Below, piece by piece: positions 1-64,000 of a stretch of 64,000 nucleotides of DNA. This DNA is from Verrucomicrobiota bacterium (lineage in GTDB: Bacteria; Verrucomicrobiota; Verrucomicrobiia; Verrucomicrobiales; Verrucomicrobiaceae): assembly GCA_025360015.1 (NCBI GenBank), contig JANYCZ010000013.1:62001-126000 (forward strand). Direction: 5' to 3'. Positions within the stretch are counted from its first letter, which is position 1. Each line of letters opens with the position of its first letter. A program made the position numbers and the translations under genes. A model generated the notes under the pieces. That model searched no databases. It was given only the letters and a program-made list of their open reading frames with translations, and was not told the origin of the DNA.

Positions 1-781
1 GCTCGCCAGGATGCGCTTTTTCAAACGCCTTGTAGGCCGCATCGTACATCGGCCCTGAAGTGCCATCGATCGGTCCAATGGTGAAACCCTGGCGATCCAG
101 AAAGGCCTGGATGAGCACAAGCTGCCCGGCCCCCCACGCCCCAGGCGGCAGCGGGCGGTGAGGCTTGGTGGCGATGAGCACCGGGGCCACCTCTTCTTTG
201 ACGGGAGAAAGCGCTTTCTTGTTTTTCGCCGGGGCGGCTGCGGCTTTCTTGGGCGCTTCCACCTTGGCAGGTTCCTTTGCAGGAGCAGCGGCGGCGATCA
301 TCGCCTTGACGTCATTCTCTCCCGGCACCTTCACCACCTGGCCGATGACGATGCGGTCATTCTTCATCTCATTGAAGATCTTGAGCTGGTCTATCGTCAC
401 GCCGTTGGCATGCGCGATCTTGGTGAGCGAGTCTCCTTTCACCACGACATGTTCAAGCATCGTCGCAGGCGGTCCTTGGCGAACGATCTTAACCACAGGC
501 GCGGCTCCGCCCGGCTTTTGCGGCTGGGCTGTGGTCGGGCTACCGGGCTGCCCTGCGGGAGCTTCGGCAGGTGCATCGACGGGAAGGCCCCAGGCTGCCG
601 CATCCGAAGGCTCCACCTGCCACGTCCATTTCACCGCCTGGTCCAATCCCGGCTCAACGACGGGGATTGCAGCCTTCACCGTTTCCGCCTGAGCCATGAG
701 CATGCCCGGAAGACAACCCGCCAGCGCAGGCAAAGCCCAAAACACCCACGAAAACTTTGATGGCAGCAGATTCAGCGTCAT
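1..781 (-). CDS. LysM-domain exported protein, 3' end outside the window
   Basis: The reading frame starts at ATG 781 and runs off the left edge, so about 260 residues are visible and the C-terminus is missing. The N-terminus has a hydrophobic export signal. It contains LAGC, which could be a lipobox, and also an AMA-like site usable by signal peptidase I. A Pro/Ala-rich stretch follows, then a LysM domain around residues 110-160 (VVKGDSLTKIAHANGVTIDQ). After an Ala/Lys/Pro-rich linker comes a segment resembling a peptidoglycan-binding fold (GAGQLVLIQAFLDRQGF). LysM binds N-acetylglucosamine in peptidoglycan, so a cell-wall-associated role is inferred. No catalytic domain is visible. No Shine-Dalgarno motif precedes the start. 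Confidence 0.75.
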   Translation of the reverse strand, partial: MTLNLLPSKFSWVFWALPALAGCLPGMLMAQAETVKAAIPVVEPGLDQAVKWTWQVEPSDAAAWGLPVDAPAEAPAGQPGSPTTAQPQKPGGAAPVVKIVRQGPPATMLEHVVVKGDSLTKIAHANGVTIDQLKIFNEMKNDRIVIGQVVKVPGENDVKAMIAAAAPAKEPAKVEAPKKAAAAPAKNKKALSPVKEEVAPVLIATKPHRPLPPGAWGAGQLVLIQAFLDRQGFTIGPIDGTSGPMYDAAYKAFEKAHPGE

Positions 782-865
782 GCAGCATTCAAACCGCATT
801 TGTTGCGTTCACAAGTTTCTGTTCGCCACAGCACAACGAAAACACGCCACCGGAGCAATCTCTCC

Positions 866-1960
866 CTATTTCCCCAGCACCTGCTTCAGCACCTCCATGC
901 AGCGCTCGTTTTGCGGCATGGTTCCGACGCTGATGCGCACCCATTCGGGCAGCTTGTAGGCGGCCATGGCGCGGACGATGACGCCCTTGTCCATCATGGC
1001 TTTGAAGACGGCATTGCCATCGCCCACTTTGACGAGGACGAAGTTCGCGTAGCTGGGGATGTATTCGAGGCCGAGTTCGCCAAACTGCTGCTGCAGGTAG
1101 GCGCGGCCTTCGTCGGTGATGGCCTTGGTCTTGTTCTGGTGCTCTTGGTCGAGCAGTCCGGCCAGCGCACCGGCTTGGGCGACGGAGTTGAGGTTGAAGG
1201 GCTGCCGCGTGCGCTGGAGCACATCGATGAGCTCCTTGTTGGCGATGCCGTAGCCGACGCGTGTGCCTGCGAGTCCCTGGATCTTGGAGAAGGTGCGCAG
1301 CAAGATGACATTGCGCCCTTCACGCACGTATTTGAGCGTATCCGGCGGATTGTCGAGGAACTCATAGTAGGCCTCGTCAAACACGACGACGACATGCTCC
1401 GGCACCTTGGCCATGAAGCGGTCGATCTGCTCCTGCGTGACGAGCGTGCCGGTGGGGTTGTTCGGATTGGCGATGAAGACTTCCTTCGTGTTCGGCGTGA
1501 TGGCAGCGGCCATCGCATCCAGATCATGCACGTAGCCGGGGTCCGGCACTTCGATGGTGTCTGCGCCAAAGACCTTGGCCATGAGCTTATAGACGAGGAA
1601 AGCGTGCTCGGCGGTGATGATGTTGTCGCCGGGCTTGAGGAAAGCGTGGCCGATGAATTCGATCACTTCATTGGAGCCGCAGCCCATGATGATGTTGCCC
1701 ATTTCCAGGCCGAATTTTTCCGCCAGTGCGGTGCGCAGCTTCCAGGAAGCACCATCGGGATAGATGTTCACCTCCGTGACGGCCTGCTGCATCGCCGCGA
1801 TGGCCTTGGGCGAAGGGCCCAGCGGGTTCTCGTTGGAGGCCAGCTTGATGATGTCCTCCGGCTTCAGGCCGCGCTCACGAGCCACATCTTCGATGGGCTT
1901 GCCGGGTTCATAGGCGACGAGGTCTTTGAGCTGTGGGTTGGCGTAGTTCCAGATGGACAT
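866..1960 (-). CDS. hisC: Histidinol-phosphate aminotransferase
   Basis: A 364-residue class I/II (fold type I) PLP-dependent aminotransferase, full length for HisC. It converts imidazole acetol-phosphate plus glutamate to histidinol-phosphate in histidine biosynthesis in the cytoplasm. Visible signatures are SNENPLGPS (about 42-50), ANPNNPTG (164-171), the cofactor-binding FDEAYYE (194-200), and FSKIQGLAGTR with the Schiff-base lysine at about K226. It stands alone, divergent from the downstream MgtC-type gene. No other his genes are nearby, so an aromatic or general aminotransferase of the same family cannot be excluded, but the sequence signatures are HisC-like. Confidence 0.9.
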   Translation of the reverse strand: MSIWNYANPQLKDLVAYEPGKPIEDVARERGLKPEDIIKLASNENPLGPSPKAIAAMQQAVTEVNIYPDGASWKLRTALAEKFGLEMGNIIMGCGSNEVIEFIGHAFLKPGDNIITAEHAFLVYKLMAKVFGADTIEVPDPGYVHDLDAMAAAITPNTKEVFIANPNNPTGTLVTQEQIDRFMAKVPEHVVVVFDEAYYEFLDNPPDTLKYVREGRNVILLRTFSKIQGLAGTRVGYGIANKELIDVLQRTRQPFNLNSVAQAGALAGLLDQEHQNKTKAITDEGRAYLQQQFGELGLEYIPSYANFVLVKVGDGNAVFKAMMDKGVIVRAMAAYKLPEWVRISVGTMPQNERCMEVLKQVLGK

Positions 1961-2051
1961 GGTTGGAGGCTTGGAGGAAACGTTTCTTGGACTTGGATGG
2001 CGACGATGGCAAGTCCGTGTAAAGTATGGCCGAGACTTCGTTTAAACCGTC

Positions 2052-3308
2052 ATGCCCACCCCGCTGCCTGAAACCACGGAACTGCTGCAATCCCTCGGCA
2101 CCGCCACCGGTCTGGGGCTGCTTGTCGGCTTGCAGCGCGAGTGGGTGCACAATCGGGTCGCGGGCATCCGCACCTTTGCCCTATTGACCCTTTTCGGCGC
2201 GCTGACCGGCATGCTGGGAAATGCCTATGGGAGCTGGGTGCTTGCCGCAGGATTCCTCACCTTTGCCTGCATTGTGGTCTTGGGAAGCTGGATGCGTCAG
2301 TCAAAGCGTGCACCGACGTCCGGCCTCGCCACGGAAATGGCGATGCTGGTGATGTTCGTCACGGGCATCATCACCATGCTAGGTGACCGCCTCCTTGCCG
2401 TCATGATCGCCGGCGGCGTGATGGCGCTGCTCCAGAGCAAGAAGGCGCTGCATGCCATGGTGCGGCATTTCGGCGAGGAAGACCTGCGTGCCATCGTGCG
2501 CCTCGTACTGCTGGGCCTCGTCATTCTGCCCGCCCTGCCAAATCACGCGATGGGCTACCTCGGCGTGCTCAATCCTTTCTCCATCTGGCTCATCGTGGTG
2601 CTCATCGTCGGCATCAGTCTGGCCGCCTACATGGCTGAAAAATACCTGGGCGGGTCCAAAGGGGCGATGCTCGCCGGCATCCTCGGCGGCCTGGTCTCCA
2701 GCACCGCGACCACCGCCAGCAGCGCACGGCGCAGCAAAATCTCCAGCGCGGGCACTCTGTCACTGGCGTCCATGGCATTGATCGCCTCCGCCGTGGCGTT
2801 TGTGCGCCTGCTGGCAGAGGTGGCCATCGTCGCCTCGGATTACAGTCGTGAACTGCTGCCGCCGCTGGTTGCCATGATGCTCTGGGTGGCGCTGATCGCC
2901 GTCGTGGCGCATCGGCTCGCAGAAAACGCCGACTCAGAGCCGGTGGATGAGCACCCGCCTTCCGAGCTCAAGCACGCCGTCATCCTCGGCCTGCTCTATG
3001 CACTGGTGCTCATCCTGGTGGCTTACACGCGCGAGCACAGCACCTCCTCTGGGCTGTACATGGCCGCGTTTCTTTCCGGTCTGCCGGACATGTCCGCCAT
3101 CACGCTTTCCACCTCACGGCTCGTCAATACCGGGCATCTTGAAACCTCCGTCGCCTGGCGCATGATTCTGGTCGGCGGCATGGCGAATCTCTGTTTCAAA
3201 ATGTTTTTTGTGATCGCCCTCGGTTCACGCGCCTACATCAAGCCCGCCATGCTCGGCCTGCTGCTGTCCGTTGCAGGAGGCGCGGCCATTTTGGCGTTCT
3301 GGCCCTAA
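2052..3308 (+). CDS. MgtC/DUF4010-type integral membrane protein
   Basis: A 418-residue polytopic membrane protein. The N-terminal third carries the MgtC/SapB signature (GLGLLVGLQREW, then GIRTFALLTLFGALTG) with about four membrane segments. The rest is a DUF4010-type hydrophobic domain, including the polar loop STATTASSARRSK and the late motif GLPDMSAITLS. Fused MgtC-DUF4010 proteins are widespread but biochemically uncharacterised. Transport or membrane-potential regulation is only a family-based guess. It starts 91 bp from the divergent hisC start and has no visible ribosome-binding site. Confidence 0.85.
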   Translation: MPTPLPETTELLQSLGTATGLGLLVGLQREWVHNRVAGIRTFALLTLFGALTGMLGNAYGSWVLAAGFLTFACIVVLGSWMRQSKRAPTSGLATEMAMLVMFVTGIITMLGDRLLAVMIAGGVMALLQSKKALHAMVRHFGEEDLRAIVRLVLLGLVILPALPNHAMGYLGVLNPFSIWLIVVLIVGISLAAYMAEKYLGGSKGAMLAGILGGLVSSTATTASSARRSKISSAGTLSLASMALIASAVAFVRLLAEVAIVASDYSRELLPPLVAMMLWVALIAVVAHRLAENADSEPVDEHPPSELKHAVILGLLYALVLILVAYTREHSTSSGLYMAAFLSGLPDMSAITLSTSRLVNTGHLETSVAWRMILVGGMANLCFKMFFVIALGSRAYIKPAMLGLLLSVAGGAAILAFWP

Positions 3309-3383
3309 AGTCAGTCCATCCGCTCAAAGAATGCAGGACGAATGACAACGACAGGTCTCTGCGCGACGTAACTATTCCCACTC

Positions 3384-4346
3384 ATGCCCGCCGAATTTAA
3401 AGACTACTATGCCACCCTGGGCGTCCCACGCGATGCCAGCGCGGACGACATTAAAAAAGCCTTCCGCAAACTGGCCCGCCTCTACCACCCTGACACCGCC
3501 AAAGACAAGAAGACCGCCGAAGCCAAATTCAAGGAGATCAACGAGGCCAACGAGGTGCTCAGTGACCCGGACAAGCGCAAAAAGTACGACACCCTCGGCG
3601 CAGGCTGGCAGGACGAAGGCAACTTCCAACCGCCACCCTCAGGCGCAGGCGGCAACGAACAGGAGTTCCACTTTGGTGGCACGGGTTTCAGCGACTTCTT
3701 CGAGCAGTACTTCAGCGGTGGCAGCCGCTACGGCTTCCCACAGGGATTTGAAGAGGACGCCCCCGCTGGTGGTGCCAGGAAAGGCCGCGCACGAAAAGGG
3801 CACGACATCGAGGGAGACATCCTCGTCACGCTGGCGGAAGCCATGCACGGCACGCAGCGGCCCATTTCACTGCAAACGGTGAACCGCCAGACTGGCGGAG
3901 TGCAGACGCACAGCTTCGAAGTGCGCATCCCACCGGGTGCCACCGATGGCCGCCGCATCCGCGTGCCCGGCCAGGGCGAACCCGGTCACAATGGAGGCGA
4001 AGCGGGAGATCTGTACCTGCGCGTGCGCCATGCCGCGCATCCTGAATTCACCACGCAGGAGGCGGATCTGCATCATGAGTTCGACCTTGCGCCATGGGAG
4101 GCGGTGCTGGGTGCGGAAGTGATCGTACCGACCCTCGACGGCTCCATCAAGCTGCGCATCCCCGCCCACAGTGAAAACGACCAGAGCCTGCGTGTGCGCG
4201 GCCGTGGCCTGCCCAAGGGCAAGAGCGGCGAACGCGGGGATTTCTTTGTGAAACTCCAGATCGTGCTGCCGGACAAGATCAGCGATGCCGAACGTACGCT
4301 GTGGGAACAACTGCGTAGCGCCTCCACCTTCCACCCACGCGCCTGA
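3384..4346 (+). CDS. cbpA: DnaJ-class co-chaperone CbpA
   Basis: A 320-residue J-protein that stimulates the ATPase of DnaK. It has an N-terminal J-domain with the essential HPD at residues 35-37. A Gly/Phe-rich linker follows (about 75-130), then two C-terminal DnaJ beta-sandwich domains (for example [15 protein letters not shown]). The CxxCxGxG zinc-finger region of true DnaJ is absent, which marks it as the CbpA/DnaJB class. The next gene is a CbpM-like modulator beginning 2 bp after the stop, so the two are almost certainly co-transcribed and translationally coupled. Confidence 0.9.
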
Positions 4347-4347
4347 T

Positions 4348-4602
4348 ATGAGCGACTCCACACCTCAAACCTACACCTTGGAAATCCTTTCCAAGACGAC
4401 GGGTGTCTCCACTCAGACCATCGTGCAGTATCAGGAGTATGGCATCATCCACTCCGACTTCGATGATGATACCGTACGCTCTCTGCGCCGCATCGAGCAT
4501 CTGCGCGAGACCTATGAACTCAACCTCGGTGGCCTCAAACTGCTCTCGCAACTGCTCGATGAAGTCGAGCAGTTGCGCCAGGAACTGCGGAGCAGACGTT
4601 AA
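4348..4602 (+). CDS. cbpM: CbpM-like modulator of CbpA (MerR-like fold)
   Basis: An 84-residue protein starting at ATG 4348, one base after the cbpA stop (TGATATG). It resembles a MerR-type winged-helix core (LEILSKTTGVSTQTIVQYQE) followed by a helical arm (LKLLSQLLDEVEQLRQEL). This matches the CbpM/YccV-MerR family, which binds the J-domain of CbpA and blocks DnaK stimulation. The genetic linkage to cbpA is the strongest evidence. A longer in-frame start upstream would overlap cbpA and is less likely. Confidence 0.8.
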   Translation: MSDSTPQTYTLEILSKTTGVSTQTIVQYQEYGIIHSDFDDDTVRSLRRIEHLRETYELNLGGLKLLSQLLDEVEQLRQELRSRR

Positions 4603-4605
4603 GCG

Positions 4606-5991
4606 TTACGTGAACTTGGTCGTGCCAGGGCGCGGCATCGGCGTTGGCTGAAACTTGTCGCCATACTGCAGGTTGTCTGGCGCGAGGTCCTGCTTGGAGC
4701 TCATCATCGCCAGCGCCACGCGCTCGGACTTTTTGTCTGGCTTCGCCTGCTTGCCGCCCCCTTCGGGAGCGGCAGGGGCGGAATCCTCTTTCCAGAAAAT
4801 TTTCTGCCCGGTGTAGGCGGCTTCACGGCCCATGATGGCGATGAGTGTGCTGCTCATCATGCGGTCACCATCGTTGACGACCTCGCCTTTGCGAATCGCG
4901 TTGAAGAGCGCCTGATGCTCCAGGTCGTACATGTTTTTCTCCTCGCCGCGCCAGCGCCAGCGCTGTTCCCCTTCGATGAACGGGGCGGGGCCTTTGCCGA
5001 TGACCAACCGGCCTTTGGTGCCTTGAATATTGTCAGCGACTTCGTTGTGGCAGCCGTTGATCTGACGGTTGGTAATGTGGCAAAGAATGCCACCCTCCCA
5101 TTCATAGGCGCAGTGGAAGTGGTCAAAGATGTTGCCATCTTCCGCAGGGACCTGCCGGCCGCCGGTAGCGATGACGCTGATCGGCGGAGTGTCCTTCATG
5201 GCCCAGCAGATCTTGTCCAGGCTGTGCACCGCCTGCTCCACGAGGCTGTCCCCGCTGAGCCAGGAGAAGTTGTACCAGTTGCGCACCTGCCACTCCACAT
5301 CCCCCATGCCAGCGGGACGGCCTGCGGCGGGTGGCATGACTTTGACGGGACCGGCGTAGTAGGTCGCCAGGATGCCGGTGATGTCACCAATCTGGCCGTC
5401 ATGCAGGCGCTTGTAGCATTCGATGCGGCTGGTGGAGTAGCGCCAGCAGAAGCCAGCCACAAGATTGAGCTTCTTCTGCTTCGCCTTTTCGACCGCTGCC
5501 TGGGCCACGTGATAGCCGGCGGCATCCACGGCCATCGGCTTCTCGCAGAAGATGTGCTTCCCGGCCTCGACCGCCGCGGTGAGGTGCTGCGGGCGGAACC
5601 CCGGCGGCGATGCGAGCAGCACCACGTCCACTCCGCAGTCGATGAGCTTTTGATAAGCATCGAGACCGGTGAACTTTTTGTCCGGCTTCACATCGACGCG
5701 GTCCGGGAACTGCGTGGAGAGATTCTTGATGCTGTTTTCGATCTGCGTGTCGAAGGCATCGGCCATCGCCACGATCTTCGAATTGTAATCCGCGCCGAGC
5801 GCCTGCGCCGCCGCACCCGTGCCGCGACCACCACAGCCGATCAGGCCGATTTTCAGCGTTTCATTTGAGTCCGCCTTCTGCTGCGCGAGCAAGGAGCCTG
5901 CGGAAGTCAAAACAACCGGAGCAAGGAGAGCCCCACCACTGGCATTGAGAAAACGACGGCGTGAGAAGGCGGAAGGGGCGGGATCAGACAT
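4606..5991 (-). CDS. Tat-exported Gfo/Idh/MocA family oxidoreductase
   Basis: A 461-residue protein with an N-terminal twin-arginine signal (SRRRFLNASGGALLAP, about 9-24) predicting folded export to the periplasm. The Rossmann domain begins with IGLIGCGGRGTG, and the EKP motif of Gfo/Idh/MocA dehydrogenases is present (IFCEKPMAVD). The C-terminal domain is the large alpha/beta sheet domain. Such Tat-exported members are strongly expanded in Planctomycetes and Verrucomicrobia and are thought to oxidise sugars or their derivatives with tightly bound NAD(P). The substrate is unknown. It converges with cbpM, with only 3 bp between the stops. Confidence 0.88.
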   Translation of the reverse strand: MSDPAPSAFSRRRFLNASGGALLAPVVLTSAGSLLAQQKADSNETLKIGLIGCGGRGTGAAAQALGADYNSKIVAMADAFDTQIENSIKNLSTQFPDRVDVKPDKKFTGLDAYQKLIDCGVDVVLLASPPGFRPQHLTAAVEAGKHIFCEKPMAVDAAGYHVAQAAVEKAKQKKLNLVAGFCWRYSTSRIECYKRLHDGQIGDITGILATYYAGPVKVMPPAAGRPAGMGDVEWQVRNWYNFSWLSGDSLVEQAVHSLDKICWAMKDTPPISVIATGGRQVPAEDGNIFDHFHCAYEWEGGILCHITNRQINGCHNEVADNIQGTKGRLVIGKGPAPFIEGEQRWRWRGEEKNMYDLEHQALFNAIRKGEVVNDGDRMMSSTLIAIMGREAAYTGQKIFWKEDSAPAAPEGGGKQAKPDKKSERVALAMMSSKQDLAPDNLQYGDKFQPTPMPRPGTTKFT

Positions 5992-6101
5992 GGGAACGGT
6001 GGGTGGTTGAAATCAGAGTTGAGATTTCGGCACGGCAGCCGCAAACCTTTCAGCGAAAGGTCAAATGGAACCAAGACGCCGGGGCAGGCATTAGGAAGCC
6101 G

Positions 6102-6605
6102 CTAATGGATCGAACCTGGCTCTGCTCTGCCGTGGCGCAGGATCATCTTCGTCGGCCCGGAGGACTGCGGCGGATGGCCACCGTTATCATTGCCCAGCGG
6201 CTGCGTTTCCACGCGGCTGATCTCGTCGTCCGGCGAAGGCTGCAGCAGCGCATCGACGAGGAGCTGCGTGTCCTCCAGAAACGTCAGCCCGGCACGGCGC
6301 ATGAAGTCCACCTCGGAGGCATGCGTGTGCAGCGTGACGAGCAGGCATTCCCCTTGGAACAGGGCTAGCACAAACACGCCCTCATAGCCGAACCAGAAAG
6401 TTTTCACGTCGCGGTCACCACCACTGCCAAAGTGCGCGCGGGCATCATGCAGGGATTGCAGCAGACGCTCGGCACGAAATTCCTCAAAGGGCAGCAGGTT
6501 GATCAAAATCTGCCGCCGCCAGCACAGCAGCAGGCCATTGACCGAGCCGGCGTGTTTCAGGCGCTCGAGAGCAGAACGTAGAGAAGGAGTGATCGATGCA
6601 GCCAT
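6102..6605 (-). CDS. Hypothetical protein, possibly Roadblock/LC7-like
   Basis: A 167-residue cytoplasmic-looking protein with no signal peptide or membrane segment. The central part (about 20-115) alternates strand and helix patterns (GLLLCWRRQILINLLPF, later FQGECLLVTLHTHAS) in a way that loosely resembles Roadblock/LC7 domains, which work with small GTPases. This is a weak visual match only. The C-terminus is a polar tail. It lies 3 bp downstream of the next minus-strand gene, so the two probably form a two-gene operon. Confidence 0.6.
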   Translation of the reverse strand: MAASITPSLRSALERLKHAGSVNGLLLCWRRQILINLLPFEEFRAERLLQSLHDARAHFGSGGDRDVKTFWFGYEGVFVLALFQGECLLVTLHTHASEVDFMRRAGLTFLEDTQLLVDALLQPSPDDEISRVETQPLGNDNGGHPPQSSGPTKMILRHGRAEPGSIH

Positions 6606-6608
6606 GGT

Positions 6609-6929
6609 TTATGCCTCCAGTGAGTTGGCGCGGGTGAGAAGTTCAAACAGCGGCACCCGTTCGCCAATGAGTGCGCCCGCCCCGGGATCTTTGGCATCGG
6701 TGCCAGCATCGAAATAGGCGAAGTTCAGCGTGAAATCCTCCTCCTGCAGGGTCCCCATCCAGGGAGCGCCCAGTTCGAGGCACTCGCCCACCTTCAGCCC
6801 GAAGTGCCGCAGCCCTTGGAAATCGGCGGCGTAGTTGTTCACGGCCTCCTGGCCGCTGTCACTGGCGACGGAGCCGTCTTTTACGGTGAAGAGTTGCAGG
6901 GGAAGAGGTAAAACCTCAAGTTCGCTCAT
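6609..6929 (-). CDS. Hypothetical small acidic protein
   Basis: A 106-residue protein when started at ATG 6929 (MSELEVLPLPLQLF). An upstream in-frame start would add 34 residues of unlikely composition. It is acidic, lacks transmembrane segments and resembles no family I recognise. The 3-bp gap to the following 167-residue gene implies co-expression and perhaps a shared complex. No motif supports a function. Confidence 0.6.
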   Translation of the reverse strand: MSELEVLPLPLQLFTVKDGSVASDSGQEAVNNYAADFQGLRHFGLKVGECLELGAPWMGTLQEEDFTLNFAYFDAGTDAKDPGAGALIGERVPLFELLTRANSLEA

Positions 6930-7082
6930 GGAGATGATATTGGAGTTGTCCCTCTTACGTGTCAAAAATCCGCAGTCGAGGCAAGCACAATCCACCCACG
7001 GCCCAAAATAGCAGCCCCTGCCCGCTGACACTTTGACCCTTTGCTTTCTTTCGTGCCATCCCTGCTCTATCTGTTTCTCCCC

Positions 7083-7451
7083 ATGACCGCCGTCGCCCCC
7101 AGTTTCAAAATCGGCAATGAAAAGCTCATCAAGGTGCTGCCGAACGCCGCCAACCGCCTCCTCGGCCTGCTCAAGAAGCAGGGCCGCGCTGAGAACGGTG
7201 CCCTGCGCGTCGCCGTCGTGGGTGGCGGCTGCTCCGGCCTACAGTATAAGATGGATCTCGTCGATGGCCCCGCCAACCGCGACATCATGGTCACCTCCAG
7301 CGAGGTGCGTGTGGTCATTGATCCCAAGAGCGCCCTGTTCGTCTCCGGCTCCGAGCTGGACTACAGCGACGACATTCAAAGCGGCGGCTTCAAGGTGAAG
7401 AATCCCAATGCCGTCGTCACCTGCTCCTGCGGCGAAAGCTTTGCCGCCTGA
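7083..7451 (+). CDS. A-type iron-sulfur carrier protein (IscA/ErpA/HesB family)
   Basis: A 122-residue protein when started at ATG 7083. An upstream TTG would add a hydrophobic stretch that the family lacks. The three invariant cysteines are present: C50 in GGGCSGLQY, and C114 and C116 in TCSCGESF. A-type carriers bind a [2Fe-2S] or [4Fe-4S] cluster between subunits and deliver it to apo-proteins in the cytoplasm. The gene sits 5 bp before an HscB-like J-protein gene, supporting a role in Fe-S assembly. No IscU, IscS or HscA homologue is present in the window. Confidence 0.9.
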   Translation: MTAVAPSFKIGNEKLIKVLPNAANRLLGLLKKQGRAENGALRVAVVGGGCSGLQYKMDLVDGPANRDIMVTSSEVRVVIDPKSALFVSGSELDYSDDIQSGGFKVKNPNAVVTCSCGESFAA

Positions 7452-7456
7452 GACCG

Positions 7457-8017
7457 ATGTCGAACGCCTTTACCCTCCTCGGCCTGCCACGCATAGCCGC
7501 TCTCGATGACGAGGCCCTGCAGCAGGCCTGGCTGGCCGCCAGCCGCAGCGCACACCCTGATCAGCCCGGAGGAGATGCCACCCGCGCCGCCGAGATCAAC
7601 AGCGCCTACGAAACCCTGCAAGCGCCGGAGAAGCGGCTGAAGCATCTGCTCGATCTGCACGCCGTGCCCTGGCGCACGGTGCCCATCGACGAGGCGATGA
7701 TGTCCCTTTTTGGCCAGCTCGGCCCCGCGCTGCAAGGCATCGCAACTTTCCTCAAGCGCAAACAGGCGGCCACCTCCGCGCTCGCCAAGGCTCTGCTGTC
7801 TCCCGAAGAAATGCGGCTGCGGGAGCAGCTTGAGGAACTTGGCACCACGCTGGATGCCAGACGCACCGCCTTGCTGGCAGAACTGCCCGCCTTTGACGCC
7901 CGCCTCAGCGCAGGCGACACCACCGCCCTCACCGATCTGCAAATCCTGCAGGCGCGTCTGGCCTATTTTGGCAAATGGCAGGCCCAGGTGCGCGAAGCAC
8001 TGCTGAGTTTGATGTGA
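7457..8017 (+). CDS. hscB: HscB-like J-domain co-chaperone for Fe-S assembly
   Basis: A 186-residue protein with a short J-domain carrying HPD at residues 33-35 (SAHPDQPGG) and an HscB-type C-terminal helical bundle (about 90-186; AFDARLSAGD is typical of the region). In the Isc system HscB brings IscU to the HscA chaperone. The adjacent A-type carrier gene supports the assignment. The symbol is family-based, because the IscU-contact residues cannot be verified by eye. Confidence 0.8.
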   Translation: MSNAFTLLGLPRIAALDDEALQQAWLAASRSAHPDQPGGDATRAAEINSAYETLQAPEKRLKHLLDLHAVPWRTVPIDEAMMSLFGQLGPALQGIATFLKRKQAATSALAKALLSPEEMRLREQLEELGTTLDARRTALLAELPAFDARLSAGDTTALTDLQILQARLAYFGKWQAQVREALLSLM

Positions 8018-8020
8018 GCC

Positions 8021-8227
8021 CTATTGGCTGGCCTGTGGCTCTGTCGCCGCCATGCCCTCGCGCACGCGGCGCAGGCATTCATCTGGGTCAGCATCCATGG
8101 GCAGGGTGAGAGGCCTCTGCTGCACATTCAAGTGCCTCAAGGCACCTTCTCGGCGGACGTGGGTCACTTCAATGCCGTGGTCGGCAAAGAAGCGCACGAC
8201 GTCCTGGTTGCTGGCGTATCGACTCAT
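8021..8227 (-). CDS. Hypothetical 68-residue protein
   Basis: A short frame on the minus strand starting at ATG 8227 (MSRYASNQDVVRFF). It lies 18 bp downstream of the TPM-domain gene and 3 bp from the convergent hscB stop. The product is soluble and contains an amphipathic helix near each end. No family is recognised. Its position in a tight minus-strand pair argues that it is genuine. Confidence 0.5.
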   Translation of the reverse strand: MSRYASNQDVVRFFADHGIEVTHVRREGALRHLNVQQRPLTLPMDADPDECLRRVREGMAATEPQASQ

Positions 8228-8245
8228 GAGAAGCAGAGCGACAGA

Positions 8246-9229
8246 TTAAAAATCGCCACCGCCACCGCCGAAGTCGCCGCCACCACCTGAATCACCACCG
8301 CCGCCGAAGCCGCCGCCGAAGCCGCCGCCGGAGTCATCGCTAAAACTGCCGCCGGAGCTGCTGTAATCGGTGTCAGTGCCGGAGAAGCCGCCGTCAGGGT
8401 TCTGGGTGTCTGTGTGCTCTGGGCCAAAGGAGGCGGCGGAGCTGTTCGAACCGAGGAAGTGATCGTACATCCACATGCCTGCTGCGGCACCGAACATGCT
8501 GCCCATCATGTTTTGCAGGAAGCCGCCGCCACCGTAGGAAGGCTGGCCCATGCCGCCGACGCCACCCGCAGCACCACCACCGCCGCCGGACATGGCACGG
8601 AGCAGGCCACGAACGAGATTGAAACCGAGCCAGACGAGCACCGCGATGACAATGATGGACATCCATGAAGTGCCGCTCTGCTGCGTGGCGTGCGCCCTGG
8701 AGGTGATCGGAGCGGCTCCACTGCTGCGGTGTGCGCTCATGGTCGTGGAAATGAAGTTCACGGCATCAATCAGCGCGTCATCGTTCTTTTTCTGCTTCAG
8801 CTCTCCGAGCATCCGCTGCACCAGCGTCGCACGATCCGCCAGCGTGAATGCCTGCCTCTGTGTGTCCGTGCCGACAACCACCTGCAGATGCGCGGGCTGT
8901 TTGACCAGCATGATGAAAACGCCGTTCACTTTCTTGGAACGAGCAAGCTGTTCCGCCCACTGAGAAAAGCCCCGGTTGGTGGCGTCCTTGTCCGCCAGGA
9001 GAACCGTGGACTTCATGTCCTCAGGCACTGCCGCGAAGGTTTGCACCGTGATGTCCTTATGCAGCCGGGTGGCGACGTTGTTGATGGTGCCGGTGGCGTT
9101 CACCTTGGCGAATTCAGAAAAGAAGGCTCCGTCATCTTGGATGCCGCCAGCAGCGCGGGCACCGGCGGTGCCGAGCAGCAGCGTGGCAGCGAGCGCGGGA
9201 AGGAAGAAACGACGTGTGAGTGTTTTCAT
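8246..9229 (-). CDS. TPM-domain (YgcG-like) exported protein with glycine-rich tail
   Basis: A 327-residue protein when started at ATG 9229. Longer in-frame starts lack a signal peptide at the N-terminus. It has a signal peptide (MKTLTRRFFLPALAATLL, cleavage near ARA) and a TPM/YgcG-like domain at about 30-175. A membrane segment follows (SIIVIAVLVWLGFNLV), then a long tail of Gly, Ser and Phe repeats (for example GGGFGGGFGGGGDSGGGG). Such proteins are anchored facing the periplasm, and TPM domains have been linked to phosphatase or photosystem-repair functions. The low-complexity tail is unusually long. The operon mate is the 68-residue gene. Confidence 0.75.
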   Translation of the reverse strand: MKTLTRRFFLPALAATLLLGTAGARAAGGIQDDGAFFSEFAKVNATGTINNVATRLHKDITVQTFAAVPEDMKSTVLLADKDATNRGFSQWAEQLARSKKVNGVFIMLVKQPAHLQVVVGTDTQRQAFTLADRATLVQRMLGELKQKKNDDALIDAVNFISTTMSAHRSSGAAPITSRAHATQQSGTSWMSIIVIAVLVWLGFNLVRGLLRAMSGGGGGAAGGVGGMGQPSYGGGGFLQNMMGSMFGAAAGMWMYDHFLGSNSSAASFGPEHTDTQNPDGGFSGTDTDYSSSGGSFSDDSGGGFGGGFGGGGDSGGGGDFGGGGGDF

Positions 9230-9406
9230 GGTGGGAGGGGGGTGCGGAAGGATCATGATGCATAGATACGTGCGCCACACCTACGAAACGCGTGTGTTTT
9301 TGTAGCCGTCCATGCTGCTGCGCAAGTGTGAGCGCTGCGTAAGCCGCGCACAAACACATTACAATACGCGTCTTTACCCGCCTCCGCGCTGTGTGGAAAT
9401 TGAACC

Positions 9407-9928
9407 ATGGAAAAGACCACATGCCTGGAAGTTCTGAAACAGGGGCCCTATGCCTGGAACACCTTCCTCCTGGATGAAGGTCTCGTATCAGCCTCCTTGA
9501 GCGAGGCCAATCTGGGCGGCGCGGATCTGCGCCGGGTGAATCTCGCCCAGGCAGACCTGCATCTGGCGAATCTCAACGGAGCCGATCTCAGTCTGGCCAA
9601 TCTGCGGGGCGCGGACCTCAGTCTGGCGGATCTGCGCGGGGCGAATCTCAATGGCGCGGACCTCAGCCTGGCAAACCTCGAAGGGGCGGACCTGCGCGGA
9701 GCCAAATGCACCGGCGTGCAGCTTCTGGGCGCGGACCTTCGCCGCGTGAACTTCCATGACACCGACCTGCGCCGTGCCAATTTTGCCAACGCGAATCTAT
9801 GCGGGGCCGACCTCAGCGGCACACGTTTGATGCGGGCGAACCTTTTGGGCGCTGACCTCGGCGGCGCGGATCTCACCGGCATGGTGATGGTGGAGAACAG
9901 CCCTGCCGTGATGCGCGCGGCGGCTTAG
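9407..9928 (+). CDS. Pentapeptide-repeat protein
   Basis: A 173-residue protein. Residues about 30-160 are tandem A(D/N)Lxx pentapeptides (GADLRRVNLAQADLHLANL and onwards), which fold into a right-handed quadrilateral beta-helix. There is no signal peptide or membrane segment, so a cytoplasmic location is likely. Some pentapeptide proteins (Qnr, MfpA) mimic DNA and protect gyrase, but most have unknown roles and nothing here points to gyrase. The codons for the repeats make the DNA itself repetitive (about 9500-9870). It is divergent from the TPM gene across a 177-bp intergenic region. Confidence 0.85.
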   Translation: MEKTTCLEVLKQGPYAWNTFLLDEGLVSASLSEANLGGADLRRVNLAQADLHLANLNGADLSLANLRGADLSLADLRGANLNGADLSLANLEGADLRGAKCTGVQLLGADLRRVNFHDTDLRRANFANANLCGADLSGTRLMRANLLGADLGGADLTGMVMVENSPAVMRAAA

Positions 9929-10078
9929 CAAGACGCCACACCCGACTCCCGATTTCCTGTCGTCAGTTGATGCGACCATCCTGGGCACAATGCCCGGCAT
10001 GAACACCGGGCTGCGCATCATTTTTGCAAATAGTCCGCCCGTGGGCCGCGTTTCTTCGGGGAACTGCACCCACTATCT

Positions 10079-11137
10079 ATGTCTCCATGCCCACAGCCAG
10101 GACCTTGTTTAGGTTGGTGCACACTCTTTCTGGCGCTTGGCACGTTCATCATGGCCGACGCACCGCCGGCTTCGCCTAAGGCTGGCGAGGCCTATCACCG
10201 CCTCATGGACGCCTACCTTGAGGGTCACTGGGATGATGCAGCCGGCGTGATGGCGGCTTCGAACAGAGAACTGCTGGCCGTGCCGGTGAGCGAGCAGCCG
10301 AAGGTCGCCTACATACGCCAGTCCATGGCGGAGTGCCAACCTGCGTGGTGGGCACGCTGCAAGACAGGTGAGTCCTTTGTCTTCACACCCAATGTGTGGG
10401 GCCATGCCATACCAGTCACGTTTGAGCCTGCGGCTAAGAACCCTGTACAGTTGCATTTTTCCCGTGGCAAGGTCTTGGTAACGCTGATGTGGCCCGCAAC
10501 CATGGCGGAGAATCCCGTGGCGAAAGTGCGCGGATTTTTGCCCGCAGATCTGTTTCACCTCAACGCGTGGACCACGCTTGGCATGGCCGAGGCATTGGTC
10601 GGCATCCCGCTGCAGGCGCAGACTAATCTCACCCCGGCTGCGCAGGTGCTGCTGGGACAGTACCTGGATTTCCGCAGCAACCTCACAGGGGTGTACTACG
10701 CCACTCCCAAGGCGCGCCGCTGGGGCCTGTGGCTCTGCATGGCGATGTATGTGGGTGAAAATGCAGGTGTCCAAGTGCGCTCCGCCCGTGAAGCCATCGC
10801 AGTGGCGTTTATGAGCGAGGTGGCGGCCAACCCCACGCGCTACCCTTCGATCCCACTGCCCAAAAAACTGCCGGACGTGGACACCGAAGAAAAGCTCGCC
10901 TGGGAATTGCGCCTGTGGATTGAGAAACACAGCTGGACGCTGGTGGAGGACAAGCTGCTGCGGGACGTCATGGCCGCCTGCGCGAAAGCCAACGGGCGGC
11001 AGGCTCACCTGAAAGGGCAGGTCACGCTGGCCAACGGTCTGGTCATCGACCTGGACCCCGCCAAGGATCAGCCCCTGCGCCGCCAGCGCGACCAGTGGTT
11101 CAAATCGAAACTGGATGCCGCTGTGCAGAAACCGTAG
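10079..11137 (+). CDS. Exported protein of unknown function
   Basis: A 352-residue protein with an N-terminal signal sequence (CTLFLALGTFIMADA, cleavage near residue 27). The mature part is helical and moderately rich in Trp. It includes a WWARCKTGESFVF segment and a C-terminal basic region. No recognisable catalytic motif or named family was found. It is monocistronic, preceded by 150 bp of non-coding DNA. Confidence 0.7.
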   Translation: MSPCPQPGPCLGWCTLFLALGTFIMADAPPASPKAGEAYHRLMDAYLEGHWDDAAGVMAASNRELLAVPVSEQPKVAYIRQSMAECQPAWWARCKTGESFVFTPNVWGHAIPVTFEPAAKNPVQLHFSRGKVLVTLMWPATMAENPVAKVRGFLPADLFHLNAWTTLGMAEALVGIPLQAQTNLTPAAQVLLGQYLDFRSNLTGVYYATPKARRWGLWLCMAMYVGENAGVQVRSAREAIAVAFMSEVAANPTRYPSIPLPKKLPDVDTEEKLAWELRLWIEKHSWTLVEDKLLRDVMAACAKANGRQAHLKGQVTLANGLVIDLDPAKDQPLRRQRDQWFKSKLDAAVQKP

Positions 11138-11336
11138 AAGATGGGTCCCACGGGAACGGTTTAACGGTCGGTTCGCTTCCGGTCCAGTGCACGACCCCAT
11201 GGCGGCAACGCAGTGATTTTAAACATGCACAATCAGCGTCTTTTTTGCGCGATTCGGGGCCTACGGAGGCGGGGATGATGGGCTGGGATATGCTGAAAGG
11301 AAAGGCGTTCGGCCACTCATTCCACATTACCACACC

Positions 11337-11546
11337 ATGCCACGCCCCTCACGTTACTCACCTGCTGAAAAGGCCACCATCGTCGCCGCCGCACGTTCCC
11401 GCATTCGCCTGGGAGAAAAATGCAAAGACATCGCCCTGCGTCTGGGGGTGAATCAACCTTCCCTGCGCGGCTGGCTGCGGGAATCCACCCTCGACATGCT
11501 CTACCCGCCGCTGCCGCCCTGCATGCCGCGCAACCGCTCGGCATGA
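11337..11546 (+). CDS. Small orphan helix-turn-helix protein
   Basis: A 69-residue protein whose first 50 residues resemble the HTH of IS3-type OrfA and related small regulators (SPAEKATIVAAARSRI then CKDIALRLGVNQPSLRGWL). No transposase catalytic partner, terminal repeat or prophage gene is adjacent. It may be a stand-alone regulator or a domesticated transposase HTH. The C-terminal 15 residues are Pro-rich and probably disordered. It converges with the esterase gene, with 12 bp between the stops. Confidence 0.55.
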   Translation: MPRPSRYSPAEKATIVAAARSRIRLGEKCKDIALRLGVNQPSLRGWLRESTLDMLYPPLPPCMPRNRSA

Positions 11547-11558
11547 GGTGCGCCCGCC

Positions 11559-13616
11559 CTATTTTTTCTTCACCTGCCAGTGGTCATCAAAGAAGTCCGC
11601 TGCCACGGCCTTCCCCGCAGACTCGGCACTTGGCGGCTGGGTGATGTCGAGGATCGCCCAGTCGGGGAGCTTGGGGTTTTGCAGGGAGTTGGTCTTGTCA
11701 TGCGCCTCGCGGAAGGTGAGGCCGGAATTAACCACTGCCTCAAAGCCCATGGATTTCAGGCAGGGATAGGTCAGCAGAGGCACATGCGTCTTCGCATCAA
11801 ACGACTGGCCGCCCATGCCCACCTTCTCTGCGTCCCATTGCACTGGCAGCGATTTGGCAAGCTGCTTGAGGCAGGAGTTGGATTCCGGCGTGCCCCAGAG
11901 GATGAGGCTTTGCGTTTTCCCGGCTTCATAGACGTCTCCCACATCCGAGGCCTTCACCACACGGGCATCGCCGCGCATGAGTCCCTTCCAGCGCTGGATG
12001 AAGTGCGCCGCTTCTGCGTTCACCCACGCGTCCACCGCAGGTGAGGATGACTTGCCGTCTGGCAGCACCACGAGAAAGCGTTTCATGAAGCTCGGATCCA
12101 TCGGCCCCGGATGCGCACCCGGTTTGCCTCCTGCGGGGCTGTCGTGCTGAAACGGCTCGGCATTGCCAAAATCACGCCACTTGCCGTTCTCCTTGATGAG
12201 ACGGCACATCGCACCCGCCACCTTCGGACCGGGGCTCATGAAGGTTTCAAACTGCGGCGACTCCGGCCCGACGGTGAGCTTCAGCGTGGCGCCATCAATG
12301 GTCACGCTGAGCGATCCCCCTCCTTTCCGCGCCTGCGGCGGCGGATAGAAAACGATGCGCGTCACATTCTGCGTCTTCATTTCGATCGTCTGCCCGTCAA
12401 CGACCTTGGCATCCAGCAGCGCCTCCTTCCAGCTCTCCTCCATGCCGTGCAGGTTCAGCCACTTCATGCGGCCATAGAAAGGCGTCTTCGTCTGAATGTG
12501 AATCTCGTCAGGAAAGAGCTCACGCCCTTGGGCCACCGCCTTTTCGATCCAGGCCTGCACCTCTTTGATCGTTTCAGGATGGTACTTGTGCGGCATTCCC
12601 GGCCCGATGAGGTGCGGCGGGTGGATGTCCTGCTTCGCCAGCACTTCCATCATGTACTCGGCCGAGTCACGCTGCGCATCCACCTCGCCGCTGTAGCTGA
12701 TCAGTGGCACATTTAGAAAATTCCGCGCATAGTCCGGCACGTCATACACGCCCCACAGCGTCTGCTCATACCACACGGGATACTTGTCCGGCGTGAGCTT
12801 CTGGTAGCGTTTCACATCCGCAAATCCCGCGCCGGTATGCACGCAGGCCCACTGGTCCGCGTAATGCGCGCCGAGATGCCACGCGCCCGCGCCACCCATG
12901 CTGAAGCCCGCCAGCGCCACGCGGTTTGTGTCCACGTTGAAGCGCTTCATCGCATCATCGCGGCATTCAAACACATCCGTCTCCCCCGCACTCTTCCAGC
13001 CGTTGCAGTAACGCCCAAAAGGATGAATCACAATCGTGCCTGCCGGCTGAAACTGCCCCGGCTTTTTCGCCATCAGCCTCGAATACACAAACGGCAGATC
13101 CGTGGCGGTGTCCCCCCGGCCATGCAGCCAGATCCACATCGGCACCGGCTTCTGACCCGGGCCAAACTCCAGACCTTCCGGCACTTCCACGCCGTAGGGC
13201 TGCGGGGAGTCGTCGATCTTCGAGTAAAAACCCAGCACCTTCTGCCCGCTGCCTTTCATCCATGGCGTTTCGTTTTTCTGGAGTGCGGCGATGCGCTTTT
13301 TTGCCTCGTCGAGCAGCGCCGCCGCTTTCTTCACTCCGTCCTCCGGCTTCTTGTCATACCATTCGTGAAACTCCAGCGCGTAGCGCACGGCCTTGAGGAA
13401 GATGTCCGCGTCCGCAGCGCGCGGGTGTTTCTTCACCGCCTGGAAGGCTTGCGTCACCGCCGCCAGTTCTTTGGCTATGCCAGCCTCCTGCTCCACTGAA
13501 AGTGCGGCGGTGGGTTTGGGTGGCAGGCTGCCTTTGAATGAGGCCGTGGCACCGTTGGGACTGAGCTGCGCCTGCACCGTCACTGCCAGCAGAGAGAGAA
13601 AGAAAAAACATTTCAT
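11559..13616 (-). CDS. Secreted alpha/beta-hydrolase (esterase or peptidase-like)
   Basis: A 685-residue protein started at ATG 13616, which places the signal peptide (CFFFLSLLAVTVQAQ) at the N-terminus. Residues about 120-390 form an alpha/beta-hydrolase domain. It has the oxyanion-loop motif WLHGRGD (about 163-169), the nucleophile elbow GFSMGG (serine near 239), and an HKYHPE-like segment near 355 that could hold the catalytic histidine. The C-terminal 270 residues form a second domain of unknown function. This architecture resembles the large secreted esterase/poly-hydroxyalkanoate-depolymerase-like hydrolases common in Planctomycetes and Verrucomicrobia. A plant-polysaccharide esterase role is possible but not shown. 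Confidence 0.82.
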   Translation of the reverse strand: MKCFFFLSLLAVTVQAQLSPNGATASFKGSLPPKPTAALSVEQEAGIAKELAAVTQAFQAVKKHPRAADADIFLKAVRYALEFHEWYDKKPEDGVKKAAALLDEAKKRIAALQKNETPWMKGSGQKVLGFYSKIDDSPQPYGVEVPEGLEFGPGQKPVPMWIWLHGRGDTATDLPFVYSRLMAKKPGQFQPAGTIVIHPFGRYCNGWKSAGETDVFECRDDAMKRFNVDTNRVALAGFSMGGAGAWHLGAHYADQWACVHTGAGFADVKRYQKLTPDKYPVWYEQTLWGVYDVPDYARNFLNVPLISYSGEVDAQRDSAEYMMEVLAKQDIHPPHLIGPGMPHKYHPETIKEVQAWIEKAVAQGRELFPDEIHIQTKTPFYGRMKWLNLHGMEESWKEALLDAKVVDGQTIEMKTQNVTRIVFYPPPQARKGGGSLSVTIDGATLKLTVGPESPQFETFMSPGPKVAGAMCRLIKENGKWRDFGNAEPFQHDSPAGGKPGAHPGPMDPSFMKRFLVVLPDGKSSSPAVDAWVNAEAAHFIQRWKGLMRGDARVVKASDVGDVYEAGKTQSLILWGTPESNSCLKQLAKSLPVQWDAEKVGMGGQSFDAKTHVPLLTYPCLKSMGFEAVVNSGLTFREAHDKTNSLQNPKLPDWAILDITQPPSAESAGKAVAADFFDDHWQVKKK

Positions 13617-13685
13617 GGACCACGTTAAACGCCGCCCTGCGCGACTTTTAACCAAGAGATGCGTTCAGTTTATATCTCAGCCCGC

Positions 13686-14090
13686 TCAATGACCGCTGGC
13701 GTTCTGCCCACCTGTGGAATCAAAGAACAGATCGCCCGAACTGCGGACACCGATGTAGGGATACGTGTCCGCCACTTTGTCAGCAGCGACCGTCGATTGA
13801 AACAGCACGTTGGACAGCGAACCGCTGACCGGCTTTTGCCCCGCAGTCACGGCGGCCACCTGGGTGACCACATCACCTTCAGGCCATATCACCCCTGCCG
13901 CCGCTCCCGTGGTATAGGCCAGTAGGATGGTCTGGGCATTGCGCTTGTCCTTCACCGTGTCCGCCGCTCCCGTGAGAAGCCCCAGATTCGGCACCGCGAT
14001 GGACGCGATCAAACCAATAACCCCAATAACAACCAAGAGTTCAATCAAGCTGAACCCTGATCGGTGCCGATCTGGATGGATTGTTTTCAT
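13686..14090 (-). CDS. Type II secretion-like prepilin (pseudopilin)
   Basis: A 134-residue protein with a classic prepilin N-terminus. A short basic leader ends in Gly, followed by FSLIELLVVIGVIGLIASIA, the prepilin-peptidase site and hydrophobic helix. The mature part is small and Ser/Thr/Gly-rich. Solitary pseudopilin-type proteins are very numerous in Verrucomicrobia and Planctomycetes and are not always linked to a secretion operon. None is seen here. A palindrome about 95 bp upstream (14186-14201) may be a control site. Confidence 0.85.
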   Translation of the reverse strand: MKTIHPDRHRSGFSLIELLVVIGVIGLIASIAVPNLGLLTGAADTVKDKRNAQTILLAYTTGAAAGVIWPEGDVVTQVAAVTAGQKPVSGSLSNVLFQSTVAADKVADTYPYIGVRSSGDLFFDSTGGQNASGH

Positions 14091-14185
14091 TATGAGAGGA
14101 GTGGAAGGCTGCCTGAGTGATCATGCACGGTGGCATTTCCGTCACAAAGGTCCTCCCATTTCCGCCGCCGTCTATGGTTTTTTTA

Positions 14186-14201
14186 ATTAACACCTGTTAA
14201 T
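14186..14201. promoter_or_regulatory. Palindrome upstream of the pseudopilin gene
   Basis: The arms ATTAACA and TGTTAAT flank a CC spacer, a perfect 7-bp inverted repeat. It sits between the stop of the methyltransferase gene (14223) and the start of the pseudopilin gene (14090), next to a run of seven T residues. In the transcription direction of the flanking genes the hairpin is followed by A residues, so it does not fit an intrinsic terminator. An operator is the simpler reading. Confidence 0.35.
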
Positions 14202-14222
14202 CATCATTCCCCCACCGCTCAC

Positions 14223-15056
14223 TCAGGCGGCCTTACGCCAACTGGCAAAAACCCCGCTCGGCACTGCAGGCACCCCCTCGGCACCACTGAGCAAAATCTC
14301 CCCGCTCCCGACGCTGCCGCCGAAGACGCTGAACTCCTGCCGCATGAGATGCTGAAGCGTGGTAGGCGAGGCTGCGCCCTGTCGGCAGCACAGCAGCACG
14401 CCGATGGGTTTGTCTGACAGCAGACCACTGACCGTACCGAGCAGCGCACCGACATCGCGCTCCAGCTCAAACCCCCCGCGCTTGGCGTCCTTCGGCGTGT
14501 ACGGATCAATCACGATCAAATCATAGCGGGTCGTCTGCGTGCGCTCACGCTGCGCAAACTTCACCGGATCGTCCACCACCCAGCGGATGTCACGATTGGC
14601 CAGCGTGTTGAGCGCAGCATGGTCGCGGGCGCGCTTGATCGCATCTGCCGAGGCATCCACATGCGCCACCGCCGCGCCGGCCTGCGCCGCCGCCAGGGTA
14701 AAGCCACCTGCACTGCCAAAAAGATTCAGCACACGCGCCGGGCGGCGCTCCTTCTCTGCAAAGGCCACACACTGCGCACTCACCTTGTTCCACTGTTCCA
14801 GCAGTTCCGGAGCCAGCCCGCGCACGCCGCCCTGAGGCGAGAGCAAAAACCGCAGCGTGCCGATGCGCAGCTTCAGCGGCTCCTTCATCTCGCGCTTCAG
14901 CTCCACGGCCTTGCGCCACTCGTTGCCGGACAGCTTGCGCCGCCACCATGCCGCGTGGTTGGCACGGGAGGACACCAGAGTGCCAAGTTTTTCGAGCACG
15001 CGCCCGCCGCCGCTGTCCAGCAGCATGTATTCGTCTTCAGAGGTTGTTTCGTTCAT
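14223..15056 (-). CDS. SAM-dependent methyltransferase, RlmI-like, with altered catalytic motif
   Basis: A 277-residue class I methyltransferase. The SAM-binding motif I is VLNLFGSAGGFTLAAA (about 128-143), followed by HVDASADA. The position normally holding DPPS/DPPY in RNA cytosine methyltransferases reads IDPYTPKD. It is a paralogue of the gene at 61720-62577, with shared blocks such as LLDSGG, RPARVLNLF and GVLLCC, and there the motif is intact (LDPPSYGRG). The start overlaps the upstream membrane-protein stop by 4 bp. RNA methylation is the family expectation, but the changed motif makes activity uncertain. Confidence 0.75.
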   Translation of the reverse strand: MNETTSEDEYMLLDSGGGRVLEKLGTLVSSRANHAAWWRRKLSGNEWRKAVELKREMKEPLKLRIGTLRFLLSPQGGVRGLAPELLEQWNKVSAQCVAFAEKERRPARVLNLFGSAGGFTLAAAQAGAAVAHVDASADAIKRARDHAALNTLANRDIRWVVDDPVKFAQRERTQTTRYDLIVIDPYTPKDAKRGGFELERDVGALLGTVSGLLSDKPIGVLLCCRQGAASPTTLQHLMRQEFSVFGGSVGSGEILLSGAEGVPAVPSGVFASWRKAA

Positions 15057-17044
15057 GGTTGGGAACTGGGTTTGCGGCGTGAGCTTCTCAGCAGCAGCAG
15101 GCCCGTGTCATCTGACTCGATCTTGAGGTCGTCTGCAAGCAGCGGCAGCACGGCCTCCATGCCCTGCTCGGCAAACACCGCCGGCCAGTCAAAGCGCACG
15201 CGGTAGGCCAGTGGCCCCGGCGCATAGCGGGGGTAATAGCTGACGATCCACGCTTCCCCCCAGGGCCAGCGCGAGGTCTCAGAGGGCTTCGAAGCCACGC
15301 CTGTGATCCAGGCGTCCTTGCGCGGGGTCTGGATGATGAGTTGCGTCGCGCTGCCATGGTCCGCAGGCGCGCGCAGTTCCAGCCAGCCTTCTTTTTTCGC
15401 AGGCACCGAGACCACGGCAATCACCGTGCGCATCTGCCGGTCACGCCAAAACATCGTCAGGTCGAATCCCACGCTCTCATTTTCCACATACATCCAAACG
15501 GAGTTCAGCGGCTTGCCTTCCGGGCTTTCGACATCCACCTGCTCCACAAACGGCAGGCAGAATCCCGAGCGCTTCACCTGCGGCGAAAGCGGTCGGATCA
15601 TCGCTACCGAGTTCAGCGCCTTCGGCGGCGTTGCCAGGATCAGGTGCGGCTGCGCATCGCTCATGTGGGCGATGGCACGGGAGCGGTCTTTGTAATTGTT
15701 GACGACGATGGCATGGTGGGACGCCGCCCCGGCCATGAGGGCGGATTGATAGGCCGTGCTCGCATCCAAATACACGATGGGGCTGCCTTTGTTTTCGAGG
15801 GCAAGACGATCACGCAACTTCTCCACGCTAACGAGGATGGTGTTGTAATGCGCGTCATTGAAGCTGTAGGGCACAAAAAACCAGATGGCGGTGCCCAGCG
15901 CGCCCACCGCCGCCGCGCCGCGCCAGAAGGGTGACTGCAAACCGCCGAGGAAGAAGCGGCCCGCGATGGCCGCACACACCACCACCAGAATGACCAGCAC
16001 GCGGGAAAACATCTCCGCTGGAAAGCCGGTGACCACGTGCACCATGGACACCAGCAGCAGCAGCAGCGCCGCCAGAGCTGCAGCACGGCAACGCCGCGGC
16101 AGACGCCATGCGCCGAAGAGCGCCGACACCAGCAGCACGGCAAAGAGCGGATTCCAGCGCAGCACATTCCAAACCATCTTGATGGCGTAGCTGGCGTTCT
16201 TTTTGACGCCACCGATGAAATCAAAGTCGAGGCCCTGTTCCGTCGGGCGCAGTTGCGGCCAGATGACATACGAGAGATAAGGCAGGCAGACCGCCACAAA
16301 AAAGATGCCGGCCACAGCCGCGAGGCGCAGGGTCTTGTCTTTCCATGACCCGGCATGCTGCCATGTGAGTAAAAAATACATCAGCCCGGCACCCGCTAGG
16401 TGCGCCTGCCCCACCGGATGGCAGAGCGTGATCAGCGGAGCCAGCACCATGATCTGCCACCAGCGCGGCCGCCAGGGGCGCTCCAGCAGCACCGCCCACA
16501 TCATCACCGCCAGCGAGCAGCACAGGGTGGAGGGAATGAAGGTGGCAATTCCCTGCCGGGGGAGGTCCATGAACGCCAGCAGCACCATGGCGATGCCCGC
16601 GCCACGCGGACCCACCAGCCGCAGCCCTATTAGAGCAAAGGCCCAGGTCATCACCAGCACATCCACCGTCTCCACCCCGGCATAGACAAAACGCAGCGGC
16701 AGCCCGGTTTTGATGAAGGCCACCACGATGACGTCATGCACCGGAGACATGCTGCCCACGATGCGCAGATTGGTGAAGTACTGCCAGTCGCTGGGGTCTT
16801 TGACCACCTGACCTGCTTCCTTGGTTTGGTCGACGAGATCGCGCACCGCAGGCAGATCGTGGCTGAACCCCTCCCTCATGTACTCACCCCGCCACAGGTA
16901 GGTCAGGGCATCAGCGCCATTGCGCGGAAACGGCCCGGTGAATGCACCCAGCCAGACCTGCCACAGCCTTGCCACCAGGAAGATCAGCACACCGACCTTG
17001 AGAAGAACAGCGGGACGGCACAGTGCGCGGAGGAAAGGAGGCAT
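15053..17044 (-). CDS. Polytopic membrane protein, GT-C-like
   Basis: A 663-residue protein with about nine to ten hydrophobic segments in the first 410 residues and a soluble C-terminal domain of about 250 residues. The layout (N-terminal helix, acidic loop RNGADALTYLWRGEY, many helices, large C-terminal extracytoplasmic domain) resembles GT-C glycosyltransferases and Wzy-like proteins, but I see no diagnostic motif. It abuts the surface-glycan locus and is co-transcribed with the methyltransferase (overlap of 4 bp). A role in lipid-linked sugar transfer is inferred. Confidence 0.65.
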   Translation of the reverse strand: MPPFLRALCRPAVLLKVGVLIFLVARLWQVWLGAFTGPFPRNGADALTYLWRGEYMREGFSHDLPAVRDLVDQTKEAGQVVKDPSDWQYFTNLRIVGSMSPVHDVIVVAFIKTGLPLRFVYAGVETVDVLVMTWAFALIGLRLVGPRGAGIAMVLLAFMDLPRQGIATFIPSTLCCSLAVMMWAVLLERPWRPRWWQIMVLAPLITLCHPVGQAHLAGAGLMYFLLTWQHAGSWKDKTLRLAAVAGIFFVAVCLPYLSYVIWPQLRPTEQGLDFDFIGGVKKNASYAIKMVWNVLRWNPLFAVLLVSALFGAWRLPRRCRAAALAALLLLLVSMVHVVTGFPAEMFSRVLVILVVVCAAIAGRFFLGGLQSPFWRGAAAVGALGTAIWFFVPYSFNDAHYNTILVSVEKLRDRLALENKGSPIVYLDASTAYQSALMAGAASHHAIVVNNYKDRSRAIAHMSDAQPHLILATPPKALNSVAMIRPLSPQVKRSGFCLPFVEQVDVESPEGKPLNSVWMYVENESVGFDLTMFWRDRQMRTVIAVVSVPAKKEGWLELRAPADHGSATQLIIQTPRKDAWITGVASKPSETSRWPWGEAWIVSYYPRYAPGPLAYRVRFDWPAVFAEQGMEAVLPLLADDLKIESDDTGLLLLRSSRRKPSSQP

Positions 17045-17182
17045 GGGGATTTTTATCGGTTGCGTGGCGGGGACGGCTTTGCCATTTAATCAAAATCGAG
17101 TCAAGATGAAGCCCGTTCCCAACCGCGAGATCATTCTACAGTCCCTCATGCCATCGTCCTACAACCAAAACCGGGTGCTGTC

Positions 17183-18199
17183 ATGAGCGCTTTAAACTTC
17201 GGACTGATCGGTTTTGGCTACTGGGGACCCAATCTGGCAAGAAATTTCGGCGCTCAGCCCGACTGCGCGGTGTCTTGGATTTGCGACCTGAGTCCGGCAC
17301 GCCAGAAGCAGGCGGCCCTGAACTGGCCGGCAGCAAAAACGACCGGCCGCATCGACGACTTGCTGGAAGATCCGACCGTGAACGCGGTGCTCATCGCCAC
17401 GCCCGTTTCGACCCACTTTGAAATCGCGAAGCGCGCCATCGAGGCTGGCAAGCATGTCTTCATCGAGAAGCCCATGACGCACACTTCCGCCGAAGCGCAG
17501 GAGTTGATTGACCTGGCAGAAAAACATCAGCGCGTGCTCGCCGTGGATCACACCTTCCTCTTCACCGGCGCGGTGCAGAAGATGAAGGAAATGCTCGATT
17601 CCGGTGAGCTGGGCGACCTGCTCTATTTCGATTCCGTCCGCATCAATCTGGGCCTTTTCCAGCACGACATCAATGTGCTCTTCGACCTCGGCCCCCACGA
17701 TCTTTCCATCGCCGACTATCTCTTCCCCGTGAAGCCTATCGCACTGCGTGCCATGGGTGCCTGCCATTGCGGCCAGCAGCATGAGAACCTCGTTTATCTC
17801 CATCTGGAATTTGAAAACGGCATGGTGGCGCATTTCCACTGGAACTGGCTGGCCCCCGTCAAGATCCGCCACACCCTGCTGTGCGGCACGAAGAAGATGA
17901 TCGTCTATGACGACATGGCCGCCAGCGAGAAGATCAAGGTGTATGACAAGGGCATCGTCGTCAGCCAGCTCGACCAGGATTCGCTGGCCAAGTTCCGCGT
18001 GGACTACCGCGTCGGGGACATGGTCGCTCCCAAGCTGGACCAGCGCGAGGCGCTGGCCGCAGAGGCCGCCCACTTTGCCGACTGCGTGCGCACCGGCAAA
18101 ACACCCCTGGCAGACGGCCATGCCGGCCTTCGCGTGGTACGCATGCTGGAAGCCGCGCAGGAATCCCTCCGCAAAGGTGGCGAGCGCATCGTTCTCTGA
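17183..18199 (+). CDS. Gfo/Idh/MocA dehydrogenase, WlbA/WbpB-like
   Basis: A 338-residue cytoplasmic NAD-dependent oxidoreductase. The Rossmann motif is GLIGFGYWGPNLARN (7-21) and the EKP motif is at residues 95-97. A downstream DLGPHDLSIADY motif carries the histidine expected near the active site. Sequence style and neighbours (acetyltransferase, then PLP aminotransferase) match the WlbA/WbpB enzyme that oxidises C3 of UDP-N-acetylglucosaminuronic acid. It opens the first arm of the glycan locus, preceded by 138 bp that must contain the promoter. Confidence 0.85.
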   Translation: MSALNFGLIGFGYWGPNLARNFGAQPDCAVSWICDLSPARQKQAALNWPAAKTTGRIDDLLEDPTVNAVLIATPVSTHFEIAKRAIEAGKHVFIEKPMTHTSAEAQELIDLAEKHQRVLAVDHTFLFTGAVQKMKEMLDSGELGDLLYFDSVRINLGLFQHDINVLFDLGPHDLSIADYLFPVKPIALRAMGACHCGQQHENLVYLHLEFENGMVAHFHWNWLAPVKIRHTLLCGTKKMIVYDDMAASEKIKVYDKGIVVSQLDQDSLAKFRVDYRVGDMVAPKLDQREALAAEAAHFADCVRTGKTPLADGHAGLRVVRMLEAAQESLRKGGERIVL

Positions 18200-18212
18200 C
18201 CCCCTCCATTCT

Positions 18213-18698
18213 ATGTCCACCATGCGCAAAATCGCCCCGGATGTGGTGCTCGGCGAGAACGTCAGGCTCAACGATTTCATCAACCTCTATGGCTGTGAGA
18301 TCGGCGACGACTCGATGATCGGCACCTTCGTGGAAATCCAGCGGGGTGTGAAGATCGGCAAGCGCGTGAAACTGCAAAGCCACACCTTCGTCTGCACCGG
18401 CGTGGAGATTCACGATGAGGCCATGGTAGGCCACGGCGTCATGTTCATCAACGACCGCTTCCCGCGCGCCACCAATGCCGACGGCACGCTGAAGTCCGGC
18501 TCTGACTGGGCCTGCGAGACCACCGTCGTCGGCAAGCGCGCCTCCATCGGCAGCAACTGCACCATCCTCTGCGGCATCACCATCGGCGAAAACGCCATCA
18601 TCGGTGCCGGCAGCGTGGTCACCAAAAACATCCCGGCACGCGCCATCGCGGCTGGCAATCCGGCTAAAATTCTGCGCTATCTGGACGACGACACATGA
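18213..18698 (+). CDS. Hexapeptide N-acetyltransferase, WlbB/WbpD-like
   Basis: A 161-residue left-handed beta-helix acyltransferase. Hexapeptide repeats run through the protein (CEIGDDSMIGTFVEIQ, GKRASIGSNCTIL, ENAIIGAGSVV) and it ends with AIAAGNPAKI, which is typical of the WbpD/VioB group. In the WlbA-B-C pathway it acetylates the 3-amino group made by the aminotransferase, giving UDP-2,3-diacetamido-2,3-dideoxy-glucuronic acid. The stop overlaps the start of the aminotransferase (ATGA). A start at 18213 fits the family length. Confidence 0.85.
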   Translation: MSTMRKIAPDVVLGENVRLNDFINLYGCEIGDDSMIGTFVEIQRGVKIGKRVKLQSHTFVCTGVEIHDEAMVGHGVMFINDRFPRATNADGTLKSGSDWACETTVVGKRASIGSNCTILCGITIGENAIIGAGSVVTKNIPARAIAAGNPAKILRYLDDDT

Positions 18699-19795
18699 AG
18701 GTTCCCTATTTCGATCTCAAAATGCAGACGAGCGCCATCCGTGGCGAGCTTGATCGCGCCATCGCCACCCAGCTTGATGACTGCAGCTTCTGCCTTGGGC
18801 CTGCCGTAGCGCAGTTTGAAAAAAGCTTCGCCACCTACTGCGACGCTTCCCAGGCCGTTGGTTTTAACAGCGGCACCTCAGCTCTGCACGTCGCCCTGCG
18901 CATCCTCAATGCCAAGCCCGGCGATGAAGTCATCACCACCCCGATGACCTTCGTGGCCACGAGCTGGGCGATTGTTTATACCGGTGCTATTCCTGTTTTC
19001 GTCGATGTTGATCCGCTGACCGCGAACATCGATCCCGCCAAAGTGGAGGCCGCGATCACGCCGCGCACCATCGCCGTCATGCCCGTGCATCTGTACGGCC
19101 AGCCCTGCGATCTCGACCCGCTTCTTGAAGTCTGCCGCAAGCATTCCCTCCCGCTCATTGAAGACGCCGCACAGGCGCACGGAGCCCGCTACAAGGGCCG
19201 CAAGATCGGCACCTTTGGTGCCATGTCCGGTTTCAGCTTCTATCCTGGCAAAAACCTCGGAGCCTGTGGCGAGGCTGGCGCACTGGTGACCAACTCGGCG
19301 GAATACGCCAAGCGTGCCAAGGCTCTGCGCGAGCACGGCTCCACCGAGCGCTACTACCACGACGAGATCGGCTACAACTACCGCATGGAAGGCATTCAAG
19401 GTGCCGTGCTGAATGTGAAGCTCGCGCATCTGGATGCATGGACGAAGCGCCGCCGCGAGATCGCCCACCGTTACCATGAGAAGCTCCAAGGCCTGCCCTT
19501 GACCCTGCCCGTGGAGCCGGACTACGCCGAGAGCGTTTACCATCTCTATGTCATCCGCCATCCTGAACGCGACAAGATTCGCGAGCACCTGACCCAGTGT
19601 GACGTCGGCAGCGCGCTGCATTACCCTTTGCCCGTGCATTTGCAGAAGTGCTTCGACTACCTCGGTCATAAGAAAGGCGACTTCCCCGGTGCTGAGCTGA
19701 TTGCAGACCAGTGCCTGAGCCTGCCGATCTACCCCGAACTGACCGACGCGCAGGTCGATTTTGCTGCGGACTCGCTGCGTTCCTTCTTTTCCTGA
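18695..19795 (+). CDS. DegT/DnrJ/EryC1/StrS aminotransferase, WlbC/WbpE-like
   Basis: A 366-residue PLP enzyme. The pyridine-binding Asp is in LIEDAAQAHGA (D157) and the Schiff-base lysine is K186 in FYPGKNLGACGEAG. Family features include NSGTSALHVAL and LYGQP. In the neighbouring pathway it transfers an amino group to the 3-keto intermediate made by the WlbA-like enzyme. It overlaps the genes before and after by 4 bp and 1 bp, consistent with a tightly coupled operon. StrS family members act on many NDP-keto-sugars, so the assigned substrate comes from context. Confidence 0.9.
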   Translation: MKVPYFDLKMQTSAIRGELDRAIATQLDDCSFCLGPAVAQFEKSFATYCDASQAVGFNSGTSALHVALRILNAKPGDEVITTPMTFVATSWAIVYTGAIPVFVDVDPLTANIDPAKVEAAITPRTIAVMPVHLYGQPCDLDPLLEVCRKHSLPLIEDAAQAHGARYKGRKIGTFGAMSGFSFYPGKNLGACGEAGALVTNSAEYAKRAKALREHGSTERYYHDEIGYNYRMEGIQGAVLNVKLAHLDAWTKRRREIAHRYHEKLQGLPLTLPVEPDYAESVYHLYVIRHPERDKIREHLTQCDVGSALHYPLPVHLQKCFDYLGHKKGDFPGAELIADQCLSLPIYPELTDAQVDFAADSLRSFFS

Positions 19796-20796
19796 TGTCC
19801 CCCTCCCACTCCATCCTCGTCACCGGCGGTGCCGGCTTCATTGGATCCAACCTCGTCGAGCATCTGCTTGAGCTGGGGCATCGTGTGACCGTGCTGGACA
19901 ACTTCCGCAACGGCAAGCGCGAGAATCTGGCTGACTTTGCGGGAAATCCGAACCTCAAAGTCATCCACGGTGACATCCTGGACCTGCATACCTGCGAGAA
20001 AGCCTGCGAGAGCGTGAACTATGTGTTTCATCTGGCCTGCATGGGCGTGCGCCATTCGCTGCACAGCCCGCATGAAAACCATCAGGTGAACGCCACCGGC
20101 ACCCATCACATGCTGCAGGCGGCTCAGCGCGCCAAGGTGGGCAAGTTCGTTTATGTCTCCACCTCCGAAGTCTATGGCCGCGCCAAAGCCTTCCCCATTG
20201 TGGAAGAAACCGCCACCTGGCCGCTGACCGTCTATGGCGCCAGCAAGCTGGCAGGCGAGCACTACACGGCCGCCTTTCATGAATGCAAGTGGCTCAACAC
20301 CACGCGCATCCGCACCTTCAACAACTACGGTCCGCGCTCCCACTTTGAAGCTGACGCAGGTGAGGTCATCCCACGCTTCATCATCCGCGCCCTGCACGGC
20401 GAGCGGCCCGTCATCTTTGGCGACGGCACCATCACCCGTGACTTCCTCTATGTGCGCGACTGTGTGGAGATGTTCTGGCGGATCGCGCAATGCGAAAAAC
20501 TCGACGGCCAGCTTGTCAATCTCGGCTACGGCGAGGAGACCTCGCTCAATGATCTCGCGGGTGCTGTGATGGCAGCGGTGGGACGTCCCGACCTGAAGCC
20601 GATCTACGAAGGTGATCGCCCTGCCGATGTGCCGCGCCTCTGGGTGAAAGTGGACCGCCTGCGCGCCGCTCTGGACTTCAAACCGCGTGTGTCGCTGACG
20701 GAGGGCGTGCGCCTCACGTTTGAGTACTTCAAATCGTATCTCGAAAAGCACCCCGGATGCCTCGCCGAAATTCCAAACTTCAATTGGAAGGCCTGA
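19795..20796 (+). CDS. NAD-dependent epimerase/dehydratase (extended SDR)
   Basis: A 333-residue extended short-chain dehydrogenase. The Gly motif is TGGAGFIGSNL, the active-site serine lies in VYVSTSEVYG, and Tyr/Lys are in VYGASK. Family members interconvert or dehydrate nucleotide sugars in the cytoplasm. The start at 19795 overlaps the preceding stop (TGATG). The substrate is uncertain, and a UDP-glucose/galactose 4-epimerase-like or 4,6-dehydratase-like role is possible. Its end overlaps the next gene by 40 bp in another frame. Confidence 0.85.
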   Translation: MSPSHSILVTGGAGFIGSNLVEHLLELGHRVTVLDNFRNGKRENLADFAGNPNLKVIHGDILDLHTCEKACESVNYVFHLACMGVRHSLHSPHENHQVNATGTHHMLQAAQRAKVGKFVYVSTSEVYGRAKAFPIVEETATWPLTVYGASKLAGEHYTAAFHECKWLNTTRIRTFNNYGPRSHFEADAGEVIPRFIIRALHGERPVIFGDGTITRDFLYVRDCVEMFWRIAQCEKLDGQLVNLGYGEETSLNDLAGAVMAAVGRPDLKPIYEGDRPADVPRLWVKVDRLRAALDFKPRVSLTEGVRLTFEYFKSYLEKHPGCLAEIPNFNWKA

Positions 20797-21710
20797 GCCA
20801 GGAGCCAAAACCCGTCTGTCTCGTCACAGGCGGCGGCGGCTTCATCGGCTCCGCCCTGCTGCCGATTCTCTGCGCCAGCGGCTGGGATGCCATCGCAACT
20901 TCTCGGACTCCCAAACGCAAGCGCAACGGCGTACGCTGGAAGACTTGGCGTGCTGAAGACGGCGGTGTACCAGCCTGCGACTGGGACAAGCTCGACTGCG
21001 TCATTCACCTGGCCAATCCCCGCGTGCAAAGCCGCGACATCAGCGAACTGCCGCGTCAGATCGAAGGCGGCCTGCTGGCCACGAGTAGACTGCTTGAAAA
21101 AGCGGCCCGCCACAAAGTGCGGCGCTTCGTCTTTGTCTCCACCGGAGATGTGGTTTCTCCAACCGATGGCATGGCGCAGGAGACGGACAATAACTACTCC
21201 GCCACCAGCTTTTACAGTGCGGCCAAGGCGAGCGCAGAACTGCTGACGCGCAGTTGCGCCGGCCTGCTGTCCACCGCGATTGTGCGTGTCTATCACCCCT
21301 TCGGACCGGGCGGTGACGACTTCCTCATCAACCGCCTGTTCTCCGCTGTGGCTGCCGGGCGTGAGATCACCACGGAGCGTGGCGGCGGCATCTTGATCAA
21401 CCCCATCTGGATCGACGACCTCGCACGCGGTCTGGCGCTCGCCGCCTCCTCCACCGCCACCGGCGTGTTTCATCTAGCAGGTCCGGACAAACTGCGCCTC
21501 GCTGATTTCGTGAGCCTCGCAGGCCGCCTGCTGGGCAAAGCGGTCACGCTGCACACCAATCAAGCGCAGCCGTCCTTGAATCATGCAGGAGACTGCCGCC
21601 GCGCGCGGCGTCTGCTGGGCTGGCGGCCGGAGATGCGGCTGGCTGCCGGGCTGAGAAAAATGATCCCGTCTCTTGAACAAAGCTCAGCGGCATCTAGCGG
21701 TCAGCCATGA
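20757..21710 (+). CDS. NAD-dependent epimerase/dehydratase family protein
   Basis: A 317-residue SDR with TGGGGFIGSAL near the N-terminus, FVSTGDVV and an active-site YSAAK. It is more diverged than its upstream neighbour. The N-terminal 17 residues are encoded inside the 3' end of that neighbour, a 40-bp overlap, so an internal start downstream is possible. It probably modifies an NDP-sugar made by the locus. No substrate can be assigned. Confidence 0.75.
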   Translation: MPRRNSKLQLEGLSQEPKPVCLVTGGGGFIGSALLPILCASGWDAIATSRTPKRKRNGVRWKTWRAEDGGVPACDWDKLDCVIHLANPRVQSRDISELPRQIEGGLLATSRLLEKAARHKVRRFVFVSTGDVVSPTDGMAQETDNNYSATSFYSAAKASAELLTRSCAGLLSTAIVRVYHPFGPGGDDFLINRLFSAVAAGREITTERGGGILINPIWIDDLARGLALAASSTATGVFHLAGPDKLRLADFVSLAGRLLGKAVTLHTNQAQPSLNHAGDCRRARRLLGWRPEMRLAAGLRKMIPSLEQSSAASSGQP

Positions 21711-22363
21711 CTCCTGCACGCATCATCATCCTTGGCGCCAAGGGCATGGGCATGGACATCGCCGACACCATCGCCTGCCTCGCCGCGCAGGGCCAGCCGC
21801 TGACCGTGCATGGCTTCTTGGATGACGATGCCTCCACCCATGGCGGCAAAGTCGGTAGCCATCCAGTGCTCGGCGGGCTGGCAGATGCACCGCGCTACCC
21901 TGACTGCCTGTTTGTGAACGGCATCGGCACCGCCCGCAGCCGTCATTTAAAACCCGAGCTTATCGCCAAGACCGGTGTGCCGGAGGATCGCTGGTTCACC
22001 GTGGTGCATCCGCGCGCCTTCGTTTCTCCCTCCGCCAAAGTCGGGCGCGGCACCGTGCTGCTGGCGAACGTCAGCGTCTGCGCAGACGCCGTGCTGGGAG
22101 ACCACGTCATGGTGCTGCCGAACAGCATCATCTCCCACGACACCGTGGTGGAAGATTACGGCACCATCGCCAGCGGGGTCTGTATTTCAGGACGCTGCCT
22201 CATCCGCCGGGGTGCCTACCTTGGCAGCAACAGCAGCATTCGCGAAAACACCGTCATCGGCGAGGGCGCGCTCGTGGCCATGGCCGCAGTCGTCACTCGC
22301 GATGTCGCCCCCGGCATCACCGTCCTGGGCAGTCCCGCACGTCCTCTAGAAGCATCCGCATGA
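21707..22363 (+). CDS. PglD/NeuD-like sugar acetyltransferase
   Basis: A 218-residue protein with the two-part layout of PglD and NeuD. An N-terminal Rossmann-like domain (ARIIILGAKGMGMDIA) is followed by a left-handed beta-helix from about residue 95 (AKVGRGTVLLANVSV, ENTVIGEGALVAM). PglD acetylates UDP-4-amino sugars and NeuD O-acetylates sialic acid. The aminotransferase and nonulosonate genes in this locus make either plausible. It overlaps both neighbours by 4 bp. Confidence 0.8.
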   Translation: MTPARIIILGAKGMGMDIADTIACLAAQGQPLTVHGFLDDDASTHGGKVGSHPVLGGLADAPRYPDCLFVNGIGTARSRHLKPELIAKTGVPEDRWFTVVHPRAFVSPSAKVGRGTVLLANVSVCADAVLGDHVMVLPNSIISHDTVVEDYGTIASGVCISGRCLIRRGAYLGSNSSIRENTVIGEGALVAMAAVVTRDVAPGITVLGSPARPLEASA

Positions 22364-23310
22364 AACTGCTCTCCTTTGTCACTCCCGCCTACAATGAGGC
22401 GCAGAATCTGCCGGTGCTCTACGAGCGCATCACCGCCATCGACTGGGCCGCACTCGGCTTTGAGATCGAGATCATCATTGTCGATGACCACTCCACCGAC
22501 GCCACCCCTGCCCTGCTGACCAGCATCCGCGAGCGCGACCCCCGCGTGAAGTGGCTGCGCTTCTCGCGCAATTTTGGCAGCCACGTCGCCCTCGCCGCTG
22601 GCATTGAGCATGCTCGTGGTGACGTCATCTCGCTGCTCGCCGCCGATCTGCAGGACCCGCCGGAGATTGTTCCCTCACTGCTGGAGCGCTGGAAGGCAGG
22701 CGGCCTCATCGTCTGGGCGGCACGCGATAAAGTGGAGGGAGTCAGCTTCTCCAACCGCATCTTCTCCCGGCTCTACTATCAAATGATGCGCTGGTTCGCG
22801 CTGCCACAGATGCCGAAGGAAGGCGCTGATTTCCTCATCTTTGATCGCTGTGTGGCCAACGCCCTGAACCAGACCCGCGAGCGCAACACCTCCATCCTCG
22901 CACTCATTCAGTGGCTCGGCTTCCAGCAGGAGTTTGTGCCTTACACCAAGCAGTCCCGCGCCACCGGTCGCTCGAAGTGGACGCTGTCGAAAAAGATCAA
23001 GCTCGTCATCGATTCCATGGTGGGCTTCTCCTACGCGCCCATCCGCCTCATGTCCGGCCTCGGCGTGTCCATCGCCATGCTCGGCCTGCTCTATGCCGCG
23101 CTGCTATTAGTGCTGCGTTTTGTTTACCTCAAACCGGTCGAAGGCTGGACCTCCCTCATCTGCGTCGTGCTCGTCACCTCGGGCATTCAGCTCCTGATGC
23201 TGGGCGTGCTGGGTGAGTACCTTTGGCGCAATTTCGACGAGACGCGTGGCCGCCCCCGTTACATTGTCGAATCACGCGTCGGCCTTGCCGATTCTCCTCC
23301 TCCGCCATGA
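22360..23310 (+). CDS. Family 2 glycosyltransferase, polyprenyl-phosphate type
   Basis: A 316-residue protein. The GT2 domain starts with FVTPAYNEAQNL and has nucleotide- and metal-binding motifs IVDDHSTDAT and AADLQDPPE. The acceptor-loop region is RNTSILALIQWLG. Two C-terminal membrane helices (about 230-290) anchor it, as in GtrB, ArnC and dolichol-phosphate mannose synthases. These transfer a sugar to undecaprenyl phosphate. The donor here is unknown. It overlaps both neighbours by 4 bp. Confidence 0.87.
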   Translation: MKLLSFVTPAYNEAQNLPVLYERITAIDWAALGFEIEIIIVDDHSTDATPALLTSIRERDPRVKWLRFSRNFGSHVALAAGIEHARGDVISLLAADLQDPPEIVPSLLERWKAGGLIVWAARDKVEGVSFSNRIFSRLYYQMMRWFALPQMPKEGADFLIFDRCVANALNQTRERNTSILALIQWLGFQQEFVPYTKQSRATGRSKWTLSKKIKLVIDSMVGFSYAPIRLMSGLGVSIAMLGLLYAALLLVLRFVYLKPVEGWTSLICVVLVTSGIQLLMLGVLGEYLWRNFDETRGRPRYIVESRVGLADSPPPP

Positions 23311-23948
23311 CCGACAACGAACAACGCCTTGCCGGCGAAAACCCGCTTCATCGACTGCTGGAATGGCCTCCAGTGTACCGCCTCGCCACGCTCCTGCTCG
23401 CCCCCGGCTCCGAGTCGCGTCTGAACGCTCTGATCGTGCGCTGCGCCAAAGAAATCGGCATCAGCGGCGATGCTCTGGACGTGGGCTGTGGCCCCTTTTC
23501 ACGCCTGGCTGATCAGGGCTTTGCCAGCGTCACTGGTGCCGATGTCTCGCCCGTCTATGTCGCCGCCTTGCAAAAATCCGGGGTCCGTGGTGTCGTCAGT
23601 TCCGCCGATTCCCTGCCCTTCCCGGCCTCTTCTTTCCGCACCGTCTGGAACATTGGCCTGCTGCACCACCTGCCCGATGAAGTGATGCAAGGGGCCATTC
23701 GCGAGATGCTGCGCGTCAGTGGTCCGCAAGGTCACGTGGTCGTCATTGATGCCGTGATGCCACGCTCTGCTGTGCTGCGTCCGTTTGCCTGGATCACCCG
23801 CAAGCTGGATCGTGGCCGCCACATGCGCACCCAGGCCCAGCTCGAATCCTTGATCCGCGCTTGCGGTGGCGACTGGACCTTCCAGCGCGAGACCTATGCA
23901 CTCAACGGCCTCGAATGCCTCGTGGCCTCCGGCACCAGCCGCGCATAG
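23307..23948 (+). CDS. Class I SAM-dependent methyltransferase
   Basis: A 213-residue Methyltransf_11-type enzyme. The SAM motif is ALDVGCGPFSRLA (about 55-67), with NIGLLHHLPDEVM and LRVSGPQGHVVVIDA downstream. Its position in the glycan operon suggests O-methylation of a sugar. The 3' end overlaps the convergent GT4 gene by 55 bp, so it is probably the last gene of this transcription unit. Confidence 0.82.
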   Translation: MTDNEQRLAGENPLHRLLEWPPVYRLATLLLAPGSESRLNALIVRCAKEIGISGDALDVGCGPFSRLADQGFASVTGADVSPVYVAALQKSGVRGVVSSADSLPFPASSFRTVWNIGLLHHLPDEVMQGAIREMLRVSGPQGHVVVIDAVMPRSAVLRPFAWITRKLDRGRHMRTQAQLESLIRACGGDWTFQRETYALNGLECLVASGTSRA

Positions 23949-25039
23949 AGCTCCGCCAGAGTCCGATTGTAGTCCGCCATCTGCGGCTGCGCCCGCCACT
24001 GCGCATCTTGATGCTGGAGCAGCCGCGAACGAAACTCGCTGTCCGTGAGACAGCGCTGCGTTTTGCTCAGATAATCCGCGTCATCATTCAGGTTAAACAA
24101 CCCGGGATGATCCGCGCCCAGCGTCGCCACATTCCCCTCGATCCGGCTGGCCACGATGGGCACGCCGCAGGCCATGCCCTGCAGCAGCACCATCGGCTGC
24201 CCCTCCCACGTCGAAGGCAGCAGCAGCACGTCGAGTGATTGCAGCCACGGAGCAATGGGCCGTTTGTTTCCCGCCAGTTGCAGCACATCTCCCACACCCG
24301 CAGCAGCGATCTCAGCCTCCAGCGCTGGGCGCATCATGCCTTCGCCAAAAATGAAGCCCTGACAGGCAGGCAGCGTTTTTTTCAATCCCCTCATCATGCG
24401 CACCGTCGCTGAATGATTCTTCTGCGTGGAGAGTGAGGCGATGCCACCGATGATCTGCGCCTGTGCTTCCAGCCCCAAAGAATGGCGCAGCGCGGTATGA
24501 CCGGCGACAGGATGAAAAACCCGCGTATCCACCGTGTTCGCCATCACATGCGTGATCTCACGCGGCACCTTCAAAGCGAGAATGATGTCATCGCGCGTCT
24601 GCTCGGACAGGGTGATCTGCGCTGCAGTCAGCTTCGCCAGCAGGCGCAAGGTCAGCCACCTTCTGCGTCGCTCCCGATTAAAAGTCTTATGATGATGCAT
24701 CACCGCCGGCAGTCCCGCCAGCCGCGCGGCGAGCACAGCATACACATGCGCATTATAAACATGCGAGTGCACCACATCGATGCGCTGCTCACGCAGCCAG
24801 CGTGAGAGCCGCCACACACCCAACGGGCTGAAGCGGCGGCGCGGCGCGGCATGCATCAATTCCACGTTAACACCCGCCTCGCTTGCCTCGGCCCCGGCCA
24901 CTCCCAGTTCACGCAGGCACACCGTCACAATCTCCACTCCCGGCACCTCGGACGAGGTCAGCGTCAGCACAATGTCCTCCGCCCCGCCGACGGGCATGCT
25001 GATGAATACATGGGCTGCTCTCATGAATGGGTTCCGCAT
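23894..25039 (-). CDS. Family 4 glycosyltransferase
   Basis: A 381-residue GT-B enzyme. N-terminal glycine-rich acceptor loop SMPVGGAED, mid-domain HSHVYNAHVYAVLAARLAGL, and donor-site region WEGQPMVLLQGMACGVPIVAS. The position of the second glutamate in the usual E-x7-E pair is Gln. It is the only minus-strand gene between 17 and 34 kb. It converges with the methyltransferase gene (55-bp overlap) and is divergent from the GT61 gene over about 110 bp. Confidence 0.87.
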   Translation of the reverse strand: MRNPFMRAAHVFISMPVGGAEDIVLTLTSSEVPGVEIVTVCLRELGVAGAEASEAGVNVELMHAAPRRRFSPLGVWRLSRWLREQRIDVVHSHVYNAHVYAVLAARLAGLPAVMHHHKTFNRERRRRWLTLRLLAKLTAAQITLSEQTRDDIILALKVPREITHVMANTVDTRVFHPVAGHTALRHSLGLEAQAQIIGGIASLSTQKNHSATVRMMRGLKKTLPACQGFIFGEGMMRPALEAEIAAAGVGDVLQLAGNKRPIAPWLQSLDVLLLPSTWEGQPMVLLQGMACGVPIVASRIEGNVATLGADHPGLFNLNDDADYLSKTQRCLTDSEFRSRLLQHQDAQWRAQPQMADYNRTLAELYARLVPEATRHSRPLSA

Positions 25040-25150
25040 TTTGGTATCGGCAGATTACTCGTAGCGAGTGCAAATGCCCGTGCAACCACCCATGCCCGGC
25101 ATTTGATTTGCACACGCCGCGCACGCGGATTAGAGGCATTCTTCCCACGC

Positions 25151-26290
25151 ATGAAGTCCCACGCTCGCAGCATCCTGGATGCCTACAATCTCCTGCTCCG
25201 GCCTTGCAGCCGCCTGCGTGTCTCAGGGGCTGACCAGGCCGTCGGATTGCAGGATCGCCGCACCATTGTCACTGGCGGCAGCCGCAGCGACACCAATCCT
25301 CTGGAACTCAAGGTGAACGGCCCCGAGACCGCCACGTTCGATTTCGACTGGCCCACCGCCGAGCTCTTCCGGCTGCGTGACACCTGGCTCACGGGCGACC
25401 AAGGTCAGGTCTTCCTCAAAGATGGCAGCCTCTTCGCCCCTTGGGTGCTGCCTTACAATCTGGACAAGCTGAAAATCTCGCGCCCCCTGAAGCTCGGTGC
25501 CACCCGGATCAAAGGCCCCGTCTTCCATCTCACCGGCCGCAACCACGAAAACCGTGGCCACTTCATGCTCCAGCATCTGCCGCGCCTCATGGCGGCACGC
25601 GACTACCTGCGCTCGCTGCCAGACTACCGCATCCTCGTCGCCCCCGGCCATTCGCGCTGGCAGGCCCGCTACATCGCCTGGGCCGGACTTGATCCCTCCA
25701 AGCTCGTCGAAGGCACCCGCGGCACCATGCGAGTGGATGATCTGATTTTTGTCCCCAATCTCTACGGCAAGTCCTCGCTCTGCCCGCCACCGTTCTATAA
25801 CGAACTCTCCGACTGCGCCGCCAGCTACCCCGTCCCCAATGGACCCGGCCGCCCGCTCTTCATCACCCGACGCGACGCGCCGGACAAGCAGCTCATGAAC
25901 GAGGAGCGCATCGTGGAAATCCTCCGCAGCAAGATCGGCCCCGTGGATGTCATCCGCCTCGGCGAGCATTCGCTGCCAGATCAAATCGCCATGTTCCGCG
26001 CCGCGCCGCTTGTCATGGGAGCCATCGGCCAGGGCATCTGCAATGTCCTCTTCTGCAAGACCACTCTGCTGGTCATGCTCGCCCCCGGCACGCCTGACAA
26101 GCAAGTGTACACGACATCCCATGGTGCACAGCTCGCCCGCATCTGCGGCAATGAGGCCCTCACCTTCCTCTCGAACGAACCCGCCCCCTCGCGTGGCGAC
26201 TGGAACTTCCCCGAGGAACGTTTCGCCACACTGCTAGACCGCCTGCTGGAGCAACCCGAAGCCGCCCGGATCAAACCCGCCGCCCCGTGA
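25151..26290 (+). CDS. Family 61 glycosyltransferase (DUF563)
   Basis: A 379-residue protein started at ATG 25151. The frame is open further upstream, but over the oppositely oriented GT4 gene. It has the DUF563 hallmarks: GRNHENRGHFMLQHLPRL, the conserved LFITRRDAPDKQLMNE, and VMGAIGQGICN near the end. It probably transfers a pentose or related sugar to a glycan. Its stop overlaps the GTG start of the GT9 gene by 4 bp. Confidence 0.85.
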   Translation: MKSHARSILDAYNLLLRPCSRLRVSGADQAVGLQDRRTIVTGGSRSDTNPLELKVNGPETATFDFDWPTAELFRLRDTWLTGDQGQVFLKDGSLFAPWVLPYNLDKLKISRPLKLGATRIKGPVFHLTGRNHENRGHFMLQHLPRLMAARDYLRSLPDYRILVAPGHSRWQARYIAWAGLDPSKLVEGTRGTMRVDDLIFVPNLYGKSSLCPPPFYNELSDCAASYPVPNGPGRPLFITRRDAPDKQLMNEERIVEILRSKIGPVDVIRLGEHSLPDQIAMFRAAPLVMGAIGQGICNVLFCKTTLLVMLAPGTPDKQVYTTSHGAQLARICGNEALTFLSNEPAPSRGDWNFPEERFATLLDRLLEQPEAARIKPAAP

Positions 26291-27336
26291 ATCCCCGCCG
26301 CATCCTCGCGATCAAAAACAAGCATCTCGGCGATGTCATCTGTGGCGTGCCCGCATTCCGCGCCCTGCACAATGCCTTCCCCCACGCCGAGCTCGATGTC
26401 ATCGTCTCCCCCGGCAGCCGCGACCTCATCACCGGCTTTGACTGGATTCACACCGTCATCGAATCCCCGCGCAAACTCAAAGGCCTCGCCCGCGTGCGCG
26501 ATGAACTGCGCGTCGCCCGCGCCGTGGCCACCGGCGGCTACGACCTCGTCGTGGACTTCACCTGGAGCGACCGCGCCATGTGGTACGCCGCCCTCAGCCG
26601 CGCCAGCCGCCGCTGGGCCATCCAGGTCACAGCCGGCTCCAAGCTCAAGCCCCACATCTTCAACGGCTACGGCGGCAAGCCCGACCGCAGCCACCACGTC
26701 ATGGAACACGAGCGCGAGTTCCTCATGCGCATGGGCCTTCCGCACTACGACATCCATCCGGATTTCCCGCCCACACCTGCCGAAGATCAAGAAGCCCGCG
26801 ACTGGCTCGCCGCACATCAAGTTCAGCGGGAAAAACTCGTCGTCGTGCATCCAACCTCGCGCTGGCTCTTCAAATGCTGGCATGACGAGCGCGTGGCGGA
26901 AGTCATCGACTGGCTCACCACCCAAGGCTGGCAGCCCGTGGTCACCTGCGGCCCCTCGGCCGATGAACTGAAACGTGCACGCAACATCGTCAGCCTCGTG
27001 CGCCAGCCCTGCCTCTCCCGCCTGGGAGACATGAGCCTGCGCCATCTCGCCGCCTTCATGCGCCAGGCACGCTTTTTCTTCGGCATGGACTCCGCCCCTT
27101 CCCACATGGCCTCCGCCGTGGGATTGCCCGCCGTCATTCTGTTCGGCCCCTCCCAGGTCAAACGCTGGCGCCCCTTTGGTGATGAGCACGCCATCCTCCA
27201 TCGCGACTGCCCCTGCATCGCCGTGCGCGGCGCGGAACTCGCCTGCGACAAAACCCAGATCGTCCGCTGCATGAGCGCCATCACCGTGGAGGAAGTCACC
27301 ACTGCCATTCAATCACGATTTCGTCTTGCTGCATGA
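26287..27336 (+). CDS. Family 9 glycosyltransferase, heptosyltransferase-like
   Basis: A 349-residue protein beginning with GTG at 26287. It resembles WaaF/WaaC and RfaQ-type ADP-heptose:LPS heptosyltransferases. Visible motifs are the N-terminal KNKHLGDVICGVPAFRAL, the donor-domain VVHPTSRWLFKCW and the late DSAPSHMASAVGLPAVILFGPS. A heptose or hexose is transferred to lipid A-core or a glycan. It points to assembly of a lipopolysaccharide-type molecule, though no waa operon is present. Confidence 0.85.
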   Translation: MNPRRILAIKNKHLGDVICGVPAFRALHNAFPHAELDVIVSPGSRDLITGFDWIHTVIESPRKLKGLARVRDELRVARAVATGGYDLVVDFTWSDRAMWYAALSRASRRWAIQVTAGSKLKPHIFNGYGGKPDRSHHVMEHEREFLMRMGLPHYDIHPDFPPTPAEDQEARDWLAAHQVQREKLVVVHPTSRWLFKCWHDERVAEVIDWLTTQGWQPVVTCGPSADELKRARNIVSLVRQPCLSRLGDMSLRHLAAFMRQARFFFGMDSAPSHMASAVGLPAVILFGPSQVKRWRPFGDEHAILHRDCPCIAVRGAELACDKTQIVRCMSAITVEEVTTAIQSRFRLAA

Positions 27337-28149
27337 GTGTCGCTGGCTTTGTATCCGCCAGTGAATCAACCCGGTATCAAGGCCCAAATTCGAGGCATAA
27401 GAGAAAACATCATCCGCGCAGCCAGCGTCGCGGGAGAGGGGCACATTGCGAGCGCCTTTTCCATTCTCGACATCCTGTACGTGCTCTATTACGGCATCCT
27501 GCGCAATGACCCCCAGCAGCCGCAGGACCCGCAGCGCGACCGCTTCGTGCTGAGCAAAGGCCACGCCTCCCTCGGCATCTATGGCATTCTGGCCGAACGC
27601 GGCTTTTTCCCCAAGGAAGAACTGAACACCTTCGCCTCCTCCAGCGGCAGATTGGGCGGCCATCCGGACTCGCGCAAAGTCCCCGGCGTCGAAGCCTCCA
27701 CCGGCTCCCTCGGCCACGGCATGCCCATGGCGGCAGGCATGGCACTGGGCTTGAAAATCAAAACCTCCGCCTCGCGCGTCGTCTGCATCGTCGGCGACGG
27801 CGAGTGCAATGAAGGCTCCATATGGGAGGCCGCCCTCCTCGCCGCGCATCACAAGCTCGGCAATTTCACCTGCATCGTCGATTACAATCACTCCGGCGAC
27901 CGCGCCCTGATGCTCGGCGACCTCTGCGCCAAGTTCCGCTCTTTCGGCTGGGAAACCACCGAGGTCGATGGCCACGATCACGAGAAGCTTGAAGCGGTTC
28001 TCACGCCCCATGGCGGCGACGTCCCCCGCGCGATCATTGCCCACACCATCAAAGGCCACGGCTGCAAAGACATGGAACACAACCCGGCCTGGCACCACAA
28101 GGCCCCCAAGGCGGACGAACTGGAGGCATTGCTGGCCCAACTGACATGA
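27337..28149 (+). CDS. Transketolase-like protein, N-terminal (ThDP-binding) subunit
   Basis: A 270-residue protein (GTG start at 27337, immediately after the GT9 stop) matching the N-terminal half of transketolase. It has GEGHIASAFS (33-42), SKGHASLGIYG, and the thiamine-diphosphate and metal-binding motif GDGECNEG (153-160) with the following Asn in VDYNHSG (N184). The C-terminal half is a separate gene starting 4 bp before its stop, as in archaeal split transketolases and in some secondary-metabolite clusters. Chromosomal housekeeping transketolase is usually one chain, so this pair is probably dedicated to glycan-sugar synthesis (inference). Confidence 0.87.
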   Translation: MSLALYPPVNQPGIKAQIRGIRENIIRAASVAGEGHIASAFSILDILYVLYYGILRNDPQQPQDPQRDRFVLSKGHASLGIYGILAERGFFPKEELNTFASSSGRLGGHPDSRKVPGVEASTGSLGHGMPMAAGMALGLKIKTSASRVVCIVGDGECNEGSIWEAALLAAHHKLGNFTCIVDYNHSGDRALMLGDLCAKFRSFGWETTEVDGHDHEKLEAVLTPHGGDVPRAIIAHTIKGHGCKDMEHNPAWHHKAPKADELEALLAQLT

Positions 28150-29027
28150 GAAAGCAGTTTGTCACCACCACCGAGCGTCTGCTGGATGAAGACGAGCGCG
28201 TCGTCGTCCTCCTCGGCGACATCGGCGTCTTCGCCTTCCGCAACGCCTTCAAAAAGCACCCGCAGCGCATCATCAACATCGGCATCCTGGAGCAGGCCAC
28301 GGTCAGCGTGGCCGCCGGTCTGGCAAAGGAGGGATTCGTCCCGCTGTTTCACAGCATCGCGCCCTTCGTCGTCGAACGCGCCTTCGAGCAGATCAAGGTG
28401 GACTTCGGCTACCAATCGCTCGGCGGCAACTTCGTCTCCGTCGGCGGTTCGTATGACTACGCCGCCCTCGGCTGCTCACACCACTGCCCCGGCGATGTGT
28501 CCCTGATGCAAGCCGTGCCAGGAGTGGAGATCATCGTGCCCGGACATCCGGCGGAACTCGATGCGCTGATGTCGCAAACCTACGCCAGCGGCCACCCCAC
28601 GTATTACCGTTTGTCGGAGCGCTCCAACCGTAGCGCGCAGACCGTTACTTTCGGCAAGGCGCAAGTTATTCACAGCGGCAAGGGGCCCACCGTTGTAACG
28701 GTTGGGCCGTTCCTGGATCGTGTGGTGGAAGCCCTCGCAGGCACCGATGCCACGATCCTCTACTACACCACCATCACCCCCTTTGACGCTGCCACGCTCC
28801 AGCAGCATGCCGCAGATGGCCGCATCCTCTGTGTCGAGCCGTTTTATGAGGGCACCCTGGCCGCCAGCGTGACGCAGGCCCTGCGTGGCAAACGCATCGC
28901 TCTCAGCAGCATGGGCGTGCCGCGCCAGTTCCTCACCTCCTACGGCAACGCTGACTTCCACGACCGCGCCTGCGGTCTGCTGGCCCCGGACATCCGTGCC
29001 CGCTACGACGAGCTTCTCCATGTCTGA
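28146..29027 (+). CDS. Transketolase-like protein, C-terminal (pyrimidine-binding) subunit
   Basis: A 293-residue partner of the preceding gene. The catalytic glutamate of ThDP enzymes is in INIGILEQATVS (E49). SHHCPGDVSLM resembles the region after the PYR domain, and the C-terminal domain is Rossmann-like. Together they could form a heterodimeric transketolase/DXS-type enzyme moving a two-carbon unit, or adding a ketol branch to a nucleotide-sugar. Overlaps: 4 bp with the upstream gene and 8 bp with the next. Confidence 0.85.
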   Translation: MRKQFVTTTERLLDEDERVVVLLGDIGVFAFRNAFKKHPQRIINIGILEQATVSVAAGLAKEGFVPLFHSIAPFVVERAFEQIKVDFGYQSLGGNFVSVGGSYDYAALGCSHHCPGDVSLMQAVPGVEIIVPGHPAELDALMSQTYASGHPTYYRLSERSNRSAQTVTFGKAQVIHSGKGPTVVTVGPFLDRVVEALAGTDATILYYTTITPFDAATLQQHAADGRILCVEPFYEGTLAASVTQALRGKRIALSSMGVPRQFLTSYGNADFHDRACGLLAPDIRARYDELLHV

Positions 29028-30048
29028 ATCCTACTTCCACGCCGATGCCGGCATCGCCCTCGACGGCGTCCCTCGCGAACCCTTGCAGGACTGCCACGTG
29101 CTGCTCACCGGTGCCTCGGGCGTCGTCGGCATCCACATGGCCGCCGCCTTCCGCCGCCTGATCGACGAAGGCTCCAAGCTGCGCCTGCAGGTGACGTTTC
29201 AAAGCCCCGTGACGGGCGTCATCGCCGAGATGCTCGATCATCCACAGATCTCCATCCGTCGCGGCGACCTTACCGATCCCACCTTCCGCCGCAGCCTCGA
29301 CAATGCAGAGGTCATCCTCCATGCCGCCGGCTACGGCCAGCCCGGTCGATTCCTGGAAAATCCCGGCAAAACCATCCGCCTCAACACCGAAGCCACGCTG
29401 GATCTGCTGGAAAAAGTTCCCACCGGCGGACGCTTCCTCTTTGTCAGCACGAGCGAGCTCTACGTCGGCCTGCCCGCAGGTGAGGCGAACAGCGAAGACC
29501 GCATCGGCACCACGAACACCACCCATCCCCGCGCCTGCTACATCGAGGGCAAACGCTGCGGTGAGGCCGCGTGCAACGCCGCCCGCGCCGGTGGCATCCA
29601 GGCCGTTTCCGCCCGCCTCGCACTCGCCTACGGTCCCGGCGCTCACTCCCATGACCGCCGGGTGCTCTACACCTTCATCGAAAAAGCACTCAAGCAGGGC
29701 GAGATCGCCATGATGGATCACGGCGAGGCTCGCCGCATCTACTGCTACGCGCCAGATGCAGTGCGCATCATGCTGCGCGCCGTGCTGGAAGGCCGCGAAC
29801 CCATCTACAATGTCGGTGGCCGTGGCGTGCTGCTCATCCGTGAAGTCGCTGAGAAAATCGGGGCTCAACTGGGCGTGCCCGTGCGCATGCCGGAAACCGC
29901 GCGACCGCTAGAAGGCGCGCCTGCGGAAGTGGGCATCGACATGGGCCTGTACGAGCGGGAGTTCGGCCCCCTCAAATACGTTGACTTTGACGAGGGACTT
30001 CGTAGAACCATCGCATGGCACCGCCGGGAACAACCGGCAGGTGCTTGA
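29020..30048 (+). CDS. NAD-dependent epimerase/dehydratase (extended SDR)
   Basis: A 342-residue extended SDR started at ATG 29020, inside the last codons of the transketolase-like subunit. The Gly motif is LLTGASGVVGIHMA (about 30-43), the active-site serine lies in FVSTSELYVG, and Tyr/Lys are in CYIEGK. It probably reduces, epimerises or dehydrates the product of the transketolase-like pair. The substrate is not assignable. Confidence 0.83.
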   Translation: MSESYFHADAGIALDGVPREPLQDCHVLLTGASGVVGIHMAAAFRRLIDEGSKLRLQVTFQSPVTGVIAEMLDHPQISIRRGDLTDPTFRRSLDNAEVILHAAGYGQPGRFLENPGKTIRLNTEATLDLLEKVPTGGRFLFVSTSELYVGLPAGEANSEDRIGTTNTTHPRACYIEGKRCGEAACNAARAGGIQAVSARLALAYGPGAHSHDRRVLYTFIEKALKQGEIAMMDHGEARRIYCYAPDAVRIMLRAVLEGREPIYNVGGRGVLLIREVAEKIGAQLGVPVRMPETARPLEGAPAEVGIDMGLYEREFGPLKYVDFDEGLRRTIAWHRREQPAGA

Positions 30049-30055
30049 TTGATCT

Positions 30056-30979
30056 ATGGCTCGTTATCTCGTCACCGGCAGCGCCGGCATGTTGGGTTCC
30101 TCGCTTCGCCGTCTGCTTGGCGAAGATGGGGCGGTGTATCTGACACGGGAGGATGCCGATCTCACGAATTTTGAGGCCACCCTCGCCCTCTTCCGCGCCC
30201 ACCAGCCGGAGTTCGTCATCCACTGCGCCGCCGTCGTCGGCGGCATCGGCAGCAACAGCATCCATTCCGGCGAATACTTTCGCCACAATATCCTGATCAA
30301 CCTCAACGTGCTGGAAGCCGCACGTCAGGCCGGGGTGAAGCGCCTGATCTCCTTCATGTCCACCTGCGTGTTTCCCGACAAGACGGAATACCCGCTGAAG
30401 GAAAAGAATCTGCACAACGGCCCGCCGCATCAGTCCAATTTCGGCTACGCCTACGCCAAGCGCATGCTGGAGGTGCAGAGCGCCGCCTACCGCATGGAGT
30501 GGAACTGCGACTTCATCGTCGCCATCCCCACCAACATGTACGGCCCCGGCGATGACTTCGCCCTCGAAGGCGGCCATGTGATGCCCTCCCTCATCCACCG
30601 CTGCTTCCTGCGTCAGCAGGAAGGTGCCGACCTGCCGGTCTGGGGCAGCGGCACTCCGCTGCGCGAATTCGTCTATGTCGATGACATCGCCCGGCTGGCC
30701 CTCTGGGCGCTGGAAAATTATCACGAAAAGGAGGCCATCATTTTCTCCTCCGGCATCGAGCGCAGCATCAAGGAGCTCGTCGAAATCGTCGCCGACAAGA
30801 TGCAATTCACCGGCAAGATCGCCTGGGACGCCACCAAGCCCGACGGCCAGTTCCGCAAACCGTCAGACACCACCAAGCTCCGCACCTACCTCCCCGATTT
30901 CCAGTTCACCTCGCTCGACGAAGGAGTTGAAAAAAGCGTCGCGTGGTTCAAGGCCAACTATCCCAACATCCGCCAATGA
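30056..30979 (+). CDS. GDP-L-fucose synthase-like SDR
   Basis: A 307-residue SDR resembling GDP-4-keto-6-deoxymannose epimerase/reductase (Fcl/WcaG). It has VTGSAGMLGSSL near the start, CAAVVGGIGSN, the active-site FMSTCVFP and YAYAK, and IPTNMYGPGDDF, a Fcl hallmark. No GMD (GDP-mannose dehydratase) is found in the window, so the keto-sugar it reduces may come from elsewhere or from the preceding SDR. The stop overlaps the methyltransferase start (ATGA). Confidence 0.83.
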   Translation: MARYLVTGSAGMLGSSLRRLLGEDGAVYLTREDADLTNFEATLALFRAHQPEFVIHCAAVVGGIGSNSIHSGEYFRHNILINLNVLEAARQAGVKRLISFMSTCVFPDKTEYPLKEKNLHNGPPHQSNFGYAYAKRMLEVQSAAYRMEWNCDFIVAIPTNMYGPGDDFALEGGHVMPSLIHRCFLRQQEGADLPVWGSGTPLREFVYVDDIARLALWALENYHEKEAIIFSSGIERSIKELVEIVADKMQFTGKIAWDATKPDGQFRKPSDTTKLRTYLPDFQFTSLDEGVEKSVAWFKANYPNIRQ

Positions 30980-31902
30980 CCGTCCAAACCATCCAGCCCG
31001 CCGACCTTGAGGCCATCATGGGCGAACCGATCAGCGAGCGCCTCACCAAGCGCCTCGCCGAATTCGATCTGCGCTTCACCGAGATCACTCCGGAAGAGCG
31101 CGACCAGTACATTCTGGAATCCGTGCGCGCGCTGGTGAACCCCGAACTTAAAGTCGCAGGCGAACACCGCATCGGCGACTGGGAACGCGGCTGGGGCGAG
31201 AACTTCGATATCTTCGTTAAAACCGGCAATCCAGACGCCGCCGTGCCGCTCTACTTCGGCAAGCACCCCATCGTGCGCTGGCGCAGACGCTGGGTACGCC
31301 CGGTCTCCGAATCCTTCGACTACCGCATCATCTGCCTCCTCGTCGAGTACGCCATGGAGCGTTACATGAAGGACGCGGCCGGCATCTATGAATTCGGCTG
31401 CGGCCCGGGCTACCACCTTTTGCGTGCGCGCAAGATCAACCCCACCGCGCATCTCGTCGGCCTCGACTGGACCACGGCCTCGCAGAAAATCCTCAATGGC
31501 ATGGCGAAGAGCGGCATTGATCCGAATCTGGAAGGCCGTAACTTCGACTTCTACCATCCAGACGAAACGCTGGAGTTTTTGCCGAACAGTGTCGCCTACA
31601 GCGTCGCCGCCCTCGAGCAGGTCGGCCCCCGTCATGAGGAGTTCATCCAGTTCATGCTGCGGAAGAAACCGGAACTCGTGGTACACTTCGAGCCGATCGA
31701 CGAAGTGCTGGAGAAAGACGACCTGCACGACCAGCTCTCAGTCTTGTACTCAAACAAGCGCAACTACCTCAAAGGCTATCTGCCGCGCCTCGAAGAACTC
31801 GAACGCGAAGGCAAGCTCACCATCCACCGCAAGCAGCGCGTCCACAGCGGCAGCTTCTTCATCGAAGGGCATTCGCTCATCGTCTGGTCCCCCAACCGCT
31901 AG
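30976..31902 (+). CDS. SAM-dependent methyltransferase of glycan locus
   Basis: A 308-residue protein. The SAM-binding region is YEFGCGPGYHLLRA (about 138-151). The N-terminal 110 residues form an extra helical domain without match. Motif IV resembles SVAALEQVGPRHEEF. Placed between an Fcl-like SDR and a TylF-like methyltransferase, it likely methylates a sugar or a glycan terminus. It overlaps the preceding gene by 4 bp. Confidence 0.78.
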   Translation: MTVQTIQPADLEAIMGEPISERLTKRLAEFDLRFTEITPEERDQYILESVRALVNPELKVAGEHRIGDWERGWGENFDIFVKTGNPDAAVPLYFGKHPIVRWRRRWVRPVSESFDYRIICLLVEYAMERYMKDAAGIYEFGCGPGYHLLRARKINPTAHLVGLDWTTASQKILNGMAKSGIDPNLEGRNFDFYHPDETLEFLPNSVAYSVAALEQVGPRHEEFIQFMLRKKPELVVHFEPIDEVLEKDDLHDQLSVLYSNKRNYLKGYLPRLEELEREGKLTIHRKQRVHSGSFFIEGHSLIVWSPNR

Positions 31903-31911
31903 ACCCATCTC

Positions 31912-32667
31912 ATGAGCGATTCATTCAACGTCGTTAATTTTGCCTCCGCCGATGAGCGCGAACGCCGCAAGGCGATGACCACCCTCATCGAGCAATGCCC
32001 CATCCCACCGGAGGAGCGCATGGACAACATGGGCCTCTTCCTCAGTTCCAAAACCTGGGCACGCCTCAAGTTCATGGACTTCATGTATCAGAAGATCGTG
32101 GAACTGCCCGGCGTCATCATGGAGTTCGGCACCCGCTGGGGGCAAAACATTGCCACCTTCGCCGCCCTGCGCGGCATCTACGAGCCCTTCCACCGTCATC
32201 GCAAGATCATCGCCTTCGACACCTTTGAAGGCTTCCCGCACACCGCCAATCAGGATGGCGACGGCGGCATCATGCGCCAGGGCGGCTACTCCGTCACCGA
32301 CGGCTACAAGGAGTACCTCACCAAAATCATGGAGTTCCATGAGGCGGAAAATCCTCTCGGCCACATCCGCAAGTTCGAGCTCGTACAGGGTGATGTGTGC
32401 GAAACACTGCCGGTGTACCTCCAGCAACATCAGGAGACCATCGTAGCCCTGGCGTATTTCGATCTCGATCTCTACGCACCAACGAAGAAGTGCCTCGAAC
32501 TGCTCAAGCCCCGCCTGACCAAGGGCAGCGTGCTAGGCTTCGACGAACTCAACGAGCACGCCACCCCCGGTGAAACGCTGGCGGTCATGGAGGCGCTGGG
32601 CCTGGGGAATATCGCGTTGCGCCGCCTGCCCTACACCTCACGCACGAGCTACTGCGTCATTGAGTAA
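31912..32667 (+). CDS. TylF/macrocin O-methyltransferase-like protein
   Basis: A 251-residue class I methyltransferase resembling TylF-type sugar O-methyltransferases. It has IMEFGTRWGQNIATFAAL (SAM motif), a FDTFEGFPHT motif, and the metal-site region YFDLDLYAPTKKCLELL with GSVLGFDELNE. Metal-dependent O-methylation of a deoxysugar is the family expectation. It starts 9 bp after the previous stop. Confidence 0.82.
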   Translation: MSDSFNVVNFASADERERRKAMTTLIEQCPIPPEERMDNMGLFLSSKTWARLKFMDFMYQKIVELPGVIMEFGTRWGQNIATFAALRGIYEPFHRHRKIIAFDTFEGFPHTANQDGDGGIMRQGGYSVTDGYKEYLTKIMEFHEAENPLGHIRKFELVQGDVCETLPVYLQQHQETIVALAYFDLDLYAPTKKCLELLKPRLTKGSVLGFDELNEHATPGETLAVMEALGLGNIALRRLPYTSRTSYCVIE

Positions 32668-32683
32668 CAACCCTCCCGCGACC

Positions 32684-33502
32684 ATGACGGACAACCTGCC
32701 GGACAGCGCCTTCACGCTCGTCGTGCCTTCGTGCGATTTCTATTCGGACACCTGGCCGTACTTCTTCCACTTCCTGTTCAAGTACTGGCCGGACATTCCC
32801 GCGCCGATCTATCTGCTGACCAATCACCTCAGCTACGACGATCCCCGTGTCCACACCATCAAGGTGGGAGACGACCACCAGTGGGGCGACAACCTGCGCG
32901 CCGCGCTGCCGCAGGTGCCGGGCGATGTCCTGCTGATGCTGCTGGATGACTTCTTCCTGAACCAGCCCGTCATCACCAAGGACGTGCAGGAGGCCGTGCA
33001 GCGCTTCCGTCAAATGAACGGTCGCTACCTCGGCATCGATCACTTCAAGAAGCAGGGCACACCCATTCCCGGCACCACCTGGCACGCCATCCTGCCCGAG
33101 CCACCCTGCGTCGGCCTCAACGCCACGATCTGGAGCGCCGCCCAGTTGCAGGCAGTCGCCAACTCGCCCGGCATGAACATCTGGCAGGCCGAAAACCGCG
33201 CCAAGCAGCTCGCACGCGAGGATCAGACCGGCCATTTCTACGTCGGCCCGGAGGGCAAGGCGCTCCTCACCTACCAGGAATCCATCAAAGGCCTCTTCTG
33301 GAAACCTTCGACGTTTGAGTTCTTCAAAAAAGAAAAAGTGCCCCGTAGCGCCACCCCGCGCCCCTGCCCACCGCAGGGCCAGGACTTCATTTCCAAATTC
33401 ATCCGCAGCTGGAAAAAGCGCAGCTTCAGAAACTGGCTGCGCAAGCGCTCGGAAAAAATGGCCCGTGACGGTGGTGGTGTGGTCAAACCACTGAATGTTT
33501 AA
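32684..33502 (+). CDS. Glycosyltransferase-like protein
   Basis: A 272-residue soluble protein started at ATG 32684. It opens with FTLVVPSCDFYSDTW and has LLMLLDDFFLNQPV near residue 85, an Asp-rich motif where GT-A enzymes bind metal. Its tail is Lys/Arg-rich. I cannot place it in a CAZy family by eye, and a GT2/DUF-type transferase is a guess. It is the last gene of the first arm and is followed by a non-coding gap of 475 bp. Confidence 0.6.
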   Translation: MTDNLPDSAFTLVVPSCDFYSDTWPYFFHFLFKYWPDIPAPIYLLTNHLSYDDPRVHTIKVGDDHQWGDNLRAALPQVPGDVLLMLLDDFFLNQPVITKDVQEAVQRFRQMNGRYLGIDHFKKQGTPIPGTTWHAILPEPPCVGLNATIWSAAQLQAVANSPGMNIWQAENRAKQLAREDQTGHFYVGPEGKALLTYQESIKGLFWKPSTFEFFKKEKVPRSATPRPCPPQGQDFISKFIRSWKKRSFRNWLRKRSEKMARDGGGVVKPLNV

Positions 33503-33977
33503 TGCGGCCTCATGACAGCGCCTAAGACTCCAGCACTAACCAGCACTTCTCACACGCTCGATGTTGACGAGCGGCGATGTAGCGCGGAATTCCGATTCCG
33601 CGACGGGTGCCACTCGGAAGCTTAATACCGCGCTACATCACGGCATACTACACGCTGTTCACAGATTCCCTGCGAGTGTGAGAAATGCGGGCTACCGGCA
33701 CTGAGCCTGACTCCGATTCGCGCCCATTCGTTCCCATTCCTCTGCATTCTTGCGAAAGGCACTCCCGGAAACTCTTCCCCGCAACGCGCCTCATACCGTA
33801 GGTTGGGTGTGTTTGGCGTCGAGGGTCTTCAGACGCTCCAGCAACTACTTCGCCAAACCGCCCGACTGCGAGCGCGTTCCTACGCCACCGTGTTTGCCGT
33901 ACGCCCCCAGACGGCCGGGATCAGTTTCGGAAAACGCTATAAAGCCCAAGTCGCTCTCATCTCGCCAGATTAATACC
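33503..33977. other. 475-bp non-coding gap between glycan arm and dehydrogenase
   Basis: No convincing protein-coding frame was seen. The open frame that extends upstream from the dehydrogenase start lacks family similarity. The gap includes a 64-bp palindromic element (33576-33639). It may also hold the end of transcription of the upstream operon and the promoter of the dehydrogenase gene. Confidence 0.5.
33576..33639. repeat. REP-like palindromic element
   Basis: The ends are GATGTAGCGCGG (33576-33587) and its exact reverse complement CCGCGCTACATC (33628-33639). Inside the left half is a shorter hairpin, GCGGAAT-tccg-ATTCCGC. This organisation resembles REP/BIME or small MITE elements that are dispersed in many genomes. 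Only one copy is seen here, so repetition in the genome is an expectation to test. The transcript could fold into a strong stem-loop and stabilise or end the upstream mRNA. Confidence 0.5.
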
Positions 33978-34937
33978 ATGCCCGAAGTCCTGCCCATTCT
34001 CTACCTCGGCCCCCCGTCCGGCATCGCCGCTGTCACCACCACCCTCGGGAGCGGCTTCCAGGTGCTCTCACCTCCGACCACCCCCACTGCCGTCCTGCCG
34101 CTCCTCCCCCAGGTGCACGCCATTCTCGATGCCTCCATGAAGGTCCCCCTCCGCCAGGCCGACCTCGACACCGCCACCCACCTCAAACTCATCGCCACCG
34201 CCACCACCGGCGCCGACCACATCGACTCCAAAGCCCTGGCCGCTCGCAACATCCCTCTTCTCACGCTCAAAGGCCAGAAGCAGGTGCTCAACGAACTCAC
34301 CCCCGCTGCCGAACTGAGCTGGATGCTCCTCATGGCCTGCGCCCGCCATCTGCGTGCCGCCAATCGCCACGTCGAAACCGGCCTCTGGGACCGCGAGCAA
34401 TTCCCCGGCATGCTCCTCAAAGGCCGCACGCTTGGCCTCATCGGCTGCGGCCGCATCGGTGGCTGGATGGCCCGCTACGCCACCGCCTTCGGCATGCGCG
34501 TCATCGGCCATGACCCCTATCTCCCGGAAACCGAATGGCCCGCAACCATTGAGCGCACCGACCTCGATACCCTGCTCCAAAACGCCCACGCCGTCTCCAT
34601 CCACGTCCATCTGAGCGATGAAACCCGCGGCCTCGTCGGTCCACGCGAGTTCGCCCTCCTGCGCCCCGGCGCCATCCTCATCAACACCTCCCGCGGTGCC
34701 ATCTGCGATGAAGACGCCCTCCTGCAGGCACTCGAAACCAACCACCTCGCCGGCTACGGCACCGACGTCCTCGAAGGCGAACCCGCCATCCAGAACAGCC
34801 GCGTCTGGCAGTATGCTCAGACGCATGACAACTGCCTCATCACCCCGCACATCGGCGGCTTCAGCCCGGACGCCGTGGACATCGTGCTGAAATTTGCCGC
34901 AGGTCGCATCCGCGATTTCTTCGCTACTCAAGGCTGA
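33978..34937 (+). CDS. D-isomer specific 2-hydroxyacid dehydrogenase
   Basis: A 319-residue NAD(P)-dependent dehydrogenase, full length for the family. NAD-binding GLIGCGRIGGWMARY starts at about residue 153. The catalytic trio is R239 (TSRGAICDEDAL), E268 (VLEGEP) and H291 (LITPHIGG). It reduces or oxidises a 2-keto/2-hydroxy acid. Its last 366 bp recur at 36339-36703 as a decayed copy. In a glycan locus it may act on a sugar acid, but the substrate is unknown. Confidence 0.88.
   Translation: MPEVLPILYLGPPSGIAAVTTTLGSGFQVLSPPTTPTAVLPLLPQVHAILDASMKVPLRQADLDTATHLKLIATATTGADHIDSKALAARNIPLLTLKGQKQVLNELTPAAELSWMLLMACARHLRAANRHVETGLWDREQFPGMLLKGRTLGLIGCGRIGGWMARYATAFGMRVIGHDPYLPETEWPATIERTDLDTLLQNAHAVSIHVHLSDETRGLVGPREFALLRPGAILINTSRGAICDEDALLQALETNHLAGYGTDVLEGEPAIQNSRVWQYAQTHDNCLITPHIGGFSPDAVDIVLKFAAGRIRDFFATQG
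34572..34937 (+). repeat. Direct repeat copy A (3' end of dehydrogenase gene)
   Basis: These 366 bp cover residues 199-319 of the functional dehydrogenase. They match 36339-36703 (365 bp), the two copies differing mainly at synonymous positions. By eye the identity is high, roughly nine in ten bases. The copies bracket two low-GC genes. Flanking sequence beyond either stop is dissimilar. Confidence 0.8.
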
Positions 34938-34988
34938 TTACTGGGTCAGGCAGGCAAGAGCTTCCCGTTTAGAAACCGAGACACCCTT

Positions 34989-35459
34989 ATGCAATGGATG
35001 ATCCCAATATTGACCAGTCTCGTGCCCGCGCTTTTCATCGCCATCGTGACCTCCATCCTCACGGTTCGGCTCTCTCTGCGTCGCTTCCACGCTGAGCGCT
35101 GGTGGGAATTTAAGGCCGAGGCATACTCCCGTATTGTTGAAGCGTTGCACCAACTGATGGAGTATCACGCGGCCATGAGTGAGTCCTCTATGACAGGAAA
35201 TGACATTGGCGATAATCAGCAGACCGAGCTCAGCGCCAATTACCAAAAAGCTTACAGTGACCTCCGCAAAGCCACCCGAATAGGCGCTTACATTATTTCG
35301 GACAAAGTCGCTGCGGCGCTTGATGCACTTCATAAGCGCTCACACACTTGGAAACGCTCTGACCCGCCGTGGAAGCACGATGACGCTGAGTTCCAAGCAT
35401 ATCAGAATGCTCTAGAGGAAATTCGCCATCTCGCGAAGTTGGATTTGAAGGTTCCATGA
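34989..35459 (+). CDS. Hypothetical membrane-anchored protein of the low-GC islet
   Basis: A 156-residue protein. An N-terminal membrane helix (WMIPILTSLVPALFIAIVTSIL) is followed by a helical, charged cytoplasmic-side region of about 120 residues. No family recognised. Codon use is less GC-biased than in the adjacent glycan genes. It lies between the two copies of the dehydrogenase 3' end, which suggests acquisition with that segment. Confidence 0.6.
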   Translation: MQWMIPILTSLVPALFIAIVTSILTVRLSLRRFHAERWWEFKAEAYSRIVEALHQLMEYHAAMSESSMTGNDIGDNQQTELSANYQKAYSDLRKATRIGAYIISDKVAAALDALHKRSHTWKRSDPPWKHDDAEFQAYQNALEEIRHLAKLDLKVP

Positions 35460-35695
35460 GCCGAGGTGAGTTAAAAATGCCTATGTTGGAAAATAAAACA
35501 AGATTAAGGACTGGTGCGCGGTCGGGGGCGCTTCGCGCTCCCCTCAGCGCGCAGGCCATCGTTTTTTTCATCCTTCCGCCATGACTGTTGGGCAATTCCC
35601 GATGCGCAATTTTAAATCAATGTTCCCTCCCGACACTGAGATTAGCGCTTCCTGCCCGGTGCATGGTCATTTCAAGCCGGAATCTTTCGCGCGTC

Positions 35696-36229
35696 TTACC
35701 ACGAGGACCTGTTAAGACGAAGCTGAAGATCTTTGAAGGTCTCACAATATCGTTCATACGTTTTTCCCAAGACAAAGCCCACCAAGTGATCGTGGCTCTT
35801 CAAGTAATTCCAAGCACCAATTTCCATCAGGAAATCGTAAGGAAGTTGAATTGACGCTTTTTTCCATCCTGCCGAGAACAGAGTGTCCCTAAAAAATTCG
35901 TAATCCAATAAGGGGGTCGCAGGATATAGTTTCCGATGGAGGAACGTCGGATAATAGTCCCAAAGAGCGCATAGGCACTTCGTGTAGAGTTCTTCGGCTG
36001 GCTGTTGTGACAACACGTCTTTTGACGCCGCCATTGCAACGACGAGATTGAGGGCATGCCACACAACAGCAGCTTCCGAAGGGTCTTTTTCGCAATCTTC
36101 AAGGACATCCTTGATGTGTGAGTGCCCCTTGTATGTTTCAGCTACAGCCATGATAGCCGTCAACGCTTCAATGGTTTGATCAGCTAGCTGCTCGCTAGTG
36201 GGCTGTCTTTTTTTAAAGGGCCAGAACAT
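35696..36229 (-). CDS. Hypothetical protein of the low-GC islet
   Basis: A 177-residue soluble protein starting at ATG 36229 (MFWPFKKRQPT). Helical with several conserved-looking Trp/Tyr residues (ALWDYYPTFLHRKLYP, LGKTYERYCETF). No family recognised. Base composition is clearly poorer in GC than the genes on either side of the islet. It faces the 156-residue gene. Confidence 0.6.
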   Translation of the reverse strand: MFWPFKKRQPTSEQLADQTIEALTAIMAVAETYKGHSHIKDVLEDCEKDPSEAAVVWHALNLVVAMAASKDVLSQQPAEELYTKCLCALWDYYPTFLHRKLYPATPLLDYEFFRDTLFSAGWKKASIQLPYDFLMEIGAWNYLKSHDHLVGFVLGKTYERYCETFKDLQLRLNRSSW

Positions 36230-36338
36230 ACGAACACACGATGCGTTGACGATCCTTCATGGGGCATGCACTCACAGTCAACAAATTACTTTCAGGCGAG
36301 GTACAAAGTCGGCTGTAGAATGATGCCGGGCATTTAGT

Positions 36339-36703
36339 TTGCTGCAAAACGCCCACGCCGTCTCCATTCACGTCCACTTGAGCGATGAAACACGCGGCCT
36401 CGTCGGCCCTCGTGAGTTCGCCCTCCTGCGTCCCGGCGTCATCCTCATCAACACCTCCCGCGGTGCCATCTGCGATGAAGACGCACTCCTGCGGGCTCTG
36501 GAAACCAACCACCTCGCCGGCTACGGCACCGACGTCCTCGAAGGCGAGCCCGCCATCCAAAACAGCCGCATCTGGCAATACGCGCAGACACACGACAACT
36601 GCCTCATCACCCCCACATCGGCGGCTTCAGCTCCGACGCCGTGAACATAGTCCTCAAATTCGCCGCCACCCGCATCCGCGATTTCTTCGCCACCCAAGGT
36701 TAA
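36339..36703 (+). pseudogene. Truncated, frameshifted copy of the 2-hydroxyacid dehydrogenase 3' end
   Basis: The sequence aligns with codons 199-319 of the dehydrogenase at 33978, starting at LLQNAHAVSIHVHL. It lacks the entire substrate- and most of the NAD-binding region, so it cannot be functional. Near 36610 one base is missing in a run (ATCACCCCCACATC against ATCACCCCGCACATC). This destroys the catalytic-histidine motif TPHIGG. After the frameshift the original frame continues to TAA at 36701-36703. Differences elsewhere are mostly synonymous, so the copy diverged under selection before decay. Confidence 0.85.
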
Positions 36704-36777
36704 GTCCCAGCTCATGCAGAGGTCCAAAGAAGCAACAAGCAGTTTTCTAAAAGCTGGGCATCTTTTTTATTTCGGCT

Positions 36778-37797
36778 TCATTTGTAGCTCGTTGGCAGGA
36801 CTAGTGAATTGACTATCGCCTTGATTAGCGGTTCAAGCTGCTTAACGCGAACTTCCTTCGCCTCAGGGCCGCCAGGTGTATAGCACATGAACTGGAGTGC
36901 AATAAATGCGTCCTCGTGGACGAGATAGTAAAATACACCACGAGTATCGACACTAACGTCAAGGCGCTTCGTGGTCTGCGTAAAATGAATGATGCCAAGA
37001 GGTAGTCTCTCAAGTCGCCCAGTTGTATAGCTGAGCGTCTTTCCACCATCGTCAAACATCTCCTTTGCATAAGATTCAGTAAAAAGTTCAGCGAGCTCTT
37101 GTGGAGTAGGTGTTGCAGGTAGCTTGCGAATCAGCACCATGAAAATATCAGTTCCGTGACCTCCATCAGAAATCCACTTCTGAACAATACTGGGACGATC
37201 TGCTTCCAACTGCCTCCAGCTTAACGGGTATCGGATGGTCAACTCCACGCCCTTCGCCTTCGCATGACCCTTCGAGGAAAAGGTGCCAGTATATCCAGTG
37301 GCAAACTCCAATTCAGGCGACTTCACAAACTTGGGATTCGAGGCGAGAAGCATCTCGCGGTTCGGAGAATCAAGAACGCCTTTGGCTCTCTGCTGTACAG
37401 CCTCAAGAAAGTTGATTACCATCTCTCGGGTGGCCTTGCTGTTCTGCGGTTTCAAAACCGACTCAAACTGAGCAATCAGCTTTAAGCGCGTATCTTCCCA
37501 CTGTTCAGCCCCGAATGCCTTTAATCGTTCCTCAACACCCGCCTCTGCTTCCTTGAATGCGCTGTTCCACTGCATCTCAGCCAAGATGATCTGAGGCTCC
37601 AAATCCGGAAACATCTGACGAAGCTGAGTGAGGCTTTGGCGCTGAGCGTAGCAGAAGCCGAAAGTCTTAGATAAATCTTGAACGACTGTGGTCTTAACGG
37701 GGGGAGCCTGCCCGCTTGCCGGCGGAGAAATGCAGAAGTAAAGACAGACAACAATGGTTGCTGTGAAGCGGGCGTGAAGCTGGAAGAGTGCATTCAT
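36778..37797 (-). CDS. Exported protein of unknown function
   Basis: A 339-residue protein started at ATG 37797, which exposes a signal sequence (ARFTATIVVCLYFCI) with cleavage near SGQA. A helical region (about 40-150) is followed by a mixed alpha/beta domain from about residue 160 (GVELTIRYPLSWR, GRLERLPLGIIHFTQ, VHEDAFIALQFMCY). The C-terminal domain resembles lipid- or signal-binding PsbP/LpqN-like folds, but this is a loose impression. Low GC. Overlaps the next minus-strand gene by 4 bp. Confidence 0.65.
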   Translation of the reverse strand: MNALFQLHARFTATIVVCLYFCISPPASGQAPPVKTTVVQDLSKTFGFCYAQRQSLTQLRQMFPDLEPQIILAEMQWNSAFKEAEAGVEERLKAFGAEQWEDTRLKLIAQFESVLKPQNSKATREMVINFLEAVQQRAKGVLDSPNREMLLASNPKFVKSPELEFATGYTGTFSSKGHAKAKGVELTIRYPLSWRQLEADRPSIVQKWISDGGHGTDIFMVLIRKLPATPTPQELAELFTESYAKEMFDDGGKTLSYTTGRLERLPLGIIHFTQTTKRLDVSVDTRGVFYYLVHEDAFIALQFMCYTPGGPEAKEVRVKQLEPLIKAIVNSLVLPTSYK

Positions 37798-37961
37798 GAA
37801 TATTTTCGGAAAAGCCACCACTGAACGCCGATTGCCGCGTAGCCTAACACACCTAGAACTAGCGGAGTTCTGGAATTCTTGAAATAAGACCGAATAAATG
37901 GCGGACGGAGAACGAGGATAGTTGGAAATGCCAGCAGAAAGAAAATGCGACCATCACTCAT
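37794..37961 (-). CDS. Small membrane protein
   Basis: 55 residues when started at ATG 37961 (MSDGRIFFLL). Two hydrophobic segments (FFLLAFPTILVL and LVLGVLGYAAIGVQWWLF) with a short polar loop. It overlaps the upstream gene by 8 bp and the downstream gene by 4 bp, which supports it as real and translationally coupled. Function unknown. Confidence 0.5.
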   Translation of the reverse strand: MSDGRIFFLLAFPTILVLRPPFIRSYFKNSRTPLVLGVLGYAAIGVQWWLFRKYS

Positions 37962-38178
37962 CTTGTTTCGGGGGTAATGATTTATTGCTGGTCTTATCGG
38001 ACGTTGTGGTGGTGGAGTCGCCAGCACGGATTCCCTTCCAAGCTGCGCTGAGAGCAGCCATCAACACCAGCATTGGAATAGCCCCCCCTCCAGCCTTCCA
38101 ACCGAGAGCAGCGCCAATACAAGCGTAGGCAATGATGATCAAGAAACATGCGATAATGGCGAGAAAGGTACGATTCAT
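37954..38178 (-). CDS. Small membrane protein
   Basis: 74 residues from ATG 38178 (MNRTFLAIIACFL). An earlier ATG at 38208 would add ten residues. Two membrane helices (FLAIIACFLIIIAYACIGAA and AIPMLVLMAALSAA) are followed by a Thr/Ser/Lys-rich tail. It is the first gene of a three-gene low-GC minus-strand operon with the small membrane protein and the exported 339-residue protein. Confidence 0.5.
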   Translation of the reverse strand: MNRTFLAIIACFLIIIAYACIGAALGWKAGGGAIPMLVLMAALSAAWKGIRAGDSTTTTSDKTSNKSLPPKQDE

Positions 38179-38208
38179 AAGAGCTATGGGCGTTCCGCTA
38201 ACGTTCAA

Positions 38209-38554
38209 ATATCCCTACCTCTGAGTGGAGGCCGGCGTCGCAGCAAGCAAAAAGTGGAATATCCATTAGAATTTCAACTCATATCCTAGTGGAATACCTG
38301 ATCTAGGTTCGCATCGAGTGCCATTCATGCTAGGCATTCGGTTGATTGATTCCACTAAACGGGATCAGTCAAAATGAACAAACCACCCACTCGCACTCCC
38401 TTCATCCCACCAGCACGCCTGCCCGCCTCACGCAGCAATTCCATCACACCTCCCCAACGCCCCCACGAGACCCCTTTACAGCCCTCCCGCCCCCCATTAA
38501 GAATCGTCTTCCCCAACCTCCTCACCCTCCGACGCCCCCGCCCCCTGATCCCGC
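38209..38554. other. Non-coding region before the ThDP-enzyme gene: AT-rich half, then C-rich half
   Basis: The first half is AT-rich and contains a 9-bp inverted repeat (TAGTGGAAT at 38287-38295; ATTCCACTA at 38349-38357) and a further GTGGAATA copy near 38253. The second half (about 38374-38554) is strongly biased to C on the + strand, with few G residues. Short open frames there encode Pro/Arg-rich, featureless peptides and are not reported as genes. The region probably contains the promoter of the second glycan arm. Confidence 0.5.
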
Positions 38555-40111
38555 ATGGCCTATGAATCCTTTGCTCAGCAGTTCGCCGCGCTTGGCGGTC
38601 GTCGCATCTTCGGCGTGCCCGGTGGCGGCCCCAGCCTGGAGCTGATCACCCAGATTGAAAACGCAGGCGGTTCCTTCATCGCCACCGGACATGAAGCAGT
38701 CGCCGCCTTGATGGCCGGTGCTCATGCCCGGCAGACAGGAAAGCCAGCCGCTTGCATCACGATCAAAGGCCCCGGCTTCATGAATCTCTCACCCGGCCTG
38801 CTGTGCAACAGCTACGAGGGTTATCCCTGCCTCTCCATCTCCGAGGCCTATCCACCGGATGAATCCACCGGCCGCAGGCACAAATGGCTGAACCATCTCG
38901 ACGTGGCCTCCACCTTCCTGCGCGGCATGCATGGCTTCAGCGAAATCCATGGCGCTGTGGAGTCACTGTGGTCTGAAGCAACCCAGGAATGCCCGGGACC
39001 GGTGCACATGGATCTGGTGCCACGCAGCGAATCCGTTCGTGAAATGCCACGCAGCATGGTGAACGCCACGCAGCCCGACTGGCGCAAACAGCTCGCTGCC
39101 GCCAAATGCCCCGCCTTGCTCGTCGGCACCTGGGCCACCCGCAGTGCGTGGGGCGCACGGCTTGCCGCGCTGCAAATTCCGGTGTTCACCACCGCAGCTG
39201 CCAAAGGCGCACTCTCCGAGCACCTGCCACACTGCGCGGGCATCTGCACCGGCGATGGCAAACCGAACACGCCCGAGAAAACGCTGCTGCCCCAGGCCGA
39301 TCTGCTGATCTGCCTCGGCGTGCGCAGCGGCGAGATGCTCTCCCCTTCTGCACCGCATGCGAACACCCTTTGGTTTGACGCCCCCGGCCTGCATGAGCAG
39401 CGCGTCTTCCCTGACAATGTCTTCGGCACCCGCGCCAGCGACTTGAGCGACACAGATGCCGCTGAACTCTTCGACACCTTGCAGGAAAAGTGCTGGGGCA
39501 TCGAAGCCACCATCACCGCTCACGCCGTGCTGGATAACGCGATGTCGGGCTGGGACGACTCACCTCGCACCGCCATGTATGCCGTTGCAGCACGCTTGCC
39601 CGATGCAGCGCATATTGTCGACACCGGCAACTTCACCGTTTGGGCCGAGCATTTTCTTCGCGTGAAGCACTCTCTCGATCTCACCGGCACGCCCAATGGC
39701 CGCTATCTCGGCGCAGGCGTCGGTTATGCCCTCGGCACCGCCTTGGCGCGTGCGCCCAAACCTTCCGTTCTATGGATCGGCGATGGCGGCATTCGCGCCA
39801 ACCTCGCAGAACTCTCCCTCGCGGTGGATCACCAATTGCCGCTGCTTGTTCTCGTCATGCGGGACGGCTACCTAGGCAGCATCCGGGGGCGTGCGCGCAA
39901 GCTGGGCTGGTCGCAGCAGCCACTGAAGCTGCCGGATCACCGCCTGCTGCGCGTGGCCGAGGCCATGGGCCTTGCCACCTGGGACGCACCCAACATGGCG
40001 ACGCTTGACTCCGCCATCCAGCAATGGCAGCACGCCGGAACCCCACCCGCGCTGATCGAGTATCACCTCGCGCCGGACATTTACGTGGATATGACTGAAC
40101 AGCTTCGATGA
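38555..40111 (+). CDS. Thiamine-diphosphate enzyme, acetolactate synthase-like
   Basis: A 518-residue three-domain ThDP enzyme. The cofactor-activating glutamate is E47 (ATGHEAVAAL) and the metal/diphosphate motif is IGDGGIRANL (D410). The second metal ligand, usually Asn, is Asp at 437 (LVMRDGYLG). It is shorter than acetohydroxyacid synthase and lies next to a Gfo/Idh dehydrogenase and NeuA/NeuC genes, so a branched-chain amino acid role is unlikely. Addition of a pyruvate-derived two-carbon unit to a sugar, as done by YerE, is possible. It overlaps the next gene by 4 bp. Confidence 0.82.
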   Translation: MAYESFAQQFAALGGRRIFGVPGGGPSLELITQIENAGGSFIATGHEAVAALMAGAHARQTGKPAACITIKGPGFMNLSPGLLCNSYEGYPCLSISEAYPPDESTGRRHKWLNHLDVASTFLRGMHGFSEIHGAVESLWSEATQECPGPVHMDLVPRSESVREMPRSMVNATQPDWRKQLAAAKCPALLVGTWATRSAWGARLAALQIPVFTTAAAKGALSEHLPHCAGICTGDGKPNTPEKTLLPQADLLICLGVRSGEMLSPSAPHANTLWFDAPGLHEQRVFPDNVFGTRASDLSDTDAAELFDTLQEKCWGIEATITAHAVLDNAMSGWDDSPRTAMYAVAARLPDAAHIVDTGNFTVWAEHFLRVKHSLDLTGTPNGRYLGAGVGYALGTALARAPKPSVLWIGDGGIRANLAELSLAVDHQLPLLVLVMRDGYLGSIRGRARKLGWSQQPLKLPDHRLLRVAEAMGLATWDAPNMATLDSAIQQWQHAGTPPALIEYHLAPDIYVDMTEQLR

Positions 40112-41106
40112 GCACCACCACCCTCCACCTTCTCGTCATTGGTCTCGGCTCCGCCGGGAAACGCCATGCCCGCAATCTCCGTGCTCTCGGTTGCACCGTG
40201 AGCGGCTTTGACCCGCGTACCGATCGCCAGGAAGAAGCGCAAGCCGAAGGCCCGTTTGTCGCCACCTTCAGCAACCTGGATGAAGCGCTGCGGACCACCG
40301 CCTTCGATGGCTTTGTCATCGCCTCACCACCCGCATTCCACATCGATCAAATCATCGCCGCTGGTGCAGGCGGCCGCTGGATCCTCTGCGAAAAGCCGCT
40401 GAGTATCGATGTCGCAAGCTGCCGCCGTCTGGAGGCCGCCGGTGCACGCGTTCTCCTCGGCTACACCTACCGCTGGTGGCCGCCCGTGGCCGAGTTCCGC
40501 CGCCGTCTGCAAAGCGGCGAAATCGGTGCCGTGCGGCACATCCGTTTCGTGATGAGCGCGCATCTGGCCGACTGGCATCCCTGGGAGCGCTATCAGGACT
40601 TCTTCATGGCAAACAAGGAACAAGGCGGCGGCGCATTGCTGGATGAAAGCCACTTCCTCGACCTGCTGCTGTGGTTTTCCGGCAAGCCCCAGTCCGTGAT
40701 GGCCTCGGTCGATAAGATCTCCGATCTCGACATCAGCGCCGACGACAACGTCGATGTCATCGCCTCCTTCAGCAATGGCATGAAGGCCAATCTGCATCTC
40801 GACCTCATCGGCCGTCCGCATCAGCGCCACATCATCGCCGTGGGCGAGACTGGCACGCTGATGTGGTCCTATGAAGAGAACGCGGTGAAACTCTCGCGCA
40901 CCGGTGAGTTGAAATGGGAAGACCAGATCTTCACCTGCGAGCGCAATGAGATGTTCATCGGTGCCGCCATTGAACTGCTCGACCTCATCCGTGGCATCCG
41001 CACGGCGCCCTCCTGCTCGCTCGCCGATGGCATCGCTGCGCTTGAAGTAGTGGATGCCTGCCGTCAAAGCTCCGCCAGCGGCCAGTCCATCCGTCTCGCC
41101 TCATGA
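40108..41106 (+). CDS. Gfo/Idh/MocA oxidoreductase of the nonulosonate module
   Basis: A 332-residue cytoplasmic NAD(P)-dependent dehydrogenase without an export signal. The Rossmann motif is VIGLGSAGKRHARNLRALG (10-28) and EKP is at residues 95-97. The C-terminal domain has GGGALLDESHFLDLLLWF, containing the usual active-site histidine region. It is translationally coupled to both the ThDP enzyme and the cytidylyltransferase gene (4-bp overlaps), so it likely acts on a precursor or product of a nine-carbon acid or its modifying sugar. Confidence 0.85.
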   Translation: MSTTTLHLLVIGLGSAGKRHARNLRALGCTVSGFDPRTDRQEEAQAEGPFVATFSNLDEALRTTAFDGFVIASPPAFHIDQIIAAGAGGRWILCEKPLSIDVASCRRLEAAGARVLLGYTYRWWPPVAEFRRRLQSGEIGAVRHIRFVMSAHLADWHPWERYQDFFMANKEQGGGALLDESHFLDLLLWFSGKPQSVMASVDKISDLDISADDNVDVIASFSNGMKANLHLDLIGRPHQRHIIAVGETGTLMWSYEENAVKLSRTGELKWEDQIFTCERNEMFIGAAIELLDLIRGIRTAPSCSLADGIAALEVVDACRQSSASGQSIRLAS

Positions 41107-41846
41107 AACACGGTCGTCGCATCCTCGCCGTGGTGCCGGCCCGTGCAGGCAGCAAGGGCATCCCGGACAAAAACATGCAGCAGATCGCAGGCCGGTCGCT
41201 CATCGCGCTTGTCGGCGAAGTTCTCAACTCGCCCGCATGTGACTGGATCGACCGCCGCATCATTTCGACCGACTCCGAACGCTATGCCGAAGAAGGCCGC
41301 CAACATGGTCTCGACGCTCCCTTTCTCCGCCCCCCCGAACTCAGCTCCGACACAGCTGGTGCCGTGGAAACCCTCTGCCATGCCGTCACCGAAATGGAGC
41401 GCATCGATGGCGTGACCTATGACGTGATCTTGATCGTCGAGCCCACCTGCCCCTTTCGCCAACCCGAAGATGTCAACGGCGTCATGGATCTGCTGGCCCA
41501 AACCGACGCCGGTTCCGCCGTGACCGTGAGCCGCGTGGACACCAAATTCCATCCTCACAAAGTGCTGCGCGTAAATGCCGAGGACGTCATCAGCTTCTAC
41601 GCTGAAGCCGGAGCTGGCGTGAAACAGCGACAGTCCCTGGAGCCGCTCTTCTACCGCAACGGTGCCTGCTACGCGCTCAGCCGCGCTTGCCTCATGGATG
41701 AGCAGCGCATCTTCACCACCAGCACCCGCGCCCATCTGGTGGATCGCCTGCTGCTAAACATCGACGAGCCGGAAGAAATCGAACTGGCCCGCTATTATGC
41801 CGAGACACGCCACCTGCCCGTCGGCTATAAACAAGCATCTGCATGA
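41103..41846 (+). CDS. Acylneuraminate cytidylyltransferase (NeuA/LegF-like)
   Basis: A 247-residue CMP-nonulosonate synthetase. The nucleotide-binding N-terminus is VVPARAGSKGIPDKN, and later motifs VEPTCPFRQPEDV and NGACYALSR are typical. It couples CTP to a nonulosonic acid (sialic, legionaminic or related), giving the donor for a glycosyltransferase. It lies between the oxidoreductase and NeuC genes, overlapping both by 4 bp. Confidence 0.92.
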   Translation: MKHGRRILAVVPARAGSKGIPDKNMQQIAGRSLIALVGEVLNSPACDWIDRRIISTDSERYAEEGRQHGLDAPFLRPPELSSDTAGAVETLCHAVTEMERIDGVTYDVILIVEPTCPFRQPEDVNGVMDLLAQTDAGSAVTVSRVDTKFHPHKVLRVNAEDVISFYAEAGAGVKQRQSLEPLFYRNGACYALSRACLMDEQRIFTTSTRAHLVDRLLLNIDEPEEIELARYYAETRHLPVGYKQASA

Positions 41847-43015
41847 AAAAGAAAATCGCTGTCGTCCTCGTCAATCGCGCGAACTACGCCCGCATGAAGC
41901 CCGTCATGCAGGCGCTGCAGCATGAGCCCGAGGTTGACATGCACACCATCTGCGCCGGCTCCATGCTGCTGGATCGCTACGGCAACGCGCGCAACGTGGT
42001 GGCGGCCGACGGCTTTTCCGTCGATGCCGAGGTCTATCTCCAGCTCGAAGGCTCCGTGCCCATCACCATGGTCAAATCCATCGGCCTCGCGGTGATCGAA
42101 TTCGCCTCCGAATTCAACCGCATGAAGCCCGACTTCGTGCTGATGATCGGCGACCGCTACGAAGCCATGGCCGCCGCCATCGCCGCCGCGTATCAAAACA
42201 TCTGCCTCATCCATCTGCAGGGCGGCGAAATCTCCGGCTCCATCGACGAGTCCACCCGCCATGCCATCACCAAGCTGGCCCACTATCACTTCCCCGCCAC
42301 CCAGCGCGCGGCGGAATACATCGTCGCCATGGGTGAAGACCCGGCCACCGTCTTCCCGCTCGGCTGCCCCACCAGTGATGTGGTTCTGGCCGCATCCAAC
42401 GATCTCCCGCAGGATGTCCTCGGCCGCCTCGGCGTCGGCACCTCCATTGATTTTTCCAAACCCTACCTCCTCGTTCTCTTCCACCCGGTCACCACCGACA
42501 TCGGCCATCAGGAAGAGCAGATGGACGCCGTACTGGAAACCGTGCGCCGCCTGAACATCCAGACCGTCCTGCTCTGGCCAAACATCGACGCCGGCTCCGA
42601 CCTCGTCTCCCAGGCCATCCGCCGCTTCCGCGAGAACCATCACGAGTTCCCGCTGCACGCGTACAAGAACCTGCCGCCGGACATCTACATCCCCCTGCTG
42701 AACCACGCCGCCTGTTGCATCGGCAACTCCTCCTCCTTCGTGCGTGAGACCTCCTTCTTTGGCACACCCGTCGTGCTCGTCGGTTCACGCCAGGACGGCC
42801 GCGAGTGGTCACCTTCGGTCGTGCGCGTGGAGCCGTTGCAGCCAGAAATCGAGGCAGCCACCAAGAATCAGCTCGCGCATGGCCGCTACGAGGCCTCAGA
42901 TCTCTACGGCGGCCCAGGAGTGTCCGGCCGCATCGCCACGCAGATCGCCAAGCTCACCCCCTACGCGCAGAAGCAGCTCCACTACGTCAAACGCCAGCCT
43001 ACTTCGCCCGCATGA
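41843..43015 (+). CDS. UDP-N-acetylglucosamine 2-epimerase, hydrolysing (NeuC/LegG-like)
   Basis: A 390-residue GT-B-fold epimerase. Visible family motifs are MIGDRYEAMAAAIAAAYQN, HLQGGEISGSIDESTRHAITK and the late CCIGNSSSFVRETSFFGTP. It converts UDP-GlcNAc (or UDP-diNAcBac in LegG) to the free 2-epimer, the substrate for the NeuB-type synthase at 45275. Which sugar is used cannot be told from the sequence. It overlaps both neighbours by 4 bp. Confidence 0.92.
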   Translation: MKKKIAVVLVNRANYARMKPVMQALQHEPEVDMHTICAGSMLLDRYGNARNVVAADGFSVDAEVYLQLEGSVPITMVKSIGLAVIEFASEFNRMKPDFVLMIGDRYEAMAAAIAAAYQNICLIHLQGGEISGSIDESTRHAITKLAHYHFPATQRAAEYIVAMGEDPATVFPLGCPTSDVVLAASNDLPQDVLGRLGVGTSIDFSKPYLLVLFHPVTTDIGHQEEQMDAVLETVRRLNIQTVLLWPNIDAGSDLVSQAIRRFRENHHEFPLHAYKNLPPDIYIPLLNHAACCIGNSSSFVRETSFFGTPVVLVGSRQDGREWSPSVVRVEPLQPEIEAATKNQLAHGRYEASDLYGGPGVSGRIATQIAKLTPYAQKQLHYVKRQPTSPA

Positions 43016-43896
43016 ACACCCCCTGCCCCATTTGCAGCGCCAATGAGTGGCGCAGTTGCTACCACGGCTCCATCCGCATGGGCTCCTTTGGCAAAAAGTC
43101 CCCCGAAGACCTCGACATCTGGGAATGCGGCGGCTGCGGCGCGCGCCATCTCCCACCGGTGATGGCAGACATTGAAGCCTACTACAAGTCCGGCGAATAC
43201 CGCGATGACCTCAGCCAGGGCAACGCCGTCGATGCCTATTTCAAAGTCAATGACAACGACCAGCCCCACCGGCTGGACCTCATCGGGATGCATGCCCTGC
43301 GCGGCAAAAGCGTAGCCGACATCGGCTGCGGCGCAGGCCCCTTCCTCGATCTGGTCAAAGGCTTCGCCGCCAAGACCATCGCCGTTGAACCCAATCAATG
43401 CTACCACGACTCCCTTCGCCAGCGCGGCCATGAAGTCTATACCTGGGCGCAAGAGGTGCCCGCTGAAAGCACCATAGATGCCGCCGTCAGCTACAGCGTC
43501 CTCGAACACGTCGAAGACCCGCTCAAATTTCTACAAGACATCCACCGCCTCCTCAAACCTGGCGGCGCCCTAGCCCTGAGCACCCCGAATGCCGACGACT
43601 GGATGGTCGCCAACAGCCCCGACTATGCCGCCTTCTTTTACCGCAAAGTCCATCTCTGGTACTTCACCGCCACCGCCCTCCAAAAACTGGCCTCCATTGC
43701 CGGATTCGACACATGCGAAGTGACCTTCGACCACCGCTTTGACCTCTCAAACGCCATGGTCTGGATGCGCGACAAACGCCCCACCGGCAACGGCAAGATC
43801 CCCTTCGACCCCGCCCTCAACGCCGCCTGGCGCGAATCCCTGATCCGCCAGGGCGCCAGCGACTACCTCTACGCCATCCTCAAGAAGCCGTTTTAG
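43012..43896 (+). CDS. SAM methyltransferase with N-terminal zinc-ribbon-like motif
   Basis: A 294-residue protein. The N-terminus has CPIC and, 30 residues later, CGGCGA, a putative four-cysteine zinc site. The Methyltransf_23-type domain follows with VADIGCGAGPFLDLV (about 101-115), SYSVLEHVEDPLKFL and LKPGGALALSTPN. Such enzymes are common in glycan loci. Its last 4 bp overlap the stop of the convergent next gene. Confidence 0.83.
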   Translation: MNTPCPICSANEWRSCYHGSIRMGSFGKKSPEDLDIWECGGCGARHLPPVMADIEAYYKSGEYRDDLSQGNAVDAYFKVNDNDQPHRLDLIGMHALRGKSVADIGCGAGPFLDLVKGFAAKTIAVEPNQCYHDSLRQRGHEVYTWAQEVPAESTIDAAVSYSVLEHVEDPLKFLQDIHRLLKPGGALALSTPNADDWMVANSPDYAAFFYRKVHLWYFTATALQKLASIAGFDTCEVTFDHRFDLSNAMVWMRDKRPTGNGKIPFDPALNAAWRESLIRQGASDYLYAILKKPF

Positions 43897-45278
43897 CGTC
43901 GCGGCGCACCGGAAGCGAGATAGGCCGTCACAGCCTCACGCCACCTCTTGCAGGTCTGCCCATCGGTATGCGTCACCACGCGTCGCAGCAGACGTTGGCG
44001 CTCCTCACGGCGTTTCTCAGGATGGTTGACGCATTCTTTCAGCGCGGTGCGCAGATCTTCGTCATTGTGCACCATCCACGTAGCATCCTCCTGGATGACC
44101 GGCTGCGCATGCACATAGCGGAAAAACCGCACCACCGACAACCATGGCGGCAGCTCCAAGCCGCAGTCATAAGCCAGGTTCACCACCGGCACGTCAAAAC
44201 ACGCGGCATCAAGAATGATGGATGACCCGCTCGTCAGCAGCACATCGGTGTTTTTCAGCGTGGAGGCCCGTTCATAGTCTTCCTCGGCCAGCGGGATCCA
44301 TGAATGGCGGCCATACGCAGCACCTTCCCCCAGCGGATACTGAATGGTGGTGTGTGGCAGCCCCTCAAACTCCTTGTACAAAGTATAAATATCCTTCGGA
44401 CTCACCCGCACCAGCAAATGGCAGGGATGCTCAAACGGCTGCTCAGCAATGATGCTTTGCAGCAGTCGCACAAACGGCTGGTTGCAGCGGATGACCGCGC
44501 TGTCTCCCGTGGCGAACTGGATGATTTTCGTCTCCGGCGAAACGCCGAGCTGCTCACAGAACTTCTCGCGCGGCATCAGCTTCTCAGGCGCGAAGTAGTT
44601 CTCGAAGTAAATGACGCCGACGATAGACATGCTGTCCGCCTGCATCCCATGGCACTGCGCCATCTCCTGCTTCATCTCGGTTGACCAGACCAGCGTGAAA
44701 TCAGGAACCACCGTGAGCGGCCCTTTGGAGGTGGGATTGTCCCAGCTCGCTACGGCAAGGATGAGCGGAATCTTATGCCGCCGCGCTTCCTTCAGACACT
44801 CTAGGTCGGAGGGAATCATGTTGGCAAATACCACGGCATCCGGCTTCACCTCTTCAATCAGACGCGCGAAATCGGCGTCATGGCCAAAGCGTTCCATGAA
44901 GCGGATGATCCCCTGCGAGGTGATGCCCATGCGCAGTGCCAGACGTGACAAGCCCAGCCGGAAGTCCAGGTTTTTGCGCTTTCTAGCCAGCGCCTCCACC
45001 ATGCGCTTCTGCGTGAAGCTGCTGTCCGGCTGTTCGACCGTCCACAAATCCTTGGCCCAGGAAAACAACAGCGATGAGAACCAAGTGGGCTTCTTGCGCT
45101 TCAGTGCCACAATGCGCAGCCGCTCATGCTGAAACTCACGCGTCGTGGCCTCCAGATTGAAGGTGCAATACACCGTGAGGTGGGTGGTGCCGTCCGCGAG
45201 CAGTTCCTCCAGCAACCGGCTGCGAAACACATCCCGGTAAAACTGCACCGTATCGACGATTAAAATCAAGTTCATCAC
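43893..45278 (-). CDS. GT-B-like glycosyltransferase or surface-carbohydrate biosynthesis protein
   Basis: A 461-residue protein without membrane segments. Its C-terminal half has the patterns of GT-B donor domains (VLLTSGSSIILDAACFDVPVVN resembles the C-terminal region of CDP-glycerol glycerophosphotransferase-like and NulO transferases). Its position between NeuA/NeuC and the NeuB gene suggests it may attach the nonulosonate to the glycan. It overlaps the NeuB stop by 4 bp. The family is not certain. Confidence 0.65.
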   Translation of the reverse strand: MMNLILIVDTVQFYRDVFRSRLLEELLADGTTHLTVYCTFNLEATTREFQHERLRIVALKRKKPTWFSSLLFSWAKDLWTVEQPDSSFTQKRMVEALARKRKNLDFRLGLSRLALRMGITSQGIIRFMERFGHDADFARLIEEVKPDAVVFANMIPSDLECLKEARRHKIPLILAVASWDNPTSKGPLTVVPDFTLVWSTEMKQEMAQCHGMQADSMSIVGVIYFENYFAPEKLMPREKFCEQLGVSPETKIIQFATGDSAVIRCNQPFVRLLQSIIAEQPFEHPCHLLVRVSPKDIYTLYKEFEGLPHTTIQYPLGEGAAYGRHSWIPLAEEDYERASTLKNTDVLLTSGSSIILDAACFDVPVVNLAYDCGLELPPWLSVVRFFRYVHAQPVIQEDATWMVHNDEDLRTALKECVNHPEKRREERQRLLRRVVTHTDGQTCKRWREAVTAYLASGAPRR

Positions 45279-46321
45279 TCAAAGTCTTCCTGCTTCAGGA
45301 ATTGCGCGGCCTTGACGGCATGCTTCAGCTTTTTGCCAATCACCGTTGTCGCATCTACCACCGTGATGCCGTGCCCCGGCTTGCGGCAGGAAAGATTCTC
45401 GCGTGTGATCACCGTGCCTGCGGGGAGATCTTCCGCAGCCACCAGACTCTGGCCAAACATGCGGCGCAGCGGCTCCAGTGCCTCCGCCACCGAGTCCTTG
45501 GGAATAGGATTGGCCTTCATCGTTTCGATGCTGCGAACCCCCGTTACCATCTGCTTAAACTCATCCGTGGTGAGCGAGGCGGAAACATCCGGCCCAAACA
45601 TCTCGCGGCTGAAAGTGACATGAACCTCAATCAACTTCGCTCCCAGCGTGACCGCCGCGAGAGAAGGATACGGCGTGCCCGAGTGATCCGACAAGCCCAC
45701 CGGGCAGCCGTAGCGTTCCGCCAATTCGGTGATCTGATTGAGCCCGATTTTCTCTGGCGGGCAAGGGTAAGACGTCGTGCACTGAAACACGGCCACAGGA
45801 GATTTTGCCGCCTGCAGCAGAGCGACCGTTGCATCCATCTCCTGCAGATAACTCATGCCACTGGAAACGAGCACCGGTTTGCCAGTGGCAATCATGGCAT
45901 CCAGAAAAAGCCGGTTGGTCACTTCACCGGAAGCGACCTTCCATGCCGACATGCCGAGACGTTCCAGCAGACGAATGGCAGCGAGTGAAAACGGCGAGCT
46001 CAAAAACACCAGCCCCTTTTCCTCGGCATGCTGCTTGAGTTCCAGCCACTGCGGCTCGGTGAACTCCATGCGCCTCCAATAGTCATAGCGCGTGGCGTCC
46101 TGCTTGCTAAATTTCACCCGCCAGGTGTCCAGCTCCGAGCTTTCCTCCGCCGCGATGTGCGTCTGAAATTTCACCGCATCGGCCCCAGTCTCCGCTACGG
46201 CATCGATGTAAGCATGCGCGGACCCAAGACTACCATCGTGCGCCTGCGCGACTTCGGCGATGATGAAGCATGGCGCAGCAGGGTTCTGCCACAGATCCTG
46301 GATGTCGCGGAGATGGGACAT
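45275..46321 (-). CDS. N-acetylneuraminate/legionaminate synthase (NeuB-like)
   Basis: A 348-residue enzyme with a TIM-barrel domain and a C-terminal antifreeze/SAF domain from about residue 290 (EDLPAGTVITRENLSCRKPG). Barrel motifs are FIIAEVAQAHDGSLGSAHAY, AVKFQTH, KVASGEVTN and GLSDHSGT. It condenses phosphoenolpyruvate with a free ManNAc-type sugar to make a nonulosonic acid. The upstream epimerase gene ends 5 bp before. It works with the NeuC and NeuA homologues encoded on the opposite strand. Confidence 0.92.
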   Translation of the reverse strand: MSHLRDIQDLWQNPAAPCFIIAEVAQAHDGSLGSAHAYIDAVAETGADAVKFQTHIAAEESSELDTWRVKFSKQDATRYDYWRRMEFTEPQWLELKQHAEEKGLVFLSSPFSLAAIRLLERLGMSAWKVASGEVTNRLFLDAMIATGKPVLVSSGMSYLQEMDATVALLQAAKSPVAVFQCTTSYPCPPEKIGLNQITELAERYGCPVGLSDHSGTPYPSLAAVTLGAKLIEVHVTFSREMFGPDVSASLTTDEFKQMVTGVRSIETMKANPIPKDSVAEALEPLRRMFGQSLVAAEDLPAGTVITRENLSCRKPGHGITVVDATTVIGKKLKHAVKAAQFLKQEDFE

Positions 46322-46326
46322 AGGGC

Positions 46327-47292
46327 CTAGCTCGCCGCTTGTCCTGCCTTGTTGACCTGCTTGTAAAACTCCAGCGTCTGGCGCAGCCCTTCCTCCCAGC
46401 CCACCTTCACCTCATAGTTCAGCCCGGCACGAGCGGCGCTGATGTCCGCCAGCGAGTGCAGGACATCTCCGACACGTGCCGGTTCAAAGCGTGGCTGAAG
46501 CTGCTGACCACTCAGTTGATTGATGTCCTTCACCAGACGGATCAAATCGACGGAATGCCCTGCGGCCACGTTGAAGACCTTGCCCGCTGCCTTCTCTGCA
46601 GGTGCCTCGGCGGCCAGCAGATTCGCGGAGACAGCATTGTCCACAAAGGTGAAGTCACGCGCCTGACTGCCGTCACCAAAGATGACCGGTGCCTTGCCTT
46701 CCAGCATGAAGGTGCAGAACTTTGCGATCACTCCGGAATAGGGTGAATCAAAAGCCTGCCGTGGACCGAAGATGTTGAAGTAACGCAGCGCGACGGCCTC
46801 AAAACCATAGAGCTGATGGAAGAGCTGGCAGTAACGTTCGCCACCGTACTTTTGCAGCGCGTAGGGAGACAGCGGCTGCACTGGCAGTCCTTCATGCTTG
46901 GCAGGCACATCCGCATTGCCGTAGATCGAGGACGATGAAGCAAACATCAGGCGCTTTACCCCGGCGTCCCGCGCAGCCACCAGCACATTCAACGTACCGT
47001 CGAGGTTGTTCTCATTGCTCTCCAGCGGCGCGGCGACGGAGCGCGGCACCGAGGGGAGTGCGCCCTGGTGAAACACCCAGTCAATGCCCGGCATCAGCTT
47101 GGCCAGCAGCGCCTGATCGCGGATGTCTCCCTCCACGAGGTCGATCTTGTCCCCCGGTTTTTTCCAATCGAGGTTGGCGGGATTGCCGAGCGAAAGATTG
47201 TCCAGCACAATGACCTCGGCCCCTCTGCGGCAGAGCTCCTCGGAAATGTGGGAACCGATAAAACCTGCACCACCTGTGACGAGAGCCCTCAT
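46327..47292 (-). CDS. UDP-glucose 4-epimerase family protein
   Basis: A 321-residue extended SDR. The NAD motif is VTGGAGFIGSHI (about 5-16), the active-site serine is in FASSSSIYGN, and Tyr/Lys in YALQK. The region after the active site (FNIFGPRQAFDSPYSGVI) is WbpP-like. Its likely reaction is 4-epimerisation of a UDP-hexose, HexNAc or uronic acid. It follows the UDP-sugar 6-dehydrogenase with a 4-bp overlap, which favours a UDP-GlcNAc/UDP-GlcNAcA substrate. Confidence 0.86.
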   Translation of the reverse strand: MRALVTGGAGFIGSHISEELCRRGAEVIVLDNLSLGNPANLDWKKPGDKIDLVEGDIRDQALLAKLMPGIDWVFHQGALPSVPRSVAAPLESNENNLDGTLNVLVAARDAGVKRLMFASSSSIYGNADVPAKHEGLPVQPLSPYALQKYGGERYCQLFHQLYGFEAVALRYFNIFGPRQAFDSPYSGVIAKFCTFMLEGKAPVIFGDGSQARDFTFVDNAVSANLLAAEAPAEKAAGKVFNVAAGHSVDLIRLVKDINQLSGQQLQPRFEPARVGDVLHSLADISAARAGLNYEVKVGWEEGLRQTLEFYKQVNKAGQAAS

Positions 47293-48584
47293 GCTTTAAA
47301 GTAGTTCGGTCTGCCTTTCATCAAAGCACTGAGCGCATTGCGCGAATCCACCACCAGTCGCGAGTGTTCAGCGATGAGTGCTGCGTCCACCGCCTTGTGA
47401 TTTGTAGCCACCAGCACCAGATCGTAATCTGCAAGCATTCCTGCCGCGAGAGTAACGCTCTGCCGTCCGGCAAAATGGGCATGCTCACGCGAGGGCCGGA
47501 TCACCGGCACATGCGGATCGTGGTAGTCCACTTCCGCACCCTGCTGTTCCAGCAGATCCCACAACACATAGGCCGGGCTTTCACGATCATCATCCACGTT
47601 GGACTTGTAGGCGATGCCGATCATGAGGATGCGGCTGTCGCGTATGGTCAGGTGCAGCGAGGCCAGCGCCTCTCCCACACGCTTGATCACGTAGGCCGGC
47701 ATTGCGGTGTTCACCTCGCCGGCGAGTTCGATGAAACGCGTCTCCTGGCCGTACTCGCGTGCCTTCCAAGTCAGATAAAAGGGGTCAATCGGGATGCAGT
47801 GGCCGCCGAGTCCCGGCCCGGGATAGAACGGCATGAAGCCAAACGGCTTCGTCTTCGCCGCTTCGATGACGTCCCAGATGTCGATGCCCATCGCGGCATA
47901 GACGACCTTGAGTTCGTTCACCATGGCGATGTTCACCGCGCGGAAGATGTTTTCCGTCAATTTCACCGCCTCCGCCACTCGGCAGGACTCCACCGGCACC
48001 ATCGTCTTGATCGCCCGGCCATATACGCTCAGGGCATGCTGCAGGCATTCCGGCGTGTAGCCACCTACGATCTTCGGAATCACGGCCACATCACTCTGCG
48101 GATTCCCGGGGTCTTCACGCTCTGGCGAGAAAGCGAGATGGAAATCCACTCCCGCTTTCAGGTTGGAGCCCGCTTCCAGCACCTCACGCAGTTCCGTGTC
48201 CGTCGTCCCTGGATAAGTCGTGGACTCCAACACCACCAGCTGTCCAGCCTGGAGGTGAGGTGCGATGGCACGCCCGGTGCTGAGCACATAGGTGAGGTCA
48301 GGCTCGCGGTGTTTCGCCAGCGGCGTTGGAACGCAGATGATGACGGCCTCGCATTCGCTTACCCGTGCGAAGTCCGTGGTGGCTGAAAAGCGCCCCGCAT
48401 CGCACTGCGCACGCACCGAGTCTCCAGGGATGTGCAGAATGTAGCTTTCGCCTGCGGCCAAGGATTTGATTTTGGCGGGATCGATGTCGAATCCCAGCAC
48501 GGTGCTGCCTGTCCGGGCAAACTGGAGGCTCAATGGCAGGCCCACATAGCCCAAGCCAATGATGCCGATGGTGGATGACGTCAT
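47289..48584 (-). CDS. Nucleotide-sugar 6-dehydrogenase, WbpA/TviB-like
   Basis: A 431-residue enzyme started at ATG 48584, where the NAD-binding IGIIGLGYVGLPLS begins at residue 6. Longer starts fall in the repeat-rich leader. The catalytic cysteine is C263 in GGHCIPIDPFYLTW. It oxidises C6 of a UDP-HexNAc to the uronic acid. UDP-GlcNAcA is the substrate needed by the WlbA-like enzyme at 17183, so this gene may complete the WbpA-B-E-D pathway despite lying 30 kb away. It is the first gene of the minus-strand unit reading toward NeuB. Confidence 0.88.
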   Translation of the reverse strand: MTSSTIGIIGLGYVGLPLSLQFARTGSTVLGFDIDPAKIKSLAAGESYILHIPGDSVRAQCDAGRFSATTDFARVSECEAVIICVPTPLAKHREPDLTYVLSTGRAIAPHLQAGQLVVLESTTYPGTTDTELREVLEAGSNLKAGVDFHLAFSPEREDPGNPQSDVAVIPKIVGGYTPECLQHALSVYGRAIKTMVPVESCRVAEAVKLTENIFRAVNIAMVNELKVVYAAMGIDIWDVIEAAKTKPFGFMPFYPGPGLGGHCIPIDPFYLTWKAREYGQETRFIELAGEVNTAMPAYVIKRVGEALASLHLTIRDSRILMIGIAYKSNVDDDRESPAYVLWDLLEQQGAEVDYHDPHVPVIRPSREHAHFAGRQSVTLAAGMLADYDLVLVATNHKAVDAALIAEHSRLVVDSRNALSALMKGRPNYFKA

Positions 48585-48619
48585 GTAGAAAGTCGGAGGT
48601 GTGAAAAAATGGATATGAC

Positions 48620-48650
48620 GGCAAGGCAGGAGGCTTGCCAGAACTTTTTT
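48620..48650. promoter_or_regulatory. Hairpin in the 5' leader of the 6-dehydrogenase gene
   Basis: Arms GGCAAG and CTTGCC surround an 8-nt loop and are followed on the plus strand by a run of six T residues. As an intrinsic terminator this would point in the plus direction, where no upstream gene is read. On the minus strand it lies in the leader about 36-55 bp before the start codon and could influence translation. Confidence 0.3.
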
Positions 48651-48658
48651 CCAAAAAG

Positions 48659-48696
48659 GAACATCGCCTATTAAAAAAAAGAACATCGCCTATTAA
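48659..48696. repeat. Short tandem direct repeat, 22-bp period
   Basis: The 16-mer GAACATCGCCTATTAA occurs at 48659-48674 and again at 48681-48696, with an A-rich spacer. The 22-bp period is about two helical turns, which would place bound proteins on the same face of the DNA. It lies about 75 bp upstream of the 6-dehydrogenase start. Confidence 0.6.
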
Positions 48697-48728
48697 TGAA
48701 GCGCCTGCCATGACGACAAATGGCATTG

Positions 48729-48844
48729 ATTTTCTAGTCACAATTTTCTAGAATGAACAAATCACAAAGCGTGGGCAAAATAGAGCAGCGGCCACCATTA
48801 CAATACAACAGTATTGATTTTCTAATGAGAATACCTTAGAAAAT
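48729..48844. promoter_or_regulatory. Operator-like motif array, ATTTTCTAR
   Basis: ATTTTCTAG occurs at 48729-48737 and 48743-48751 as direct repeats 14 bp apart. ATTTTCTAA (48817-48825) pairs with TTAGAAAAT (48836-48844) as a perfect 9-bp inverted repeat with a 10-bp spacer. Four near-identical half-sites in 116 bp look like binding sites of one dimeric regulator. No such regulator gene is adjacent. Coincidence in AT-rich DNA is possible. Confidence 0.45.
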
Positions 48845-48921
48845 GACAATAAATTCATTTTATTTGTCGGTTTCTTGCCATCTGGCCCTTTCTCAAAACA
48901 GCTTTTCTTCAATCATCACTC

Positions 48922-50112
48922 ATGAATGAAACTCAATCTCAACAATGGCGCATCCTCCATTCCGAAGCTTCCCTCGGCTGGGGCGGCCAGGAGCATCGGG
49001 TCATGGCGGAGCTGCTCGGCTTCAAACGTCGCGGCTGCTCGGTGTCACTGATCGCGCACCCAGAGAGCCAGATCATGGCGCGGGCGCGCGCAGCGGGAAT
49101 CAAGACCCACGCCTGCACTTTTGACCGCAGGCTTCTGCCGCTGCAGGTCCTGCGCCTGGCATTCTGGCTCAGGCGTGAGCGCGTTCAGATCGTCAACACA
49201 CACAGTTCCCGTGACGGCTGGGTGGTCGGCATGGCGGCGCGGCTGGCACGCATTCCCATGCTGCTGCGCACCCGCCACATTGATGTGATCGACCGCAGCC
49301 CGAAAATTAGCAGGTTCAAATTCACCCTGCTGGCGGACCACGCACTGACGACCAGCCGGAAAATCACGCATTACATACGGGACAAGTTCAAGCTGCCTGA
49401 AGACCGCGCTACCACGCTGCCCACCGGCATTGATGTGGACCACTTCCGCCCCGAGGGACCTCAGGCAGTGCTGCCGGTGATCAAAGGTGCAGACGCGCCT
49501 CCGGTCATTGGCATGGTTTCGGTGCTGCGTTCATGGAAGGGCCATGACGTGTTCTTTGAGGCGATCCGCCTGCTGCGCGAGTCAGGCCGTCATTTCCAAT
49601 ACGTGGTCGTCGGCGGTGGCGCTCCCATCGAAAACTACACAGCCAAGGCGCAAAACCATGGCGTGGGGGACTGCGTGCAGTTCACCGGGCATCGCGAGGA
49701 CATTGCAGACGTGCTGCGCTCACTCGATGTGCTGTGCATTCCTTCCATCAAACACGAAGGCGTGCCACAGATCGGCCTTCAGGCACTCGCCTGCGGCACA
49801 GCGGTGGTCGGCAGCGACTGCGGCGGCATTCCCGAAATCATTCTTGATGGCAGCACCGGTCGCATTTTCCCAAACGGAAACCCCGCCGCCATGGCCGCAA
49901 GCATTGCGGCAGCCGTCGATGAACAGGAACAGACACGGCTGATGTGCCGTGACGGGCGCACCCAAGTTGAAAACGAACACAGCCTGGATGCCATGCTGGA
50001 CCGCCTTGATGTGATCTACACGCGTCACCTCCACCGCCCGGCCCCATGCCAGCAGCCCCATCCCTCCGCTCCTGAATATTTAATGCTGCTTGCCGCTAAA
50101 AAAGAGGTTTAG
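48922..50112 (+). CDS. Family 4 glycosyltransferase
   Basis: A 396-residue GT-B enzyme opening with HSEASLGWGGQEHR, a motif shared with the next gene. The linker-domain region is TLPTGIDVDHFRPEG and the donor site HEGVPQIGLQALACGTAVVGSD, where the second residue of the usual E-x7-E pair is Gln. It is a tandem paralogue of the gene at 50149. It is transcribed divergently from the 6-dehydrogenase across the repeat-rich region. Confidence 0.87.
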   Translation: MNETQSQQWRILHSEASLGWGGQEHRVMAELLGFKRRGCSVSLIAHPESQIMARARAAGIKTHACTFDRRLLPLQVLRLAFWLRRERVQIVNTHSSRDGWVVGMAARLARIPMLLRTRHIDVIDRSPKISRFKFTLLADHALTTSRKITHYIRDKFKLPEDRATTLPTGIDVDHFRPEGPQAVLPVIKGADAPPVIGMVSVLRSWKGHDVFFEAIRLLRESGRHFQYVVVGGGAPIENYTAKAQNHGVGDCVQFTGHREDIADVLRSLDVLCIPSIKHEGVPQIGLQALACGTAVVGSDCGGIPEIILDGSTGRIFPNGNPAAMAASIAAAVDEQEQTRLMCRDGRTQVENEHSLDAMLDRLDVIYTRHLHRPAPCQQPHPSAPEYLMLLAAKKEV

Positions 50113-50148
50113 TTCCGCGCTGCCTGGCAATAGAGCAGCCCTGACTGA

Positions 50149-51270
50149 ATGGCTGACTCCACCCCCCCCGCACGCAAATGGCGCATCGCCCACTCTGAAG
50201 CCTCTCTCGGCTGGGGCGGGCAGGAGCACCGCATCCTGGCAGAACTGAACGGCTTCCGCAGCCGTGGCAGTGACGTCTGGCTGGTCGCTCCGCCAGACAG
50301 CCAGCTCTACCAGCGTGCAGAGCAAGCGGGCATACCGGTGAAGGCCCAGCGCTTCAAGCAGCGCGCCCTGCTGCCGCTTCATGTACTGCGGATGGCATGG
50401 TGGCTGAGGCGCCACCGCATCGAAATCGTCAATCCCCACAGCTCGCGTGACAGCTGGATGCTGACCCTGGCGGCACGCATCGCACGGGTGCCGCTGATCA
50501 TCCGCAGCCGCCACTTCGACGTGCCTATTCCCAACAAGTCGCTCAGCCGCCTGATGTACAAGGAGTGGAGCCACCACATCATCACCACGAGCCCGAAGAT
50601 CACCGACACGCTGATTGCGACGTTTGGCCTGGCGCCGGAGGAAGTCACCACGATTCCTACCGGCGTGGATCTGCAGCGTTTCCGCCCTGATGGGCCGTGC
50701 GCCGCATTGCCGCTCCCCGCGCTGCCTGCGGGCACGCCGCTTGTCGGCATGGTGACGGTCATTCGTTATGCGAAGGGGGCACAGATTCTCGCCGCCGCCG
50801 CCGACCTGCTGCGCGGGCAGGGCCTGCGCATTCACTGCGTCATCGTCGGGGACGGGCCCTGGCGTACGCACCTGGAGGCGGCTATCCAGGATCTCGGCGT
50901 GCAGGATCTGTTCACCCTCACGGGACACCGTGAGGATGTGCCGGACCTCATGCGTGCGTTTGACATCGTCGCCATCCCATCCTTTCACGAAGCCATCCCG
51001 CAGTCAGGACTTCAGGCTCTGGCTAGCGGCGTGCCCGTGGTGGCCAGCAATGTAGGCGGCATCCCAAGCATCATTAAAGACGGGGAAACCGGCCGCTTGG
51101 TCCCCATGCAGGACCCCGCCGCTCTGGCGAGTGCCATCCGCGAGACGCTGGAGCAGCGCGAAAAAAACCAGGCCATGTGCGCCGAAGGCCGCCGCTTCAT
51201 CGAGCGCGAGCACAGCTTGGAAAACATGCTGGACCGCCTGGAAGCGATCTATCACCGGCATCTTGGGTGA
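50149..51270 (+). CDS. Family 4 glycosyltransferase, paralogue of upstream gene
   Basis: A 373-residue GT-B enzyme. The N-terminus (HSEASLGWGGQEHR) and middle (TIPTGVDLQRFRPDG) closely follow the upstream gene, and the donor-site region reads HEAIPQSGLQALASGVPVVAS. The two probably arose by tandem duplication and add successive sugars. The MsbA-like exporter gene follows 40 bp downstream. Confidence 0.87.
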   Translation: MADSTPPARKWRIAHSEASLGWGGQEHRILAELNGFRSRGSDVWLVAPPDSQLYQRAEQAGIPVKAQRFKQRALLPLHVLRMAWWLRRHRIEIVNPHSSRDSWMLTLAARIARVPLIIRSRHFDVPIPNKSLSRLMYKEWSHHIITTSPKITDTLIATFGLAPEEVTTIPTGVDLQRFRPDGPCAALPLPALPAGTPLVGMVTVIRYAKGAQILAAAADLLRGQGLRIHCVIVGDGPWRTHLEAAIQDLGVQDLFTLTGHREDVPDLMRAFDIVAIPSFHEAIPQSGLQALASGVPVVASNVGGIPSIIKDGETGRLVPMQDPAALASAIRETLEQREKNQAMCAEGRRFIEREHSLENMLDRLEAIYHRHLG

Positions 51271-51310
51271 TGACTTCCCAGTTGTGCGAACGATGACGAT
51301 GCGGCACTGA

Positions 51311-53227
51311 ATGGTTTCCAGCCATTCCATGCCAGCCCCTCTTCCTCCAGCCAAAATCAATCTTGCCGATCCTCACCTCCGTGCGGTGGTTATGGATACT
51401 CTCAAGGCCATCTGGAAGTACGTTCTCCCCTATCGCGGCCGCTTCATCCTGAGCACCGTGCTGGGCATCCTCAGCGGTCTGTTCTCTGGGGTCATGATCA
51501 TCGGCTTTCAGCTCATTTTCTCGCTCGTGCTCAAGGGCAAGACCACCACACTGGGGGAGGGCATCGAGCTCCCTCTGATCGGCGAAATCAACCCGGCTGC
51601 GCTTCTCGGTGTCGCTGGGGACACGCCTGTGGGCATCACCGGTGTCGCCATCGCCTGCACCTTCATCCCGGTGCTCATCTTCATGCGCGGCTTCCTGGGT
51701 TATCTCTCCAGCTACATGCAGGCATGGGTCACCAGCAAAGTGGTGTACCAGATCCGCAACGATGCCTTCCGCAGCATCATGCGGCAGTCACCAGGCTATT
51801 TTAACAACGCCCGCACCGGAGAGCTGATGCAGACCGTCATCAGCCAGACTGGCGTGGTGCAGCGCAATGCCATGATGCTCATCCAAACAGTGGTGCAGCG
51901 CCCGGTGACCATCATCGCCATTCTCGTGCCTCTCTTCGCCAGCGATTGGATCTTCACGCTCATGTCGCTGGTCATCTTCCCCGCCTGCCTTTATCCCATC
52001 CTTCGGCTGGGCAAGCGCGTCCGCAAAGTGGGCGCGAAGGAGGAGTATGACTCCCGCGCGCTCATGGCCTCCATGCAGGAATCGTTTGCCGGCATCCGGC
52101 TGGTGAAAGCCTACGCCCGGGAAGATCACGAGATGCAGCGCTTTGACCACTCCAACGCCAGCATGACCACCAACATGGTGCGCTGGGCCAAGGCGCTGGA
52201 ACTCATCGGCCCCATCGTGGAAACGGTGGCCTCGTTTGGCATTGCCGCAGGGCTGGTCTATGCCTGGCATCGCGGCATCGAAGCGCAGAAGTTCTTTGTC
52301 CTGGTGATGGCGCTCACGCAGATCTATCCGCCGCTGAAGGAACTCAGCCGCGTGCAGCTCTTCCTGCAAAAGACCACCATCGCCGCCGGCATGGTCTTTG
52401 AAATTCTTAACCGCACTCCGGACATCCAGGATGCGCCGAACGCCGAGAGCATCGGCAGAACCTCCGGCGCGGTGTCCTTCAAGAACATCACCCTATACTA
52501 TCGCGACAAAGACGACGTCAAAAAAGATATTCCCGCAGTCAAGGGCATCGACCTGCAGCTCGACCCTGGCAAATTTTACGCCCTCGTCGGCCGCAGCGGT
52601 GCGGGCAAGAGCACGCTCTTCTCCCTGCTGCTGCGCTTTTATGATCCTGATGAAGGCGCGGTTTTGCTCGATGGAAAAGACATCCGCCTCTGCACGCAAA
52701 ATTCACTGCGCGCCAACATCGGCATCGTCAGTCAGGACACCTTCCTGTTTCATGACACCATTCGTGAAAACATCCGCTATGGCCGTCTCGATGCCACCGA
52801 GGCGGAGATCATCGCTGCGGCGAAAAAAGCCCATGCCCACGAGTTCATTGAGCAGATCAGCCAGGGCTATGACGCCGTTGTGGGTGAAGGCGGCTGCAAT
52901 CTCTCCGGCGGCCAGAAGCAGCGCATCTCCATCGCCCGCGCTGTATTGCGTGACGCCCCCATTTTGCTGCTGGATGAGGCTTACTCCGCGCTGGACACCG
53001 AGAGCGAAAAAATCGTGCAGGACGCCATCCACACGCTTTCTACCGGCAAAACGGTGGTCGCCATCGCCCACCGACTTTCGACCATTCTCGAGGCTGATCA
53101 AATCATCGTCATGGATCAGGGCCGCATCCTTGACCGGGGTCCGCATGCGGAACTGCTGAGCCGCAATCCAGTTTACCAAAATCTCTACAACCTGCAGTAC
53201 AGCTCCGAAGAACAGCGACAGGCCTGA
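51311..53227 (+). CDS. MsbA-type ABC exporter (fused membrane and ATPase domains)
   Basis: A 638-residue half-transporter with six membrane helices (about 30-340) and a nucleotide-binding domain. Walker A is VGRSGAGKST, Q-loop VSQDTFLF, signature LSGGQKQR, Walker B ILLLDEAYSALD and switch His in AIAHRLS. It flips lipid A-core or another lipid-linked glycan across the inner membrane. No Wzx or Wzm/Wzt exporter is in the window, so it may serve this locus. A start at the internal ATG 51329 is possible. Confidence 0.9.
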   Translation: MVSSHSMPAPLPPAKINLADPHLRAVVMDTLKAIWKYVLPYRGRFILSTVLGILSGLFSGVMIIGFQLIFSLVLKGKTTTLGEGIELPLIGEINPAALLGVAGDTPVGITGVAIACTFIPVLIFMRGFLGYLSSYMQAWVTSKVVYQIRNDAFRSIMRQSPGYFNNARTGELMQTVISQTGVVQRNAMMLIQTVVQRPVTIIAILVPLFASDWIFTLMSLVIFPACLYPILRLGKRVRKVGAKEEYDSRALMASMQESFAGIRLVKAYAREDHEMQRFDHSNASMTTNMVRWAKALELIGPIVETVASFGIAAGLVYAWHRGIEAQKFFVLVMALTQIYPPLKELSRVQLFLQKTTIAAGMVFEILNRTPDIQDAPNAESIGRTSGAVSFKNITLYYRDKDDVKKDIPAVKGIDLQLDPGKFYALVGRSGAGKSTLFSLLLRFYDPDEGAVLLDGKDIRLCTQNSLRANIGIVSQDTFLFHDTIRENIRYGRLDATEAEIIAAAKKAHAHEFIEQISQGYDAVVGEGGCNLSGGQKQRISIARAVLRDAPILLLDEAYSALDTESEKIVQDAIHTLSTGKTVVAIAHRLSTILEADQIIVMDQGRILDRGPHAELLSRNPVYQNLYNLQYSSEEQRQA

Positions 53228-53229
53228 CC

Positions 53230-54012
53230 TCAGGCCGCTTTGACCGACTTCGTGATGATCGTGCGACCCAGCAGCATGTCGATGCTGTTCATCTCGCGGA
53301 CCAGCGGCTCATTGGCTTCATCCAATGTTTTGACGCGGTGCCGCTCCTTGTACATGGCCCTGCCGCCCATCAGCTTGATCAGCGGATATAGAAAAATCAG
53401 CTTCGCCATGCCCGAGCGCTGCCGGTGATCGATGTGAAATGACACATCTATAAAGCCAGCATCCAGCAACGAATGCGCCACATAAAACCATGACACCGGG
53501 TTGATATGACCTCCGGCGGAATTCAGCGCGCTGTTTTTCACCGGCAGCGGGCCAAACAGGTTCCAAAAGCCAAACCAGAGAAACCGCAGGCGCGAATTCA
53601 GATTCAGGATGTTCGGCGTGCTGAGAATGCAGACACCCCCGGGCTTCAGTACGCGATAAATTTCCCGCAGCACCTGCCGATAATCTTCCAGATGTTCGAT
53701 CACCTCGGTGGCAGTGACCACATCAAAAGTGGCATCGCCATAAGGTAGCGGCTCGTTGTTGAGATTGGCGATGTCCACTTTCTGATCAGGCAGTTTCATC
53801 AATGCATCGGTGTAATCGCAGACGCTTGACTGCACCTTCAGCGCCGCCCTCATTCGCTTGATCAGCCCGCCGTGCCCCGCGCCGATGTCCAGATGACGTG
53901 TCCAGTTCTGACAGCCGGGCTCAGCCAGTACAAGTTCCAAAGCTTTTTTGTGAATACGATCAATGGCCATGAGAAACGGCTGCTTATCGAGTGAGTGTTT
54001 AGGGGCAACCAA
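53230..54012 (-). CDS. SAM-dependent methyltransferase with C-terminal amphipathic region
   Basis: A 260-residue enzyme. The SAM-binding motif is RHLDIGAGHGGLIKRM (about 38-53) and the post-motif region is VVTATEVIEHLEDYRQVLREIYRVLKP. A hydrophobic segment (FLWFGFWNLFGPLPV) near residue 150 may bind membrane or lipid. It is common in glycan loci, and O-methylation is inferred. It converges with the MsbA-like gene, 2 bp apart. Confidence 0.83.
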   Translation of the reverse strand: MVAPKHSLDKQPFLMAIDRIHKKALELVLAEPGCQNWTRHLDIGAGHGGLIKRMRAALKVQSSVCDYTDALMKLPDQKVDIANLNNEPLPYGDATFDVVTATEVIEHLEDYRQVLREIYRVLKPGGVCILSTPNILNLNSRLRFLWFGFWNLFGPLPVKNSALNSAGGHINPVSWFYVAHSLLDAGFIDVSFHIDHRQRSGMAKLIFLYPLIKLMGGRAMYKERHRVKTLDEANEPLVREMNSIDMLLGRTIITKSVKAA

Positions 54013-54106
54013 TTTCTTGTTTTGTCATATCTCCGCCACACCAAATAGGCAATGCGCTCAGCAGAAGCTTGATCTGCTACGCGTGAAGGCCGAAGAGAAC
54101 TCCAGC

Positions 54107-55801
54107 ATGATTCAAATTTTCACCCTCGCATCTGCCTCCATCCCGCCGCTGTTTGCGCTGCTGGCGCTGATGCTTGCCGGCGTCGTGCTGGTGTCTTTGC
54201 TTCTGCTGAAGCTGCGGCAGTCGATGCTGGCAGGCTATTTCATCTGCGGTGTGCTGATTGCTAATTCGGGCATTCTGGCGCTGCTCGGCGGGGGTGAATC
54301 CCATGAGCAGGTCTCGCAGATGGCGGAGTTCGGCGTCGTGCTGCTCATGTTCACCCTGGGGCTGGAGTTCTCCTTGGGTGAGCTGCGTTTCCTGCGGCGG
54401 CTCGCTTTCGTCGGCGGTGGCTGGCAAATGGCGCTCTGCATAGCCGTGGTCGCCGCTGCATCGGCCGCGCTGCATTCCACTTCCTGGCAGGGAGCCGTCC
54501 TACTGGCCGTCGCTCTCGCCATGAGTTCGACGGCGGTCAGCTTGAAGAGCTTTCAAGACCTCGGTCTGGAAGCCAGCCCCGGCGCGCGCATGTCTCTGGC
54601 TGTGGCGATTTTTCAGGACCTCTTCATCATCGTTTTCTTTCTGTTCCTGCCTCTCCTGCTCCCACATGAAGGCGCAGCCACCGCGCTGCTGCCACGGCTT
54701 GGCTCGCTGGCGCTTCGCGGCGGTGCTTTCGTTATTTTGGCCGGAGTGGCCGCGCGCTGGGTCATCCCATGGCTGCTGAATGCAGTGACGCGTACACGCA
54801 GCCGTGAGCTCTTCACGCTCTCCGTCATCGGCAGCTGCGTCGGCCTCGCATTCGTCGGTGGCTTGCTGGGGCTGGGGCTCGCACTCGGCGCCTTCGTCGC
54901 CGGCCTCGCCGTCAGCGAATCCATCTTCAAACACCGCATCCTGGCAGATGTGATGCCGCTCAAGGATCTCTTCCTCACGCTGTTCTTTGTCTCCGTCGGT
55001 CTCATGATCGACATCAAGGCCGCCATGGTCCTGTGGCTGCCCATTTGCCTGCTCACCGCTGCGCTCATGCTCGTCAAAGCGGGTCTCATCACCGCCATCG
55101 CACGTCGTCTCGGCCTCGCTCATAAGCAGGCGCTCATGGCAGGCATCGGCCTGTGCAGCGCGGGGGAGTTTTCACTCGTGCTGCTGCAGAATGCCAGCAG
55201 CGCCCACCTCTGGAGCAATGCCACCCAGCAGACCCTCCTCTCCGCGAGTGCGCTTTCCATGGGTCTGCTCCCTGCCCTGCTGAAATTCGGCATCCCTCTG
55301 GGCGACTGGCTCGTGAAACACGGCTGGGGGCGGGGCAAGCAGGTCAAAGTCGATGCTGGCAATCTGCGCCAGCGCATCAGCGGCCTTACCGACCACGCCA
55401 TCATCTGCGGCTATGGCCCCGTGGGTGAAAAGCTCAACCGGGCGCTGGTCGACTCCGGCGTACGCACCCTTGTGGTCGAGCTGAATGCGGAAACCGTGCA
55501 AAAGCTCAAACGCCAGGGCCAGGCCGTGCTCTTTGCCGATGCCAGCCACGAGGAAACCTGGGAACTCACCCTGCTGAAACACGCCCGCATGGTCGCCCTG
55601 ACCTTTCCCGATGCCACGGTCAACGCCCAGGCCCTCGCCATGATCCGCGAGCACCGCCCCGACATCTCCGTACTCGCCCGCGCACGCTTCAGCTCCGATG
55701 TGGAACGCCTGAAGCGCCTCGGTGCCACACAAGTCGTGAACGACGAGACCGAGGCCAGCCGCGCCATGGAAGACGCGGCCATCACTTTGCAGGGAGCTTG
55801 A
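54107..55801 (+). CDS. CPA2 monovalent cation/proton antiporter with RCK domain (Kef/YbaL-like)
   Basis: A 564-residue protein started at ATG 54107. Twelve to thirteen membrane helices form the Na+/H+ exchanger domain (about 1-390), including the signature FGVVLLMFTLGLEFSLGEL. A C-terminal TrkA-N/RCK Rossmann domain (about 420-545) starts with AIICGYGPVGEKLNRAL and would sense NAD(H). Members are potassium/proton or glutathione-regulated efflux systems. It is separate from the glycan locus. Confidence 0.88.
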   Translation: MIQIFTLASASIPPLFALLALMLAGVVLVSLLLLKLRQSMLAGYFICGVLIANSGILALLGGGESHEQVSQMAEFGVVLLMFTLGLEFSLGELRFLRRLAFVGGGWQMALCIAVVAAASAALHSTSWQGAVLLAVALAMSSTAVSLKSFQDLGLEASPGARMSLAVAIFQDLFIIVFFLFLPLLLPHEGAATALLPRLGSLALRGGAFVILAGVAARWVIPWLLNAVTRTRSRELFTLSVIGSCVGLAFVGGLLGLGLALGAFVAGLAVSESIFKHRILADVMPLKDLFLTLFFVSVGLMIDIKAAMVLWLPICLLTAALMLVKAGLITAIARRLGLAHKQALMAGIGLCSAGEFSLVLLQNASSAHLWSNATQQTLLSASALSMGLLPALLKFGIPLGDWLVKHGWGRGKQVKVDAGNLRQRISGLTDHAIICGYGPVGEKLNRALVDSGVRTLVVELNAETVQKLKRQGQAVLFADASHEETWELTLLKHARMVALTFPDATVNAQALAMIREHRPDISVLARARFSSDVERLKRLGATQVVNDETEASRAMEDAAITLQGA

Positions 55802-55844
55802 GCATCATTTGCGCAGGTGTCCCGCCTGCCTAGTCTGAGCCCAA

Positions 55845-58652
55845 ATGTCCCAACGCCTCTTCCTCCTCGACGGCTTCGCACTGCTTTACCGCGCACACTT
55901 TGCTTTCATCAAGGCTCCCATCCGCACCAGCGATGGCCTGAACACCTCCGCGCTCTACGGCTTCTCCAACACGCTGCTGGACATCATCAAGAATCAGCAG
56001 CCCACGCATCTCGCTGTGGCATTGGACAACTCCGCGCCCACCCCACGCCATGAGATGTTCCCTGCTTACAAGGCACAGCGCGAGGAAATGCCGGAGGACA
56101 TCAGCATGGCGATCCCCCAGATCAAGCGCCTCATGGAGGCCATGAACGTACCCATCCTCGTACGCGATGGCTACGAGGCTGACGACATCATCGGCATCAT
56201 GGCCAAACGCGCCGAAAAAGAAGGCATCGAAACCTTCATGGTCACGCCGGACAAAGACTTCGGCCAGCTCGTCTCCGAGCATGTCAAAATCTACAAACCA
56301 GGCCGCTCCGGTGCTGACGTGGAAATCCTCGGCGTGAAGGAAATCTGCGAACGCTGGGGCATTGAGCGCCCCGAGCAGGTCATCGACATCCTCGGACTCA
56401 TGGGTGATGCCGTCGATAACATTCCCGGCGTCAAAGGCTTCGGTGAAAAAACCGCCACCGCGCTCATCCAGCAGTTTGGCAGCATCGAAAATCTGCTCGC
56501 CAACATCGACCAGCTCAAAGGCAAGCAGAAGGAGAAACTCGAAGCCAGCAGGGAGGATGCGCTGCTCTCCAAGAAGCTCGCCACCATTTTCCATGACGCG
56601 CCTTATGACGCGCAAGTGGCAGACCTCATCATCAAGCCCCACAACGATGAAGCGCTGAAAGCTCTCTTCACCGAGTTTGAATTCAATGCCCTTGGTCGCC
56701 GCCTTTACGGTGATGAGTTCAAAGCGGGTCGCGGTCGAAAAATGGACCAGGCTGCCAGTCCATCGCCAGCCGCTGACGCTGCCCAGGAAGATCTCTTCGC
56801 AGCCGCTCCTGCTCCCGCCAAGCTCAGCACCATCGCCGATACGCCGCACGCCTATCATCTCGTGCAGTCCGCCGACGAGCGCCAGAAACTTATCGCCCAG
56901 CTCGCCACACTGAAGTCCTTCTGCTTCGATCTCGAAACCACCGGCCTCGACCCACGCGACACAGAAATTGTCGGCATCGCCTTTTCATGGCAGGCACAGG
57001 AAGGCTGGTTTGTACACTTCCCACGCGAGAAAGCTGCCGCGAAGTCTGTGCTGGAAGAATTCCGCGCCTTGCTCACGCTCGAAGGCGTCGAGAAGATCGG
57101 CCACAATCTTAAGTTCGACCTCAGTGTGCTGCTCGCGCATGGCATCGAAGTTCGCGGCCCCTTCTTTGACTCCATGCTCGCGCATTCGCTCATTGATCCG
57201 GAGCAGCGCCACGGCATGGATTACCTCGCGGAATCGTATCTGCACTACACCCCCGTGCCGATCACCAGTCTCATCGGCACCGAGAAAAACGATCTCTTCA
57301 GTCAGGCTACCATGGCCGATGTCGCTGCGGAAGACGCCCGCAAGGTGGCCGACTACGCCGCTGAAGATGCCGATGTGACGTGGCAGCTTGCCGCAAAGAT
57401 GCGCCTCGAATTGAAGGAGCAGCAATACGTCTATGACACGGTTGAATGCCCCCTGCTGCCTGTGCTCACGAAGATGGAAAACTTCGGCGTGAAGATCGAC
57501 GTGCAGGCGCTGCGCGAATACGGCGTCGAACTCGACCGAAAAGCTGCTGAACTGCAAAAGCGCATTCAAGAAAACGCAGGCGGCCCCTTCAATCTCAACA
57601 GCCCCAAACAACTCGGCGAAGTACTGTTTGAACGCCTCAAGCTCACCGACAAGCCGAAGAAAACCGCCACGGGCCAGTATCAGACGAATGAGCAGGTCCT
57701 GCAGTCCCTCATGGGACTGCACCCCATCATTCAGGACATTCTCGACTATCGCGAAGTCACCAAGCTCAACAACACCTACGTCGAAGCGCTGCCACATGCC
57801 GTTTCAAAGGTCACAGGCCGCGTGCATACCACCTTCCATCAGCTCATGGCCGCCACCGGCCGCATGGCATCGAGCAATCCGAATCTGCAAAACATCCCCA
57901 TCCGCAGCGATCTTGGCCGCGAGATCCGCAAAGCCTTCGTGCCCGGCTTCGACGGCTGGGTGCTGATGAGCGCCGACTACTCGCAGATCGAACTCCGCGT
58001 CATGGCCGCCCTCAGCGGTGACGCGGCCATGATCGAAGCCTTTGCCAACAATCTCGACATTCATCAGGCCACCGCCGCCCGCGTCTATGGCGTGGAACTC
58101 GACGGCGTGCTGCCCGAGATGCGCCGCACGGCCAAGATGGTCAACTTCGGCATCATCTACGGCATCTCCGCCTTCGGCCTGAGCCAGCGTCTCGGCATTC
58201 CACGCGGTGAAGCAGCCACCATCATCGAGAACTATTTCAAGCAGTTCCCCGGCGTGAAGCGCTTCATGGAGCAGATCATCGTCGAAGCCAAAGAAAACGG
58301 TTATACAAAAACCCTTACCGGCCGCCGCCGCACCATCCGCGACATCACCAGCGGCAACGCCACCGTGCGCGGTTCCGCCGAGCGCGTCGCCATGAACACC
58401 CCCATCCAGGGCACCGCCGCCGACATGATCAAGCTCGCGATGATCCACGTCGATGCCGCCCTGACCAAAGCCGGCCTGCAAACCCGCATGCTGCTGCAAG
58501 TTCACGATGAACTGCTCTTCGAAATGCCTGAGAGCGAAGTTGAGCAGGCCCGCGCCATCATTCTCGATGCTATGAGGAATGCTCTGCCCCTCGAAGGCGT
58601 GCCGGTGGAAGTCCAAGCAGGCACCGGCTTGAACTGGCTGCAGGCGCATTGA
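55845..58652 (+). CDS. polA: DNA polymerase I
   Basis: A 935-residue enzyme, full length. The N-terminal 5'-3' exonuclease domain (about 1-290) starts with LFLLDGFALLYRAHFAF. The 3'-5' exonuclease domain retains the acidic residues D362/E364 (FDLETTGLDP), the Exo II region and YAAEDAD, so proofreading is probably active. In the polymerase domain, motif A is SADYSQIELR (Asp near 711), motif B RRTAKMVNFGIIYG and motif C QVHDELLFE (Asp near 888). It performs Okazaki-fragment and repair synthesis. Confidence 0.97.
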   Translation: MSQRLFLLDGFALLYRAHFAFIKAPIRTSDGLNTSALYGFSNTLLDIIKNQQPTHLAVALDNSAPTPRHEMFPAYKAQREEMPEDISMAIPQIKRLMEAMNVPILVRDGYEADDIIGIMAKRAEKEGIETFMVTPDKDFGQLVSEHVKIYKPGRSGADVEILGVKEICERWGIERPEQVIDILGLMGDAVDNIPGVKGFGEKTATALIQQFGSIENLLANIDQLKGKQKEKLEASREDALLSKKLATIFHDAPYDAQVADLIIKPHNDEALKALFTEFEFNALGRRLYGDEFKAGRGRKMDQAASPSPAADAAQEDLFAAAPAPAKLSTIADTPHAYHLVQSADERQKLIAQLATLKSFCFDLETTGLDPRDTEIVGIAFSWQAQEGWFVHFPREKAAAKSVLEEFRALLTLEGVEKIGHNLKFDLSVLLAHGIEVRGPFFDSMLAHSLIDPEQRHGMDYLAESYLHYTPVPITSLIGTEKNDLFSQATMADVAAEDARKVADYAAEDADVTWQLAAKMRLELKEQQYVYDTVECPLLPVLTKMENFGVKIDVQALREYGVELDRKAAELQKRIQENAGGPFNLNSPKQLGEVLFERLKLTDKPKKTATGQYQTNEQVLQSLMGLHPIIQDILDYREVTKLNNTYVEALPHAVSKVTGRVHTTFHQLMAATGRMASSNPNLQNIPIRSDLGREIRKAFVPGFDGWVLMSADYSQIELRVMAALSGDAAMIEAFANNLDIHQATAARVYGVELDGVLPEMRRTAKMVNFGIIYGISAFGLSQRLGIPRGEAATIIENYFKQFPGVKRFMEQIIVEAKENGYTKTLTGRRRTIRDITSGNATVRGSAERVAMNTPIQGTAADMIKLAMIHVDAALTKAGLQTRMLLQVHDELLFEMPESEVEQARAIILDAMRNALPLEGVPVEVQAGTGLNWLQAH

Positions 58653-58701
58653 CCAGCTTCCTTAAACTTGATGCTGGCGGTTTCAGAAGCTACGTATCCG
58701 C

Positions 58702-58965
58702 ATGCAACCGCAGCTCGCCATGAAAGCTGATGCCGCCCAGATGCTGGAGCGGTTGCGGAGAATTTCAGCTGCAGGCGGGCTGGATACGCCGCAGCGGCTG
58801 GCGCGACTGGTGGCGCGGGTCCTGGTGAGCCAGAGGCTGAAACAGCGCCGGAAATGGTGCCATGTGGCACGCGTCGTAGCAGCCGACCCCTGTGTCGAAG
58901 ACAGGCTCGTCCGGCAGGCCATGCGCTGGCTGTCGATTCAACCAGGAAAAACCAAGATTTCCTGA
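58702..58965 (+). CDS. Hypothetical 87-residue basic protein
   Basis: A short, very basic frame (MQPQLAMKADAAQMLERLRR) whose TGA overlaps the ATG of the next gene (TGATG). That arrangement supports translational coupling. It is helical, rich in Arg, Ala and Leu, and has no recognised family. It could be a small partner of the nucleotidyltransferase-like protein, or a chance frame. Confidence 0.4.
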   Translation: MQPQLAMKADAAQMLERLRRISAAGGLDTPQRLARLVARVLVSQRLKQRRKWCHVARVVAADPCVEDRLVRQAMRWLSIQPGKTKIS

Positions 58966-59687
58966 TGAACTGGGCCGTGCCACAGCCGAACTGGTCGTGT
59001 CCTGCCGGACATGTTCTGGATGCTTTTTTTGCGGGACTGCATGCAGAACTGCCGGATTTCGCGGAGCCACTGACTCTGTTTGGTTCCGTTCCCATCCAGC
59101 TCTGCCTGGATGACTCCTTCACGAGCGCCGACGCGGACATCATGGTTTCGAGTGATCCAGCCCGACTGCGCACAGTGGCGCGGAAACTGGAACTGACAGC
59201 AGGTGGCACGCTGCGCCCCGTTTTCGGCCTGCAATTGTGTCCCCGTCATTTCTTCCGCACCACCGCGCACTACCTCCAGCGTGCCCATGTAGAAATGCGG
59301 CACGGCATCAAAGTCATCATACCGCATGTGCGCGACGTGCTCATCGGCAAGCTGCATCGGTCCCGCACACCGGAACAAGAGAACCTTGCCCCCAAAGACC
59401 TGCGGGCATTTCAGCGCGTGCGCCAGCTCTGCGACGGACATCCGAATGAAGACGACTTGATCGAGGACTTGCTGGACTGCGCGCCTTACTTCCGCCTGCC
59501 AGACCATGATGATGTGAACTATTTCCGTCTGAATGTCGCAGATCTATGGACCAGCCTTTTCGGACACACCCTGGATGTGGAGGAACGCATCCTCCAGCCA
59601 CTGCGTGCCATGGAAAACGAAGCCAGAAATTCGGGCGAAAGACCGATCTCTCAAATGCTGGATGATCTGCATCCTACACGAGACTGA
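58965..59687 (+). CDS. Nucleotidyltransferase-like protein
   Basis: A 240-residue protein started at ATG 58965. It has a likely NTase-fold core: LTLFGSVPIQLC near residue 40, a following acidic ADADIMVSS, and a downstream beta-strand/helix region. The usual minimal NTase motif is GS-x-DxD; here GS is followed later by DAD, which is only a partial match. It may belong to DUF6036-like or antitoxin-type NTases. It pairs with the 87-residue gene upstream. Confidence 0.55.
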   Translation: MNWAVPQPNWSCPAGHVLDAFFAGLHAELPDFAEPLTLFGSVPIQLCLDDSFTSADADIMVSSDPARLRTVARKLELTAGGTLRPVFGLQLCPRHFFRTTAHYLQRAHVEMRHGIKVIIPHVRDVLIGKLHRSRTPEQENLAPKDLRAFQRVRQLCDGHPNEDDLIEDLLDCAPYFRLPDHDDVNYFRLNVADLWTSLFGHTLDVEERILQPLRAMENEARNSGERPISQMLDDLHPTRD

Positions 59688-59797
59688 TGCTTGAATTGTA
59701 GCCTCCAGAGTCTTTCTTCTCTCCATGGCGTGGCGACCTGACAAATGCATCACCCACGGTGAAATCGAAGACTCCGATCACCATCCGGCATTTCACT

Positions 59798-60763
59798 CTA
59801 CTCCCCGCTCTTCGGATCAAACGCATCCCGCAGACCGTCGCCGAGAAAATTGAGAGCGAGGAGGCTGGCGGCCATGAGCACGGCGGGGAAAACGAGCAGC
59901 CACCATTTGCTTTCCAGCGGATTGATCACCTGCGCGCCGTCCTTGAGCAATGAGCCCCAGCTTGCAGCAGGGTCTTCGATGCCGAGGCCGAGGAAGCTCA
60001 GAAACGACTCGTCAAGAATGACGGCAGGAATGGTGAGCGTGAGGTAGGTGAGGATGATGGTGCTCAGGTTCGGCAGCAGGTGCCTGCGCAGCACGCCCCA
60101 GGAACTTTGCCCCATCGCAAGCGAGGCCGTGACGAAGGTCATCTCCCGCAGCACCAGCACCTGGCCGCGCACGATGCGCGCCATGGTGAGCCATTCGACC
60201 AGGCCGAGAGAGACGATCATCACCAGCACCTTGGAGTAGGCCTTGACTTCGCTGATGTTTTTTGCCAGTTCGGTCCAGCTGCGCGCCTGTGCGGCAAGAC
60301 GCCAGCCATCGATCCATCCCTTCACATAATCATCGAGCGCGGCGATGAGGATCATGATGAACAGGATGCGCGGCACGGACTGGATCACCTCGACCGTGCG
60401 CATCATCACGCTATCCACGCGCCCGCCTGCGTAACCGCTGATCATGCCGTAGAGCGTGCCAATGATGAGACTGATGAACGCGCCTGCCAAGCCCACGCCG
60501 AGCGACACACGAGCGCCTGAGAGCAGGCGGTAGAGCATGTCCTGGCCGTTGACATCGGTCCCCAAAAAGTGCGCCGACGAGGGGGCCACAAACGATTCAC
60601 TGCTGGTGAGCTTCAGCGCCTCCGGCAGCAGCCCTGGCACGACAATGGCGATGAGTGACAACCCCAAAAGGAAGCAGAGTGCAATGACTGCCGCGCGATT
60701 GCGTTTCAATATCTGCCACCCGTCCGGCCGCGCGATGGATGCTGGAGCGGCGGCCTCATGCAT
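59798..60763 (-). CDS. Peptide/nickel ABC transporter permease (OppC/DppC-like)
   Basis: A 321-residue inner-membrane permease with the OppC N-terminal segment and six membrane helices. The EAA loop reads ARIVRGQVLVLREMTFVTA. There is an insertion of about 40 residues between helices three and four (WIDGWRLAAQARSWTELAKN) not usual in OppC. It overlaps the OppB-like start by 8 bp. No substrate-binding protein or ATPase gene is adjacent. Confidence 0.87.
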   Translation of the reverse strand: MHEAAAPASIARPDGWQILKRNRAAVIALCFLLGLSLIAIVVPGLLPEALKLTSSESFVAPSSAHFLGTDVNGQDMLYRLLSGARVSLGVGLAGAFISLIIGTLYGMISGYAGGRVDSVMMRTVEVIQSVPRILFIMILIAALDDYVKGWIDGWRLAAQARSWTELAKNISEVKAYSKVLVMIVSLGLVEWLTMARIVRGQVLVLREMTFVTASLAMGQSSWGVLRRHLLPNLSTIILTYLTLTIPAVILDESFLSFLGLGIEDPAASWGSLLKDGAQVINPLESKWWLLVFPAVLMAASLLALNFLGDGLRDAFDPKSGE

Positions 60764-61676
60764 AGAGTTTGATGCGTTTGTCCAGCAGCGTGTAGATCAC
60801 GTCCACGAACAGGTTGAAGAGCACAAGCAGCACACAGTAAACAATAACTGCACCGCAGAGCACAAACACATCGCGGTTCTGAATCGAGTTCACGAAGATC
60901 ATGCCTGCTCCGGAGATGTTGAACACGCTTTCGACAATCATTGAACCGGTGAGCAGGTTCGCCGCGAGCGGCCCCAGGAAGGTGATGACGGGCAGAATCG
61001 CCACTTTGACCGCATGCCTGGCCACCGCCTGCGTTTCGGTCAGGCCTTTGGCCCGCGCGGTGCGCATAAAATCGCTCTTCAGCACATCCAGCAGACTGTT
61101 GCGCATCAAGCGGGCAACGTAGGCGATGTAAGGCGCGGCGAGGCAGATCGCGGGCAGGATCATCTGCGACACGGTACCCCAGCCGCCCACCGGCAACCAG
61201 CCGAGCCACAGTGCGAAGCAGGCGATCAAGAACGGCCCGCTGATAAAGGAAGGAATCGAAATGGACAGCAGAGCCCCAAACATGGCCACGCGGTCAATCC
61301 AGGTATCCTTCTTCATGGCCGCCAGACTTCCAAGCAGGACGCCGCTACAACTCGCGATAACGAACGCCAGCCCCCCCAGCATAAAGGAATTGGGCAGTTT
61401 TTGCTGCAGCAACTCGGAGACGCGCCAGTCCCGGTATTTGGTGGACACCCCCAGATCCAAGTGAACAATGGCTGACACATAGGCCGTGTATTGAGCCCAG
61501 GTGGAGCCATCGAGATGGTAGCGGGCCAGCTTCGCTTTCATCACCTGATCACTCACCACTTTGTCCGTGTCAAAGGGCCCGCCCGGCGTGATCCGCGCGA
61601 GCACAAACGTGATCGAGATCACGCAGAAGATCACGATCACGCTGCTGAAGGCGCGGCGCAGGAGAAACGGAAGCAT
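60756..61676 (-). CDS. Peptide/nickel ABC transporter permease (OppB/DppB-like)
   Basis: A 306-residue membrane protein with six helices. It starts LRRAFSSVIVIFCVISITFVL and keeps the long periplasmic loop after helix one and the EAA motif YVARLMRNSLLDVLKSDFM. It pairs with the OppC-like protein to form the channel of an oligopeptide-type importer. The two-gene unit is probably completed by subunits encoded elsewhere. Confidence 0.88.
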   Translation of the reverse strand: MLPFLLRRAFSSVIVIFCVISITFVLARITPGGPFDTDKVVSDQVMKAKLARYHLDGSTWAQYTAYVSAIVHLDLGVSTKYRDWRVSELLQQKLPNSFMLGGLAFVIASCSGVLLGSLAAMKKDTWIDRVAMFGALLSISIPSFISGPFLIACFALWLGWLPVGGWGTVSQMILPAICLAAPYIAYVARLMRNSLLDVLKSDFMRTARAKGLTETQAVARHAVKVAILPVITFLGPLAANLLTGSMIVESVFNISGAGMIFVNSIQNRDVFVLCGAVIVYCVLLVLFNLFVDVIYTLLDKRIKLYA

Positions 61677-61719
61677 TGCGGAGATGTCGAATGCCTAAGG
61701 TGGAATGTCGAACTCTCAA

Positions 61720-62577
61720 TCACGCCAGCCACCAGGCAAAGCTGCCGCTGGGGAGGGGCAAGACACCGGTCGCGCCACGGAGCTGCATCTCGCCATGCTC
61801 CACTTTGCCGCTGTTCCGGCCAAACTGCTGCTGGAGCAGGTGGTGGAGTGAAATAGGCGTCAGCTCCGGCGTGTGGCAGGAAAGCAGCACACCGAGCGGC
61901 TCCGGGGACATCAGTTTGCCCAGCAGCGCAAGCAGCGGCGGCAGATCGTTTTCGATCTTGAAGACCTCCCCTTTCGCACCACGACCATAGCTCGGCGGAT
62001 CAAGGATGAGCAGGTCATACTGCCGGTCACGCCGCAGCTCACGCTCCAGAAATTTCGTCACATCATCCACAATCCAGCGCACCGGTTTTTCTTCGAGTCC
62101 ATTGAGCGTCGCGTTCTTGCGCGCCCAGTCAACCATGCCCTTGGAAGCATCCACGTGGCATACCTCCGCGCCAGCAAGCGCCGCTGCCAGCGTGCTGCCG
62201 CCGGAGTAGGCAAAGAGATTGAGCACCCGCGCCGGGCGGTTGTGCCGCTTGGCGTACTCGGTGCAGACTTCGCGGATACGCCGCCATTGGTCGCGCTGCT
62301 CTGGGAAGATGCCGAGGTGACCGAAATCGGTGGAGCTGAGCTGAAACTTCGTGCCATCGACTTCGATGGTCCAGGTCTCGGGCAGATTGTCGCGACCGCG
62401 CCATTGATTGCCGCCTTCGCGGAAGAAGGTCGCGGTCACTTTCTGCCAGTCGGCCTTGGCTAGGGTCTGCTGCCACACCGCCTGCGCGCAGGGCCGTGAG
62501 AGCACGACGCTGCCAAAGCGTTCCAGTTTTTGAAAGGAGCCACTGTCGAGGAGTTCGTAACCGTTTGAATCAGCCAT
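61720..62577 (-). CDS. SAM-dependent methyltransferase, RlmI-like, intact motif
   Basis: A 285-residue class I methyltransferase. The SAM motif is VLNLFAYSGGSTLAAA (about 120-135), with HVDASKGMVDWARKN and the catalytic LDPPSYGRG (about 188-196). This matches 23S rRNA cytosine/guanine methyltransferases without the PUA domain. It is a paralogue of the altered version at 14223. It lies 6 bp downstream of gpsA. Confidence 0.82.
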   Translation of the reverse strand: MADSNGYELLDSGSFQKLERFGSVVLSRPCAQAVWQQTLAKADWQKVTATFFREGGNQWRGRDNLPETWTIEVDGTKFQLSSTDFGHLGIFPEQRDQWRRIREVCTEYAKRHNRPARVLNLFAYSGGSTLAAALAGAEVCHVDASKGMVDWARKNATLNGLEEKPVRWIVDDVTKFLERELRRDRQYDLLILDPPSYGRGAKGEVFKIENDLPPLLALLGKLMSPEPLGVLLSCHTPELTPISLHHLLQQQFGRNSGKVEHGEMQLRGATGVLPLPSGSFAWWLA

Positions 62578-62583
62578 GGTAAA

Positions 62584-63585
62584 TTAATCGGCCTCAGGCC
62601 GTGGATCGCGTGAAAGCAGGGCCTTCATTCCCTCCTTGGGGGATTTCCCTTGATGCAGCACCGCGTTGATCTCGTCGAGCAGCGGCATGCGCACGCCACG
62701 CGCCTGCGCGGCACGGTGCAGACTGGCCGTGTTCAGCACGCCCTCAGCCACCATGCGCGTGCTGGCGATGATCTCGTCCAGCGGCCGCCCCTGACCCAGC
62801 ATTACGCCCACGCGGTGGTTGCGGCTGTGTGTCGAGTAGCAGGTGCCCACAAGATCGCCCACGCCGCTCAGTCCATAAAACGTTTCCACCTTGCCGCCTT
62901 CAGCCACGCCCAGGCGCACCATTTCAGCCAGCGCACGTGTCACCAGAGCAGCGAGGGTGTTGTCGCCGAGCTTCAAACCATGCGCGATGCCCGAGGCGAT
63001 GGCATAGGGGTTTTTCATCGCACCAGCCCACTCAGCTCCAATGATGTCGTCGGTGGTGTAGGTGCGGAAGAACGGCAGCGTGAAGCAATGCTGCACGGCC
63101 TTGGCGATGTCCTCATCCGCGCAGGCCACCACGGCGGCGGTGGCAAGCTGGCGTGCGACTTCTTCGGCGTGATTGGGACCGCTCAGCACAGCAAGCGGAA
63201 TACCGGGGATGGATTCGCCGATCATCTCGCTCATGCGGCTGCCCGTTTCGAGTTCAATGCCTTTGGAGCACGAGACCAGCACCCGCGCCTTGGAGATCGC
63301 TCCGCTCTTGGCCACAAGTTCTGCCGTACTCCGCATCGCCTTGGATGGCACGACGAAGACCAGCATGTCCGCAGGCTGCAATGCACCCAGATCCGAAGTG
63401 ACGGTGATCTGTGAAGGAAGCTCCAGGTCCGGCAGGTAGCGCGCATTACGCCGGGTTTCGCGGATCTGCGCCATCAGTTCGGCGTCACGCCCCCAGAACT
63501 GCACGTTCAGCCCACGCCAGGACAGCAATGCAGCGAGTGCGGTGCCCCAGCTTCCGGCACCAAAGACAGTGGCAGACTGAATCAT
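62584..63585 (-). CDS. gpsA: Glycerol-3-phosphate dehydrogenase (NAD(P)+)
   Basis: A 333-residue enzyme reducing dihydroxyacetone phosphate to sn-glycerol-3-phosphate for phospholipid synthesis. NAD-binding GAGSWGTALA is at about 9-18. AMKNPYAIASGIAHGL carries the catalytic lysine (usually ALKN in this family), and a KVETFYGLSGVGDLVGTC motif follows. It overlaps plsY by 4 bp, forming a plsY-gpsA operon that supplies and acylates glycerol-3-phosphate. Confidence 0.95.
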   Translation of the reverse strand: MIQSATVFGAGSWGTALAALLSWRGLNVQFWGRDAELMAQIRETRRNARYLPDLELPSQITVTSDLGALQPADMLVFVVPSKAMRSTAELVAKSGAISKARVLVSCSKGIELETGSRMSEMIGESIPGIPLAVLSGPNHAEEVARQLATAAVVACADEDIAKAVQHCFTLPFFRTYTTDDIIGAEWAGAMKNPYAIASGIAHGLKLGDNTLAALVTRALAEMVRLGVAEGGKVETFYGLSGVGDLVGTCYSTHSRNHRVGVMLGQGRPLDEIIASTRMVAEGVLNTASLHRAAQARGVRMPLLDEINAVLHQGKSPKEGMKALLSRDPRPEAD

Positions 63586-64000
63586 GGCTGCGGCTTCTTT
63601 TGGGTGAACGCCTTGCTCTCCGTACCTGCGAGCAGGCGCTGAATGTTGGCACTGTGCCGGATGAAGGCGAGGACCATCACCACGATGCCAAAGCCCAGCA
63701 AAACGAAGTCCCAGTGACCCTCACGCCACATCTGAATGGCCATTCCCGTGGGCACGCCGACGGCAGCTGCCAGTGAACCGAGCGAGACATATCGAAACGC
63801 GAAGAGAAAGGTGAGAAATCCGATCCACCCACCGATCATCCCAGCCAAAGAAATGCCAAGCAGCACGCCGCCGGTGGTGGCGATGCCTTTCCCCCCTTTG
63901 AAGCCGAGCCAGAAAGTGAACATGTGCCCGATCACGGCAGCGAAACCGGTCAGCACCTTGCCAATGGAAATCATTTCAGGAGCCGCGCCGGTGTGGGCGA
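63582..64000 (-). CDS. plsY: Glycerol-3-phosphate acyltransferase PlsY, 5' end outside the window
   Basis: The C-terminal 139 residues are visible. The reading frame continues through the right edge, and the ATG at 63974 is internal because AHTGAAPE precedes it in frame. The motif GHMFTFWLGFKGGKGIATTGG is the conserved acyl-phosphate-binding and active-site loop of PlsY, followed by helices. It is an inner-membrane enzyme that acylates glycerol-3-phosphate with acyl-phosphate. The next gene is gpsA, 4-bp overlap. Confidence 0.93.
   Translation of the reverse strand, partial: AHTGAAPEMISIGKVLTGFAAVIGHMFTFWLGFKGGKGIATTGGVLLGISLAGMIGGWIGFLTFLFAFRYVSLGSLAAAVGVPTGMAIQMWREGHWDFVLLGFGIVVMVLAFIRHSANIQRLLAGTESKAFTQKKPQP

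Follow-up and report, generated by a model that had tools for sequence, protein, structure and literature searches.

The 64,000-nucleotide stretch of a Verrucomicrobiota genome that was analysed here (the window) encodes a ThDP-dependent enzyme, and comparison of loci supports this enzyme as a fixed member of an operon that also comprises a Gfo/Idh/MocA dehydrogenase (Gfo), a NeuA-like cytidylyltransferase, NeuC and, in related genomes, a D-2-hydroxyacid dehydrogenase (dh33). Tentatively, we read the enzyme as a carboligase/decarboxylase of a deep lineage of the pyruvate-decarboxylase/AHAS superfamily, similar in action to YerE and ErwE, which together with the two dehydrogenases would produce a branched or chain-extended sugar of a surface glycan. 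If the ThDP enzyme acts on a nonulosonate or its precursor, sialic-acid-like sugars would be diversified by a new route, and synthesis would gain a new carboligase; even otherwise, the operon is a small, testable set of five genes and a lead on the function of PtmF-type Gfo proteins.

Operon organization

The source genome has a size of 6.6 Mb, and the nearest loci are those of Verrucomicrobiaceae/Prosthecobacter MAGs. The features of the locus are listed in Table 1. Overlaps of four bases (ATGA) link the ThDP gene to the Gfo gene, the Gfo gene to the NeuA-like gene and the latter to NeuC; the ORFs and these junctions bear out the original prediction, according to which the ThDP ORF overlaps the dehydrogenase, followed by the cytidylyltransferase and epimerase genes. 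The gene set given there was right regarding these four coupled genes but missed dh33 as a member of the module and did not list NeuB.

Table 1. Features of the ThDP locus and its surroundings (positions within the window)
Feature	Position	Strand	Evidence
Split transketolase-like pair, neighbouring module	27337..29027	+	Transketolase_N, Transket_pyr
D-2-hydroxyacid dehydrogenase (dh33)	33987..34937	+	2-Hacid_dh_C, E 2.9e-53
Insertion of 3.6 kb between dh33 and ThDP gene	34938..38554		Direct repeats; gap absent in L004-L008
ThDP-dependent decarboxylase/carboligase-type enzyme, 518 aa	38555..40111	+	Pfam TPP_enzyme N/M/C, alignments
Gfo/Idh/MocA dehydrogenase, PtmF-like, EKP motif	40108..41106	+	Pfam; identity to nonulosonate-cluster Gfo proteins
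NeuA-like CMP-nonulosonate cytidylyltransferase	41103..41846	+	CTP_transf_3, E 3.1e-16
NeuC, hydrolysing UDP-GlcNAc 2-epimerase	41843..43015	+	TIGR03568, 350 bits (above cut-off of 235.9)
SAM methyltransferase after NeuC	42904..43896	+	Methyltransf_23
NeuB-type nonulosonate synthase	45275..46321	-	Pfam NeuB, E 5.4e-69

With NeuC and the NeuB- and NeuA-type genes, the NeuABC nonulosonate gene set is complete in the window. The NeuA- and NeuB-type proteins score above the Pfam cut-offs but below the equivalog cut-offs (108.7 bits for the NeuA-like protein with the PseF model; 304.9 bits for the NeuB-type protein with TIGR03569, cut-off 399.65). The SAM methyltransferase gene is shared by most relatives (L005, L006, L007, L008 and L020; none was seen in L004). 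A second Gfo protein (UDP-GlcNAc 3-dehydrogenase-like), an aminotransferase, a LegB-like SDR and a NeuD-family acetyltransferase are encoded at 17183-22363, which suggests a diamino-sugar pathway upstream. Regarding a legionaminic cluster, no gene of the window exceeded the LegB or LegC cut-offs (SDR19, 192.9 bits, cut-off 475; SDR46, 169.5 bits, cut-off 475; AT18, 239.9 bits, cut-off 420).

dh33 belongs to the ThDP module and is parted from it in the window by the insertion. In five relatives (L004-L008) the dh33 match stops at most 16 bases from the start of the ThDP gene. The insertion carries a duplicated partial copy of dh33 (36340-36719) that is 92% identical to it; the direct repeats measure 274 nt (92%) and 110 nt (80%). 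At the same dh33/ThDP site, another relative (L020) has about 2.6 kb of other DNA, one frame of which reads like a GIY-YIG nuclease; with inserts in the window and in L020 and none in the five relatives, the junction appears to be an insertion hotspot.

The block upstream, which consists of the split transketolase, two SDRs and two more conserved genes, is present in one genome (G284, L069) without the ThDP module and is thus separable. An obligatory tie of the ThDP module to the split transketolase was dropped, as G284 has the transketolase module but not the ThDP module. Four genomes of the genus that lack the ThDP module (L065, L066, L067 and L068) retain NeuB (80-84% identity) and a NeuA of only 41-43% identity to that of the window; NeuB therefore probably does not require the product of the ThDP enzyme. 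Around NeuA of L065, acyl-CoA-ligase-like, GNAT-like, sulfotransferase-like and polysaccharide-deacetylase-like genes were read by eye, as though decoration genes had been exchanged around a NeuB/NeuA core in these four genomes.

Distribution and conservation

Among 68 genomes from the family, seven encode the ThDP enzyme, and these seven belong to one genus; no further match was obtained among 387 genomes sampled phylum-wide (E 1e-25). Exactly the same seven genomes contain the Gfo protein (searched for in 240 genomes of the order at E 1e-45), dh33 (searched for in the 68 family genomes at E 1e-60) and a close NeuA (82-94% identical to that of the window). The original prediction depended on conservation of the operon, and the gene-neighbourhood survey found it in this strict co-occurrence. 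The seven ThDP orthologues (517-518 aa) share 78-87% identity, and dN/dS is about 0.12-0.16, a rough value with synonymous sites near saturation; the ThDP gene is thus under purifying selection and not a chance ORF.

Outside the Verrucomicrobiota, the search covered genome contigs, with a single sequence, as well as plasmid and phage records. The tblastn search of the plasmid and phage records yielded only enzymes 21-30% identical to the ThDP enzyme; the four plasmid neighbourhoods of such matches that were inspected all lay outside sugar clusters, and no relative was found in the viral contigs searched.

The ThDP enzyme

The TPP_enzyme N, M and C domains, all above the Pfam cut-offs, and the catalytic Glu (E47) and GDG motif (D410), both conserved in the alignments, place the protein in the ThDP-dependent decarboxylase (DC) superfamily. 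At the metal site, R436-D437 replaces the usual Asn-Asn; D437 corresponds to the second metal-ligand position and is invariant in the seven orthologues. The original prediction had singled out this residue, and the Asp does occupy the metal-ligand position, but it is not unusual: in a reference set of 40 DC-type ThDP enzymes, four carry Asp there, among them an AlsS-like protein from Listeria and two enzymes from Variovorax, and D437 was therefore rejected as a mark of odd chemistry. Judged from the alignments, the real oddities are Arg/Lys436, Gly45 and Lys71, each found in none of the 40 references. Met261 is located near the Arg position of AHAS, and the RQW stretch is without its Trp; these two positions, which we take to be acceptor-site residues of AHAS, are also missing in catabolic AlsS-like proteins. 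An AlphaFold2 model built from six close orthologues was poor (mean pLDDT 48.6).

The identity of the ThDP enzyme to IlvB, IlvI, Gcl, PoxB and Oxc of E. coli was 19-23%, and that to the genome's own AHAS about 23%. The best NCBIfam matches were acetolactate synthase models, the highest score being 118.3 bits (cut-off 509), and the enzyme remained under all curated acetolactate synthase cut-offs (495 or more). In the trees, the seven orthologues formed one long-branched group outside AHAS; AHAS (IlvB/IlvI and the genome's own) grouped without the ThDP enzyme in the best trees, whereas a joint clade was not rejected (AU p 0.223). Clustering with canonical AHAS had been named in advance as the outcome that would speak against the prediction, and these placements, identities and scores support the view that the ThDP enzyme is not a canonical AHAS.

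Relation to sugar-branching enzymes and nonulosonate clusters

Two ThDP enzymes of the DC superfamily, YerE and ErwE, come from LPS sugar clusters (yersiniose A, erwiniose); YerE takes an acetaldehyde unit from pyruvate and attaches it to CDP-3,6-dideoxy-4-keto-glucose, and ErwE uses longer hydroxylated 2-oxo acids (PMC12247030). The relation to YerE was tested with 60 CDP-glucose 4,6-dehydratase loci of Verrucomicrobiota (L127-L186). A DC-type ThDP gene, YerE-like by context only, was located near 29 of these, which makes it probable that ThDP enzymes for sugar branching are common in the phylum; the count also suggests that C-branched sugars are widespread there. Two of the YerE-like enzymes beside a CDP-glucose dehydratase (L178, 14316-16547; L145, 1807-3639) show CDG in place of GDG, as was also reported for JanthE (PMC12247030). 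Of the 29 enzymes, 26 formed one clade (SH-aLRT 99) with the window's enzyme outside; a YerE-like position by tree was not upheld, but joining the enzyme to this clade was not rejected either (AU p 0.281). No TIGR02622 match, i.e., no CDP-glucose 4,6-dehydratase, was found in the window's genome (E 1e-60), so the acceptor must differ from that of YerE.

The Gfo protein shares 28-34% identity with the Gfo proteins encoded next to NeuA in Ensifer, Rhizobium WL3 and Roseovarius and with a nonulosonate-cluster Gfo of Halorussus (33% for both Ensifer and Halorussus). It is directly followed by the NeuA-like gene and is kin to nonulosonate-cluster Gfo proteins, i.e., it is PtmF-type by comparison with proteins in the PtmF position. 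The PtmF of Plesiomonas, an oxidoreductase, is encoded next to LegF in a legionaminic cluster (PMC4481668). The claim that no known sialic or legionaminic pathway needs a decarboxylase-type ThDP enzyme agrees with the open-licence literature searched, in which no paper was found that links a thiamine enzyme or acetolactate synthase to a legionaminic, nonulosonic or NeuB pathway.

In another genome (G181, L200), rfbF-rfbG-rfbH-SDR-ThDP runs straight into Gfo and SDR genes and then a cluster of Leg type with NeuB, NeuC, NeuD-like, PtmE-like, LegB- and LegC-type genes (2115-16371, minus strand), apparently the end-to-end fusion of a yersiniose-type operon and a legionaminic-type cluster. The full cluster indicates that adjacency of ThDP and Gfo genes can reflect two concatenated sugar pathways, and this adjacency in G181 was rejected as independent support for coupling.

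Proposed function

Regarding the reaction, its substrates and what each dehydrogenase contributes, we infer the following. The ThDP enzyme would decarboxylate a 2-oxo acid and transfer the acyl group to a ketone, resulting in a branched or chain-extended sugar. dh33 may make the 2-oxo acid, or may reduce it or the product; as ErwE takes hydroxylated 2-oxo acids (PMC12247030), such a partner would suit ErwE-like chemistry. The Gfo enzyme may supply the keto sugar or reduce the new carbonyl, and NeuC, NeuB and NeuA would make and activate a nonulosonate of the same glycan, which could be the acceptor or merely a partner sugar. Against this reading stand the position outside the CDP-linked clade and, with the dehydratase, the absence of the usual acceptor; keto sugar and 2-oxo acid alike are conjectural, and both the retention of NeuB in module-less genomes and the two joined pathways of L200 weigh on the same side. 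A more specific version, in which a new ThDP lineage builds a C-C bond onto a nonulosonic acid or its hexosamine precursor and so yields a sialic-acid-like sugar that is C-branched or chain-extended, the ketone acceptor being created by the PtmF-type dehydrogenase, appears distinctly doubtful.

That two sugar pathways simply stand end to end, the ThDP enzyme (together with dh33 and/or Gfo) producing a sugar of the repeat unit that is not a nonulosonate, and NeuA, NeuC and NeuB independently making the nonulosonate, is possible if somewhat unlikely: G181 offers a precedent, with its YerE-type operon directly before Gfo, SDR and Leg-type cluster, and NeuB is common to genomes without the module, but the window's genome has no CDP-glucose dehydratase and the ThDP enzyme strictly co-occurs with Gfo and the close NeuA. 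Unlikely, too, is a role of the ThDP enzyme and the hydroxyacid dehydrogenase in making a small acyl block (aldehyde, hydroxy acid or acyloin) for N- or O-acylation without a sugar C-C bond. Gfo enzymes usually oxidise sugars or cyclitols, and in the dh33-ThDP-Gfo-NeuA-NeuC block we recognised no gene dedicated to acyl activation or acyl transfer; the acyl block would nevertheless agree with the adjacency of the ThDP and 2-hydroxyacid dehydrogenase genes and with the missing AHAS acceptor-site residues, although AlsS-like proteins lack these as well. Very improbable is the relocation into the locus of an ordinary AHAS- or AlsS-type acetolactate synthase, given scores far under the curated cut-offs, a genome that has its own AHAS and no valine/isoleucine or butanediol genes recognised alongside, even if the top NCBIfam matches are such models, the AU tests leave a clade with AHAS standing and the metal-site Asp is that of AlsS-like proteins.

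Comparison with known systems

With AHAS and AlsS, the ThDP enzyme has in common the three-domain structure, the catalytic Glu, GDG and, regarding AlsS-like proteins, the metal-site Asp, but it is only 20-23% identical, below all cut-offs and on its own branch in the best trees. Its best match among solved structures was N2-(2-carboxyethyl)arginine synthase (E 3.1e-23), although the match was in two pieces only and no clavam genes were recognised nearby. The PtmF-NeuA(LegF/PtmB)-PtmA module of legionaminic clusters is similar in that Gfo is directly followed by NeuA and in the identity of Gfo to PtmF-position proteins; here, however, no PtmA-type SDR follows NeuA, no PtmE was recognised, and the ThDP enzyme and hydroxyacid dehydrogenase precede Gfo. 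As with YerE and ErwE, a DC-superfamily ThDP enzyme is accompanied by reductase/dehydrogenase partners in a cluster for surface sugars (PMC12247030), whereas here CDP-glucose dehydratase is absent, the enzyme lies outside the CDP-linked clade (defined by context), and its partners are a Gfo/Idh dehydrogenase and a 2-hydroxyacid dehydrogenase.
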